Part shown: positions 1 through 64,000 of the stretch, piece by piece
How positions within the stretch are numbered: position 1 is the stretch's first letter
Layout: each line of letters opens with the position of its first letter
Source of the DNA: Scleroderma bovista
Lineage: Eukaryota; Basidiomycota; Agaricomycetes; Boletales; Sclerodermataceae
Assembly: GCA_037178675.1 (NCBI GenBank)
Contig: JAYMGJ010000211.1
Span: 1 to 64,000 of the forward strand
DNA: 64,000 nucleotides
Direction of reading: 5' to 3'
The notes under the pieces: model-generated
The model's database searches: none
The model's input: the letters and a program-made list of their open reading frames with translations, nothing else
What the model was told of the DNA's origin: nothing
Program-made: the position numbers and the translations under genes

Positions 1-1150
1 CAGTAACCTACTGCAGTCCAACTCCCATACCAGAACAACCAAAGAAGCAGAAGAAACAATAGAGAAACAAAGGAGAAAAGGAAGAATCATTTTTAGTGCC
101 CAAATGTCAAATTTAGGCACCCAGTGCTGGCATTGCAATATTTTGAATAGCTCTGCCATTTTTGAGGCTATCAATCATGTGACTATACCATCATGGAGCC
201 TAGACCACGCTCTATCTGCCTGTCAAGTTCCGACATAAATCTGTTTATTTCCCACGGAGATATTCCACCCGCAATCCAGACACCTGCTTCATCAGTCACT
301 ATGGAGTCCGCATTTTCTCTGGAACTTTTCTCCACTATTGCAGCAGACCTCAACTATGTCCTGCTCTTGGGACAGCCTCTCCCTGAGCTCCTGTGTACTG
401 TCTGGTACATATCTTCCCAGCCTGCTCCCCCAGTGCCTCTTGTTCTCGGTCAGTGCGTTCTCCTTGTCAGTCCTGCATTGTGCACTTACTTTGGTCGTCT
501 CAAGTCTATCGTTAGACTTGAAAATTCATACCTGGTTGTCTCTGTGTCTCCTGAGTCCTCTGCATATGGTCCTTTCATCCCAGAGTCCTGTCACATCCAT
601 CTCCCTCTATCATTTATCTCGCTTCCCTGGACACGTCAAATCTGCTATTCACGTTTCACTTCCCTGCTATCCCACAACAAACACAAATGAAACAGTGCTC
701 TAGAACCCTTCTTAGGAGCCCTAATATAGTACAGAACTTTCCCCTTACTGCTCAAGGGAGGACTGTACTTCAGGAGCACCAAATTTCGCGTTTTTGCTCT
801 ACAGAAGCTCAATCCAAGGGATTTGTGACACTCTGTGACCAGCTGTGACTCTACTTGTCATTCCAGGCCCCCTGACACTGCTCTTCTGGTTGGATCAATC
901 CTTTTATTATCCCCCAGCCACTCCCATCAGTGGCACTGCTTCAGAAGCTCATCTCCAGATCTAAAGTTCAATCAATCACAGGTTGTGCTTCCCTTCTGTC
1001 TGAGTCACACAGAGTCACTCTGGCTCCCTCTGACTCACTCTGCTGCGCATTATTCATCCCCTCTTGGCATTACTAACCCCCATTACTCCCCTTACCAATC
1101 ACTTACCAATCATCCTTCAAATTATGCTTATCATGCTGCTTATCAATTCA
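1..1150. other. No recognisable gene; probable transposon-derived sequence
   Basis: Open frames of 120-165 codons occur here, but they are Ser/Leu/Cys-rich, overlap one another and show no domain I recognise. Their composition fits translated CT-rich noncoding DNA. The repeated phrase 'cttaccaatc' near 1090-1110 recurs near 4160-4190, on the other side of the MULE-like element, so both sides belong to one older sequence that the element split. Confidence 0.4.
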
Positions 1151-1160
1151 TGACTCATGC

Positions 1161-1523
1161 ACATAGTTCAGTCAAAAGCCCTTGCAAAAGTGGGTCATTG
1201 GACATGTACATTTGCCTGTAAAGGTGGGACTAGCTGATGCCGGCCGATGCTCGCAAAACTGGGCCAGGCCAATGTTTTCTATTATTGCAAATCTGGTACA
1301 GGCCTGAGGGACATTAATCACTGCAAAACTGGGATGGGCTGATGTTTGATAAAAATTGCAGAACTGGGACTGGTGGGAGCATTGTAAAACTGGGTCAGGC
1401 CTATTGAACAAAAAAATTGACAAGTGTTGCAAAGCTGGGACTGGCCGATGTTGTAGATACATTGCAAAACTGGGTCAGGCCTGTTGAGCAAAAAAGTTGT
1501 CAACCATTGCAAAACTGGGTCAG
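1161..1523 (+). repeat. Left terminal inverted repeat of the MULE-like element
   Basis: Pairs with 3572-3932 in inverted orientation. It is built from short degenerate modules around 'TTGCAAAACTGGG', repeated every 35-50 bp, which could be multiple transposase-binding sites. The open frames here (for example 1462-1172 on the minus strand, and its mirror image 3632-3922 on the plus strand) simply translate the repeat. Confidence 0.8.
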
Positions 1524-1559
1524 ACCCAAAATTGATACACATTGCAGAATTAAATTACT

Positions 1560-2310
1560 GTGCTGACTACCAAAAATGTGGACCATTGATTAGGCAATAT
1601 TGTGTACTGTTGGTGTGATGGTGTTGACTACCAAAGATGTGCAGCTTGGATTATCTAATGTTGTGTTCTATTGGTGTGGTAGTGCTGATTACCAAAAATG
1701 CGGACTATTGATTGGCCAATATTGTGTAGTGTTGTTGTTGTAGTATACTACCAAAAATGTGTAGTATTGATTACCTAATGTTGGGTACTCTTGGTGTGGT
1801 AGTGCTGATTACCAAAAATGCGGACTATTGATTGGCCAATGTTGTGTAGTGTTGTTGTTGTAGTGTACTACCAAAAATGTGTAGTATTGATTACCTAATG
1901 TTGGGTACTCTTGGTGTGGTAGTGCTGATTACCAAAAATGCGGACTATTGATCAACCAATATTGTGTGGTGTTGTTGTAGTGTACTACCAAAAATGTGTA
2001 GTACTGATTACCTAATGTTGTGTAGTGTTGATGTGATAGTGTTCATTACCAAAAATGCGGACTGTTGATTAGCCATTATTGTGTAGTATTGTTGTAGTGC
2101 ACTACCCAAAATCTGTAGTGTTAATTACCCAATGTTGTGTAGTGTTGATTACCAAAAGTGCGGACTTCTGATTAGCCATTATTGTTTAGTGTTGATTACC
2201 AAAAATGCGGACTATTGATTAGGAAATGTAGTGTAGTGTTTGTGTATTGGAGTTGATTACCAACATTGTGTAGTTTTCATTAACTAAATTCAGTAGTGTC
2301 AACACTTGAT
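1560..2310. repeat. Tandem array with ~120-bp composite unit inside the MULE-like element
   Basis: Units alternate 'ACCAAAAATGCGGACT' and 'ACCAAAAATGTGTAGT' blocks. The segment at 1801-1920 repeats at 1921 onward with few changes, then the unit becomes shorter and more diverged toward 2310. No coding potential. Confidence 0.75.
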
Positions 2311-3243
2311 TACATAAGCTCTCCAAGCGCCACTACTCCCAAAACATTACCATATTTGGTCAATAGTTGACTTCAAATATTCCCACCTTTGTTCTGGTAC
2401 TTTTCTTCCCCTTCTGTGCTTCATCCCTGGTCCAAATGTACTGTAAAAATGATTCTGTATCCCATATTACCCTATAGGATCACCATTGGACCCTCATCTA
2501 AATGTGCAAGGGGCTCTGTATCCCCAGAGAGTAGTGCAGGCTTTAAAACACCAAAAATGTTCGCATTTTTGATACATTCAACATATCAACTTAAATAATG
2601 CATCCCCATACAGGGGATATATGTACCTACAACATATTTACAGTCCACAGCATGGGATCCATGTCCTGGTGCGATGTTTTATGTTTTTCCTTTGCAAACA
2701 TATCACCATGGCAGGCAATTACTAGGAGGTATGGTGGCTACTGGATGGTCTCCAGTGGTATTACTATGCTATACCAAAGTCCCAATACAATCTAGTGAGC
2801 AGCTGACCACTCCAAGAGGAGCAGCATAGAAAACAGCACTTTCATAACAATAGGTGCTGTATGATCCTCCAGATCAGGTATGCACAATATGACTATCTCA
2901 AAAGCTGGGGGATACCATACAGTAGTGGATACAATTTACTCAAGTCAATACCGCTTGATGTGGGGGAGGGAAGGGCACAATAACATACAGAAGGCGTGGG
3001 AAAATACCCCACAAAATGCGGAGATATGCAAAAACATTACATATCACACAACACATAACATCTACTGACCTAGAAATGCTACCAACAGCCTACTAATGCT
3101 TATACTCAGCTGTTCCTGACATGCTTAGAGGCACAAATCATTCAAGGTTTGAAAAATGCGGAAATGTGCTACATCATATCAGTACTTCAGCTGCAAAGCT
3201 GCAGTGTATATGGACAGTAACAACATGTTCTTGGTTCAATTGA

Positions 3244-3600
3244 CAACTTTTTCCTCAACAGGCCTGACCCAGTTCTGCAATGTCAGCCTGACCCAGTTTT
3301 GCAATGCTTGACAACTTTTTCCTCAACAGGCCTGACCCAGTTCTGCAATGTCAGCCTGACCCAGTTTTGCAATGCTTGACAACTTTTTCCTCAACAGGCC
3401 TGACCCAGTTCTGCAATGTCAGCCTGACCCAGTTTTGCAATGCTTGACAACTTTTTTTCTCAACAGGCCTGATCCAGTTCTGCAATGTATATACAATGTC
3501 AGCCTGACCCAGTTTTGCAATGCTTGACAATTTTTTCCTCAAAAGGCCTGACCCAATTCTGCCATGTCAGCCTGACCCAGTTTTGCAGTAATTGAGAACT
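3244..3600. repeat. 68-bp tandem repeat derived from the inverted-repeat module
   Basis: 'CAACAGGCCTGACCCAG' recurs at about 3256, 3324 and 3392 (period 68 bp) with two or three further degenerate copies. Each unit contains two copies of the CCCAGTTCTGCAATG/CCCAGTTTTGCAATG module seen in the terminal inverted repeat. The right end of the element has therefore been expanded by tandem duplication while the left end has not. Confidence 0.75.
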
Positions 3601-3932
3601 TTTTTCTCAACAGGCCTGACCCAGTTTTGCAATGTATCTACAACATCGGCCAGTCCCAGCTTTGCAACACTTGTCAATTTTTTTGTTCAACAGGCCTGAC
3701 CCAGTTTTACAATGCTCCCACCAGTCCCAGTTCTGCAATTTTTATCAAACATCAGCCCATCCCAGTTTTGCAGTGATTAATGTCCCTCAGGCCTGTACCA
3801 GATTTGCAATAATAGAAAACATTGGCCTGGCCCAGTCTTGCGAGCATCAGCCAGTGTCAGCTAGTCCCACCTTTACAGGCAAATGTACATGTCCGATGAC
3901 CCACTTTTGCGAGGGTTTGTGACTGAACTACC
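3572..3932 (-). repeat. Right terminal inverted repeat of the MULE-like element
   Basis: Reverse complement of 1161-1523 with scattered substitutions, for example GTCATTGG versus GTCATCGG and CTTGCAAAAG versus CTCGCAAAAG. It is followed directly by the second copy of the 10-bp duplication at 3933-3942. Confidence 0.8.
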
Positions 3933-3942
3933 TGACTCATGC

Positions 3943-4795
3943 CCCTATGATTCATATGCATTATGTCATCGCATATGCTCATTTAGCTTCAATCTACTCA
4001 TCCCATGCTTCCCCCCCTCTCTTTTGGGCCCCATGCAATGATTTTTCCATATTCTTGGTTGTGCACCCCTTTTTACCTATGTTTTTGCTCTTTCCCTTGG
4101 CTCAGCAGCTTGTTCAGGCTCTCCCCATCGATGACTCAGCCTTATTCCACTGCTTATCAATTGCTTACCAATTTCTTACCAATCTCTTACCAAGCACTTA
4201 GTCATTTGTGCTTACAGGGCCACAGCCCCTCCTGTATATAAACCAACAGCCAAAGGCTGCAAGGAAGTGTCTGCTTCCCCCTCAATAAAGCGACCACATT
4301 CACTCTCCCCCTCTGTCTATAAGCTCCATCTCTGTCTTTGGACTTGCAGGTCACTCAGTGCTGGCCTAACGCTCCTATATTGCTGTTTATCAGATATATC
4401 TTGTATCTGATCATTTCTCTAGGCTGAAGCGCAGTCTAGCATCACTGTCCACTCTATCCCATCACTGTCCATCGCATTCTTGAAGCAGGAACTGTCCCCT
4501 TGCTTCCCTGTTGCTCCATCACTGCTGTTACACCCCTGTCATTAATCTATCTTCACTCTTCAATCCCAGGACTCTTCCTAACCACTGTGGTAGGCTGAAG
4601 AGGAGTCAATACCATCCCAAGTCACATCCCATCCCCATCAGAAGCCCTTCCCATCCCTCCTGCATCCTGCCTGAAGGCGTGCAGCACATCCCCCTGAGGA
4701 GATTAAATACCAGAAATGCAAAGGAAGACCACCACTCGCATATTGCTGTCATTTGGTGTTGGTTGTTGGTTGTTCTGACCTCTTCCCTCACTTAG
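3943..4795. other. No gene; isolated promoter-like and poly(A)-like signals
   Basis: No convincing coding frame. A TATA-like TGTATATAAAC at about 4233-4243 is followed some 45 bp downstream by AATAAA (about 4283). That spacing is typical of the U3/R part of an LTR, so a decayed LTR is possible, but I could not find its ends or a second copy. Confidence 0.3.
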
Positions 4796-5134
4796 GCGCA
4801 CAGTGTTCATGTTGAACATGCCTTTGCAGCACTAAAGGGTCAATTTCAATCCCTTTGGGAACTCCACCTGTGAATGCAAAGCAAGGAGGACTTATGGGTT
4901 GCAGTGTATTGGATTGAGTGTTGTTTGGTTTTGCACAACATGATTATTGTGTTTGAGGGGAATCGCCGGGTGCAAGGTGAGCAGGTAGGATCACTAAGAT
5001 GGGCAAGAGAAGAGGCGGCAGTGTATGGTGATGATCCTGATCCCACCATCAGCCTGGAACAACCTAGGGGAACAGAGGGTCAGCAGTTTCAGAGCTACTT
5101 GATGGAGAAACTATTTGATCAGCATGCTATCTGA
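4796..5134 (+). pseudogene. PIF/Harbinger-type DDE transposase, C-terminal fragment
   Basis: Translation from about 4803 gives HVEHAFAALKGQFQSL, then an in-frame TGA (4872-4874), then a frame continuing in phase with EDLWVAVYWIECCLVLHNMI. The 'ALKGRFQSL' and 'CCVLHNM' blocks are characteristic of the C-terminal part of the DDE_Tnp_4 family of PIF/Harbinger transposases, which cut and join DNA at element ends. CACTTAG before 4795 looks like an intron acceptor, so this is probably the last exon. No upstream catalytic domain or element ends were found. The stop and missing N-terminus mark it as dead. Confidence 0.75.
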
Positions 5135-5289
5135 TTGTAACAACCAAACACAGCAATAACATTTGGCTATCTGTTAGAAGTACAGAAATGGTAAAATCAC
5201 AACATGGAATGGGATGAAAACAAACAAACAAGTCATGGTGTGCTGTGATGAAACAAGTGCATCAAGAGAAATGTGCATTTGATGGGAGA

Positions 5290-5992
5290 TCAAAAAATAC
5301 AACCAGCTACTTAACCTAGCCATGATTAGGGTACTTAACCTAGCTATAACACCACTTAACATAGTGATGACACCACTTAACCTAGTCATAATAGTACTCA
5401 ACCTAGTCACCACTATGCTACTTAACCTAATCACAACTGCAATACTAAACTATGCATTTTTTCATAATCATGACTACATTACCAACACCAGTACACTACA
5501 CACAAATGATATATAATGTTTTTCAAAAAATTTGCACCAGCTCTGAAAATGTATTTTGTCCATAGCTCTGTCAAATCTTAATGAATCACTTATGTAAGGC
5601 CACTTTTGGATTGCTCTCATTGGTGGCTATGACCTTTAGTAAGACCCTGAAGCATGAAAACAACATTTACAAATACCCCCTATTATTGTTAAGTACCGTA
5701 CTTATGATCAGGTGAAGTATCATACTAGTGACTAGGTTAAGTACCATACTGATGACTAGGTTAAGTAGAGTAGTCATGATGGGGTTAAGTACCATACTTA
5801 TGACTAGGTCAAGTACTGTACTAATGGTCTTGGGTGGTCCTGCTTGGTCCTGCTTGGTCCTGACCAGTCCTGGACCAGTCCTAATCAGTCCAGTCCTGGT
5901 CCTGCCAATTTCTGATATTTTTAGGACCAGTCCAGTCCTGGTCTTTCCTAAAAAGGCAAAAAAGACCAGACCGGACCGGACCTTAAAACACT
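5290..5992. mobile_element. hAT-like element end with internal inverted repeats
   Basis: The right border reads GGACCTTAAAACACTA, ending at about 5992. Its reverse complement begins TAGTGTTTTAAGGTCC, the usual start of a hAT terminal inverted repeat. Internal to this lies a run of GGTCCTG/CCAGTCC motifs (5825-5970), as in hAT subterminal repeats. Further in, 'ACTTAACCTAGT' repeats at 5310-5450 face their complement 'GACTAGGTTAAGT' at 5690-5820. The left terminus was not found and no transposase is present, so this is a fragment or a MITE. Confidence 0.5.
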
Positions 5993-6469
5993 AGATATTC
6001 TGCACACTTTCATGACTCCTTCTGCCAACAACAATGGGAGTCCATTGATGAATTTCCTCCTCATGGAGTAATCATCCAGTGGCTGGACCATCCTGACCAT
6101 GTGACATCTCATGTTGTTGTAGAATGTGAGGGCCCCTCACTCAGAGGAGTACCTTGTCTTATCATATTTTTCAGCTGCATTCTGTGTGGAGGCCTCATGA
6201 ATAAATTGCACAAAGAGTGTGCAGATGAGGTCCTTGAAAGTCCAGTAGCAGATCATGCGATCTGGGCCTTTGACTTCCTGGTCAAACCATTGACCTGCTA
6301 AGTCTTCCAGACAGGCACCCATGTACATGACCCTGTCTCCGTCACAGGTGGGGCCTGTCACTTTATAAGTTCTGAACCAGCGTAAAACCTGGTTCACCCA
6401 TTCATTGAATATGTTGATGCTGTCCTGGCCCTTGTATGCCTTGGGCTGGGTTATCTTCATTGACTTCAC
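5993..6469 (-). pseudogene. Gypsy-type Gag fragment
   Basis: Reading leftward from an ATG at 6469, about 110 codons resemble the N-terminal Gag domain of fungal Ty3/gypsy elements, including FNEWVNQVLRWFRTYKVTGP and LAGQWFDQEV. After a TGA at about 6137 the same frame continues with GALTFYNNMRCH and RRKFINGLPLLLAEGV, again standard Gag. The similarity stops where the hAT-like end begins (about 5992). No LTRs are adjacent. It is an isolated, interrupted remnant. Confidence 0.75.
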
Positions 6470-6514
6470 TTCTGGGCCTGCTGGATTGCCAGGTCAGCCA
6501 ACAGCTTCATATAT

Positions 6515-6797
6515 TGTTGGATTATAAACAGACTGTTATGGTATGTTTACCTACTTACATAAGCTTTCATCGCACATACAGTAGAGTCTATTACCATAGT
6601 CCCTCAGTAGCTTGCCAGCATACTGAGGGTGAGTACCATCTACTAACCACCACATCTACTTACTGATACCTTGTAGTTACCCTACAGGTATATCTAATAT
6701 ATCAATAGCTTGCCAGCATACTGAGGTTACCTACAGTTCTCCTTCTCCCTTCTTCTACAGGCTAGACCTTCCCTGTGCAGACCACTACCTTTCTATA
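6515..6797 (+). repeat. Left LTR of the Copia-like element
   Basis: Direct repeat of 10303-10587. The two copies differ by about ten substitutions and small indels, so the insertion is older than the two gypsy elements in the window. Each LTR contains an internal duplication of 'TAGCTTGCCAGCATACTGAGG'-type sequence, about 110 bp apart. Confidence 0.85.
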
Positions 6798-6809
6798 GGT
6801 TATGAGCCC
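6798..6809 (+). promoter_or_regulatory. Primer-binding site (initiator-Met tRNA anticodon arm)
   Basis: GGTTATGAGCCC is the exact complement of GGGCTCATAACC, which reads as the anticodon arm (CAT) of a eukaryotic initiator-Met tRNA. Its position directly behind the LTR fits reverse transcription primed from an internally cut tRNA, as in copia. Confidence 0.7.
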
Positions 6810-6876
6810 TGGCTCTGCCTAGCCAGGAGGAAAGGAATACCAGGAGAAAAGGAACCCAGAGGTAAAAACAAGTGAA

Positions 6877-8881
6877 ATGGTCAAAATTCCCGAGCTCAAA
6901 GAAGATGGACAAAATTGGAAAATTTACCGCGCGAAATATCTCGAGGTCGCAGCCACCAAAAACTTACTGAGCATTGTAGCTGGCTTGGAATCGGACAATG
7001 GAAGCAAAGACTGGGATCATAGGAACAGGGTGGCTCATATGCTACTCTATATCACACTCCCACCTCTCTTGTATCCAACTCTTGGAGAACGCACGAGAAG
7101 TTTTCCGGTACCTCGCATTCTATTTTTGCGACTGTGAACCCATAGCGGACCCCCACGCGAAGAAACTCGTGACCTGCGCAAACGAAGCCAAATGTCATCC
7201 ATCAGCAAAAAGCCCTACGAGTGAGAATGCAGCCATTGGTGCAGAACAGGAAGACCCACCTACCAAAGACCTCACTCGAGGCACCAAAGACGTCGACGAC
7301 AGAAACATCAGACACACTGAAGACCCACGCACGAGCCTAGAGGCTTCATCGAAGGGCAATAGCGCTGAGAGCGCAGGGACACTTGTCCTACTCGAAAGTG
7401 CACCGCATGAGACGCAAAACGACCCACAAGACTCACTGCCACTGACACCGAGGCTGCCAACTGAGGGCAAGCCAGACGAGTGCAAGCAGGAGGTGATGGG
7501 GAGCGTCAGGACAGCAGAGCGCACGATTGGGACGGTCAAAACGGCCGAACCACGTGAAACGATCGCGAACATCGAGGGAAAGGCTGCGCTGGGTGGAGAA
7601 CCGGCGGAGAGAGTCCATAGACTCGACAAAGGCGACGAAACAGAGCACGACAGTCAATCGCAACTCCAACAAACAAATCTACCATACAAAGAAAGCTGTC
7701 AGCCCAACGAAAACGCACGAGAAAATGTACCTAGCGCACAGAGACTGCCACTCGAGGGGGAGTGGATAGTATGTGCAAGTGGCGAGACAAACAACTCGAA
7801 AGGTAACACGAACACATCGAATGCAGCTGTTGAGCATGCAGATGGTTCGAGCAGGTTGAAGGAGGCCAGGGATACCATGGAGAACGAGTCGGAGGGCTGC
7901 GAGGGAGGTACGAGCGGGCGAGAGAGCGTTGACGAGCTGATCGTCGAATGTTGCCAGCAATTATGCATGGCAGACACCCCAAACGAGTCGGACGTACTCG
8001 TAATCATGTCAATCCAGTCGGAGGAGCGAGACGGTGGTGAAATACCGCATGTGCACCTTCGAGGCACAAATTGGCATGCAGATGACGCGAATGGTCCTGG
8101 ATGCGGAACGGATGTGTTGAGGGGCTGGAAGGATGTGTTGAGGGGCCAGGTGGATGGGTTGAGAGGGTCGACGGACATTCTGGATGTGTCAAACAGCGCT
8201 GGAATGGCTGGGATCAGCTGTGGTGAGGATGCAGGGACGTACCTGGGAGCTCGAGGCACGAAACGCGTCATAGACGTGACGGATGGCGTTGGAAGCCAGT
8301 CGGATGCGTCGAGTGGGCACTGGGACGTGCCAAGCGTCGAGATGGATGCGATAACAGCTGCAAACGCGCCAGATATCGTCAGTATACCCCGAAAGCGAAC
8401 GAAACCACCGGACTTACCTAGTTGAAGCCCAAAATGGACTCCAGACGAGCCAAACGGCTGCGGAGACCCCACGGAAACGTTGAGGGAGTGCATGGACATG
8501 CCATGCTTCGAAACGGACGCGATAACGGCTGCAAACAATGCAGAATGTGTCAGAACAAGCCAAAAGCGAGCGAAAACGCCCAACTCACCTATTGAGGCTG
8601 CAAGGCAGTGCTCAGACGAGCCAGACAGGTGCGGGAGCCACACGGATGCGTCGACCGCATGCACGCACGCGCACTGCATTGGAAACGCGACGGAAATGGC
8701 TGTAAATGGATCGCAGAACATCAGAATGCGTCGAAACAGACGGAAAACGCAAGACTCACCTATTGGGTGCGAAATCACGATGCCTGAGCTTGCCAACCAC
8801 TGGAGAAAGGTTAGCATCGACGGAGGAGACGTGTACGTACCATGCAATGCACCAGTTGTGGCGATTGCGACTGCAAATTGA
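6877..8881 (+). pseudogene. Copia-type Gag with long hydrophilic extension, frameshifted
   Basis: The ATG at 6877 opens with MVKIPELKEDGQNWKIYRAK, the conserved start of Copia-type Gag proteins in mushroom genomes. After about 67 codons the frame breaks near 7080; the continuation (LLENAREVFRYLAFYFCDCE) lies in the next frame and stays open to 8425. This tail is rich in Glu, Thr, Ser and Asp with no known domain. A further piece follows in frame from 8480 to 8881, containing WRKVSIDGGDVYVPCNAP. A minus-strand frame of 432 codons (8997-7699) overlaps it but is only a shadow. A related, more decayed copy lies at 53210-53830. The frameshift and stops at 8425 and 8881 suggest it is dead. Confidence 0.7.
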
Positions 8882-9194
8882 ATATTTGTCTTTGGACGAG
8901 TCAAAAGCGGAGATGAGGTGATTGTGCCGAGTGTCGAGAGCAAGACACATAATGCACCTGCATTGTCCCATACAACATGGACAGACAAAGCTGACAATTG
9001 GCCGTTCTACATGGCCAGCTGGGATAGGGCCCAGCTATGGCACATCCCCATGCCATATGAGTGGGCTAATGTAAGCAGTTTCACCATGCAATATTGGTGG
9101 CTCATGGAGAGGTTGTCACCAAGCAATATCAGTGGGCTGACACACTGGTACACTAGATCAGAATGGACTGCGGCAAAAGGGCCTTATGCAGCCG

Positions 9195-9625
9195 GCATTG
9201 AGGCCGAATGATTGCAGCAGGGCAGCTGCCATAGCAATGCAGCCAGAGGTGAATGCCACAGGGTTGCCGCGGCATTGAGGCCGAATGATTGCAGCAGGGC
9301 AGCCGCCATAGCAATGCGGCCAGAGGTGAATGCCACAGGGTTGCCATGGCATTGAGGCCGAATGATTGCAGCAGGGCAGCCGCTGGCCAGAAGTAAATGC
9401 CACAGGGTTGCCACGGCATTGAGGCCGAATGATTGCAGCAGGGTGCTGCTGTAGCAATGCGGCCAGAGGTGAATGCCATAGGGTTGCTGCAACATTGAGG
9501 CTGAATGATTGCAGCAGGGCACTGCCATAGCAATGTGGCCAGAGGTGAATGCCACAGGGTTGCCATGGCATTGAGGCTGAATGATTGCAGCAGGGCAGCC
9601 GCCATGGCATTGCGGCAAAGGACTA
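9195..9625. repeat. 77-bp tandem repeat, about six copies
   Basis: 'GCATTGAGGCCGAATGATT' starts at 9195, 9272, 9349, 9416, about 9492 and about 9568. The spacing is 77 bp except for one copy shortened by about 10 bp. The array lies inside the Copia-like element downstream of Gag. Long minus-strand open frames across it only translate the repeat. Confidence 0.85.
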
Positions 9626-9659
9626 GGGTAGTAGTTGCAGCAATGTGGCCAAAGAACCA

Positions 9660-10300
9660 TACACTAAATTGGTGTCTCACAATGTGTCAAGCCCACTATG
9701 ATGGTGTCCCATTATTACATGACAGCCCCAGGAACATGATCATCTATAGGATCAGGGGGCCCTGGAGATGGTGTACTCTATTCTACTATGGAGCCCTAGC
9801 CATGCAAATGAATAGAAGGGCTGCAGTGCCAGTGTTGCATACTTTGCATCAAGCTGTGGAATTGGTGTCCTGTTTCTGTTGGTGGGCTGATAGAATGGTG
9901 TGTCCCATATGTTTTATTGGGCTGTAGGGTTGTTGCCCTGGCCTTGGTGTAAAGCCGCATATATAGTGTCCCTTGCTTCCAAATGGGATGCATATAGGGT
10001 GTACCCTTCAGAGTAGCAAGCCATGGGGGTGGTGTCCCATGACTATGAGCAGGCCCTGGAGTCAGTGTCATTTATATAGTCAGGGTGGCCAGCATATGGG
10101 TATGATGTCCCATAGCATTAGATGGGCCCTAGTAAAGGTGTTATATAGCTATGTGGGGAAACCTTGCAAGTATATTTCAAAGTCACAGGTTATGAATGTG
10201 GTATCCCAGAGCATGAGGCAAGCCCTCAATGTGGTGACAACTATGTAGTCGGGCAGGCCTGTATGTTGGCTTCCCCTTCAGTATGATGGGCCATGAGGTT
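9660..10300. repeat. Degenerate short repeats around GGTGTCCC inside the Copia-like element
   Basis: Imperfect 35-45-bp modules of the type 'tgGTGTCCC-atat-nn-GGGC' follow one another up to the right LTR. Similar modules occur at 9000-9180. No coding frame is credible. Confidence 0.5.
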
Positions 10301-10302
10301 GG

Positions 10303-10587
10303 TGTTGGAGATAAACAGATTTGTTATGGTATATTTACCTACTTACATAAGCTTTCATCGCACATACAGTAGAGTCTATTACCATAGTCCCTCAGTAGCT
10401 TGCCAGCATACTGAGGGTGAGTACCATCTACTAACCACCACATCTACCTACTGATACCTTGTAGTTATCCTACAGGTACATACTAATATATAGTAGCTTG
10501 CCAGCATACTGAGGTTATCCTACAGTTCTCCTTCTCCCTTCTTCTACAGGCTAGACCTTCCCTGTGCAGACCACCACCTTTCTATAG
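10303..10587 (+). repeat. Right LTR of the Copia-like element
   Basis: Matches 6515-6797 from TGTTGGA to CTTTCTATAG. The similarity ends within one or two bases of 10587. Confidence 0.85.
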
Positions 10588-10839
10588 TTGGCATTCCAGT
10601 ATACCCAACAGGCCCTAGATACCATGTTCATTGTCTAAATGTAGTGCCGCATATATGCAGCTCTCATAGTACCATTAAGCCAGGATGCGGCAGTACATAC
10701 ATGTGGCACTACACTTTCAGCACAAGCCTGGATGCAGCACAACATGGCACAGCAGAACAGCAGCACAACATACTATTGGCACTACAGGATCAGCACAATA
10801 TACATATCATTGGTGTACCATGACACTGATGGATTATGA

Positions 10840-12175
10840 AAATATGGTTGCTGGACATATGTTTTAAGAAGAAAGGTCCACAGGAGTCCAAATATGGCCG
10901 CAGGAATAATGCTCCGGCCACGGCAACAATGTCCCAGACACATAGTACCAAGTACAACATGAGCTGGGCAAGTAAAACAGTGGTAATCATGTATTAAGCA
11001 AATATCATTGCCGAACATATGTTGTGAGCAGAAAGGTCCGCAGGAGTCCAAATATGGCCACAGGAATAATGCTTCGGCATGCTCTGGCCGCAGCAACAAT
11101 GTCCCGGACACACAGTACCAAGTACAACATGAACTGGGCAAGTAAAACAGTGATAATCATGTATCAAGCAAATATCATTGCTGGACATATGTTGTGAGCA
11201 GAAAGGTCTGCAGGAGTCTAAATATGGCCGCGGGAATAATGCTTCGGCATGCTCCAGCCACAGTAACAATGTCCTGGACACATAGTATCATATACAACAT
11301 GAGCTGGGCAAGTAATCATGTATTAAACAAATATCATTGCCAAACATATGTTGTGAGCAGAAAGGTCCGCAGGAGTCCAAATATGGCCACAGGAGTAATG
11401 CTCCAGCATGCTCCGGCTGCAGCAACAATGTCCCGGACACATAGTATCATATACAACATGAGCTGGGCAAGTAATCATGTATTAAACAAATATCATTGCC
11501 AAACATATGTTGTGAGCAGAAAGGTCTGCAGGAGTCTAAATATGGCCGCAGGAATAATGCTTCGGCATGGTCCGGCCGCAGTAACAATGTCCTGGACACA
11601 TAGTATCATATACAACATGAGCTGGGCAAGTAATCATGTATTAAACAAATATCATTGCCAAACATATGTTGTGAGCAGAAAGGTCCGCAGGAGTCCAAAT
11701 ATGGCCACAGGAATAATGCTTCGGCATGCTCTGGCCGCAGTAACAATGTCCCGGACACATAGTATCATATACAACATGAGCTGGGCAAGTAATCATGTAT
11801 TAAACAAATGTCATTGCCAAACATATGTTGTGAGCAGAAAGGTCCGCAGGAGTCCAAATATGGCTACAGGAATAATGTCCTGGCATGCTTCAGCCATGGC
11901 AACAATGTCCCCGACACATAGTACCATGTAAAACATGAGCTGGGCAAGTAAAACAGTGGTAATCATGTATTATGCAAATGTTGTTGCTGGACATATGTTA
12001 TGAGCAAAAAGGTCCACAGGAGTCCCAATATGGCTGCGGGAATAATGCTCTGGTCCCTTCCGGCCATGGAAACAATGTCCAAGACACATATAACCACACA
12101 CATAATCTTCTAGGCAAGCACACCAGTGGCAATGATTCATTATGCACATATGGTGCAGAACACATGTCCTGAGTG
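10840..12175. repeat. Satellite-like tandem array, ~159/170-bp unit, about eight copies
   Basis: 'ACATATGTTGTGAGCAGAAAGG' and close variants start at 10855, 11015, 11185, 11344, 11503, 11662, 11821 and 11991. The central four units are spaced exactly 159 bp; outer units are 160-170 bp because they keep an extra 'TAAAACAGTGG' segment. Central copies are most alike, as expected for recent unequal exchange. A 245-codon plus-strand open frame (11194-11931) exists only because 159 is divisible by three. Confidence 0.85.
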
Positions 12176-12589
12176 CACAGAGCTGCAGGAGTCCACATAT
12201 GGGTGTTTGAGTGATAACTGCCCATATACAATACTTATCGGTCACTGTGTCAGCACTTCAACAGCTCAATAACCTTATCTCTCTTCTCATTTCAAACATA
12301 TATATTTTGTACATACACAATATACACCCCAGGCATTGTTACACTTTGTGCATGTACTGAGGTAATGTTATTTAAGTGTATGCAGTGCAGTGCACTTTCA
12401 TATCAGTGAATGTATGTCTCCACATAGGCATTATGACACTTTGTGCACATACTGAGTGTTTCCTATAGGTATTGAAATATTCTTATACATCCCACCACTA
12501 CTATCATTTATAATAACTTACCCAGGTTGGACTGCTGTGGCCAGCATGCCTCAGTCACAGTGCCTAGTATGCCTTAGGCAATGGTTCCC

Positions 12590-13419
12590 ATGCCACAGGG
12601 TGCAGTGCCATGGTTGTAGTGGTACTGTGGCTGCAGTTGTGCCATCGCCACAGTCTTTCCATGGCCGCAGTCTGTTGTGCTGTGGCCACAGTAGTGCCAT
12701 GGCCACAGTCATGCCATGGCCACAGTCATGCCATGGCCACAGTCATGCCATGGCCACAGTCATGCCATGGCCACAGTCATGCCATGGTTGCAGACTTGCC
12801 ATAGCTGCATAACCACCATCTTGCCATGGCCACAGTTGTACCATGGCTGCAGTTGTGATATGCTGCAGTTGTGCCATTGCCACAGTCTTGCCATGGCTGA
12901 GATTGTCATGGCTGCAGTCATGCCATAGCTGCAGTCTTTCTGCAACTGCAGTAGTGCCATGGCTGCAGTCTTGCCATGGCCGCAGTCTTGTCATGGCCAC
13001 AGTCCTGCTTTGGCCGCAGCCATGGCATCTTGCCATGGCCACAGTAGTGCCATGGCTGCAGTCTTGCCATGGCCGCAGTAGTAGTGCCGTGGCTGCAGTC
13101 TTGCCATGGCCGCAGTAGTGCCATGGCCGCAGTCATGCCATGGCTGCAGTAGTGCTGTGGCCATAGTAGTGCTATGGCTGCAGTCTTGCCGTGGCCGCAG
13201 TAGTGCCGTGGCCACAGTCTTGCCATGGCCGCAGTCTTGCCATGGCCACAGTCTTGCCGTGGCCACAGTAGTGCCATGGCTGCAGTCTTGCCATGGCCGC
13301 AGTAGTAGTGCCGTGGCTGCAGTCTTGCCATGGCCACAGTAGTAGTGCCGTGGCTGCAGTCTTGCTGTGGCCGCAGTAGTGCCATGGCAGCAGTCTTGCC
13401 ATGGCTGCAGTAGTGCCGT
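12590..13419. repeat. Short-unit minisatellite (15-18-bp CATGGCCGCAGT modules)
   Basis: The block consists of variants of 'GCCATGGCCGCAGTCTT' and 'GCCATGGCCACAGTAGT'. A 17-bp unit is repeated exactly from about 12704 to 12786. Variation is mostly C/T or G/A at CG positions (GCCGTGG, GCCATGG, GCTGTGG). The array is cut by Gypsy-1 at 13419/13420 and resumes for about 15 bp after 19715. Confidence 0.85.
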
Positions 13420-13764
13420 TGAGATGACCCTAGGCAAAACACCAAGGACCCGACCACACGCTAAGACTCTGAGGGGATAGGACGTGAGTATCTAGAGCAA
13501 AGACCCAAGATGAGCTTGAATGGGGAGCCTCTGGGTGCTGGATTGCACGGTATATATACTACTATACACGAGGGCTACGTGAGGCTATCCATGAGGCTAC
13601 GTGCAGGCAGAAGGCTATGTAATGACATCATTGTGGAGCTAAGGCTATGCGTAATGATGTCAAGGGTGGCAGCGTGTACAGCACGAGGTACAGGTTTAGA
13701 CTAGGTAGATAAGATAGAGGCTGTACACTAAGATAAGATAAGATAAAAAGTTTGGTCTGTAACA
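13420..13764 (-). repeat. 3' LTR of Gypsy-1 (345 bp)
   Basis: Reads TGTTACAGACC...GTCATCTCA on the minus strand. Compared with the 5' LTR it differs at five positions, all C/T or G/A in a CpG, and lacks the 26-bp insertion. Confidence 0.92.
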
Positions 13765-13777
13765 CTACTCCCCCCTC
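13765..13777 (-). promoter_or_regulatory. Polypurine tract of Gypsy-1
   Basis: On the minus strand GAGGGGGGAGTAG lies directly before the TG of the 3' LTR. This is the expected primer site for plus-strand DNA synthesis. Confidence 0.8.
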
Positions 13778-16700
13778 AGGTGCAGGATTCCAGACTGCAG
13801 AACTGAGCGTCGCAAACCGTGAGGTTTTCGGGGATACGACTAAATAACGAGTCAAAGTCCGCTTGGGCCATACGAAGTTTTCGAGGAGCAGAGGGGTTTT
13901 CCCGGTAAAAGCGCTCGACTACCAGAGGAGAATTCTTTAAATTTGACGAGGGTTCCCATGTTCTCTCATGTTCCTCATATCCCTTCCAATGTACCAGATA
14001 CTGGAGTTGCCTTTTATAAATACGAGAAGCTACGACATAGTCCACTTCGTATTCTTCATCGCACTCTTCAGAAACATGTACCGGACCAGGCCGAGACACA
14101 GGCTGTCCGGGAAGAGGACCTAAATAAGGTTTAACCCGAGAGACATTCACAACCGGGTGAATCCAAAGAGTTTTCGGGAGCTTAAGCTTGACCGCATTCG
14201 GGATTACGCGAGTGACCTCATAGGGGCCAATCCATTTCTCCGTAAGCTTCTTAGAAGCACGATTTAGCATACGAAGGTTGTCCGTAGAAAGCCAAACCTG
14301 TTGGCCTACAACATAGTTCGGGGCAGGATTTCTATGCTTATCCACCTGAAGCTTCATATTATGTTTTGCCTTCTCAGAAGACTCAACAACTTTATTAAAT
14401 ACGGCGGCAAAGTCTTTAGCTGCTGGGGCTGCTGTGTCCACTGGCTCAACACCCATACGAGGGGAATAACTCCGGGTAATTCCAAACGGTGAATCAGTGG
14501 TAACCTCCGAGACCGTATTGTTCCAAACGAATTGGGCAATTTTGATCCACTTGGCCCATTCGCTTTGTCGATCGTTTACGTAGGTTCGGAGATACTGATT
14601 AATTTCGCGGTTCAACCACTCCGTTTGACCATCGGTTTGAGGATGAAATGCCGTAGACATCTTCCTTTTTACGCCTAAGAGTCTATACAACTCCCCCAGG
14701 AAGTTGCTCGCAAAGACCGATCCGCGGTCTGACACAACGGAAGACGGGAGTCCATGCTGACACCAGACGTGGTCTCTAAATAACTCAGCGGTTGACAGGG
14801 CGGTTTCCTCTTTAGTACAAGGCACAAACACGACCTCTTTGGAGAATCGATCAACCACAACTAATATATAGTTGTAACCGAGGGATTCCGGCATCTCGGT
14901 AAAGTCCATGGTGACATCAAGCCACGGACCGCTAGGGGTAGGGAGAGGAACAAGAATTCCAGAAGTCTTTTGATTCAACACCTTGGACTGTTGGCACTTT
15001 TGACAGTGCTTTACATAGGTTTGAATCTGTTCTTTCATCCCTTTCCAAGAATAATGCTTCCTGAGCGCGTTATACGTAGCTTTTACTCCTTTATGACCAG
15101 CAACAGGAGTGTCGTGAAAGTTCGTAATGAGCGACTGTCGCTCTTCGTAAGACTGATCAGTGACGTCGACCAGCTTAACAGATACCGGGTTTAACAGGAC
15201 CTGGTCCTTGTTGTCATCGGAACTAGATACGTAATGGTCCGATCGCCTGCTAAGCGGATCTGCAACGTGCATCTGGGTTCCTTTCTTATAGATAAGTGAA
15301 TAGTTAAACTGCATCATCCACATCTGCCAGCGTGCTTGTCGCTTAGACAGGTTCTGTGACTTGGTGAAGTACGTTAAATTATGGTGGTCTGTGTAGATCT
15401 CAAAGGCATAAGGAGTGGCCTTGAGATAATGGCGCCATGCCTCAGTTGCTTTTATAATGGCCAGCATCTCTTTATCGTGACTAGGATAATTTCGTTCTGG
15501 AGGTGTCATGGAATGTGACATATATGCGACAGGTCTGAATTCACCGTCTTCGCACTTCACGGATATCACTCCCCCGATGGCGAACTCAGACGCATCGGTT
15601 TCGAGGCGGAATTCGCAGTCTTGATCGGGGTACTGAAGTACCGGAGCACGAGTAAAGGTGGCTTTCAAAGCCTCAAACGCAGCGCATTCCTTTTCTCCAA
15701 AGTTAAATACTGTATCTTTACACGTAAGGTCCGTCATGGGCCTAGCCATGATTGCATAATCTTTAATGAAGCGTCTATAGAAATTGCCAAGACCTAGGAA
15801 CGCGCGAACCTGCTTTACGTTCGTTGGCTCGGGCCACTTCAAAATAGCATTAACTTTTTCAGGGTCCATTTTGATACCCTCACATGACACGATCATTCCA
15901 AGGAAATCGACTTCGGTGACTCTGAAGCGACACTTCTCAGGTTTGACAAACAAATCGTTATCACGTAATCATTTCAAAACTTCCAGCATGATTCTATCAT
16001 GCTTTTCCTGATCGTCCGTATCCGTAAATATCATAAGGTCATCGATATACACCACGCAGACATCCGACATATCATGGAAGATCTCATTCATCATTTTTTG
16101 GAACGTCGCGGGTGAATTGCAGAGACCGAAATACATAACTAATGGCTTGAAAGCCCCTTTGTGCATTACAAATGCAGCTTTCCACTCATCGCCTTCACGA
16201 ATCCTCACGTTGTTGTAACCCCAACGAAGATCCATTTTCGTGAAGAGTTTACAACCCTTAAGCTTGTCAACAAGCTGAGAGATAAGCGGCAGCGGATAGT
16301 TATTTTTAATTGTCCAGTCGTTTACATAACGGTAATCCTGTACCATGCGCTTCTTGCCGTCCTTTTTCGGGATAAAGAAGACCGGTGACGTCTGTTGACT
16401 AATAGAAGGCTGAATGTATCCTTTAGCGAGTTGATCATCAATGAACGATTCGACTTCTTTCTGCTCATCAACAGAGAGCGGGATAAGTCTTCCCTTTTTG
16501 GGTGGGAAGTCTTCTTTTAGATCAATTCCATGATCCCAAGGTTTTCTTAGTGGCATGCGCTCCGATGACTTTTTACTAAATACGTCTAAGAACTCCCAGT
16601 ACTCTTTAGGCACCTGCTTCTGAGCTTCCTCTAGGGTCGACTCATCAATAGTAACCTTTGATTCATGAGCTTTCAAAGCTTGTACCCAAGTTTCCTGAGA

Positions 16701-17549
16701 CTCATTTTCTCGTAATAACTTAGCAAAGCGTGTCTCTAAAAGTGACTTGCACTCCGGAGGACACCTAGTTAAATTAACTTTGCCGGTTACCCAATCTATA
16801 TCGGGGTTGTGCTTCTGGAGCCAGGTGTGGCCAAGGATAAGCGGCACTTTTCCAAGGCACGTGACGGCACACCACAGCTTTTCAGCATGTTTTCCAATAC
16901 CGACTGTTAATAATACATAATGCGTGATATCACCCTCCTGATTTCTAGTGCCATCGACGTTAAGCACCGGGATGGGTTTCACCAGCTTAGATAACTGAAG
17001 CCGTCGACCAAGAGCCCAGCTCTTGTCAACAAAACAACCAGTAGCGCCACTGTCTAGCAGAGCGTCTACTTTAATAGTATTAAGCGGTCCATGGATGCAG
17101 ACCGGTACCGTCACTTCACGTTCCATTGTGAAGGACCTTTGTAAGTCCATGAAAACTTCCAAGTTGCCGGCGGGACTTTCCGGTTCCTTAGATGCCAAAG
17201 AAGGAGAAGAAATATTTTTATTCGATCGGGAATTAAGCATGCTCGTTTTTACTTCCGGCGCCGAGCCCTTTGCAGGGACCCCCTTAGAAGGTACAGTATA
17301 GTCCGAGTCACAGTCCATAGTATCAACAGATAACACAGAGTAGCGAGAAGGAGAAACAGAGACAGGAGAAACTACAGAAGACACTTTTTTGTGGGTTTTC
17401 GCTATTTTTGTATGTAACAAAGCAATGCGGTATTTAAATATTTCCTGTACTGCAGGAGTAGTAGCACGAGAAAGTCTATAGTCCAGAATACGTACAGCTA
17501 AGTCCAAGGAAGACTCAAGAGCGAGGATGCCCGTTTTATCCTCACTCAC
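13776..17549 (-). pseudogene. pol: Gypsy-1 Pol polyprotein with one in-frame TGA
   Basis: Two open stretches in the same frame (17549-15969, 526 codons; 15953-13776, 725 codons) are separated by a single TGA at 15971-15969. In order: retropepsin (VDALLDSGATGCFVD); reverse transcriptase with YIDD near 16050-16038; RNase H (LETDASEFAIGG, TDHHNLTYF); integrase HHCC zinc domain (HDTPVAGHKG... CQKCQQSK); DDE core (MDFTEM, VSDRGSVFASNF, HPQTDGQTEWLNREI); C-terminal chromodomain (YLVHWKGYEEHERTWEP), which in this group guides integration to chromatin marks. Around the stop, 'VLK-stop-LRDNDLFVKPEKC' normally has Arg; CGA to TGA is one CpG transition. Apart from this the polyprotein looks functional. 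Confidence 0.92.
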
Positions 17550-18547
17550 TAATCTTTTAAATCTTTGAAGAACGCCTGCATTTCTGCAAATGTCATTCCT
17601 CTGACCGCATTTAGCCGGTCATCCTCTGGCTGGGCTTGCGTTGCCCGTGCTTGTGGTTGCCCACGACAAGGGCGGCGCGGCTTTGTGCACTCACGTGCGA
17701 TGTGGCCAAATAGTTGGCAATTGTAGCATTGGGGCCCTTTACCCCTTTGCTGGTTTGTTTCAGCGGCACCTATATCCATCGGGACACCACTCCCAGATGC
17801 GGCTGAAGACGAATAAGATTGGCCCTGGTAATATCGGGCAGAGCCTTGCCCTTGGAGGTTGATAAGGAAGAGTTCTTGGGCTCTCCCCATTGCACGAGCA
17901 GAAGCTGCGAGTCGGTCATACGTGTCCCGACGCATTCCCTGTATATAAATCTGCTCCAAGAGTTTCCTCTGGAGCGCGCGTTTGAGCAAGTCACAAGCGT
18001 ACTCATCTCCACAGCCCCCTTGGTTTTTGAGCGCCTCGAACTGTGCCAAGAAATCGTCAACTCTCTGCCTCGGGCCCTGCCTAAGGCGGAGGAGTTGGGC
18101 ACGTGCCCACTCAGCGTTGTTTCCGGGGAGAAAGAACCTCTCTATCTCCTCGGCGAAATCATCCCACGCAGGCCAGGCTGGCGGGGGCGGGAGCTGTCCA
18201 GGCGGGACTGGCGGGGCGTTGGCGAGGGCCTGGGCTGCCGCCATGCAGCCGTCCAGATGTACCTGAGCCCACCGACCAGCCTTTGGGCCAGTGAGCCGGG
18301 AGAGAACTGTGGCGGTAACCTGGGCGTCATTTGCCCCCTCCATCGAGATCTGTAACCAAATCTTGATCTTGGACCACCACTCGTGGAACTTCTCAGGGGA
18401 GCCATCATAACTCCCGGGATCCGCGACCACCTTCTTACGCGGCGGCGGTGCAGGGTGAGGCTGTGCAGCCGCAAGGGCTGCGATATGCGCCTGGAGGTCA
18501 ATTTGCCCCTGGATAAGCTGTCCGAGGAGCTGGTTAAGGTCTGCCAT
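17549..18547 (-). CDS. gag: Gypsy-1 Gag protein
   Basis: 332 codons from ATG at 18547. The N-terminal half is a Retrotrans_gag-type domain (KFHEWWSKIKIWLQ, FLPGNNAEWARAQLLRLRQG), which forms the virus-like particle. Near the C-terminus is one CCHC zinc knuckle (CYNCQLFGHIARECTKPRR) for RNA binding. The stop TAG at 17551-17549 overlaps the first base of the Pol frame (TAGTG), which opens with GTG rather than ATG. Pol may therefore be made by frameshifting or termination-reinitiation. The frame is intact. Confidence 0.9.
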   Translation of the reverse strand: MADLNQLLGQLIQGQIDLQAHIAALAAAQPHPAPPPRKKVVADPGSYDGSPEKFHEWWSKIKIWLQISMEGANDAQVTATVLSRLTGPKAGRWAQVHLDGCMAAAQALANAPPVPPGQLPPPPAWPAWDDFAEEIERFFLPGNNAEWARAQLLRLRQGPRQRVDDFLAQFEALKNQGGCGDEYACDLLKRALQRKLLEQIYIQGMRRDTYDRLAASARAMGRAQELFLINLQGQGSARYYQGQSYSSSAASGSGVPMDIGAAETNQQRGKGPQCYNCQLFGHIARECTKPRRPCRGQPQARATQAQPEDDRLNAVRGMTFAEMQAFFKDLKD

Positions 18548-19339
18548 GAGGACCTAGTAGGGGTGGAGGTGGGAATAGGGGGTAGGTCTTTGTTTAACCG
18601 GTCGAAGACGGGAGGACCGAAACGTGCGGCAAGGGCGGAACAGGAAGGGAACGGTGGAAACCGAGGAGGACTTGGATTTCGAAGTTGCTGACAAGGCGAC
18701 TGTAGGCGGCAATGGCGTTGGTGAACTGAAACTCCTCTTCGATCGCTGACTCTCTTTCTTGTACTTTGACAAGGGTGTCAGGGCGGGGACCGTAAATGAT
18801 CGCCAAGCGCTCCTGTTGCACTTCGACGAGGTGACGAGGGAACTGGTAAGGTATGGTGACTACCGTAAGGGGTGACGTAGGAGTAAGGTTACTTTGGGAC
18901 TAGATCCCCACAGTTGTTCCACTAAACTAAGCGTAAGACTTTGTTCGCCTGTCACGCTCGCCGGGTCAGGGCAGTGGCACAGCTATGCAAAGAACAAATG
19001 GCTAGTGGCTGCAGATCACAAGGTCTACCTCTGCACGGACGCAGGAACTACTGAGTACGTATGTCTCAACCGCCTTGAGGCTGCGAACCTCTCTTGAACG
19101 GGCGCCGACCTTCAGACACCAGGCACGACCCTGGGCTGGTGTACAGTACGTAAAGGATACGGTGCTAAGAACTCCCAATGCCGAAGCACTACGGGAACGG
19201 CACTAAAGGCTGGCCGTGAACGAAACGGAAGGTATGAAGATGAAGCTCCTTAACCCTGGAGTCCGGGTATAGTTTCCCTTTACTAGGCTGGGGAATAGCG
19301 CGTGGTAGAACAAGTAGATGGTTTAGATTCGAGCTCAGG
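18548..19339 (-). other. Gypsy-1 5' leader between LTR and gag
   Basis: About 790 bp without a credible ATG-initiated gene; short frames here start at non-ATG codons. It presumably carries primer binding and packaging signals. The bases after the 5' LTR on the minus strand (CCTGAGCTCGAATC) did not match a common tRNA 3' end that I recognise. Confidence 0.6.
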
Positions 19340-19710
19340 TGAGACGACCCTAGGCAAAACACCAAGGACCCGACCACACGCTAAGACTCTGAGGGGATAG
19401 GACGCGAGTATCTAGAGCAAAGACCCAAGATGAGCTTGAATGGGGAGCCTCTGGGTGCTGGATTGCACGGTATATATACTACTATACACAAGGGCTACGC
19501 GAGGCTATCCATGAGGCTACGTGCAGGCAGAAGGCTATGTAATGACATCATTGTGGAGCTAAGGCTATGCGTAATGATGTCAAGGGTGGCAGCGTGTACA
19601 GCACGAGGTACAGGTTTAGACTAGGTAGATAAGATAGAGGCTGTACACTAAGATAAGATAAACACTATCTAATCGCAGATTAGATAAGATAAAAAGTTTG
19701 GTCCGTAACA
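19340..19710 (-). repeat. 5' LTR of Gypsy-1 (371 bp)
   Basis: Identical to the 3' LTR except for five CpG-type substitutions and a 26-bp insertion (around 19661-19686) that contains the palindromic pair TATCTAATC / GATTAGATA. Confidence 0.92.
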
Positions 19711-20068
19711 GCTGTGGCAGCAGTCTTGCCAGTATCTAGATTATTGACCCCTAATATATAGCAATATAAGGTAACTATGGTGCCATTTGTTGTATCTAAA
19801 TTATTGCCCCATAATATATAGCAATATAAAACACCAGAGATGCTTTCAATTCTTCCATAGCTCCATAAAGCAACATTGATGCTTGTAAAATTATCTAAGG
19901 CAAAAACCATTTTTCCTGATGTGTAAGTCAGTTCAGACAAATTGTCATGTTGCTGATGCACACCCAGGCCAGACTGTATATTATGGTGACACTGGTACCC
20001 TGGCCTGACCATAAACTATGGTGACACTCACACCCAGGCTGGAATGTATATTATGGTGACACCAGTAT
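19711..20068. repeat. Minisatellite remnant, then ~39-bp 'TATGGTGACAC' tandem repeats
   Basis: 19716-19731 completes the CAGTCTTGCC minisatellite interrupted by Gypsy-1. From about 19945 there are three copies of 'CCAGGCTGGA-TGTATATTATGGTGACAC', which continue at 24746-25140 beyond the hAT element. The intermediate 200 bp has no gene. Confidence 0.7.
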
Positions 20069-20216
20069 TAGAGAACTGCATGGGTAAACCCACAGGTACT
20101 CAATCACTGCCCATACCCGACCCATGGTTGACCCATACCCATGATGGGTAATACCCACAGGTTTTCCATATCATTGTGGATCATTTTAGCAACAATAAAT
20201 CTCAGGCTATGACTAT

Positions 20217-23200
20217 CTACCCATCAATCACATCCCATCCATCTGCTAATTCAACTTCAGTGGGCTCTGAGCTTCCATCCATGGGCCCCACATCATCTAA
20301 GAGACATACCTTGCGCACATCATCATTGTTGACAAGTCCTAAATGGCTCCAATTACCAAGACAGAGGAGGGCATGAATGGCTTGCACAGAGAGACAATTG
20401 TGATTGTGTGATAAGAGAATGTGGCCACAGCTAAACAGACGCTCGACATCGACTGAAGTTGCTACAAGAAAAAATAAGTTGATATGAAAGACAATACTGT
20501 GCAGACGTACCTGGGATAGTGTCAAGACCGGTTCTCCTCAACGATCTTACTAGGAGGTCCAGAGGTGCAGGGAACTAATGAGGAGGTAAGTCCAGACACT
20601 AGTAGGTGCTAGTTAGTGCGGAGAGTCAAGTCCGGGTCAAACAAACGAAGTCCAGGCACTAGAGAAGCACAGGGAGTAAGTCCGGGTTTTTGTGGAGTAA
20701 GTCCGGACCGCGGGAAAGTGGTCCGGAGTTGAGCGCAGCTTGTCTGGAGCGAAGGACATCCCAGAGGTGGGATAAGTCCTGAGAGGTCTAGCGTTGAGTC
20801 TGGGACAGAGGTGGCTTTTGCCCTCGTGCAAGTAGGAGACTTGCTAGGATCGGACATAGGACCAAGGGGACGAGATAGGACGGAGGCCGGAGTTGGCTGG
20901 AGTTCAGGAGTTCAGATGAACAGATGGATTAGGAGAGCATAATGGGTAGTACAGAGTGGGGAGTATCTTAGTCGAGATTTGATCTAAGGACTACTAGGCC
21001 GGAGTACGGTAGTTTATATAGTAATGAAACTAAGGTGAGTATATACGGTGACAAGTAAACACCTTAATGTCAAGACAAGGGATGGAGCAGAAGCAGACAG
21101 GAAAATAAAGCAGGTACAAGAAAATAAAGCAGGGACAGGAAAATAAACTGGAGCGGAAGCAGACACGGGGAACTAGAGTTACAGGGACGACGGAGGAAAA
21201 GCAGGGACAAGGGAACTAGGTCGGAAGAGGACAGGTAAGGGTCAGAGGTGGACTTAACTAATGTTAAGTCCGGAGAGATGTCCAGGACCAGAGGAAGTGG
21301 GACCAGAGGAAGTGCACGACCGGAGGAAGTGCAAGAGCGGAGGGAGTGCACAGGTGGAGGAAGGGCGGAGTAGCTGGAGGAAGGTCCGGAGTTGGACATG
21401 GAAATGTCCTAAGCGTTTGGTGGACCTGACAGAGGAAGTGGAGCAGGAGCAGGAGCAGAACTGAGCCGGAGTTGGATGTACCAGCCGGAGTTGGGCTACG
21501 TCGCAGACAAGGCTAAGGGAGTAGCCGGACTGAAACCGGAGTAGCGACTAGTGGTAGGTACAGGTCCGACATGGAGGAGTTAGACCACGGATCTGTCTGT
21601 AGGAAGACAGGGGTTAGTCCTGAGGCGGAGATGGATGTAGTGACCGGAGTTGAGCTGGAGTGCAGCTATAGGGCTGGAGATGGCCGGACTAGATCCGGAG
21701 TTGCATCTATGCCTAAGGAGAGGTCAGGCGGGCCATGGTTAGACCGGAGTTGTGACTGGAAAAGTATGGATATGACAGATAGTTAAATAATCTATTGCCA
21801 TGCGTGCAAGTCGTGGATAAATGATGCAGTGTTCATGCCACCATGCCAATGCATCGGACACGTTCTCAACCCCTGTTGAAAGAAATGTATCGAGTTCATT
21901 TGTAGCTAGGGAGAACATGAGCTTGATGAGTGTTGGAAGATCATCAAAGATATTTCCGGTCCCAACACTGTCCTAGATGAGAATAGTGAGCTTTGAACAA
22001 CTAGAAAGATGTATTGAATAAACTTACTATGCCCTCATCACTTGAGTTGTCCTCTGGAGCATCTCCAGGAAGACACCAGGACACATATGAAGTATTGAAT
22101 GTGTTGCAAACAAGATTCTGCATGGTTGCAACCCAGTCCAGTGTCCAGCCAGCTTGTTTGAAATACTTGAGCTTGTAACGAGGGTGTAACACTGTAGGAA
22201 ACAGGTCAACAGGACTGAGCACTGTGGAAAAATGTATGTACATACCCATAGCGATGCGATACAATTCAGATGAGTCAGTCAAAGAGTAGTACCTGTTAAG
22301 GGTGCATTTTGCAAGGCCCAATGCAGCACGGATTGCAGGATTAAGTTCTTCCTTCTTGAGCAGGCCAGTGGTAAATGTTGTGTCAATATAGTCCATGGCA
22401 GGGATTACCATGGCAAGGTTGGGCATTGAACGAGAGAAGTACAATGTGGCATCCTTGAGGACCTGTAACAGCAGGTAAAGGCATGGTGTGGACACATGAT
22501 GGGAACAACTGACCTTCAGCATGTCTCGCACCTGTCTCAGCAACTCCCACTCCTTCTCATCAAGAGCATAACTACTCAGCCCCAATTTGTGCTTATCTGT
22601 GATTGTGTCAATGGCAACTTCATGTTCAACAGCAAAATCTGACATGTCAAAAGTTGAGTTCCACTGAGTTGAAATGTCACATGGCATAATTTTTTCAGGC
22701 AGCCCAAGTTCTTTCAGAGTCACTTTCCAAGCTAGAAGGAGGATTGTAGTGGAGTGAATGATCTTGAACACAATTTTACGGATCTAAAAGGGAGTATACA
22801 GGTGAGAATAGGTCTACTATACCATTGGGTATCACTGACCTTGACAAGCACCAGCTTCACCAGATGAATATTACCCTCGAATCTGGCATGTTTGTTTGCC
22901 ATCAAGAGAGATATCTCATCGACCCATCCATCAACATTATCAGCATCATCACTCCCATCCCCAGACCTCTCCCAACCATTCATCTGCAAATCATCCATGT
23001 CGGCCCCTTCAGCAAGTGTCATCAATTTGTCTGTGTCTTCTTTGCCACTGTCTTGTACGTCAAACTCTTTTGTTACTGTTTTGGCTACTAAATTTATAAC
23101 GTGGAGTAGACACCGTGGACAGGTCAAATCCCCCCCAAAGTGTGCAATCAGACCTGCAAGCTCATCCATCATTGTATCATTTGATGAAGCATTATCGGCT

Positions 23201-23580
23201 GTCATGCTCAAGATTTGTGTATTGTTACTTATATGCCTGGACTGTCTAACCCTTCACACACCTTGTCAGCTACTCCGAACATTTCCAAGACCACAGCAAA
23301 CTCTTCCACAAAAACTTTACCTGAATGTGACTATCAAACGTGTAAGTGGACAACTACAATGGTAAGAATATAATATGTACCTTTGCAACCTCAATGAAGT
23401 CAAGTACCATTACTAATGGCTTACCCTCCTGTGCCAGGTGGACAGTTATAGCTATGAATGCCTGGTGGTTTGGGGAGGTCCAAGCATCTGTTTCAAAGTT
23501 CGATTCACCATCATATGCCTTGACATGCTGGTAAGTCGAAAACTTGTTGATTGATTTGCAAACTTACCTGCAGCATCATA
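20217..23580 (-). pseudogene. hAT transposase, intron-containing, split by a solo LTR
   Basis: Read leftward, the segments are: AYDGESNFETDAWTSPNHQ (about 23520); VEEFAVVLEMFGVADK (about 23290); SMTADNASSNDTMMDELAG and CPRCLLHVINLVAKTV (23211-22732); the catalytic-domain body including TQWNSTFDM (22771-22001); and, beyond the solo LTR at 20520-21777, the C-terminal dimerisation motif VATSVDVERLFSCGHILLS (20525-20217). These are the usual hAT blocks in the usual order. Gaps between them have GT...AG borders and look like introns. The protein would catalyse cut-and-paste transposition, but the LTR insertion removes the link to the dimerisation domain, and the N-terminus is lost near the second LTR. 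Confidence 0.8.
20520..21777 (-). repeat. Solo gypsy LTR 1 (1,258 bp) with perfect target duplication
   Basis: Starts TGTCAAGACC and ends ATATGACA, flanked by GATAG on both sides (20515-20519 and 21778-21782). The interior was lost by LTR-LTR recombination. The sequence is distantly related, in inverse orientation, to the Gypsy-2 LTR (shared GTATATA-GGTGACAAGTAAACA segment and many CCGGAGTT motifs). Confidence 0.88.
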
Positions 23581-23586
23581 GCAACC

Positions 23587-24654
23587 TGTCAAGACCGGTT
23601 CTCCTCAGCGATCTTACTAGGAGGTCCAGAGGTGCAGGGAACTAATGAGGAGGTAAGTCCAGACACTAGTAGGTGCTAGTTAGTGCGGAGAGTCAAGTCC
23701 AGGTCAAACGAATGAAGTCCAGGCACTAGAGAAGCACAGGGAGTAAGTCCGGGTTTTTGCGGAGTAAGTCCAGACCAGGGGAAAGTGGTCTGGAGTTGAG
23801 CGCAGCTCGTCCGGAGCGAAGGACATCCCAGAGGTGGGATAAGTCCTGAGAAGTCTAGCGTTGAGTCTGGGACAGAGGTGGCTTTTGCCCTCGTGCAAGT
23901 AGGAGACTTGCTAGGATCGGACATAGGACCAAGGGGATGAGATAGGACAGAGGCCGGAGTTGGCCGGAGTTCAGGAGAACAAGATGGGATTAGGAGAGCA
24001 TGGTGGGTAGTACAGAGTGGGGAGTATCTTAGTTGAGATTTGATCTAAGGACTACTAGGCTGGAGTACGGTAGTTTATATAGTAATGAAACTAAGGTGAG
24101 TATATATGGTGACAAGTAAACACCTTAATGTCGAGACAAGGGATGGAGCAGAAGTAGACAGGAAAATAAAGCAGGTACAAGAAAATAAAGCAGGGACAGG
24201 AAAATAAACCAGAGCGGAGGGAGTGCACAGGTGGAGGAAGGGTGGAGTAGCCGGAGGAAGGTCCGGAGTTGGACATGGAAATGTCCAAGGCCATTGGTGG
24301 ACCTATCAGAGGGAGTGGAGCGGAACAGGAGCAGACCTGAGCTGGAGTTGGATGTAACAGCCGGAGTTGGGCTATGTTGCAGACAAGACCAAGGGAGTGG
24401 CCGGACTGAAACCGGAGTAGCGACAAGTGGTAGGTACAGGCTCGACATGGCAGAGTTAGACCGCAGATGTGTCTAGAGGAAGACAGGGGTTAGTCCTGAG
24501 GTGGAGATGGACGTAGTGACCGGAGTTGAGCTGGAGTGCAGCTATGAGGCTGGAGATGGCCGGACTAGCTCCGGAGTTGCGTCAATGCCTAAGGAGAGGT
24601 CAGGCGGGCCAGGGTTAGACCAGAGTTGCGACTGGGAAAAGTATGGATATGACA
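23587..24654 (-). repeat. Solo gypsy LTR 2 (1,068 bp), no target duplication
   Basis: Same family and orientation as solo LTR 1, with the same termini. It lacks about 190 bp corresponding to roughly 21150-21340. Flanks are CAACC and GTTAC, which do not match, suggesting recombination between two different elements or a flank deletion. Many differences from LTR 1 are C/T or G/A at CpG sites. Confidence 0.85.
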
Positions 24655-24745
24655 GTTACTATCATCATCAACTGTTACCTTTTGCTTTGCTGTGGCACAA
24701 GCATCAGTCATTGCCAATGCCCTTTCACTAGGACGAGAGACTTGT

Positions 24746-25140
24746 TTGGAGCTCAGTATCCTGGCCCAACTGTAAACTATGGTGACACCTGCACCCAGGC
24801 TGGGTCCTATATAATGGTGACCACCAGTACCCTGGCCTGACCATACACTATGATAACACCCCTACCCTGGCCCAACCATACACTATGGTGACATCCACAC
24901 CCAGGCTGGACTGTATATTATGGTTAAACTACACACCCTGGCTGGACCATACACTATGGTGATACCTGCATCCTGGCCAACCCTATATTATGGTGACAAC
25001 CCACCCCCAGGCTGGACCATGTATTATGGTGACAATTCTGCACACAGGCCAGACCATATATCATGGCAACACCCTGTAGTCCAGCCTGACCCCCATTGGC
25101 CCATAACATACAGCTGATTGTCAACTCTGGCTGGCCATAA
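24746..25140. repeat. ~39-bp tandem array (TATGGTGACAC / CCTGGCC-GACCATA)
   Basis: About ten degenerate copies of 'CC(C/A)TGGC(C/T)-GACCATA-ACTATGGTGACACC'. It is the continuation of the array at 19945-20068 beyond the hAT insertion. Confidence 0.8.
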
Positions 25141-25888
25141 AACATGGCCTAACCAGGTACATGGGCTCCATCAGGGACAATGGTCACCCCACCACCAGCA
25201 TCAACAATACAGCCACCCCCACCAATGATGACACAACCACCACCCATCTGCATCAATGGCATGGCCACCACCACTAGCAATGACAACATTGCTCACCACA
25301 TCAACAGCATGGTCAGCATGGTCACCCCACCACCAACATGATGACAACCACTAGTACTAAGTAGTATGATATGATATTTATTCTTTGTATTATATGTAAT
25401 TGATATTAATTGATTAATTGAACATTGAATAAATTAAGGTGGTCAAAAGCTGAGTACAGGCAGTAAAGATGTGGGTACTGTTGGCTTCTACAAGTACATC
25501 TAGATCAGTCTGGACAGGTGCTGGGACAGTGCTAGCCAGGTAGTAGGTACCTGATACCCTCTATTTCCATCACATCTGGACCTGGTTTGCACCCATTTAT
25601 CCATTGTGGTCACCCTAATCAACCCAGTGCATGAATTCTAACAGCACCTTGCTGGGAGAGCTGGGGCTCTGGGACACTGTCCAGTAATATCCAGTAATAT
25701 CCAGGGGAGGGTTGGTTTGCTAATATGCATGACCACCACACCTACATCTGCATGCACTCACATACACAGCACAGCATCAGTACCATTGTAAGTTTATTGT
25801 ATTTATTATTAACTACTACAGGATAGTAACAGCATGGATACAGTGTATTTAATGCTTGGCACACTTTGTATTGCCACTTACTACATAG
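25141..25888. other. No gene; CAC/CCACC-rich low-complexity stretch, then AT-rich spacer
   Basis: 25180-25350 is dominated by CACCACC and CATGGTCA motifs; 25360-25440 is AT-rich. No frame or structure supports a gene. Confidence 0.5.
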
Positions 25889-25893
25889 ATATG

Positions 25894-26548
25894 TGTTATG
25901 ACCATGTCCAACTCCGGATCATATCCGGTTACTCCGGTCACATCGCAGTCCTACAGCTCAACTCCGGTCGTTCTCAGTTACTCCAGTCAACGGTCGCGCA
26001 GATAACCTTCCGCTAACTACGACCCTTGGTCTAGCCCGCATACAGTCTTTACCACACTTGGCCATCTACCCTGCCTTGACGTGAGTTCTCCGTGAACTTG
26101 TTATATCTCATACCTTGTAGTATTTTCATTGGACCTGTTTTATTTTCATCGGACCTGTTTTATTTTCATCGGACCTGACTTTATTTTTGTCGGACCTGGT
26201 CTATCCCTTACTCTGGTCGTCCTTTGTCCACCATTAGGCTGTTTACTTGTCACCATATATACTCGTCCCTAGTTTGCACTTAGTATAAGTACTCTGTAGA
26301 TTATCCTGTACTCCTCAGTCTGAAATCAACATAAGTCACTACTCCTGTTCTCGTCCATCTCCGTCTCCGTCTCCTTCCCTTGACCAGAACCTATGCAAGG
26401 GGTCAACGCTCGTTGTCCTTAGTCGTTGAACCCAATCGGTCACCAACTCCGGCCGGACTAATCTCTTGTCCAGCATCTGCCCTCCTCCTTCGTCCGCTTT
26501 CGTCCAGACTTGACCGGACCCCCTACTGGAGTAGACCCAGACTTGACA
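25894..26548 (+). repeat. 5' LTR of Gypsy-2 (655 bp)
   Basis: Contains three tandem copies of a 20-bp unit 'TATTTTCATCGGACCTGTTT' near 26120-26180; the 3' LTR has two. Otherwise collinear with 32650-33284. Confidence 0.92.
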
Positions 26549-26615
26549 GTATTTCAGACTCACACTTGTGTGGGTTCACTATACAAACCTTGTACGCAAA
26601 CTAGTTTCATTCCTC

Positions 26616-28064
26616 ATGACCATGACTACGCGCTCTCGTGCTCGTACTGCTGCTGCACTCGCTGAAGAAGCAGGTGCAGTAGACGACCTTCACCTTTCTG
26701 CCGCCCAGCAAGCCCTGTCTAATCGCAGGCAACCTCCGGCTTCTGTAAGCCAATTCCAGAGCTTTACAGCTTGAAACCCCACAGCACCTTTGACTCCGCG
26801 TCGAGATGCTGCGTCTCAGAGCCTTCGCGGTTCTGCAGACTTAGGTCGCCATGAATCTATTTCTGGTGACAGGTTTCCCTACCGTCGTGACTCCACTCCA
26901 GAGCGTCGCAAACCCGGTCGTTTCCAATGGTTCGGCCCTGAGGATGGTCCTGGAGATGATCCGGACGACCCCGAAGATGATAACAACAACAACAACGATG
27001 ACGACGACGACGAATTTCTCGACGCCACGGAAGAACTAGATCCTAGCCTGGCTGTCTTCCACAATCTCGCCATCGCCGTCAACCGCCTCTCCCGCTCCTC
27101 CCGCCGTTCCAACGACTCCTCCTCCTCCCGTGCCAAGGTCTGTGAACCAGACACCTTCGATGGCATGGACCCCAAGAAACTCCGGACCTTCTTGGTCCAG
27201 TGCGAATTATGTTTCCAGGATCGCGCCAAAGTGTTCCGCCAAGATAGGGCAAGGGTGATGTTCGCCCAGTCCTATCTAAAAGGTATGACACTGGAATGGT
27301 TCGAACCGGACCTCCTCAACTCCGGTAATCCGGCTGACCGTCCGCGCTGGATGGACAGCTGGGTCCACTTTGTCACAGAACTCCAAAGTACCTTTGGACC
27401 TCATGACCCAGTTGCTGATGCTGAGCACCAGCTCGAGCATCTCCAGATGAAAGACTCGTACCGTGTTACACGGTACATTGTAGATTTCAACCGCCTCGCT
27501 TCGCAGGTCCAGGACTATGGGGATGGCGCACTCCGTCGCCTGTTTTACTCCGGTCTCCCGGACCGCCTCAAGGATGAGATCACCCGAGTCGGGAAGCCCC
27601 TGACTCTGAATGGGCTGAGAGCCCTTTGTCAAGAGATCAACGCGCGCTATTGGGAGCGCAAAGACGAGATCTCCCGTATGACGAAGAGCCAGCCTACCTC
27701 GTCCACTCCCAAGCCCTCCAACTCCGGAGGCAATACCCCCAAGTCCGGTCAAGCTCAGACCGGCAACTCCACCAGCTCCGCCAAAACCTCTGGCTCATCT
27801 AAGGCGACCAACAACCAGTCCTCGTCCGGCTCCAAACCGGACCTGACCAACAAGCTTGGCAAGGACGGGAAACTGACCGCAGACGAGCGTAAAAGGCGGC
27901 TCGACAACAACCTCTGCATGTTCTGCGGAGGTACTGGACACTTCGCGGACAACTGTCCAAAGAAGTCCAAAAAGGCCAAGGCTCGCGCTGCGGCCATCGC
28001 TGCTGAGTCCGGTAAAATGGACTCTACTAACTCGGGTGTCAACTCCGAGTCAAAAAAAGAGTAA
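26616..28064 (+). pseudogene. gag: Gypsy-2 Gag with one in-frame TGA
   Basis: The frame opens at ATG 26616 and runs to 28064 with one interruption, TGA at 26772-26774; CGA (Arg) would restore the sense reading and differs by one CpG transition. Downstream: an acidic low-complexity stretch of Asn/Asp (about 26980-27015); the Gag core (KLRTFLVQCELCFQDRAKVF, SYLKGMTLEWFEPDLL, RLFYSGLPDRLKDEI); and a CCHC zinc knuckle (CMFCGGTGHFADNCPKK). It would build the particle and bind RNA. An ATG at 26790 region could give an N-terminally shortened Gag only if a non-ATG start were used, so the lesion is probably inactivating. Confidence 0.88.
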
Positions 28065-28090
28065 GCAGCTCCCGGCCCTCTGCACAACTG

Positions 28091-31000
28091 GTGAGCTGCA
28101 TTGACTCCGGAAGTGCACCCAAGGAGGCCCGCCTCAATGTGTCCGCTCTTTTCGACCCAAACTCCCTTATGCCACATGTTTCCCTTTTGTCCTTTGATAT
28201 ACCTAAAATCTGCGCACTCGTGGACTCCGGGTCCACGCATTGTTTTGTAGATTTACGATTTGCGCACAAAAACAACATTACCTCTTACTCTGTCTCTCCC
28301 ATCCAACTCTGGTTATTTGATGGTACATCAAACTATGTAATTACTCAAGCTATCAATTTATCAGTGCAGTTCCCCACATCCGGTGATGTCACCCCCATGA
28401 CCTTTTATCTCGCTCCATTGGATTCTGAATGCTCGATTGTCCTTGGACATAACTGGCTCACCTGCTATAATCCGTTGATTGACTGGGTATTGAGTAGTTT
28501 AACATTCCGGACTCTTGCAGGAAGTTTGCCAACGCCCCCGTCGACTCCCTCTCCGGTTCCGCCCGGAAACCCTGACTCCAGCCTCTCCGGCCAGTCTACC
28601 CCAGGCCCTGTGCCATCTGTCGACACTCCGGTTTGCACCCCCCGCATATCTCCCTAATCAATGCAGCTGCATTCGTGTGTGCGTGCAGTTTAGAGGGATC
28701 CACGAAGTACCAACTTCAGCTGCGCCCTGCCGACTCAGCGAAGGCCCGGTCTTCTTCTACATCAACTCCGCCGGACCTGGACATTGTCCCTCCGGAATAT
28801 TGCGACTATGCGGATGTGTTCAGTAAAGCGAAAGCCTCTGAACTTCCCCCGCATCACGATTACGATTTGAAGATCGAACTCAAAGAAGGTACTTCACCAC
28901 CCCTGGGAACCCTTTACTCACTGTCTCCGGTCGAGCTCTCTGCTCTCCAGATGTTTATCGATGAGAATCTCACTACAGGTTTCATCCGCCCCACCTCTTC
29001 CTCTCACGCTGCTCCGGTCCTCTTCATAAAGAAGAAGGATGGCTCACTCCGCCTCTGCGTTGACTTCCGAGGCCTAAACACAATCACCAAAAAGGATCGC
29101 TATCCACTCCCCCTAATCTCTGACCTACTAGACTCCCCCAGCCATGCTAAGATCTATTCCAAGATCGACCTCCGGCACGCGTATCACCTAGTCCGGATTG
29201 CTCCGGGCGATGAATGGAAGACCACCTTCCGTACGCGCTATGGGTCCTATGAGTGGTTAGTAATGCCCTTTGGCCTCACTAATGCCCCTGCAGCTTTCCA
29301 GCGCTTTGTCAACACCATCTTTGCTGACATGCTGGATGTCTGTGTTGTTGTGTACCTCGACGACATCCTCATCTACTCCGAGGATATGGAGTCTCACCAG
29401 CAGCATGTCCGGGAGGTACTCCGCTGTCTCCGGTTGCATGGCCTCTTCGCCAAACCAGAGAAATGTGAGTTCCACTCGGACTCAGTGGAATACCTTGGCT
29501 ACTGTCTATCCCCTGAAGGTCTAACCATGTCTCCAGACAAAATACAAACCATCTCCGATTGGCCTGAACCTCGTAAGGTAAAGGACATCCAATCCTTCTT
29601 GGGATTCGCCAACTTCTACCGCCGGTTCATTTTCAACTACTCCGACATTGTGGTCCCTCTCACCCGGCTCACCCAGAAAGATGCTCCTTGGGTCTTCTCC
29701 GAGGACTGTCGACGCGCTTTCAATGCTCTCAAGCACGCCTTCACTACCGCGCCCATACTCACTCACTTTATTCCGGACACCCCTATCATCGTGGAAACGG
29801 ACGCCTCCGACTACGCAGTCGCTGGTATCCTGTCTATCACCTGCTCCGATGGAGAGATCCATCCGGTAGCATCTTCGAGGCATTCCGGAACTGGCGCCAT
29901 TACCTTGAAGGCTCCACCTCCCCTATTGACATTGTCACCGACCACAAGAACCTAGAGTATTTCTCTACCTCCAAAGTCCTCTCCCGCCGGCAAGCCCGGT
30001 GGTCTGAATTTCTCTCCCAGTTTAACCTTGTCATTTGTTTCCGCCCCGGAAAACTCAGTGCCAAGCCGGACGCTCGTCAAGGACTACGTCCGGTCATGCA
30101 CCTCCTGCGCTCGAGCTAAGACACCGCGCCATCGACCCTATGGGTTACTAAAACAGCTCCCTGTCCCGGAGAGACCTTGGAACTCCATATCCATGGACTT
30201 TATAGAGCAACTCCCTGCCTCTACCGGATTCACAGCTATCTTGGTCGTAGTAGATAGGCTCTCTAAACAGGCCATCTTCATTCCTACTCACGACACCATC
30301 ACTAGCCCGGAGCTTGCAAAGCTCTTCCTACTCCATGTATTCTCCAAGCACGGTGTTCCCGCCCACGTCACTTCAGATCGCGGTACTGAGTTTGTCTCCC
30401 ACTTCTTCCGGTCACTCAGAAAAGCCCTCGACATGCGCCTCCACTTCACCTCCGGTTACCACCCGGAGGGCGACGGCCAGACAGAGTGTTCCAACCAGAC
30501 ACTCGAACAATACCTCTGCATCTACTGCAACTACCAGCAGGACAACTGGGCGGAACTACTCCCACTGGCGGAGTTTGCTTATAATAACGCACCTAGTGCT
30601 ACCACCGGAGTCTCACCATTCTTCGCTAACAAAGGTTATCATCCTAACGTCTCCGTCTATCCAGAGCGCGATATGACCTCTGCACAGGCTCATGACTACG
30701 CAGTCGACCTCGAGTCGCTGCACCAATACCTTCGAGAAGAAATGGCCAACGCGCAACTTCGCTACCAAGGTCCGGCTGACGCCAAACGCACTCCGGCACC
30801 GGACTTCAAAGTAGGGGATCAAGTATACGTTAAAGCCAAGTACTTCCAGTCTACTCGACCATCCAAAAAGCTATCAGAAAAGAATCTTGGGCCCTACACT
30901 ATCATAGCACAAGTAGGCTCTCTCTCTTTTATGCTATGCCTTCCAGATTCCATGCGCGCCATTCATCCCATCTTCCATGTCTCCCAAATCGAACCGGCCA

Positions 31001-31275
31001 TACCCAACACCATACCGGACCGGATACAACCTCCTCCGCCACTGGTGGAAGTTGATGGTGAACCGGAGTTCGAGATCTCTGAGATCCTCAACTCCAAGGT
31101 TGACCGTCAACGCAGAACGTGCAAGTTGCTTTACTTGGTACGATGGTCCAGTTATGAAGGAACTGACAAAGAAACGTCATGGCTTCTCGCCACTGAACTT
31201 GGCAACGCTACGGAACTCTTAGAAGACTACCATGTCCGGTACCCAGACAAACCCGGACCACTCGCGTCCATGTAG
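28091..31275 (+). pseudogene. pol: Gypsy-2 Pol, broken by a frameshift and two deletions
   Basis: Protease ([13 protein letters not shown]) lies in one frame up to 28657. Reverse transcriptase then continues in another from about 28640 (LCVDFRGLN, VVYLDDILIYSEDM) to 29880. RNase H begins ([14 protein letters not shown]) but jumps near 29870 to [14 protein letters not shown], missing about 20 residues of the usual sequence. After [11 protein letters not shown] at about 30070 the reading jumps to [19 protein letters not shown], so most of the integrase zinc domain is deleted. The DDE core (SMDFIEQLP, TSDRGTEFVSHFF, YHPEGDGQTE) and a chromodomain-like C-terminus (KLLYLVRWSSYEGTDKETSW) are intact in the last frame (30028-31275). 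Products would be inactive. Confidence 0.9.
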
Positions 31276-31432
31276 TAATACTCTCGTCTCTGTTTCTCTC
31301 TTATCTGTCTCTCCTTCTCTGTTTCATTTTGTCTTGTAATATCACTCACTCCCAAATCCAGTCCACTTCTTTTTATAAACAAAAAGTAAAACTAATTTAC
31401 ATTTCTATTTACAAGGTGCCGGACCAGACCAC

Positions 31433-32487
31433 CTACTCCGGCGCAGGTCCTTCCTGCTCCTCCAGGTCCTTCTGGAGCTCTTCCAACTCCTGGTCAATCT
31501 CCTCTGGATCGACCTCTCCGTCACTTTCCTCCTCCGACCTGTTGAAGTCCATTGTGAAGAACCAGCATTCCTCGAAAAAGGTTTCAAGGCCGGCGCTGAG
31601 TTGGTCGTTGGACCGCGAAACAGACCACGTAGAGTCTGCGATCTGGGCCATCTGACTGGTCATCGCCTCCACCGCGGCTGTTAGCCTGTCCATCCGTTCC
31701 AGGAAAAGACTGGTGTTGAAACTGGACCTCAACCCGGACGGACCCGCTACCTCCACTATCTCGTCATCATCGTCGTCTTCTTCTTCTTCCTCTTCTCGCC
31801 ACCTCACGGTGACATCGCTGCCTCCTTCTCCTTCGCCTTACCCTTGCCTTTGTCCACTACCAGACCGGGACCCCCCACTTCCGGCCACTCGCACTTCTCC
31901 TTGAGGCTGGCGCCTTCATGCATGCCCGCTGTTTTGGCTTCTCCGGGTCGTGCTCGCACACTGTGCGATGCTTTGCGCAACGCATGCATCTACAAAAAGA
32001 AGTCAGCAAAACAAGAGCAGAAATAGAACAAAAATAAAACCTACCAGACCTCTCCTACCGGACTTGCCTCCGGTTCCTCCCTTGCTCTCTTCTTCGATGC
32101 CTCCTGTGCCATTGCTTTTTGCTTGGCAGCTACCTCCGCCACCCTCTGCTTGGCAGCCACTTCCGCCGCCTTCCTCTGCTCTGACTCTGCCCTCTCCCTC
32201 TCCGCCTGATCGCGCACCTTGCGCTCCGCCTCCTCCCTCACCTTTCACTCTGCCTCCACCTTTGCACACTCCGCCTCCTCGCGTGCTCTCTTCTCTTCCA
32301 CCTCCCGACGCTGCCTCTCCTCTCTCCTCACCTGCTTGCGGTGACGACGCTCCTTCGCCTTCGCGTCGAGAACGCTCGACTCGTCCTCGCTACCAGACAG
32401 TAGCTCCGGTGTGGTGGCCTTTGTCCAATCCTTGGACTCAGCAGTGGAAGTGGCAGTGGGGGTGGTAGACTTGGCTGGTGCAGACAT
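31433..32487 (-). pseudogene. Antisense gene within Gypsy-2: coiled-coil / Cys-cluster protein (decayed)
   Basis: Reads against the element between pol and the 3' LTR. ATG at 32487; exon 1 to 32045 is a highly charged Lys/Glu/Arg/Ala helix (ERRHRKQVRREERQRREVEE). A 55-nt intron (32044-31990, GTAGGT, CTGAC branch, TTTTTGTAG) follows. Exon 2 encodes a Cys-rich block, C-x2-C-x6-C and a following C in one frame (CMRCAKHRTVC) and KCEWPEVGGPG in the next, so one base was probably lost near 31915. Then comes an acidic stretch (EEEEEEDDDDDEIVEV) and a C-terminal helical region (ERMDRLTAAVEAMTSQMAQI) to TAG at 31433. In-frame TGA at 32247-32245, and a TGA near 31812, fit CGA decay. Function unknown; a DNA- or RNA-binding accessory protein is a guess. 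Confidence 0.7.
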
Positions 32488-32636
32488 GTTGGTAGAAGGC
32501 AGAAAACTGGGGGTAAAAGCAAGACCGGTCTGATCTTTATAGATCCAAGATTCCTACTCAGACAAAACACTCCGGACTCCGCATTGTTCTAGGCGACCAC
32601 ACTGCAGCCTCATTGGGGCCTCATGGGTTCGGCCCT

Positions 32637-32649
32637 AAAGGGGGGATAC
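32637..32649 (+). promoter_or_regulatory. Polypurine tract of Gypsy-2
   Basis: AAAGGGGGGATAC lies directly before the TGTTACG start of the 3' LTR, as expected for the plus-strand primer. Confidence 0.8.
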
Positions 32650-33284
32650 TGTTACGACCATGTCCAACTCCGGATCATATCCGGTTACTCCGGTCACATC
32701 GCAGTCCTACAGCTCAACTCCGGTCGTTCTCAGTTACTCCGGTCAATGGTCGCACAGATAACCTTCCGCTAACTACGACCCTTGGTCTAGCCCGCATACA
32801 GTCTTTACCACACTTGGCCGTCTACCCTGCCTTGACATGAGTTCTCCGTGAACTCGTTATATCTCATACCTTGTAGTATTTTCATCGGACCTGTTTTATT
32901 TTCATCGGACCTGACTTTATTTTTGTCGGACCTGGTCTATCCCTTACTCCGGTCGTCCTTTGTCTGCCATTAGGCTGTTTACTTGTCACCGTATATACTC
33001 GTCCCTAGTTTGCACTTAGTATAAGTACTCTGTAGATTATCCTGTACTCCTCAGTCTGAAATCAACATATGTCACTACTCCTGTTCTCGTCCATCTCCGT
33101 CTCCGTCTCCTTCCCTTGACCAGAACCTACGCAAGGGGTCAACGCTCATTGTCCTTAGTCGTTGAACCCAATCGGTCACCAACTCCGGCCGGACTAATCT
33201 CTTGTCCAGCATCTGCCCTCCTCCTTTGTCCGCTTTCGTCCAGACTTGACCGGACCCCCTACCGGAGTAGACCTGGACTTGACA
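32650..33284 (+). repeat. 3' LTR of Gypsy-2 (635 bp)
   Basis: Starts TGTTACGACC, ends GGACTTGACA, followed by the ATATG duplication. Two copies of the 20-bp internal unit. Confidence 0.92.
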
Positions 33285-33299
33285 ATATGTTAATAAAAT

Positions 33300-34010
33300 T
33301 TACTTGCCATCCTGACAGACTTACTGAGTGCACTGGCTGGTCTGGAATGCTCTGGATGGGCTGACATACTAACATACTGATTGACTGACTGGAATGAGTG
33401 CTCTGGAATGGTCTGGAATGGTCTGGAATGGTCTGACACACTGACTGACTTATTGACTGACTAGTCTGAGTGATCTGGAATGCTCTGGATGGTCTGACAC
33501 ACTGACTGACTGACTGACTGATCTGACCAGTCTGAGTGGTCTGGAATGTTCTGGATGGCCAAACACATTGACTGACTTGCTATCTGAATGGTCTTAGTAC
33601 TGGTTTGGAATGCTCTGGATGGTCTTGAAACCTTGACTGACTTACTGTCTGAGTGGTCTGAGTGGTCTGAGTGGTATGGTATGGTATGGTATGGATGATC
33701 TGACACACTCCCCAACTGACTGTCTAAATGGTCTGAATGGTCTGGAATGGTCTGAGTGGTCTGGAATTGTCTGGATGGTCTGACATATTGCACAACTTAT
33801 GGTCTGAGTGCTCTGGGTGATCTGGAATGATCTGGATGATCTGACACACTGCCTGACTTACTGTCTGAGTGGTCTGGGTGGTCTGGGTGGTCTGACTGAC
33901 CTACTAACTTATTATCTGAGTGGTCTGGAATGGTCTGGACACTGATTTACTGTCTGAGTGCTCTGGATGGTCTGAAATGGTCTGGATGATCTAGGCCCTC
34001 TGACATGTCT
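33300..34010. repeat. Degenerate minisatellite of CTGACTGA / TGGTCTGGAATGGTCTG modules
   Basis: Variable mixtures of 'GGTCTGGAATG', 'GTCTGAGTGG' and 'CTGACTGACTTA' of about 50-65 bp. No gene. Confidence 0.75.
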
Positions 34011-35100
34011 GATTCCAGACCTGCAGTCTGATCCTAGACACATACAGACAGTTAAGTCAGTGTCAAACCACTTCAGACTGCTAAGTGGACTAAGTACTGT
34101 CAGACATTTTTTCAACTTGCTGATGTAATTGTAGATGCGGCCACCATCATTGATGATGGCAATGATTTACATTGTGGACTTGAAGTAATAAGTAGTTTTA
34201 CCAATAGGCTTGCATGGGGTGTGAGATGGGGGTGAGGCTATACAAACTAAGTGCTAGATGTACATATCTTGCAACAGCCTTGTACAGCATTGATGAGTCT
34301 GTCCAGGCTGTACAGAGTTGCAAATAAGCAAGAAAACTGTAGTGCCTGTGGCCAAAAAAGGCTGTTTTGCTGATGTTAGGTAGGGTTTGTACAGCACCTG
34401 AGGTTGGGTAATGGTCTGTATCACACTGAGAGGCAGTGTTGTCATAGACTATGGTCAGACCTGTCAGACCCAAAAGGTTAATAAATTCACACAGTCAATA
34501 TATAACTGGTCAGGGCTACTATTAACCCATTGTCAACAAACAAATGAGCAAACAAACATAATGGCCAGAAATGGAGTAATGTGATGTGACAAGCACCCAA
34601 ATTTGGAGATGTGATTGTCACACAGTTGCTTCATTACAGTTTCCAAGTCCATTGCAAAAACAACTAGTATTTTTGCTTAACCAGTCAGTGACCAGTCAAT
34701 GATGGGTAATCCAAACTTCACTCCCTATTGACTTGATTCTATTGACCAGTAGTCAAATTGACCTTGTCAACACTGCTGAGAGGTAACTGTGACATGACTG
34801 CACAGTGGGCAACCTACCTGTGGTGCTGTACTAAGCATTGTCCCCACTGTTACAGGCCTGTATAGTCAGTTACTAAATTGTTGATGCTAGAGGGCCATGT
34901 CGGTGAGATTCAGATAAAATGGGACTAAGTAACATGTACTAGAAGAGGATGTCACAACATGGAAATGTAATGTAACAAATAGCAAATTCTTCAGACAAAA
35001 AGAATTGATATGGTCAAAGGAAACCTTCAAATATGATTAGGGTTAAAGGAGCTTCTTTGCTGGCAGACATCATCAGACACTTTATATAGTTCTGAAAAGG
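34011..35100. other. No recognisable gene
   Basis: AT-rich sequence with short open frames only. It lies downstream of the 3' end of the GTPase-like gene and may include its 3' untranslated region. No repeat or element end was recognised. Confidence 0.4.
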
Positions 35101-35101
35101 A

Positions 35102-38100
35102 TCACTTACACATACAGTTGTTTACAATGATATCAACAGTGACCTGCATTAAGGCATCATAGTTATTATTGCTATGTTCCTTAATGGCATGCTGAAGAGC
35201 ATCAAGAACAGTGGCTTGGGTTCCAGAGGTTTGATATTCCTTCACAGCAAGATTAAGAGTATTGCTTGCATCCCCATTTTGCTGCAGAAGAAAGTAGGAG
35301 TATTCAAAAATGAGAATGCATCCTTTGAATGGTTTAGAGAGTACATGTGAGAAAGGAAATTTCCTCACCAGCTCCATGAATGATTGACTTGTGCACTGGG
35401 GAGACCATAAAAAAAGGATGCATTAAGGGTAATACACCAGATGCAATATCAACATCAGAGTCTTTCTGTTAGATCACAAAACACATCAGTTAAATTCTAA
35501 TGAAAGAAATGGGGCCTCACAAACTGAGCAGAAGTCATATTGGCATATTAAAATGAATAGATATAAATAATATACCAAATGCTAGAAGAACATAATAGGA
35601 AACATAAATAAGTGACAAATTGAATGGCTTACATTCTAAATATTTAAAAGTTATGAAAGGTGCCAATAAATAAGTGGGAATGAGAACAAAAAAATATGCT
35701 CACATCCTGAAGGCATTTGTGTAAGATTAATCACACTATATTTGCATCAGAGGACTGTACAAATGATAAACTTACTTGCTGATAACAAAAAAGATGGAAG
35801 TATGCCATGGAAATATAATTAGAATTAAATCAGGATCTAGAATAAAAATTACACACATTCTAGGAAGCCAACAGGACCAAAGTGGGGGAGAGCAGAGTGA
35901 GAAGGGACCCAGCTGGACCTGGAATGAAATCACTCACCAACTGTCAAGCCAACAGCACCAGAGTGGGAGTGAGAACAGTCAGAAGGGACCCAGCTGGACC
36001 TGCCATGAAATCACTCACATACTGTCAAGCCAACAGCACCAGAGTGGGAGTGAGGACAGTCAGAAGGGACCCAGCTGGACCTGCCATGAAATCACTCACC
36101 AACTGTCAAGCCAACAGCACCAGAGTGGGAGTGAGGACAGTCAGAAGGGACCCAGCTGGACCTGCCATGAAATCACTCACTTGCTGTCAAGCCAACAGCA
36201 CCAGAGTGGGAGTGAGGACAGTCAGAAGGGACCCAGCTGGACCTGCCATGAAATCACTCACTTCCTGTCAAGCCAACAGCACCAGAGTGGGAGTGAGGAC
36301 AGTCAGAAGGGACCCAGCTGACCTGCCATGAAATCACTCACTTCCTGTCAAGCCAACAGCACCAGAGTGGGAGTGAGGACAGTCAGAAGGGACCCAGCTG
36401 GACCTGCCATGAAATCACTCACCAACTGTCAAGCCAACAGCACCAGAGTGGGAGTGAGGACAGTCAGAAGGGACCCAGCTGACCTGCCATGAAATCACTC
36501 ACTTCCTGTCAAGCCAACAGCACCAGAGTGGGAGTGAGGACAGTCAGAAGGGACCCAGCTGGACCTGCCATGAAATCACTCACCAACTGTCAAGCCAACA
36601 GCACCAGAGTGGGAGTGAGGACAGTCAGAAGGGACCCAGCTGGACCTGCCATGAAATCACTCACTTGCTGTCAAGCCAACAGCACCAGAGTGGGAGTGAG
36701 GACAGTCAGAAGGCACCCAGCTGGACCTGCCATGAAATCACTCACCAACTGTCAAGCCAACAGCACCAGAGTGGGAGTGAGGACAGTCAGAAGGGACCCA
36801 GCTGGACCTGCCATGAAATCACTCACTTCCTGTCAAGCCAACAGCACCAGAGTGGGAGTGAGGACAGTCAGAAGGGACCCAGCTGGACCTGCCATGAAAT
36901 CACTCACTTCCTGTCAAGCCAACAGCACCAGAGTGGGAGTGAGGACAGTCAGAAGGGACCCAGCTGGACCTGCCATGAAATCACTCACATACTGTCAAGC
37001 CAACAGCACCAGAGTGGGAGTGAGGACAGTCAGAAGGGACCCAGCTGGACCTGTCATGAAATCACTCACTTGCTGTCAAGCCAACAGCACCAGAGTGGGA
37101 GTGAGGACAGTCAGAAGGGACCCAGCTGGACCTGCCATGAAATCACTCACTTGCTGTCAAGCCAACAGCACCATGAGGACAGTCAGAAGGGACCCAGCTA
37201 AACCTGCCATGACCTGTCAAGCCAACAGCACCAGAGTGGGAGTGAGGACAGTCAGAAGGCACCCAGCTGGACCTGGCACAACATCACTCACATACTAGTA
37301 TCATGCCAACCAAGCAATAATCATAGTTAGAGCTCATTCATTCTTACCATGGATTTGGAAATCTAATCACCTATTGCAACAATTTTATCACATCAAACAC
37401 AAGGTAAATGCTTTCCCAACCTTAGATGGCATCCAGCTCATTATGCACATTTCCAAGGCTATCTTGTCAAATTTGTTTTCCATCACAAAGTATTTCAGTC
37501 CTCTGCCCAATACTTGAGTGTCAGCACCATATGATATATCAATGTCAATATCACTCTCCTACCTTTTAACTGAGTATTCAATGTTCAGAACAATGTTAGC
37601 TTTCTGGGTTGAAACTACCAGCTTTTGCAGTTCCATCTCATTAAGAGCCTCTGTTGTGCATCTTAGGAGTGAACTACAATCTGCATCCTCTTGGTTCATT
37701 CCTACATTTGTATTAGCATCACCATAACATTAATTCAATCCATAACTCACTGGCCACTGACAAATAGGCCTTTGGGGGATACTTGCAGCCACTCAACTGG
37801 CTTTCAATTTTTGCCTTCAGCTTGCTTAACATCTCTGCTGCAAACTCTCCAGCCCTTGGCCTTGCTTCTCTCATTGTTAAACCACTTTCTCTCATGAGTT
37901 GGTTGAGAGCAGGCACTCTTAAACTATCAGCCTTTGTCAACACAGCAATTACAGGCACTCCCCAACAATCATATCAGAATCAGAATCATACCACTCAGAA
38001 TGAAGTACCTTACCATTTCCTGTATTGCATTCATTGAAGAACTTCTCTTCTGCAGCCAAAATTGGCCTCTCATAATCAGCCATTGAGATACAAAACCTAG

Positions 38101-38792
38101 GTCACCATCGAGCTTATATGATATATCCCTTAACTGGAGTTGTGATCTCACCAGATGGCATGGATACGCTTTTCCAACTTCAGTGTGCGTGCTCGATCAG
38201 TGACAAAGTCCTTCATCAGGTTCAGCTCCTTCACAGAGCCAGTCTCGAATCCTCGTGAGTCATGAAATATAAAACCTGGGTTGCTCCGAAAAATCAGTTC
38301 ATCTTCAATGTTATGATACCCCCTCTGGATAGAGTTAGTCTAGTTCATGTCACCGAACAAACTCTCGTAGGCCGACTCGCCTCCAATGACCCCTGCACGA
38401 TCGCAGGATCAATCTGCGAAATGCCATGCATCAGTTAGTCGAAGGGACATATGATACGGTAGCATGAGGTGCTTGACCTTTTCGCCTTTGGCATTGAAGA
38501 TCTCCGGGAGCTCTGTTGTGTTGCAAACACGCTGCAAGAGCGTCGTTTTACCTGCATTTGACCTGCCGAGGACGAGGATTCTGAAGCGACCAATGCGATC
38601 GAAGTGCTTTTTGACTTCCGCAGGATCCATCCTGAAAGTGTCTACCGCAATATCATTGGATAACGTACAAACAATCGTGGTGACTAGACCTGGAAGTTAC
38701 TACTCACTCGCTTCGTCGGAACCTGCAGCACGCTGCCCAGAGTTCCTGAATGGTAGAGCCGACCGAAACTTGCTCAAGAGTCCAGGAGCCAT
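35102..38792 (-). CDS. P-loop GTPase-like (G-domain) protein with micro-exon array
   Basis: Exons on the minus strand: 38792-38704, 38631-38478, 38413-about 38363, 38324-38152, 38096-38014, 37957-37751, 37701-37563, 37502-37421, 37362-37348, then a chain of tiny exons, then a final open frame ending at 35102. Junctions are in phase except the 3' end of exon 3, which is uncertain (implied intron only 38-52 nt). Motifs: Walker A LVLGRSNAGKTTLL (about residues 49-62), DSRGFE (Walker B/G3) and VLTKAD (G4), as in fungal G-domain proteins related to the AIG1/dynamin-like P-loop group; it should bind and hydrolyse GTP. The distal part (QATVLDALQHAIKEHS) is helical. The last piece reads open with or without an 87-nt intron (35368-35282). 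The partner and cell role are unknown. Confidence 0.75.
35860..37294 (-). repeat. 81-bp tandem array of intron-like units within the GTPase-like gene
   Basis: About 17 units, period 81 bp (80 bp in two units that lost one G). On the gene strand a unit is GTGAGTGATTTC ... TTCTGACTG ... GGCTTGACAG, exactly 78 nt with consensus donor, CTGAC branch site, pyrimidine-rich tract and acceptor, followed by 3 nt and the next GTGAGT. Units are almost identical, and those 3 nt are the main variable site: GAA five times, TTG five, CAA four, TAT three. Near 37154-37291 two units are shortened by deletions. Plus-strand open frames of 149-269 codons across the array arise only because 81 is divisible by three. 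Confidence 0.9.
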
Positions 38793-38890
38793 TCTCGCAG
38801 AAATTTGTTTGCTGTGAAGTTGTATCACGGGAGAGTTGTGTAAAGAGGCGAACGGAGAGTGGTGGTCAAAGTACAAGTCGCAAGGCCAAC

Positions 38891-39935
38891 ATGAGGCCAA
38901 TTGATTATCGGGGCGCTTATCGTGGGACTTTTAGAGGGCGTTGTGCTCGTAGCGCCGCCGCGAGCGGAGGCATCTCTGAAGTCTTGATCATGCCAATATA
39001 CCCCTCCCCGTTCCCCCTCCTACGGGGCCTACACACAGGTCATCGTCACCAGTTCCCTTGGTACCGACAGTCCCAAACTCACCAGTCTTCTCCAACCCAG
39101 GCTTGATGCCAAGGTACGGACAGGGTCGGAATTTTAACGTTTTGCACGATGGACAGTTTCCCGTTGGGTATGCTCCACCGAGCATAAGTGCGGGTAGCGC
39201 TCCCTCAGGGGGTCCACAGGATCCGGTGATTCCTTCGAATCTACGCCCAGGTTCCCAGCGCTACTCGCCATACTATGCGCCTCAACAGTCGCAGCCCCAT
39301 CCTGTCGCCGAACGTGAATGGAGAGGGACATGGATAGGAATAGAGACAGGAGGAGCTAGCATGGCGAACGCCAGAAAGAGAGGGCCGCACGTGGGCGGAA
39401 GACGAGTCTTACATATCCAACATCGCCAACACCCACTGACCTGATGTACCCCGCGCCGCCGATCTCTCGTGATCCCACTTTACGACCTTCAAGTCCCTTG
39501 CAGTCAACGCTGGACGAGCGCCGCCGCAGTGCAGCGGGTATGACACCAGCAATGCGTGCGCAAAGGTGCGGACAGAAATGAGTCCTGCCGGGACGTACAT
39601 CGACGGCGTCGTCGCATGGGTCGAATCCGCGGTACAGTGTGCCTGGACGTACTTCGTCCCAGGGCTTGCAATCGCGAGGTGGCGGTGGGTACGTTCGGTA
39701 CGATCCGCAGGACAATGATCCAGCATGGATGTCGAGTCGGGAATCGCTCGATGCTGTTACGGACGCGAATGCGGGGACGTACTTTCACCGTGCTTTGGCA
39801 ACATTGCAGACTGCCATTGCTGCAACTGCTACTAGCTCGGGCAACAATGGGCCCAGGAGCAGCGGCGGCGACAGAGGAAAGGGCAAGCGCTGGCAAGAGG
39901 AGGGTAGATGCGCGGGTGAACATTTTGACTGAGGT
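38891..39935 (+). pseudogene. Pro/Ser/Gly-rich hypothetical protein gene, probably decayed
   Basis: Divergent from the GTPase-like gene (99 bp between ATGs). It starts MRPIDYRGAYRGTFRGRC at 38891, moves to a second frame rich in Pro/Ser/Gln (PGLMPRYGQGRNFNV, SQRYSPYYAPQQSQPHP) until 39444, and to a third (TYPTSPTPTDLMYPAPP; SRESLDAVTDANAGTYFHRA) ending at 39932. Stops at about 39355 and 39580 interrupt the third frame. Introns could explain some shifts, but I could not find a full set of phased splice sites. The last 45 codons overlap the antisense hydrophobin fragment and are probably not original. No domain recognised. Confidence 0.4.
39788..39923 (-). pseudogene. Hydrophobin first-exon fragment (class I type)
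   Basis: ATG at 39923 opens a secretory signal peptide (MFTRASTLLLPALALSSVAA), followed by a short linker and CSNGSLQCCQST, the first Cys and Cys-Cys pair of a class I hydrophobin. These small secreted proteins self-assemble at air-water surfaces of fungal walls. A plausible donor (GTGAAAGT) follows at about 39787. The remaining five cysteines do not appear on the minus strand as far as 38800. Instead the DNA continues as the third-frame end of the Pro/Ser-rich gene on the opposite strand. This is a 5' fragment joined to foreign sequence. Confidence 0.75.
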
Positions 39936-39939
39936 GTAG

Positions 39940-41812
39940 TAAAGGGAGGAACGGCTAGCTGAGATCAGGACTCTTTACTGTGGAGCATCGGGCTGACCAG
40001 TAGGGATTTTATATCCCTCGCGGGAGGTGAGTGCTTATTGGCCTCATGGGATTGGGCATCCTTTTCAGGAAGCATAACGAAATGCCAGGGCTTCCTTGGA
40101 CTGAGGTATGTGAGTTCCTTGTCAGCAAGAAAACTATGACGGCGGGATATCGAGCGCAATTTACGTGAGGGAGTTGTACATTCATTCCTCCGATTCTTGA
40201 TTTCTCTGTCGCATTGCCTTTCTTCCAGGTGCCCGAGAAATGCATTCGGCTGCGAACGCGGGGGCGGGGCGGGGAAGGACGCGTCTGGATCTCCGGCTCA
40301 TGGCTATGACAGGTTGCGTTGAACAGGAGAGTGTATGTGCGACATTTACGCGTTGTGACTTTTTTTGCGCGGTATATTATTTAGTTCGTGTGCATATGAC
40401 TTATGATTTGGTTAGATACATATATCTGTTTTTTTTTCTTTGTACAGTAGACGAGCGCTCTTTTCCATAGTCTCGTCCCATTCCCTGAAAAGGGAGTTTG
40501 TGAAACCGGGTATGCAACGCCCAGACAGTGATTCGTTCCATATCGAACTCCAGAATAGCTTTCCCGGCAGGCATTCACAGTTTCTCTTAGAGTCTACAAA
40601 AACAACACGCACCGCTGAGCCACTGACTCTGCACTTGGCAACCTCCCTCAAGTATCTTCTTTAATGGGTCTAGAAGCAGCCGCTCCCAGGAAGGAAACTT
40701 GAAAGGTCCGAGGATCGCATCGTGAACTTAAGCGCTTACCCATCTCCCCACTTACGCCCACTCGTTCGTTCATCCTTCCTGTCTCTCTTCGCATGATTGA
40801 GGGAAAGGTGTACATACACATTAGGTTTGTGGAAATATACGCACATGATTCATTCGAACTTGTTGCGACTAGGAGACCTTGGCATTTGAATGCAGAACGT
40901 ATGCGGAACTCGATTGGAACCGTTCGCCCTGGTGTCAGCAAGCAGCCCGACGAGGACATACCAGCGTGATTAAAACGTTGACCTGAAATGATGGATGAGT
41001 GTGGACGAGTTCGAAAAATCCGCTTACATAGTAAAAGGTACTTATATGCGTACAGTGTCGAGGAGTGTCATGGAGATTGACCAGGCTGGCACTGTGTGAG
41101 AGTGAAAAAGGAAACATAAAGTGAAAAAGTGCAAGTGCATAGACTGGTCAGTTTTCTTGCTGAATGCGGGAAGGGTGGTCAGGCGGCGTGTTTCTTGAAA
41201 GCAGAGAGGCTTCAGGAATTCCGTTAGGGCTTCAATCCTCTCTTCGGAACCGAGAATGTCCACTAAGACGAGTCCCTGGGATACGTTGACAAGGTGTTGG
41301 ACGGAGTAGTAAAGGGGCGTGACAAAAGAAACACATTGCTCCGATTTCAAATAAGAGCGAGATCTGAGTTCCGCGTCAGGACCATTGTGCAAGGTATGTT
41401 AGGTCTTCTGCGAGATGGCCCGAAGGCTATGATTGACGCAAAGGAATGTACGAGTCAAGTACGAGTCGGACATGTTTCGAGTCACAAGTATCATGTCCGA
41501 GGGGACAAATCTACCCTTACAATAAAACAAATAAATTTTTGTTTATAAAAAGTGGAGTAGACGCTGAGATTACACTAGTAAATCAGAAGGGACATACGAT
41601 ATCATAGCACTGCAGTAAATAACAAGTAGCCTCGTACACCAAAAATATCTAGATAGCCACGGATGAGATGATGGATATATGAATGCGAATGAGTGAGAGG
41701 GTGGCAACTATAAGTGAGCACCGATGTAATTCCATGCATGATGCAGAGAGAATAAGGGAGCGTCCAATGTCGCGCAAAAAAGAAATACATAATAATGACT
41801 CAATCGGATTGG
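39940..41812. other. No confident gene; possible short exon at 41392-41042 (minus)
   Basis: The minus-strand frame 41392-41042 contains QGLVLVDILGSEERIEALTEFLKPLC, which vaguely resembles the C-terminal part of an ACT-type regulatory domain. It has no partner exons that I can see, so it may be a relic. The rest has only short frames. Confidence 0.3.
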
Positions 41813-42951
41813 TCACCGCTCTGGTAGTAACCCCAGCTCAGAACTCGTCTTGTCGAGAGAATCCTGGTCTGAGGAGATGATAGTGCCGTCGGGATCGAGA
41901 CGGGGATCTGGTCTGTCATCGATGCTCTCTTGGTCTCCGTCCGGCATTTCACGTGGAGATGGAGAGACGAGACGTTCAAAGGGATCGTATTCGGAGGTAT
42001 TTTCAACGGGATGATCCCGAGATGAAAGAGGATAACCAGTCCTTGATGCCGATACACTGTCGGCAAAGAACATGTAGAAGTAACGGGATGAAGACCTCGC
42101 AGGTTGTCCATGCCAATATCGCGGACCCTCTGGGCATATGGGTGGTGTGGGTGCACGATTTGAAACAAAAAGTCCTGCCGAGGCAGTTTCGCAAGGCGTA
42201 TGGCGTATGCCTAACGGATTGCCACTGCAAGTCACTGATCAGCACTGCCTCTGGATAACGTAGAATAACAATGGACTCACCATATTGCACAGCCGACAGC
42301 CTCTCTGACGCAACCGCAGGCGCTGCGCGCTGACCTGACAATCGAGGGCCGCTCGAGGTAAGAGGGGTCGATAGGTACAACCGCAGAAGTGGCTTCGTCT
42401 TTTCCCGCCCAAACGCTTGTACGTTGGCGGCGCCAAGCGCGCATATGGATGATCGCCCCACACCCATTTGTCCAACGAGTATTTCGGTTGTGTGATGTTG
42501 ATATGGGGGGGTAAGACGGTAGAGGAGACGGCGGCTCATACGGACCTCTTCCAATCGTCCACTGCAGCATCGGCTCCTCTTTTCCACAGTATAGAATGTG
42601 GTCACATGAATCTGAATCTGCTACAGCTCTCACTTCTGCAGAGAGAGATATAGTATCATCTGCCTGGTCCCATGTTTGAGTAAAGTCGTCGTCGTCGTCT
42701 TCGTCGTCTGGGGAGATCCATGAAGGTGAAGTTGGGACTATGATGGTTGGAGGGGTTGTACGACCACTTGTATAACGTTGTGTGTTCATGGCATTGTGAT
42801 CGAGCCTCATTGCGCCTCTTCTACGTAAACGGGAGGCCTCTCCAGTGCGCACGAGATCAGATAGGACAATGGAGTCGTCTACATCTGTGAGCTGGACTGA
42901 ATCAAGTGAACCTTGTCGCGGTGGAGACTCCGTTCTGTACCGAAGGGGCAT
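41813..42951 (-). CDS. Hypothetical protein, probable multi-exon gene
   Basis: ATG at 42951 opens a polar, probably disordered N-terminus (MPLRYRTESPPRQGSLDSV) with an acidic run (DDEDDDDDFTQ). After a run of seven C near 42510 the better frame shifts by one and reads LDKWVWGDHPYARLAPPTYK. A donor GTGAGT near 42286 and acceptor CTTGCAG near 42232 define a possible intron. The last part (SREMPDGDQESIDDRPDP... SSELGLLPER) ends at 41813 and is again acidic and Ser-rich. The shift at the C run could be a pseudogene lesion or a sequence error. No family recognised. It is divergently placed to the phytase-like gene, sharing a 392-bp intergenic region. Confidence 0.45.
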
Positions 42952-43229
42952 TTTGTGCAGTGGTGGATGAAGTTCAATGGCAAGAGGTCCTGTGGGGCAT
43001 GATTCATTTGTGTAATGTTATGTAAGCGATGATATGACCCCCTGTGTGAGGGTTCCCACGCGGTGTGTACATACCTTACTACTTAGGTACCTTTTCATCT
43101 ACCCAGACCTCGAAGTTCGTTGGATGCTGTCGATAAGGAAGTGATGCCACATTACTCAATTTTCAAATTGGATGAATACCCAATACCATGCGAAGTACCA
43201 TGAATCCGAGGCAAGTGGCACCCGACTAG

Positions 43230-43236
43230 TATAAAA
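43230..43236 (+). promoter_or_regulatory. TATA box candidate for the phytase-like gene
   Basis: TATAAAA lies 114 bp upstream of the ATG at 43344, a normal distance for fungal promoters. Confidence 0.5.
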
Positions 43237-43272
43237 CTGGGCTAGCAACGTGCGGGTGCTATACATGTTGGC

Positions 43273-43281
43273 AAAACGTGC
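43273..43281 (-). promoter_or_regulatory. Pho4-type site candidate (GCACGTTTT)
   Basis: The reverse complement of AAAACGTGC equals GCACGTTTT, the lower-affinity phosphate-response site bound by Pho4 in yeast. A second core, GCACGTT, lies near 43248. Both are downstream of the TATA candidate, so the role is uncertain. The gene's function (phosphate release) makes the match worth noting. Confidence 0.3.
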
Positions 43282-43343
43282 GTCGGTGCAATTAACACGC
43301 TTCTCTCCAGCGGTCTTCTCTCATCCACCAGGAGTTCGGTGCC

Positions 43344-45134
43344 ATGGATGTCAAAGACCGTCAACTCCCTTTATTCCATCTGCACAGCCAGTCCAATCTT
43401 AATCCAGGCTTCTATAGTTCTGGACCCGCGGAACATTGGAAATGGCGATCTGTTCGGGGAATTTCCTTCGTGGTTATGGGGATCATGATGATCGTTTCAG
43501 CTAGTTATTTCCAATACGGTCGTTGGCAGTCGTGTCACAGTCCATCGTTGGTACTCCAGACAGATGACGGACTTCCGTCTGAGGCCTTCCAACAGACTTG
43601 GGCCCAGTACTCGCCTTACTTTCCTGCAGCGGAATACAGGCCCCCACCTGATCAATGTATCATAACTCAGGTGCGTTCTGCATGCCAATCAACATCTCGG
43701 AATGATTGAAAGTTTGATTGCTCTCTTATGAAGGTTAACCTGGTGGGTGTCAATACAACCAACTATATCCATCCTTATCTTGGTTTGCCTAGCTTCAAAG
43801 ACACGGTGCAAGATACCCCACCGAAGGTGCTACGAAGAAAATACAATCATCCTTGCAGAAGCTGTTGGATGTCCATATCTACGCAAACGACTCTCTTAAT
43901 TTCCTTCGTAATTTCGATTGGGACCTCGGAAAAGATGATATGATACCTTTCGGAAAGAAACAGTGCGCATGATTCTGTCTTCGTTTTCTGTTCTAATTCC
44001 TATATCACGAAGGACATTTGAAGCTGGTGTGGAACACTATAATAGATATCAGCATTTATTTTCGAGCGATCAGATACCATTCGTGAGAGCATCAGGGAAT
44101 GACCGTGTTGTCAAATCCGCTGCCATTTGGTCGGATGGTGGGCCTCTCGTTGCAATCGCCAGTTATATCTCACTAACTTCTGCCAGGTATCGCATTTGCG
44201 AGTAAGGATGTATACCACCCCAAGACTTCTGTCATCCTCCTCGAATCAACCGGTGTAAGTACATCTCTCTGCCATGTGTTACCCTTTCGAACACCTCGAC
44301 AGTCGAACAATACCCTGGAGGATAAATCTTGTCCCAATGCATACGCAATAAAAAAGGAAATAGATGCCTGGCGAGACACCTTCGCCCCGCCCATAGCTGA
44401 CCGTCTAAACGCTGCCGCTCCAGGCGCACATCTCAACAATAATGATGTCGTGCAGTTGATGCCTCTCTGTGCGTTCGAGACCCTCTTTCACGGGAAAACC
44501 AGTCCGTTTTGCGACATGTTCACATTCGAGGAATTTGAAGCACACGAGTACTATGATGATTTGTCCAAGTTCTATCTGACCGGGTATGTCTCACTATAGC
44601 GTAAGAAACTGATCATGACTGACGTGCAACAGTCCCGGAAACCCCTTTGGCCCCGTCCAAGGCGTGGGATACGTCAACGAGCTCCTCGCACGCCTGACTT
44701 CACAACCTGTCCAGGACCACACACAGACCAACTCCACATTAGACTCCTCGCCAAATACGTTTCCCCTGAACCGTACATTCTACGCCGATTTCTCGCACGA
44801 TAACCAAATGGTCGCGATATTCGGCGCACTGGGGCTCTTCCAACGAGGTGACGAGCCGAGTCCTCAGGCGGTAGACCCAGGGAGGAGATGGAGACTATCG
44901 AAGTTGACACCATTCTCTGGAAGAATGATTGTCGAGAAGGTGGTGTGTGATAGCGACGTTAGAATCGGGAGAGTGGGGGAAGAGTATGTCAGGGTATTGG
45001 TGGACGACGCGCTGCAGCCCTTGACATTTTGTGGCGCGGGAGAGGATGGAATGTGCTTGTTGGACGACTTTGTGGAGAGCCAGGCGTACGCCAGGGGGGA
45101 TGGAAATGGTGATTGGGAGAAGTGTTTTGATTGA
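43344..45134 (+). CDS. Phytase-like histidine acid phosphatase
   Basis: Seven exons in phase: 43344-43670, 43734-43742, 43793-43962, 44013-44137, 44187-44254, 44303-44583, 44633-45134, giving 493 residues. All introns are GT-AG, 48-63 nt; exon 2 is only 9 nt (Val-Asn-Leu). Catalytic motif LQRHGARYPTEG follows at about residues 113-124 (nucleophile His), and the proton-donor motif FSHDNQMV lies in the last exon. Histidine acid phosphatases of this group release phosphate from phytate and other esters. A hydrophobic segment (ISFVVMGIMMIVSASYFQYG, about residues 40-59) preceded by a 40-residue cytoplasmic-type tail suggests a signal anchor, so the enzyme may be membrane-bound or released after cleavage. 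Length fits the family. It is convergent with the stonustoxin-like gene. Confidence 0.92.
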
Positions 45135-45665
45135 GGGGGGTCGATACCGATTGGATAGAAATTATGTACCTATAGAAGTACTTCAGCGCTGGGGGGCTTT
45201 CTCCTGAGAGTAATCATTCGTTAATGCGAAGTTACTTCAGGGGCATCGTGCAGTTTTTAGTATTGCGCAGGCAGTCAAGTTCATCCTCGACCTGTAGCGC
45301 CGATTTCTGCCCCCCCATTCCTGAGAGCATTCTAACAGGTCGCCGTGGTGTGTCATCTTACGTCGGACGATATTACATTACGTCCTCCCATCCCCTTCTC
45401 AATGTCGTCGAGCTGCAGCATGTAGCAATGGCTGTTATTGGCTGATTGCGTGTGAATCACTCTTGGTCTGCCTAGCCTAGGAACCTAGGTTGCATGTGTA
45501 CTTCGCCGTCAATGATGTTCCGCAAAACAGTGATTGTCGCCCAAACGTGACTCCAGCTTGCTGATAACAGTTATGGGAGTATGGACTACGAGTGTCATAA
45601 GCGACATCCAGGAGTGGCCCGGTAGAGTAAAACGGAATTGTACACAACATCCGCATCTGCATCAC
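45135..45665. other. Convergent intergenic region, duplicated at 50797-51270
   Basis: No gene. This stretch, with the last 77 bp of the phytase-like coding region, recurs at about 90 % identity at 50718-51270. Confidence 0.7.
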
Positions 45666-48332
45666 TCAAGTCAAACGGCATGGCTCTTGATCGTCACACG
45701 GGACAATGTGTACCTTCAAGGCACCACTTAGTTCGTACCGAGATTCGTCTTCGGAGGTTCCCCGGGGAACGAATCTGGTAAGGTCCCTCACTTGCTCCTT
45801 AACGATTTCGATGAACGGCCAAATCACCCTGGTACAGTAAGAATGAAAGACGTACCCCTGTAAGTGCAACATTATAAACTAGGACCCGTCCAAACTGTGT
45901 GTCGGTTATTAACTGCAACAGTGCCCACAAGTTGCACTTACGTTGCCATGGAAGTGATCCAAGAGTTTGAGTGTCCACTGCTAGCTTTCAGTATGTGAAG
46001 TACACCCGCAATCAACGTGTGCTGACCTTCTTGTATCCCAGATCGCCCGAAGGTGCGACCAATTGAGTCGAATTGATTAATACATCGTTTCGATAAAGAG
46101 ACACCTCTTGATCATTTGCATCTTGGACGAATGTCAAGGAGAAAGTTGCGTTCTCGATAGGATTGGGATCTATATCGCAGGTCCAATAGTCCCCGTGCTG
46201 TTTTCGGGCGCAAAAAGGTCGCGGGTAGAATGACACCCAAGCTTTATTGCAGCCGAGTCTCGCGAACTCGCCAGTGAAACTCTTGGGCTGGAGGTCACTG
46301 AATCTGAAAATAACACTGAATGATTTAGTGCCGTCGATATTTTTTAGCGGCACTGATAACGCTCTCCTAGAAAACACGAGGACGTCATCGAAAGACATGA
46401 AGTATAAGCCAGTGGAACCTACTTCGCACGGTGATACACCACTTTAGTCGGCCGTTTGGATGGGGCAAAGAGTGGAAGTTCGGGTGAGGCTTCAGGGGTG
46501 TCGTCGTCGGGTTTGGTATCGTTGTCATCGCGAGTCCAAGTCAATTTTCCGTCGGCGTCCACTTTGCCAAGGAAGTATGCGGATTCACTTAACTTCAAGA
46601 AATCCTTATGAGGTACAAGCTTCGTATCAGAGGAATCTTCAAGGTAGACAAGGTAACGCCGGTGGTAGGTTTTGCGATTATTGAGCAAGGAGCGAAAGCG
46701 GATGACAGCGAGAGTGGAATCGGGGTCATCGAGTGACGGAGTCATGAGGAATAATGGTATGGTGTCCTGGTGGCGAGGAGCTCTACGTACGTCATCAATC
46801 ATGTCGAAGCTTGACGGAAGAATTGCCCCATCCAAGTCCAACCGCCCGCTGGGTACCCGTCGGATATCGTAGACAAGGTTCTGGAAATCCTCGAAGGATT
46901 TCTCCAGACAGACAAGAGGAAACTTGCTAGAGTGGAGGCTGGTTGTATCTACTGCGGTCGAGTGGGTAGCGTACAATTTCTTAGCCTTGTCAAGGAAAGA
47001 TGGATTAGATTCCGAATTTTTGCATGACCCTGGAGCATCTTTGTCATCAGGATGCTCGCTCGATATGATTATCTGGGAGTCGATTTGGACAAAATTTGTT
47101 TCTTCTATCCTTCCTTCATCCCCATTCCGGACGCCCCTGATAAAGTGACCGAGCATTCGCAGAAGACGAAGGTGGTCTTCAGCAAAGACGTCAGCTGAAG
47201 CCAGCGCACGTTCTGCGAGTTTGGGAATGACTTTTTTGTACGCCGTCATCGAATCAATAAGGGTGGTGAAGCGATTGCGAAGGTCTCCAAGTTTGCTGAA
47301 TACAGCAAGGACTTCGTCGGCGACCATCTGTTTCAGCCGGAATACGGCCAAATCTGCCTGCGCCGCATATTGCAGTTTCTTCGGAATAGGCTGGAGGGTG
47401 ACAAACATCGGGACGCCTCTGATTGGTCTATCCTTCGGCTCCAAGTTGGCAGCACCGTCAATGTTGGCTGCAGAGGCGTCGCCTCTCACACCCTCTTGTG
47501 GACTATGCTTTGGAAGTCTAGGTGGACCGCCACGGATGAGGTCGGCTGCGTGGGGGACGATGTCGAGTATATCCTTTGCATTCACTGGAACCTTGTCCAG
47601 CTCAATATCAGCGTAAACCTGTAAGCTGCATTTTCTAACTGCTCAAGATCGACAGTTTCAGGAGATCCTTACCTTCAAATCAAATTTGTTATCCAAATTG
47701 CTAAAATCTTCTTTGGTATGAGCCGCAGCTTCTCCAGTGAGAGGGACTAGGCCTTTCAGGTTATTGAGGTTAACAGCCAGATTCCTTGTTAGATCTTCCT
47801 CAACCGCCTCTCTGGAACTCTCCGCCATGCGGATTATGACGTTGCCCCCATAAACGACAGCTGAAACGATGTGGGTCGCGAACCCGTTGGCGACATGGGT
47901 TTCTTCGAGTGTTCTAAGAACGTTGTGAACCAAACCATTCTCGGCAAACAGTAGACGGCGCTCCTCCGTCTGCATCTTCAGTGCCATCGCCCATGATCGC
48001 ACCTGACTGTTGGACTTGGAATCCTTCAGATAGGAGGCTGAACCTTTAGCCTTCACGAGACCAGTAAGGACATCGAGAGAGAGGCTAGGATCAACATCCA
48101 AAATACTGGCTTTACTCGTGACGGAGTCGGACAGCGACAACGAGAGATCTGTACGGTTGACGTCGGCAACCGTGGTGAAGTATTTGATCGACTCCTCCCT
48201 ATACAGCTGGACGCCGAGGAACTGATTGGTGCGCTCATCAAACAGTTCCCCAAGGCGAACAGTGTGGCCAAGAGTAGGGCGTTCAAACACGGTCGGCCTG
48301 CTTTTATCGGAGTATTGCAAGCTAGTAGACAT
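45666..48332 (-). CDS. Stonustoxin-family (SNTX/MACPF-related) protein
   Basis: Exons in phase on the minus strand: 48332-47673, 47618-46423, 46366-46027, 45977-45942, 45857-45666, giving about 807 residues; a shorter end at 46012 is possible if the third intron is not used. N-terminal features PTLGHTVRLGELFDERTNQF and VSAVVYGGNVIIRMAES match the first domain of SNTX-type proteins, which has the fold of pore-forming MACPF/perforin proteins. A helical domain (about 47400-47150) and a thioredoxin-like region would follow as in that family; the final 100 residues are not recognised. In fish venom the family forms pores; for fungal members the role is unknown and toxicity must not be assumed. No signal peptide is seen, so it may act inside the cell. 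A 5' fragment is duplicated at 51277-51603. Confidence 0.65.
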
Positions 48333-49425
48333 GACGGGTGTTTATCCTGTGGGACGGGCAAGCTCTGTGAGTTAGGCGGTGTGATGAGTGCGCTACCCAG
48401 TGGTACGTACGAGTCCTTTGCGGGCTAGGATTTATATATCACTTCGTTGGGCGTAGAACTCACGATCGATGAATCGTTTCAGAAGAAGTTCCACCCCAAG
48501 AGTACCGTTGATGGGTGCAGATACAACGTTGTAGACATCTGATGATCCTGATCTGACCGGCCCTAGCTTCATATTTATGTCCACGATGCATCCATGCCTT
48601 GTCCATGCTCGAGGTAGTTTCCCAACGTCACAGAACAGAGGAAGTGGTCAAATTCGTATCAACTGTTGCATTCACAGGTGCTTTTCTTGGTGTGCTAAGT
48701 TGATCTATTTGTCAAGAACCTATACTGTGTATCCATCCTTAGGAAATATGTCAGAAACGACTTAAGGAGGACGTGCCAAGAATGCCTCGAGGCTGATAAG
48801 CTCAACCGACAATGGATTACTGAGGTGGCGATCTGGTAAGTGGCGTTAGGTGGGCGTCTGCCGTCAGGGTGCGGAGTACCGTGCAGGCAAGGGCTTGTTG
48901 TCGTAGGGTCTTGGTCGGGTGGTAGTACCTTTGCCCATGGGATCTGGGAGTTTGAAGACAAGCTGAAGACAGGAACTGCAAAACCTAAAGTCCTAAAGTC
49001 TAGTCACAGTATTACTGAGGACCAGATCTCGCTGTAATGAGATACGTGTGTGCGGGCCCTTGAAGTGATGCCCATCGCCACCTTCAAAGCGGTCTTTCAA
49101 AAACGAAGTATTACGTAAGGGCAGCTACGTCCACTTGGTCACGGCCCTTAGTAGGCTCTTTCAAGTGGCTCTTGCGGCGAAACAGAGTCAGTAAACTTCC
49201 AAGTGCAGAAGTTGGACATGTGGAACGTCTGACCGATTGCGAATGGCTCAGGAACAGTCACTCAGCCGCTGGGGCTGTTCAGTGCATACTTAACTCCAAA
49301 GGTGACCCATCACTGTTGCTCTCACCGCCTTCACATAAAAGACTAAATTGCCATAATGCAGGCAGTTATTAGCGCTCCGTGCTGGTCCGGACGATGATCA
49401 TCCTGCGTCTCTACCTTTCCTCGTA
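48333..49425. other. Intergenic region between stonustoxin-like gene and membrane gene A
   Basis: No gene recognised. 48333-48400 and 48765-49030 reappear at 51604-51670 and 51715-51970, so both are part of the segmental duplication. A TATA-like CACATAAAAGACTA lies at about 49334, some 90 bp before gene A. Confidence 0.6.
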
Positions 49426-50668
49426 ATGAGCCAAGGATCCTCGAGCTCTCCCATCCTCAACTCCGTCGTCTATCTCAACTACCTCAATTATACAGTTGCA
49501 CATGACTATGAGTTCACAAGGGATGTATCCCTGGTTACACTTGGTGTACGTCGTGCAGCTGTGGTCCCAGTACATCACCCATCTGATGTACACCGGCAAA
49601 GGCCCTGGCCTGGGACATTCTTTCGAGTATCCCAGAAGATTACAGGTTGATCCAGACGGGGAAGATATCCGCTGTGTTGTTTGCTTACTTCCTGGCTAGG
49701 TCAGGTGTTTCGTCCGTCTATCCTAACTATTTTCCTGACATTTTCAACAGACCATCTGCGCTCACTATGGTAGTTCTGGATGTCATGCTAAAGAGTAGGT
49801 GTTTCCTCGTATTCGGAGCACACTCGTCTGATGAGTTGCACTTTTTCTCTGTGCTGTAGCGGGTCCAATCAATAACTGCACCGTCATAGCCATTGTCCTC
49901 ATGGCGCTGCAAACAGTCTCGACTGCGGCATCCTCATACCTCTTCCTCAAACGTGTCCACGCTGTTTACCACGGAAACAACATAGTCAGGCACCTCTTTA
50001 GTTTTATGTGGCTCGTCGGCGTGGGCACTTCCTGCGCAGTGTTTTCTGGGACTCTACACGACTACATCGAAATTGCTGACACGAAACACTGTCTGCGATA
50101 CCAAAACCAGGCACAATTGACCATCGCTTATGCGATGCCTGTTATCTTCGACGTCCTTGTCTATTTTGCGATTTCATACAAGATCATCACCACTCATAGA
50201 TTGGGGAAGAAATGGTCCTGGGGGGACTTTTGGCGTGGAAAAGCATTCCCTCATTTCTCTCAGGCGATATTAAGCGGAGGACAACAGTACTATGGGTAAG
50301 GAACGGTATTATTCAAGTGGCAATCTAGATGCTCGACACTAATCTTTCTGCACAGAATTACCAACTCGCTCAACATAACACGGCTGACGGACGGCTCACA
50401 GACCAGCAAGTCTCCTACACTCCGACTCCTCTTCTTGAGTCCCGCTGTGGCGTTGACGAGCGCTATGGCTTGCCGAGTACACCGCAATCTGATCATCGAG
50501 TCATTGCTTGACTCGGAAGGGATGAACGGGAAGTCATTGACTGCGCCAAAATTCGCAGATAGACGAGTCGCGAACCAGACGCTTCCAACGAGTACGATAG
50601 CATCCGTGTCACCCTATTTTGAGTCTGATGTCGAACGCGGTTGTAGTGTTCCAAAGGGAAAGTTTTGA
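49426..50668 (+). CDS. Multi-pass membrane protein, copy A
   Basis: Exons 49426-49545, 49602-49699, 49751-49794, 49860-50295, 50356-50668; 336 residues. It starts MSQGSSSSPILNSVVYLNYL. Hydrophobic segments include the exon 1/2 junction, KISAVLFAYFLA, TVIAIVLMALQTVSTAASSY, FSFMWLVGVGTSCAVF, AYAMPVIFDVLVYFAISY and SPAVALTSAMA, giving six or seven membrane spans with a polar C-terminal tail. This organisation is common in large basidiomycete-specific membrane families of unknown function that resemble receptors. Exon 3 is 44 nt. Intron 2 (51 nt) is also open if retained, adding 17 residues. First member of a tandem family. Confidence 0.8.
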
Positions 50669-50717
50669 TGGCTTTGTGACTTGTATTACTTTTCCGTTAG
50701 CAATGTAGCCCCTCGTT

Positions 50718-50796
50718 TGTTGGACGACTTTGTGGAGAGACAGGCGTATGCCAGGGGGGATGGAAATGGTGATTGGGAGAAGTGTTTTGATTGAGG
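50718..50796 (+). pseudogene. Phytase-like gene 3'-end fragment
   Basis: Copies the last codons (LDDF... GNGDWEKCFD) and stop of the phytase-like gene at 45058-45134. No other phytase exon is present. Its flank continues the duplicated intergenic sequence. Confidence 0.85.
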
Positions 50797-51276
50797 GGGT
50801 CGATACCGATTGGATAGAAGGTACTTCAGCGCCGGGGGGCTTTCTCCTGAGAGTGTAGTGATTCGTTGATGCAAAGTTACTTCAGGGGCATCGTGCAGTT
50901 TTTAGTATAACTCTTATTCCGCAGGCAGTCAAGTTCATCCTCGACCTGTAGCGCCGATTTCTGTCCCCCCTTCCTGAGGACGTTCTAACAAGTCACCATG
51001 GTATGTCATCTTACATCGGACGACATTGCATTACGTCCTCCCATCCCCGTCTCACTGTCGTCGAGCTGCAGCGTGTAGCAATGCATTAGCTGTTATTGGC
51101 TGATTGCGTGTAAATCACTCTGGGTACTTCGTCGTCAATGATGTTCCCTGGTACTGTGATTCATCGTGCCAATCGAGCAAACCAGTGATTGCACAATGGC
51201 CCAAACGTGACTCCACAGCTTGCTGATAACAGTTATGGGAGTAATGGACTACGAGTATGACTGTCATAAGCGACAT

Positions 51277-51603
51277 TCAGTTGGACTTGGGATCATTCAG
51301 ATAGGAGGCTGAGGCCTTGACCTTGACGAGACCAGTAAGGACATCGAGGGAGTGGCTAGGATCAATATCCAAAATACTGGCTTTACTCATGACGGAGTCG
51401 GACAGCGACAGCGAGAGATCTGTACGGTTGACGTCCGAAGCCGTGGAGTTGAATTTGGTCGCATCCTCCCTATACAGCTGGGCGCCGAGGAACTGATTGA
51501 TGCGCTCATCAAACAGTTCCCCAAGGCGAACAGTGTGGCCAAGAGTAGGGCGTTCAAACACGGTCGGCCTGCTTTTATCGGAGTATTGTAAGCCAGTAGA
51601 CAT
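51277..51603 (-). pseudogene. Stonustoxin-like gene, 5' fragment
   Basis: About 108 codons from an ATG at 51603, clearly matching the N-terminus of the gene at 48332 with roughly 85 % identical residues. The frame ends at the deletion junction that joins it to phytase-side sequence. All downstream domains are missing, so no complete product is possible. Confidence 0.85.
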
Positions 51604-51970
51604 GGCGGGTGTTTATCCTGGTGGGATGGGCAAGCTCTGTGAATTAGGCGGTGTGGTAAGTGCGTTACCTATAGATACCTAGGACGCCGCATAGTCGTTT
51701 CCCAACGTTGCAAAACGGAGGATGTGCCAAGAATGCCTCGAGGCTGACAAGCTCAACCAACACCATGATGGATTACTGAGGTGGCAATCTGGTAAGTGGC
51801 CTTATGTGGGCGCCCGCCTGCGGAGTGCATTGGGCAAGGACTTGTTGTCGTAGGGTCTTGCTCAGTTGGTAGTACCTTTGCCCATGGGTTCTAGTTTGAA
51901 GACAGGAACTGCAAAACCTAAAGTCTAGTCACCTGAAGGTTGAGGACCAGATCTCGCTGCAATGAGGTAG

Positions 51971-53205
51971 TACATGCGTGTGGGTCAAGTCACAAGTGAA
52001 GCCCATTTCCTAGATTGGCTGACTATGCTAGAGCTCAGGTACAAACATAGACAAATACCTCGTCAGCCCGTGGAGATGTGGATAGAAACCAGAGATAAGG
52101 AATTTCAGAAGGAGAGACGGATTGGCGCGGATGGTAGGAGAGTCGCGTTTTTATTTACCCCATATACGCCCCGCTAAAAGGATAGAGCGATCATGCCACA
52201 AGTTTGCAATTTGACGAGGTTAGAAACCTGCAGGGAAGACTCTGACTAACGGGATCATGCCTAGATGGAGAGAGAGAGAGAGAATTCTAAATTTGTATAC
52301 CGCTGCAAGCAATCATGCCTAGATAGAAGTGGGAAAGGGTTTGGGGCCAGACCGACTCCAAAGGTGACCATGACATCTATGAAATGCTGGACAACCGCGC
52401 CCCAAAGAACTGCTTCGACCGAGCGGCAGAAGTCTTTAGCAAGTAGCATCGGCGGGACTCCAAACACCCTTTTACAGAACATTGAAGTGCATTTTGCCAG
52501 ATATTCACTGTCCACCAGAACAAGCCGCCGGGGGTGGCAGGTACAGAGATACCATGACGACAATGACCTACTACCGACACTAGTGAGAAGGTGGTTGTGG
52601 TCGACGCGGGAGAGGTGGTGGAGAGGTTGTGGTCGCAGGGTAGGGCTGGGCAGGCTGGCAGCACGGGCAGCCGTCGCTGTTGTTGACATCGTCATGCCGC
52701 TGGAGGTTGTAGTCGTGGCGAGGCGGTCATCATCGTTGTGAGCATTAGAATATACTGCAAGAATTAACGATGCTTATGGAGGTGAAACTGAACCACGCGA
52801 ACCAACAGGGACGCCAACACATTGTACCATAGTAGAACACACCGATTGATGTGTTAGGGGGCACGAACCAAATGTTTGCATTCGACAGCACCAGCCAACT
52901 TATAGTTGTGTTTTCTGTTGCAGGTGAGCTGTCGTGATCGAGCGAACATACTCACCACTCACCATCTTCTATACCCATGGTACCCTGATGCTGGTGGTGA
53001 TGGTCGTTCGTCGGCATTGGGGCATTGAGCATGAAGCCCGCCCATTGGTTCACATTAGTGAGCTACCATGTGAATCCGTCTTCGGGTGATTAGAACCGAA
53101 CGCTGACAGAAAGTGGTCCACTTCGTTGGCGCCGATGTCGAATGGCACTGAAACGGCCAATATGAGGATGTGTGGGTGTTGGAGGTGTAAGACGCAGAGT
53201 CAAGG
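51971..53205. other. No confident gene; one arm of a ~130-bp inverted repeat
   Basis: Overlapping frames at 52261-52741 are open on both strands but show no domain. 52373-52505 (minus) matches 53975-54110 (plus), with shared words such as TTCTGTAAAAGGGTGTTT and CGCCGATGCTACTT, forming an inverted pair around the Copia relic. A short GA repeat lies at 52267-52281. Confidence 0.5.
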
Positions 53206-53830
53206 TGGCGGATGGCTTGAGAGCCACATGGATGCGTCGAACGGGAAACAGGCATGTGCCAAGCATTGAAATAGATGTTATAATACGTACAAATGCACCA
53301 GAAAATGTTAGAACGTGCAAAATGAGAAAGAAATGTCCAGATTTACCCATTGAGGCTGTCACTCGGATGGCGCGAATGGCTACTATTCGAATGGCCGAGT
53401 GTATGTACACAGCATTGCAGACAACACGGAAATAGTCTCCTTAAGCCAGACTCTCTTCGTAGATGAAAATAGTTGTTCCTCTAGAAGGAGAACGCGGAAA
53501 CGGCTGAAGACGAGCCAGAAAACGTTAGAACGCATCGAAGATCTAAAATTCACTGAGTACGCCCAAAATCGAATAGCGCGAACCTGCCGATCAATGGAGA
53601 AGGGCCAGTGTCAACTATGTCAATGTATACGTACTGATGAACACCCCGATCATGGTCCTAGGTCGAAAGATCGTCTTTGGACAAGTTGCGAGTTAAGACA
53701 AGGCGGGCACTGGAGCGCGAGAGTGTCGCACAACCCCATGAAGCATCCATGTGATATCTATAGATCGAGCCGCATCGACGCATATGAGTTAAATTCGAAC
53801 CTAGATATGTCGAACGACATATCATAGTAG
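53206..53830 (+). pseudogene. Copia-type Gag-tail relic
   Basis: The segment with NVRTCKMRKKCPDLPIEA aligns with the Gag extension of the Copia-like element at 8320-8610 (compare VRTSQKRAKTPNSPIEA). Several frame changes and stops separate the pieces. No LTRs were found near it. Confidence 0.6.
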
Positions 53831-54276
53831 TAGTAGTAGATACCCTTGTCAACAGCCGTACTTTCAGGACCCCTGTAGATGAACATTCTGCATCATAAAC
53901 ACGAATAGCTGATAAACATAACACGTTGATACTTTACCGAAAGCAAGGTATACTTCGACATTGTGCGAATTTTGATATGCACCTCAACATTCTGTAAAAG
54001 GGTGTTTAGAGTCTCGCCGATGCTACTTACTAAAAGAAGTAATGGCTTCTGCCGTTCGAAGCACTGTGCTTCTTTGCCAAGGGTGCGGTTGTCCGGGATT
54101 CCATACCATCACTACTATGAATGCTCTCACCGCGAGGTAGTTGTCCTCTCTGACCTGTGATTGGCTCACCAAACGTTCTCAGTGGAGTGATATGGCAGGC
54201 ACCTCGGATAAAAGACTAAATTGCCATAATGCAGGTAGTTATCGATGATCATCCTGCGTCTCTACTTTTCCTCGTA

Positions 54277-55489
54277 ATGAGCCAAGGATCCTCTCCCATC
54301 CTCAACCCCGTCGTCTATCTCAACTACCTCAATCATACAGTTGCATATAAGTATGAGTATACAAGGGATGTATCCCTGGTTACACTTGGTGTACGTCGTG
54401 CAGCTGTGATCCCAGCACCTTACCCATTTGATGTACACCGGTGAAGACCCTGGCCTGGGACATTCTTTTGAGTACCTCCGACGATTGTAGGTTGATCGAG
54501 ACGGGGAAGATATCTGCTGTGTTGTTTGCGTACTTCCTCGCTAGGCCAGGTGTTTCGTCCGTCTATCGTAACTGTTTTCCTGACATTTTCAACAGACCAT
54601 CTGCGCTCACTATGGTAGTTCTGGATGTCATGCTAAAAAGTAGGCGTTTCCTCGTATTCGGAGCACACTCGTCTGATGAGTTGCACTTTTTCTCTGTGCT
54701 GTAGCGGCTCCTATCAATAACTGCACCGCCATAGCCATTGTCCTCATGGCGCTGCAAACAGTCTCGACTGCGGCATCCTCGTACCTCTTCCTCAAACGTG
54801 TCCACGCTGTTTACCACGGAAACGACGTAGTCAGGCATCTCTTTAGTTTTTTGTGGCTCGTCGGCGTGGGCACCTCTTGTGCAGTGTTTTCTGGGACTCT
54901 ACACGACTACAGCGAAATTGCTGACACTAAACATTGCCTGCGATATCAAAACCAAGCACAATTGACGATCGCTTTTGTGATGCCTGTTATCTTCGACGTC
55001 CTTGTCTATCTTGCAATTTCATACAAGATCATCACCAGCCATCGATTGGGGAAGAAATGGTCCTGAGGGGAGTTTTGGCGTGGAGAAGCATTCCCTCATT
55101 TCTCTAAGGCTATATTAAGCGGAGGACAACAGTACTATGGGTAAGGAGCGGTATTATTCTGGTGGCAATCCAGACGCTCGACACTAATCTATCTGCACAG
55201 AATTACCAACTCGGTCAACATAACACGGCTGGCGAACAGCTTACAGGCCAGCAAATCTCCTACACTCCGACTACTCTTCTTGAGTCCCGCTGTAGCGTTG
55301 ACGAGCGCTATGGCTTGCCGAGTATACCGCAATCTGATCATCGAGTCATTGCTCAACTCGGAAGGGATGAACGGGAAGTCATTGACTGCGCCAAAATTCG
55401 CAGATAGACGAGTCGCGAACCAGACGCTTCCAACGAGCGCGATAGCATCCGTGTCGCCCTATTTTGAGTCTGATGTCGAGCGTGGTTGA
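54277..55489 (+). pseudogene. Multi-pass membrane protein, copy B (inactivated)
   Basis: Same five-exon layout as copy A: exon 1 54277-54390, exon 2 54447-54544, exon 3 54596-54639, exon 4 from 54705, exon 5 from about 55200. Lesions: TGA at 55064-55066 replaces the Trp codon of KKWSW; the intron 2 donor is GC instead of GT; and the last exon ends early at 55489 where Cys TGT has become TGA. The first five hydrophobic segments remain intact, so a truncated protein of about 230 residues is conceivable, but loss of function is more likely. Confidence 0.75.
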
Positions 55490-56275
55490 AGTGTTCCAAA
55501 GGGAAAGTTTTGACGGCTTTGTGAATGTCATGACGTTGATGACTTGTATTACTTTTCCGTTGGCAATCTAGCCCCTCAATTCTGCCTTAACTACCTTTGA
55601 TACCTCGAGGCTTGATCCCATGCGGATAAAAAATACCCGCATCTAATTATTTATTTCTGCCCGGGTCAGTCCAGAAGGATCTGAGCTAGTCCCAGCGTTA
55701 TATCATCCTTACCAAGTAATATACGGTCCGAGGACCATTCCATTCAAATGTTGGATAATTGACACTGTCCATGATGCATTTGACTGGTTGAATGCTGAGG
55801 GGTTGCCTTTTTGTTGGAAGTGACAGCCACATAATTTGTTAGTTCCTCCTTTGGGTCTTCTTGTGGATCCACCACTTGTCGGATTGTAACCACGCAGTCT
55901 ACGGCCGACTGAGTGGCATTTACTGAAGCCCGTCGCCTAAAGAGGGGTACGTCTACTAGTAATAAGCACTTTCAAGCGGCTCTTGCGGCGAAACAGAGTC
56001 AGTATTAAACTTTTAAGTGTAAAAGATGCACGTTTGGCCAAATATTTGCGAATGGCTCAGGAAGTTCCAGCCCGTTGGCATAACTCCAAAAGTGACCGTA
56101 TCATTGCTCTCACCCCACCCCCGAGGCAGTGTCCTCTCTGACCTGTGATTGGCACACTGTTCTGCTCCCAGACACCTTACATAAAAGACTAGATTACCCG
56201 CAATGCAGGCAGTTATCAGTGCTTGTCCATGCTGGTCTGGATGGTGATTATCCTGCGTCTTTACTTTTCTTCGTA
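55490..56275. other. Spacer between membrane genes B and C
   Basis: No gene. It shares with the other spacers a conserved block (AAAAAATACCC... TCTAATTATTTATT... CAGAAGGATCTGAGC) about 150-250 bp after each gene, and a TATA-like ACATAAAAGACTA upstream of the next ATG. Confidence 0.7.
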
Positions 56276-57523
56276 ATGAGCCAAGGGTCCTCTCTCGTCC
56301 TCAACCCCGTCGTATATCTCAACTACCTCAATCATACAGTCGCAGGTGACTATGAGATCACAAGGGATGTGTCTCTGGCTACACTTGGTGTACGTCGTGC
56401 AGCTATGATTCCAGTATCTTACCCAAACTTACCCATCTGATGTACACCGGTTAAGGCCCTGGCCTGGGACATTCTCTCGAGTATCCCGGAAGATTACAGG
56501 TTGATCCAGACGGGGAAGATATCCGCTGTGTTGTTTGCATACTTCCTGGCTAGGTCAGGTGTTTCGTCCGTCTATCGTACTGTTTTCCTGACATTTTCAA
56601 CAGACCATCTGCGCTCACTATGGTAGTTCTGGACGTTATGCTGAAAAGTAGGCGTTTCCTCGTATTCAGAGCACACTTGTCTGATGAGTTGCACTTTTCG
56701 TGCTGTAGCGGGTCCCATCAATAACTGCACTGTTATAGCCATTGTCCTCATGGCGCTGCAAGCAGTCTCGACTGCGGCATCGTCATACCTTTTCCTCAAA
56801 CGTGTCCACGCTGTCTACTACGGAAACAACATAGTCAGGCACTTCTTTAGTTTTATGTGGCTCGTAGGCGTGGGCACCTCCTGTGCAGTGTTTTCTGGGA
56901 CTCTCCACGACTACAGCGAAATTGCTGACACGAAACATTGTCTGCGATATCAACACCAGGCAGAATTGACCATCGCCTATATGGTCCCTGTTATGTTCGA
57001 CAACCTTGTCTATTCTGTGATTTCATACAAGATCATCACCACCCATAGATTGGGGAAGAAATGGTCCTGGAAAGACTTTTGGTGCGGAAAACTTGGGTTC
57101 CCTCATTTCTCTCAGGCTATATTAAGTGGAGGACAACAGTACTATGGGTAAGGAACGGTATTATTCTGGGAGCAATCTAGACGCTCAACATTGATCTGTC
57201 TGCACAGAATGACCAACGCGATCAACACAGCACGGCTCTCGCTCAGCTCACAGACCAACATTTCTCCTACTCTCCAACTACTCCTCTCGAGTCCCGCTGT
57301 GGCGTTGACGAGCGCTATGGCCTGCAAAGTATACCGAGATCTGATCATCGAGTCATTGCTCGACTCAGAAGGGATGAACGGGAAGCCATTGACTGCACTA
57401 AAATTCGCAGATAGACGCCGAGTAGTGAACCAAACGCTCCCAATAAACGCAACCATATCGGTGTCGCCCTATTCTGAGTCTGATGGTGAGCGCGGCTGTA
57501 GTGTTCCAAAGGGAGAGGTTTGA
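56276..57523 (+). CDS. Multi-pass membrane protein, copy C
   Basis: Exons 56276-56389, 56456-56553, 56604-56647, 56709-57147, 57208-57523; 336 residues, no stops. It starts MSQGSSLVLNPVVYLNYLNH. Intron 2 is 50 nt here against 51 nt in A, so it cannot be read through in frame; this confirms that it is a real intron. It has one extra codon before the HFSQAILSGGQQYY block. Hydrophobic profile is as in copy A. Confidence 0.85.
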
Positions 57524-58071
57524 TGGCTTTGCGAATGTCATGACGAGGATTTGACGACCTATATTATTTTTCTGTTAGCAATCCAGCCCCTCAACCCTGT
57601 GTAATACTTCGAGGCTTGAAGCTTGAAGCTTGATCCCATGTGAACAAAAAATACCCAGACATCTAATTATTTATTCCTGCTCGGTCAATCCAGAAGGATC
57701 TGAGCTAGTTCCAGCGTTATACGATCCTTGCTACCAAGTACATACTATGGTCTGAGAACCATTCCATCCAATTATTGGATAACCTACATTGACCATATGT
57801 GAGGCATGTGACTAGTTGAACGGTGGGGGTTGCCTTTTTGTTGGCAGTGCACCACATAATTTGTTCAAGTTCTTCCATCTGGAGTCATCGTTATCGATTA
57901 TCCTTTGCTTCCCGCGGAGTGTAAAGCGTGATTCTCGCCTCCTGCTCTCCGTCCTGTTGTCCTACGTATCTGATAACGTTAACTGAATTTCCCTTCGATT
58001 TGATATCCCTGTTTTTCTTTCTTTCTGTTGCACAGTGTACACGACCGCCAAAAAAGATGCATCGTCGGGTG
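57524..58071. other. Spacer between membrane genes C and D, left part
   Basis: No gene. It contains the conserved spacer block (AAAAAATACCC, TCTAATTATTTATT) and continues as in the other units until an insertion begins near 58072. Confidence 0.7.
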
Positions 58072-58871
58072 AGGCACCCCAACTTTTGCTACAGGTAATA
58101 CCACCACCCCACGGACGAGCAAACACCCGAGGCGAGCGCTTCCACCAGAGCCAGGATCACCAGGGAGGCAATACAGCCGTTGCAAGGTCGGTTACCGTTC
58201 AAGGCCCCCTGAACTCAAATATATGCATCATTCCCTCCGCAGACTATGCCAAAACTGTGACGTCCTATCCCCCCCAGGAACGAGAAGACACAGTTATTGG
58301 AGCGTATACACGCCATTATTGGCAACGAAACTTTTACATTCGACAAGATCAGTTCTTGGTTCGCAAGACACAGAAACCCGGCACATTCCCTACGCAGAAG
58401 GGAATGGTCGCAAAGACACAAGTCCAACCGAGGTACTACGGTTCGCGGATGATGACAGTATCCGTGTGTCCATGTTTCTCTGTGCATAGAGAAGGTGTGG
58501 ATATTGGTGCACGAGAATGTATGCGCTTTGTAGTGTTTCCATCGTTCACTCCAACACAGCTACATCAGCTGCAACAATTGTACAGAAACCGACCAGATTC
58601 TGCCGAAGGTGTCATCACGTTCTGGACAACGCGTTTGAAAGCGGACAGGGAGGGAGTGGGAGCGTGGATAGAATACCAGCGAGAAACAACCAAAGGACAA
58701 CCAGCACGGGCTGCACCTGCAGCTATCGCGTCTGATCACACACCGAGTTTATCACCGACATCACCGACAGATCCGTTTGCGCGGGCCCATCTTCCGATGC
58801 GCGCCAAGTGACCATCAGCAAATAAATCCCCCGAAATGCGGGTTTCTTTCTTACCGTCTGTCGCCGTAAAG
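58072..58871 (+). mobile_element. 0.8-kb insertion with a 250-codon open frame, identity unknown
   Basis: Compared with spacers upstream of copy E and of the sixth unit, about 800 bp are inserted between GTGAGGCA and GTTCTCCCAA. The insertion is open in one frame to a stop at 58811, but has no ATG before about 58400. The translation includes TRHYWQRNFYIRQDQFLVRK and MRFVVFPSFTPTQLHQLQQL, which I do not recognise. A small hairpin (CCCGAAATGCGGG) lies about 20 bp after the stop. It could be a captured gene fragment or part of a transposon. No target duplication is evident. Confidence 0.45.
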
Positions 58872-59138
58872 TTCTCCCAATTCCGATAAGGCTCTTGCGA
58901 ATGGCTTAGGAACGGCCCCTCAGCTACTCAGACATTGGGGCTGTTCGGCGTTGGCACAACTCCAAAGGTAGTGTCCCCTCTGACCTATGATTGACTCACC
59001 CAACGTCCTCAGTCGGTGCTGTGTCACAGTACTACACCCCTTGACATGACACCTTACATATAAAAGACTAAACCCCCGCAATACAGGCAGTTATCAGTGC
59101 TTGTCCGACGATACCCTGCGTCTCTACCTTTCTTCGTA
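58872..59138 (+). promoter_or_regulatory. Promoter region of copy D with TATA box
   Basis: TATAAAAG at 59059-59066 lies 73-80 bp before the ATG. The same ATATAAAAGACTAAA word precedes copy E (61150-61157), and a shorter ATAAAAGACTA precedes A, B and C. Confidence 0.55.
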
Positions 59139-60378
59139 ATGAGCCAAGGATCCTCTCACATCCTCAACCCCGTCGTCCATCTCAACTACCTCAATCATAC
59201 AGTTGCAATCGACTATGAGATCACAAGGGATGTGTCTCTGGCTATACTTGGTGTACGTCGTGCAGCTATGATCCAAGTATCTTACCCAAGCTTACCCATC
59301 TGATGTGCACTGGTAAAGGCCCTGGCCTGGGACATTCTTTCGAGTATCCCGGAAGATTACAGGTTGATCCAGACGGGGAAGATATCCGCTGTGTTGTTAG
59401 CTTATTTTCTGGCTAGGTCAGGTGTTTCGTCCGTCTATCCTAACTATTTTCCTGACGTTTTCAACAGACCATCTGCGCTGACTATGGTAGTTCTGGATGT
59501 CATGCTGAAGAGTAGGCGTTTCCCTGAATTCAGAGCACATTTGGCTGATAGTTGCACCTCTCTGTGCTATAGCGGGTCCTATCAACAACTGCACCGTTAC
59601 AGCCATTGTCCTCATGGCGCTGCAAGCAATCTCGACTGTGGCATCGTCATACCTTTTCCTCAAACGTGTCCACGCTGTCTACTACGGACACAACGTAGTC
59701 AGCCACTTCTTTAGTTTTATGTGGCTCGTCGTTGTGGGCACCTCCTGTGCAGTGTTTCCTGGGACTCTTTACGACTACAGCGAAATTGCTGACACGAAGC
59801 ACTGTCTGCGATACCAAAAACAGGCACAATTGACCATTGCATATGTGACCCCTTTTGTCTTCGACTTCCTTATCTATTCTGCGATTTCATCCAAGATTAG
59901 CTCCACCCATGGATCGGGGAAAAAATGGCGCTGGAAGGACATTTGGCGTGGAAAAGCGCTCCCTCATTTCTCTCAGGCTATATTGAGCGGAGGACAACAG
60001 TATTATTTGTAAGGAACGGTATCATTCTGGTAGCAATGTAGACGCTCAACACTAATCTGTCTGCACAGAATTACCAACTCGATCATCGTAGCACGACTTG
60101 TGTTGGGCTCACAGCCCAACATATCTCCCACTCTCCAACTACTCCTCTCGAGTCCCGCTGTGGCGTTGACGAGTGTTATGGCTTGCCGAGTATACCGAAA
60201 TTTGATCGAGTCATTGCTCGACTCGGAATGGATGGACGGGAAGTCATTAACTGCGCCAAAATTCGCAGATAAACGAATAGTAAACCAGACGCTCCCGACG
60301 AGCGCGACAGTATCGGTGTCGCCCTATTCTGAGTCTGATGTGGAGTGCGGTTGTAGTGTTCCAAAGGGGGAGGTTTGA
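59139..60378 (+). CDS. Multi-pass membrane protein, copy D
   Basis: Exons 59139-59252, 59319-59416, 59468-59511, 59573-60008, 60069-60378; 333 residues. It begins MSQGSSHILNPVVHLNYLNH. Changes cluster in loops, for example TTHRLG becomes STHGSG, and one residue is lost in the tail (RNLIESL). The donor after exon 4 has changed context (TATTATTTGTAAGG), giving Leu instead of Gly at the junction, as in copy E. No lesions seen. Confidence 0.85.
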
Positions 60379-61230
60379 TGCCTTTGTGAATGTTATGACA
60401 AGGATTTTATGACCTTCTCCGTTAGCAATCCAGCCCCTGTCCCGACTACCTATAATATTTCGACGCTTGATCCCATGCGGACAAAAAATACCCAAAAATC
60501 TAATTATTTATTCCTGTTCGGTCAATCCAGAAGGATCTGAGCTAGTCCCAGCGTTATATTATCCTTACTACCAAGTACATATGATCTGAGAACCATTCCA
60601 TCCAATTATTGGATAACCGATGCTGTTCATGAGGCACATGACTGGTTGAATGGTGGGGAGTTACCTTTTTGTTGGCGGTGACAGCGCATAGTTTGTTAGT
60701 TCTTTCATCGTTGGGTCTTCCTCTGGTTCCAGGACTTGTCGGATTGCAAACTTGTGTCATGATCGATCCGCTATCCCTCGTTTTCCGGAGTGTAAAGCAC
60801 GATTCTCGCCCTCCTGCTCTCTGTCCTGTTGCCCTACGTGTCTGATAACTACATTTCCCCTCGATTTGATACCCCTGTGTTTTTCTTTCTGTTCCAGACT
60901 CACGTGCACACGACTACCTAAAAAGGACGCATCGTGGAGTGTGAGGCACCCGAGTCCCAACTCTGACTTAGGCTCTGACCGAATATTTGTGAATGCGGCT
61001 CAGGAACGGCTGCTCACTGGCAGCTACTCAGTTACTGGGGCTGTTCGGCGTTGGTGTAACTTCAAAGGTAGTGTCCCCTCTGGCCTGTGATTGGCTCACC
61101 CAATGTCCTCAGGTGCTGTGTACTAGTACCCTTGACCTGACACCTTACATATAAAAGACTAAATTGCTCGCAATGCAGGCAGTTACCAGTGCTTGTTCGA
61201 CGATATCCTGCGTCTCTACCTTTCCTCGTA
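60379..61230. other. Spacer between membrane genes D and E
   Basis: No gene. It holds the conserved post-gene block (about 60480-60560), then the sequence GTGAGGCACCCGAGTCCC (about 60938), the site where the 0.8-kb insertion occurs upstream of copy D. Confidence 0.7.
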
Positions 61231-62463
61231 ATGAGTCAAGGATCCTCGCCCATCCTCAACCCCGTCGTATATCTCAACTATCTCAATCATACAGTTGCAC
61301 ATGACTATGAGCTCACAAGGGATGTATCCCTGGCCACACTTGGCGTACGTCGTGCAGCTGTAATCCAAGCATCTTACCCATTTGACGTGCACCGGTGAAG
61401 GCCCTGGCCTGGGACATTCTCTCGAGTATCCCAGAAGATTGCAGGTTAATCCAGACAGGGAAGATATCTGCTGTGTTGTTTGCATACTTCCTGGCTAGGT
61501 CAGGTGTTTCGTCCGTCTATCCTAACTGTTTTCCTGACGTTTTCAACAGACCATCTGCGCTCACCATGGTAGTTCTGGACGTCATGCTGAAAAGTAGGTG
61601 CTTCCCCGCATTCAGAGCACACTTGCCTGTTGAGTTGCACTTTTCTCTGTGATATAGCGGGTCCTATCAATAACTGCACCGTTGTAGCCACTGTCCTCAT
61701 GGCGCTGCAAGCAGTCTCGACTGCGGCATCCTCATACCTCTTCCTCAAACGTGTCCATGCTGTTTACTACGGAAACAACATAGTCAAGTACTTCTTTAGT
61801 TTTATGTGGCTCGCCGGCGTGGGCACCTCTTGTGCAATCTTTCCTGGGAATCTCCACGACTACAGCGAAATTGCTGACACGAAACACTGTCTGCGATACC
61901 AAAACCAGGCACAATTGTTCATCACTTATGCGATGCCTGTTGTCTTCGACTTCCTTGTCTATTCTGCGATTTCACACAAGATTCACAAGATTAACACCAC
62001 CCATGGATCGCCGAAGAAATGGTGCTGGAGGGATATTTGGCGTGGAAAAGCGTTCCCTCATTTCTCTCAGGCTATATTAAGCGGAGGACAACAGTACTAT
62101 TTGTAAGGAACAGTATCATTCTGGTAGCAATGTAGACGCTTAACACTGATCTGTCTGCACAGAATTACCAACTGGATTATCATAATACGACTTTCGTTCG
62201 GCCAACAGTCTCCTACGCTCCGCCTCCTCTTCTCGAGTCCTGCTGTGGCGTTGACGGGTGTTATGGCTTGCCGAGTATACCGAAATTTGATCATTGAATC
62301 ATTGCTCGACTTGGAATGGACGAACCGGAAACCACCGACTGCGCCAAAATCCACAGATAGACGAGCAGTAAGACAGACGCTTCCAACGAGCACAGTATCG
62401 GTGTCGCCCTATTCTGAATCTGATGTCGAGCGCGGTTGTAGTGTTCCAAAGGGAGAGGTTTGA
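61231..62463 (+). CDS. Multi-pass membrane protein, copy E
   Basis: Exons 61231-61344, 61401-61498, 61550-61593, 61658-62102, 62163-62463; 333 residues. It begins MSQGSSPILNPVVYLNYLNH. Exon 4 is 9 nt longer than in A because of a small duplication (HKIHKINTTHG). The last exon is shorter in the loop before SPTLRLLFSSPAVALTG. The first exon ends GGC rather than GGT before GTACGT. No stops or splice-site defects seen. Confidence 0.85.
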
Positions 62464-63226
62464 TGGCTTTGTGAATGTCATGACGATGATTTTATGACCT
62501 GTATTACTTCTCCGTTAGCCATCCCCCTCAACTCTGCTTCGATTACTTTTAATATTTCGAGGGTTGATCCCATGTGGACAAAAAATACCCAGAAATCTAA
62601 TTATTTATTCTTGCTCGGTCAATCCAGAAGGATCTGAGCTAATCCCAGCGTTATACTATCCCCAAGTACATATGATCTGAGAACCATTCCATCCAGTTAC
62701 TGGATAACCGACACTGTCCATGAGGGACATGACTGGTTGAACGGTGCGGGGTTGCATTTTTATTGGTGGTGACAACGCAAAATTTGTTAGTTCTTTCATT
62801 GTTGGGTCTTTCTCTGGTTCCAGGGCTTGTCGGATTGCAAACTTGTGTCATGATTGATCTGCTATCTTCGTTGCCCGGAGGTAAAGCACGATTCTAGCCC
62901 TCCTGCTCTCCATCCTGTTGCCCTACATGTCTGATAACTAAATTTCCCCTCGATTTGATATGCCTGTGTTTTTCTTTCTTTCTATTCAACGACTACCAAA
63001 AAAGGATGCATGTGTGAGGCACTGTTCTCCCAATTCTAACCTTATAGGCTCTGACCGAATATTTGTGAATGGCTCAGGAACAGACACTCAGTTCAGTCAC
63101 TATGTCACAGGGGCTGTACGGCGTTGGCACAACTCCAAAGGTAGTGTCCCGTCTGACTGTGATTGGCTCACCCAACGTCCTCAATTGGTGCTGTGTACCA
63201 GTACCACACCCCTTGGCTTACATATA
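62464..63226. repeat. Spacer after copy E and 5' flank of a lost sixth unit
   Basis: 62464-62720 is the standard post-gene spacer. 62860-63226 matches the upstream regions of copies D and E (GAGGCACTGTTCTCCCAA, GGGGCTGTACGGCGTTGG, ACACCCCTTGGCTTACATATA). The match stops inside the TATA-like word, so the next gene has been separated by the Helitron. Confidence 0.75.
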
Positions 63227-64000
63227 CAAGTGCACTACCCTATGGACGGTTTTTATAGTAGTAATGATGGGAATACAATGTTCGCTGTTGTTTGCTCTTC
63301 GTTTGTTTCTGAAAATACTATCAAAGCGTCTTCTCTCCTGCGCACTCGCGAAAGTGCGGTATATAATTGACCATGAGCGAATGGATCGATGCGTAGATCC
63401 AACGCCGCTTTCGAGAGTGTTAAACCTTGACAACCATTGAACGTCGTAGCATAAGCTAGCCGCAGAGGAAATTGTCGACGAAGTACGGTCCAATCTGTAT
63501 GTGTCGGATGGAAGTCAAAGTTGATTCGAGGGATGCAATGAACTTCATTGCTGTTGATTCGTCGCACTTCCACAAACCGTCGATGTAATGCTACGATCTG
63601 TACTCGCGCATTTCGCACCAGCCCTTTCTCGACCGCGAGATTGCGTTGTATAGCGCAGATAGCGTTTGGCTTCAGGTGCAATGTATGTGGTGGGACGTTT
63701 GGATGTGTCATGCTGGCGAGAAACTCAGGTGATTGCTCTATTGGTAGGAGCGTCACGTTGTCCATCTCTTTGAGAGTATCGCAGCTGTGATACATCGCTG
63801 AGAAGAGCACATCAGAGGTAGCTTGTGGGAGAGACAGCAATTTTTCTCACTTTTTTCACCTGCAAGGTGCTCGAGGATGATGTTGTTGAATTCATCCACA
63901 TAAATGTGACGTGGGGATAAGAATGCGGTGGTTAAGCAGTAATAAGCATCAGTGAGGCGCTCAGGAGGGAATAAGAAGTCAACTGCTTCATTGACATTGG
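63227..64000 (-). mobile_element. Helitron, 3' part, runs off the window
   Basis: The helicase reads leftward and ends at 63253, so the 3' end of the element is near 63226, where the gene-family spacer is interrupted. On the minus strand the boundary reads GTGCACTTG then TATATG: a T follows the element, as in Helitron insertion at AT. The end CTTG is not the classical CTRR, so the exact terminus is uncertain. A weak ACTAC/GTAGT hairpin lies just inside. Confidence 0.6.
63253..64000 (-). pseudogene. Helitron Pif1-like helicase, C-terminal part (partial, probably frameshifted)
   Basis: From the window edge: ERLTDAYYCLTTAFLSPRHI, then HIYVDEFNNIILEHLAG, a short A-rich disruption near 63840-63860 with a frame change, then 195 codons to TAA-side end at 63253 including NVPPHTLHLKPNAICAIQRN, LRLAYATTFNGCQGLTLSKA and GQLYTALSRVRRREDALIVF. 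The last two blocks are the conserved helicase motifs V and VI region (TFNGCQG, YTALSRV) of Pif1/Helitron helicases, which unwind DNA during rolling-circle transposition. The N-terminal replication initiator domain would lie outside the window. The frame change may be a lesion or a short intron. Confidence 0.85.

What the first reader, a model, noticed from the sequence alone, without database searches (positions are those of the whole stretch)
35438..37362. Chain of 3-nt micro-exons: an 81-bp tandem array of complete introns inside a GTPase-like gene
Seen: on the gene (minus) strand each 81-bp unit is a full 78-nt intron (GTGAGTGATT start, TTCTGAC branch, TTGACAG end) plus 3 nt. Across 17 junctions those 3 nt are GAA (5), TTG (5), CAA (4) or TAT (3) and are the main variable site. 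The pattern AG-NNN-GT continues outside the array in unrelated sequence: AAT (35859-35857), CAA (35778-35776), GAT (35706-35704), AAT (35635-35633), a 6-nt CATTTG (35581-35576) and TTT (35523-35521). All are sense codons in the phase set by the flanking exons. Inference: the gene contains about 22 one-codon exons, one intron unit was amplified in tandem, and variation tolerated only in the exonic codon could diversify a short Glu/Leu/Gln/Tyr-rich helix. I know of no described system like this, though I cannot search.
Basis: partly seen in the sequence, partly recalled or inferred. Interest (0 to 1): 0.93.

Follow-up and report, generated by a model that had tools for sequence, protein, structure and literature searches.

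The report
Gene spelled one codon per exon
In this fungus (likely a relative of the earthball mushrooms), a family of GTPase genes carries long chains of repeated ~78-base introns separated by only three bases, so part of each protein is likely assembled by splicing one amino acid at a time, which would be a new way to build and vary a protein segment.

Summary
The window gene (minus strand, 38792-35102) can be modelled as 34 exons in one open frame of 456 residues; 22 exons are 3 nt and one is 6 nt. It is not a local oddity: such a chain follows the GTPase exons in 22 of 25 family loci that I read, window included, and in 13 that reach far enough the same C-terminal domain follows it. The first 22 loci give 606 three-nt exons, no stop codon (about 78 expected) and no codon ending in C. 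Chains persist where the introns have diverged. Two cDNA-like public proteins carry a 44- and an about 80-residue stretch exactly where the chain lies; one then runs into VSDFMAGPAG, the translation of an array intron. A repeat inside one long, fully removed intron is therefore unlikely. In some genes most introns are identical while the codons between them differ (C333: 26 of 31). Ten literature searches found nothing like it. Role is inferred: a variable stalk in an IRG-like GTPase. No own-species transcript was available.

The parts
35102..38792 (-). whole predicted gene, 34 exons, 456 aa, ATG 38792 to stop 35102
   Evidence: spliced frame open throughout
37421..38792 (-). conventional exons 1-8: N-terminus and GTPase domain (38792-38708, 38641-38478, 38413-38381, 38324-38152, 38096-38014, 37957-37751, 37701-37563, 37502-37421)
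   Evidence: MMR_HSR1 E 3.1e-5, above its cut-off; best relatives are Scleroderma proteins, 79-84% identical
37348..37362 (-). 15-nt exon ISKSM just before the chain, ends in phase 0
35938..37294 (-). tandem array: 17 three-nt exons (Y QQ Y EE L Q L E L EE Q L Y L) separated by 77-78-nt introns; first intron about 138 nt
37154..37291 (-). first array intron, containing a unit that lost its NNN and donor
   Evidence: sequence; model
35521..35859 (-). non-repeated tail of the chain: AAT, CAA, GAT, AAT, CATTTG, TTT with unrelated introns; counterparts in paralogs (6-nt exon xL: CATTTG, AATTTG, AACTTG, GCATTG, CCACTG)
35369..35465 (-). 97-nt exon after the chain (KDSDVDIASGVLPLMHPFFMVSPVHKSIIHGA), enters in phase 0
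   Evidence: matched after the chain in 12 loci, window included
35102..35322 (-). last exon, C-terminal helical domain ending NCMCK
   Evidence: found downstream of the chain in 13 loci, window included

Best explanation
The array is likely a chain of real one-codon exons: each 81-bp unit is a ~78-nt spliceosomal intron plus one codon, and splicing is predicted to join 24 codons (22 exons of 3 nt and one of 6 nt in the window gene) into a segment between the GTPase domain and a C-terminal helical domain. Shown by sequence: the chain, its fixed place, phase 0 on both sides in the window gene, no stop codon, and its presence in 22 of 25 loci read. Shown in relatives: cDNA-like proteins with a stretch at that place. 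Inferred: a unit can be duplicated, deleted or skipped without breaking the frame, since each adds exactly one codon, whereas keeping an intron gives a stop in most cases; so the segment can change length and composition freely. Inferred: introns are homogenised within a gene (and between young duplicates) while codons are kept diverse or are actively diversified. Inferred, weakest: the segment is a fast-evolving stalk or recognition surface of a lineage-expanded, IRG-like GTPase family.
For: Window gene model open in one frame. First 22 loci: 606 three-nt exons of 35 codon kinds (591 without C127, a near-copy of C298), 0 stops versus 78 expected from position frequencies, 0 codons ending in C versus 21.5% of the window's conventional codons. 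C60 adds 60 and C730 8, 0 stops. A splice-chain search with hand-set site scores, a flat exon-length prior of 1-60 nt and introns of 40-120 nt has 3 nt as commonest exon length in 20 of 22 loci. 98 of 549 array introns are not multiples of three and 431 of 549 have an in-frame stop if kept. 494 of 521 introns have no AG between branch point and acceptor (the score penalises such AGs, so this leans upward). Same C-terminal domain downstream in 13 loci. P0083: 353 of 354 residues identical to the annotated Pisolithus tinctorius P0081 up to WFPNTK, then 44 residues DLPPYEQPQYQQQEGETREQWYERRYQEEQEQ..., where the annotation goes on with the C-terminal domain. P0013: about 80 K/E/S/L/W-rich residues after WMPY, then VSDFMAGPAG, the phase-0 translation of the array intron. 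Strict chain pattern: 42 matches at 17 loci; by hand comparison, 16 lie beside a GTPase on the same strand, the 17th (C512) is at a contig end.
Against: No transcript of this genome was available. The DNA of P0013 and P0083 was not seen, so that their stretches come from 3-nt exons is inferred. In the refined search 471 of 509 exons were 3 nt and 11 were 6 or 9 nt; 27 had other lengths (2, 5, 7, 13-56 nt), which I take mostly as missed introns without proof; C60 has five 7-nt ones. C333 has two adjacent 2-nt exons (GA), which would shift the frame unless they are errors. Three of 25 loci have no chain: C838 (insertion, lost donor), C513 (TPR-like repeats), C257 (weak GTPase match). Sequential splicing of introns 3 nt apart has not been shown. 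Two further protein searches aimed at the segment or the C-terminus found no other relative.
Confidence: 0.87

Rival explanations
1. An intronic minisatellite: the whole stretch 37347-35466 is one intron, removed in one step, and the AG-NNN-GT joints are accidental or only decoys.
For: Annotated relatives skip the region (P0068, P0081), and the frame is the same with or without the chain because the exons are multiples of three.
Against: No stops in 606 triplets, chains kept in paralogs with diverged introns, recurring xL 6-nt exon; cDNA-like proteins contain a stretch there.
Confidence: 0.07
2. The array codes on the plus strand for a 27-residue tandem repeat protein with one variable residue.
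For: 81 = 27 x 3; plus-strand frames are open for 247 and 271 aa in the window and antisense frames up to 1909 aa in C453.
Against: Open frames follow automatically when one stop-free unit is repeated; in arrays with diverged units they fall to 158-208 aa over 2.8-5.5 kb (C131a, C131b, C298, C111; 350 aa over 3.0 kb in C206), 80-nt units shift them, and the sense-strand gene and cDNA-like proteins fit instead.
Confidence: 0.02
3. The triplets are ratchet points for stepwise (recursive) removal of a long intron and are themselves lost or included at random, so the protein segment is a noisy by-product.
For: AG-NNN-GT resembles recursive splice sites (recalled); any skip keeps the frame.
Against: Zero stops and no codon ending in C, a characteristic composition in each gene, and long uninterrupted stretches in P0013 and P0083.
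Confidence: 0.15

Closest known systems
Schistosoma micro-exon genes (MEG)
   Same: many consecutive very short exons, mostly multiples of three, hard for automatic annotation, in a diversified family (passages of PMC10526429)
   Different: there 10-20 exons of 6-81 bp (3-81 in its abstract) with introns of 0.1-5 kb, secreted products; here 20 to about 80 exons, nearly all of exactly 3 nt, separated by similar or identical introns of about 78 nt in tandem; a GTPase
Small microexons of animals and plants
   Same: very small exons exist and are often missed by annotation (start of abstracts of PMC7821500 and PMC8831610, whose texts hold the term 3-nt microexons; search listing only)
   Different: as far as seen, single exons; no chain and no tandem intron array
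Fungal repeat-domain incompatibility genes (WD/ANK/TPR minisatellites, recalled)
   Same: tandem repeats with homogeneous backbone and hypervariable codons in a lineage-expanded family
   Different: there the repeat is coding; here all but one codon per repeat is intron
Introners (recalled)
   Same: many near-identical introns in one genome
   Different: here found at one position of one gene family and spaced by exactly one codon
Immunity-related GTPases (IRG)
   Different: about 10% identity, high rmsd, only slightly above G-domains alone; shared fold only

Membership tests
micro-exon genes (schistosome type) | many short exons whose length is a multiple of three | tested here: met
   606 exons of 3 nt in 22 loci; exceptions told in the Against line
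micro-exon genes (schistosome type) | long introns of 0.1-5 kb | tested here: not met
micro-exon genes (schistosome type) | secreted product with signal peptide | not tested
   N-terminus not analysed
introners | copies of one intron in many unrelated genes or sites | tested here: inconclusive
   exact unit pattern: 96 places, all in array loci on 7 contigs; strict chain pattern: 16 of 17 loci beside the same GTPase family, one at a contig end; diverged single copies elsewhere would be missed
P-loop GTPase | G-domain profile and fold | tested here: met
   MMR_HSR1 above cut-off; Foldseek lists headed by GTPases
IRG | IRG fold with helical domain | tested here: inconclusive
   best fold matches but rmsd about 8
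IRG | sequence homology to IRG | tested here: inconclusive
   none among the Pfam rows at E up to 0.5 or the PDB rows at E up to 1

The most novel reading that the evidence does not exclude
A diversity generator written one codon per exon: the intron is the copying unit. Copies of the intron are spread and homogenised within bounds set exactly by the splice sites (for example by conversion from excised intron RNA), leaving a single hypervariable codon between every two identical introns, and thereby giving each fungal individual its own recognition stalks on IRG-like GTPases.
Probability: 0.2. Interest if true: 0.98.

Novelty: categorically new. Interest (0 to 1): 0.93.

Why it matters
If true, it shows that a spliceosome can string dozens of 3-nt exons together, breaking usual ideas of minimum exon size; that annotation of a gene family in Boletales is often wrong (models stop at or jump over the chain); and that tandem intron duplication can lengthen and vary a protein one residue at a time without losing the frame. 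The identical introns around quite different codons make a question testable: what homogenises an intron but not its neighbouring three bases?

Tried and rejected
Plus-strand 27-residue repeat protein: rejected. AG-NNN-GT counting alone: rejected as proof, since antisense strands of perfect repeats also give lattices (C60 antisense matches). Random insertion of introns into a pre-existing exon: disfavoured by reasoning, because insertion needs no 3-nt spacing, whereas duplication of intron+codon does. A 3-bp target-duplication model predicts runs of equal triplets: adjacency of equal triplets exceeds shuffles only in C298 (6 versus 1.9), not in the other 12 arrays tested. Point mutation plus selection after duplication: hard to square with C333 and C217, where 26 of 31 and 28 of 33 introns of 78 nt are identical while 21 and 22 triplets flanked on both sides by them are of 9 and 7 kinds. 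In C453, by contrast, intron variants travel with codons (TGG, TTG), so block duplication also happens. C244 and C333 as alleles: undecided; homology breaks about 0.7 kb into the next 5 kb fetched, with one more 160-base match after a gap of about 3 kb on C244's side. Composition of P0013's stretch against 14 arrays: highest for C298, C206 and C60 (0.63, 0.63, 0.62), of which C206 and C60 belong to its closest subfamily and C298 does not; suggestive only. Searches with P0013's stretch (only itself) and with the window's segment and C-terminus (none) led nowhere. A pattern for chains with GTAAG donors did not complete. Literature: 10 searches; only search listings were seen, except passages of PMC10526429; subscription papers and preprints are not held.

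Full report
What was checked. The minus strand of 34000-39500 was read directly. Every coordinate and triplet in the finding is correct. TRF finds the 81-bp period with 18.0 copies. A search of the own genome (51.8 Mb, 850 contigs) with the intron's start and branch motif returned 96 places on seven contigs, the window's included. Reading around them showed the AG-NNN-GT step going on for dozens of units, including on C131 where introns are diverged.

The gene. Pfam calls the domain MMR_HSR1 above its cut-off. The complete model has 34 exons and 456 residues in one open frame: nine conventional exons, 22 exons of 3 nt, one of 6 nt, then a 97-nt and a 221-nt exon including the stop. My first attempt at the model had wrong boundaries and did not stay open. 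The chain begins and ends in phase 0. The encoded segment is YQQYEELQLELEEQLYLNQDNHLF.

The family. Of the 22, thirteen reach the C-terminal domain (C131b begins inside its array); the other nine stop earlier. A chain search with hand-set splice-site scores, a flat prior on exon length (1-60 nt) and introns of 40-120 nt had 3 nt as the commonest exon length in 20 of 22 (as few as 4 of 11 exons in C534, 15 of 33 in C127, 74 of 76 in C453). C60 gave 60 and C730, read for 1.5 kb, 8. No chain: C838, where an insertion follows the first triplet and the preceding donor is lost; C513, where TPR-like repeats follow; C257, a weak match. The total of the 22 is 606 three-nt exons of 35 kinds, none a stop (78 expected), none ending in C. 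In homogeneous arrays the antisense strand also yields a regular lattice, so the diverged arrays C131a, C111, C298 and C206 carry the weight: sense scores 730, 684, 467 and 482 against antisense 257, 217, 217 and 215. C131b failed in that call; it scored 741 against 109.

Coding evidence. The C-terminal domain GCILIFEYSYF...NCMCK lies downstream of the chain in 13 loci, and the exon before it in 12 (window included). Between array and domain the small exons correspond between genes: AAT/CAT, CAA, GAT and a 6-nt exon xL written CATTTG, AATTTG, AACTTG, GCATTG or CCACTG, then TTT, CTT or ATT. Retained introns would stop translation in 431 of 549 cases, and 98 of 549 have lengths not divisible by three.

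Transcript-like proteins of relatives. A protein search with the GTPase part lists Boletales at the top, Scleroderma first with 79-84% identity; 120 of 1267 hits were shown, hence the likely kinship. I fetched 64 of the 120. Many annotated models among them stop just after WFP or WMP, often with a few residues that look like intron read-through, or go on with the C-terminal domain. Two entries from the source marked lgn read through all conventional introns, so they look like cDNA; that lgn means assembled public reads is my reading. P0083 equals P0081 of Pisolithus tinctorius in 353 of 354 residues up to WFPNTK and then has 44 Q/E/Y/R-rich residues to its end. P0013 continues after WMPY with about 80 K/E/S/L/W-rich residues and then VSDFMAGPAGC, which is the array intron read in phase 0. 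I regard this as the best available evidence that the codons reach mRNA, with one intron retained in that assembly. Some Pisolithus models also read through similar intron peptides (VSELMAGLTGC in P0063, VSDLMACLAGC in P0070, VSEFMASLAGC in P0067), so the array probably predates the two genera.

Evolution. C211a and C211b flanks are 95-96% identical, C244 and C333 96-98%. The codon strings of C211a/C211b are no more alike than shuffled ones (longest common subsequence 8, shuffled maximum 9); C244/C333 keep some order (19 against a shuffled maximum of 18, shared tail included), as do C127/C298 (15 against 12). In C333 and C217 most introns are letter-for-letter identical between unlike codons; C244 and C333 share the same intron consensus. 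Intron similarity differs little between pairs with equal and unequal codons in 13 of 16 arrays, but clearly in C211b, C206 and C158p (C244, C333 and C217 were then only partly read), and in C453 variants go with TGG and TTG. I cannot explain the homogeneous cases by simple tandem duplication; intron-bounded conversion or strong diversifying selection are open.

Verdict. One-codon exons: very likely. Family-wide protein diversification by unit duplication: likely. Recognition function: a guess at about 0.3. Nothing like it was found in ten literature searches of an open-access library; a 2024 abstract still states that functional microexons had not been described in filamentous fungi (PMC11121469, start of abstract in the listing).

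Noticed in passing
C333 (L056/L035), 95662 and 95582: Two adjacent 2-nt exons (GA) in an otherwise regular chain: a frameshift, or lost bases in GGG runs of the assembly.
   Followed up: partly
C513 (L037), 1757-2827: A GTPase paralog whose open frame runs from the GTPase into TPR-like repeats instead of a micro-exon chain (judged by eye, not by a profile).
   Followed up: partly
C838 (L027/L029), from 6940: Paralog with a lost donor before the first triplet and an insertion inside the first array intron: probably a dead copy.
   Followed up: partly
606 triplets in 22 loci: No one-codon exon ends in C (0 of 606, versus 21.5% of the window's conventional codons), and NTA codons are rare: donor context may filter the codons.
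   Followed up: partly
C127 (L016/L050), about 108970: C127 and C298 are 99.6% identical for 4.97 kb, then C127 breaks off inside the array into unrelated repeat-rich DNA.
   Followed up: partly
window 13776-18553 (-) and 26775-31275 (+): Two retrotransposon-like coding regions (gag, protease, reverse transcriptase and integrase-like text, judged by eye; no profile search run).
   Followed up: no
window 49835-50299, 56645-57151, 59509-60012, 61591-62106: Four relatives of one membrane-protein-like ORF (AGPINNCTVIAIVLMALQAVSTAASSYLFLKRVHAVY) on the same strand.
   Followed up: no
window 12628-13411: About 46 copies of a 17-bp repeat, with open frames of 166 and 180 aa on the minus strand.
   Followed up: no
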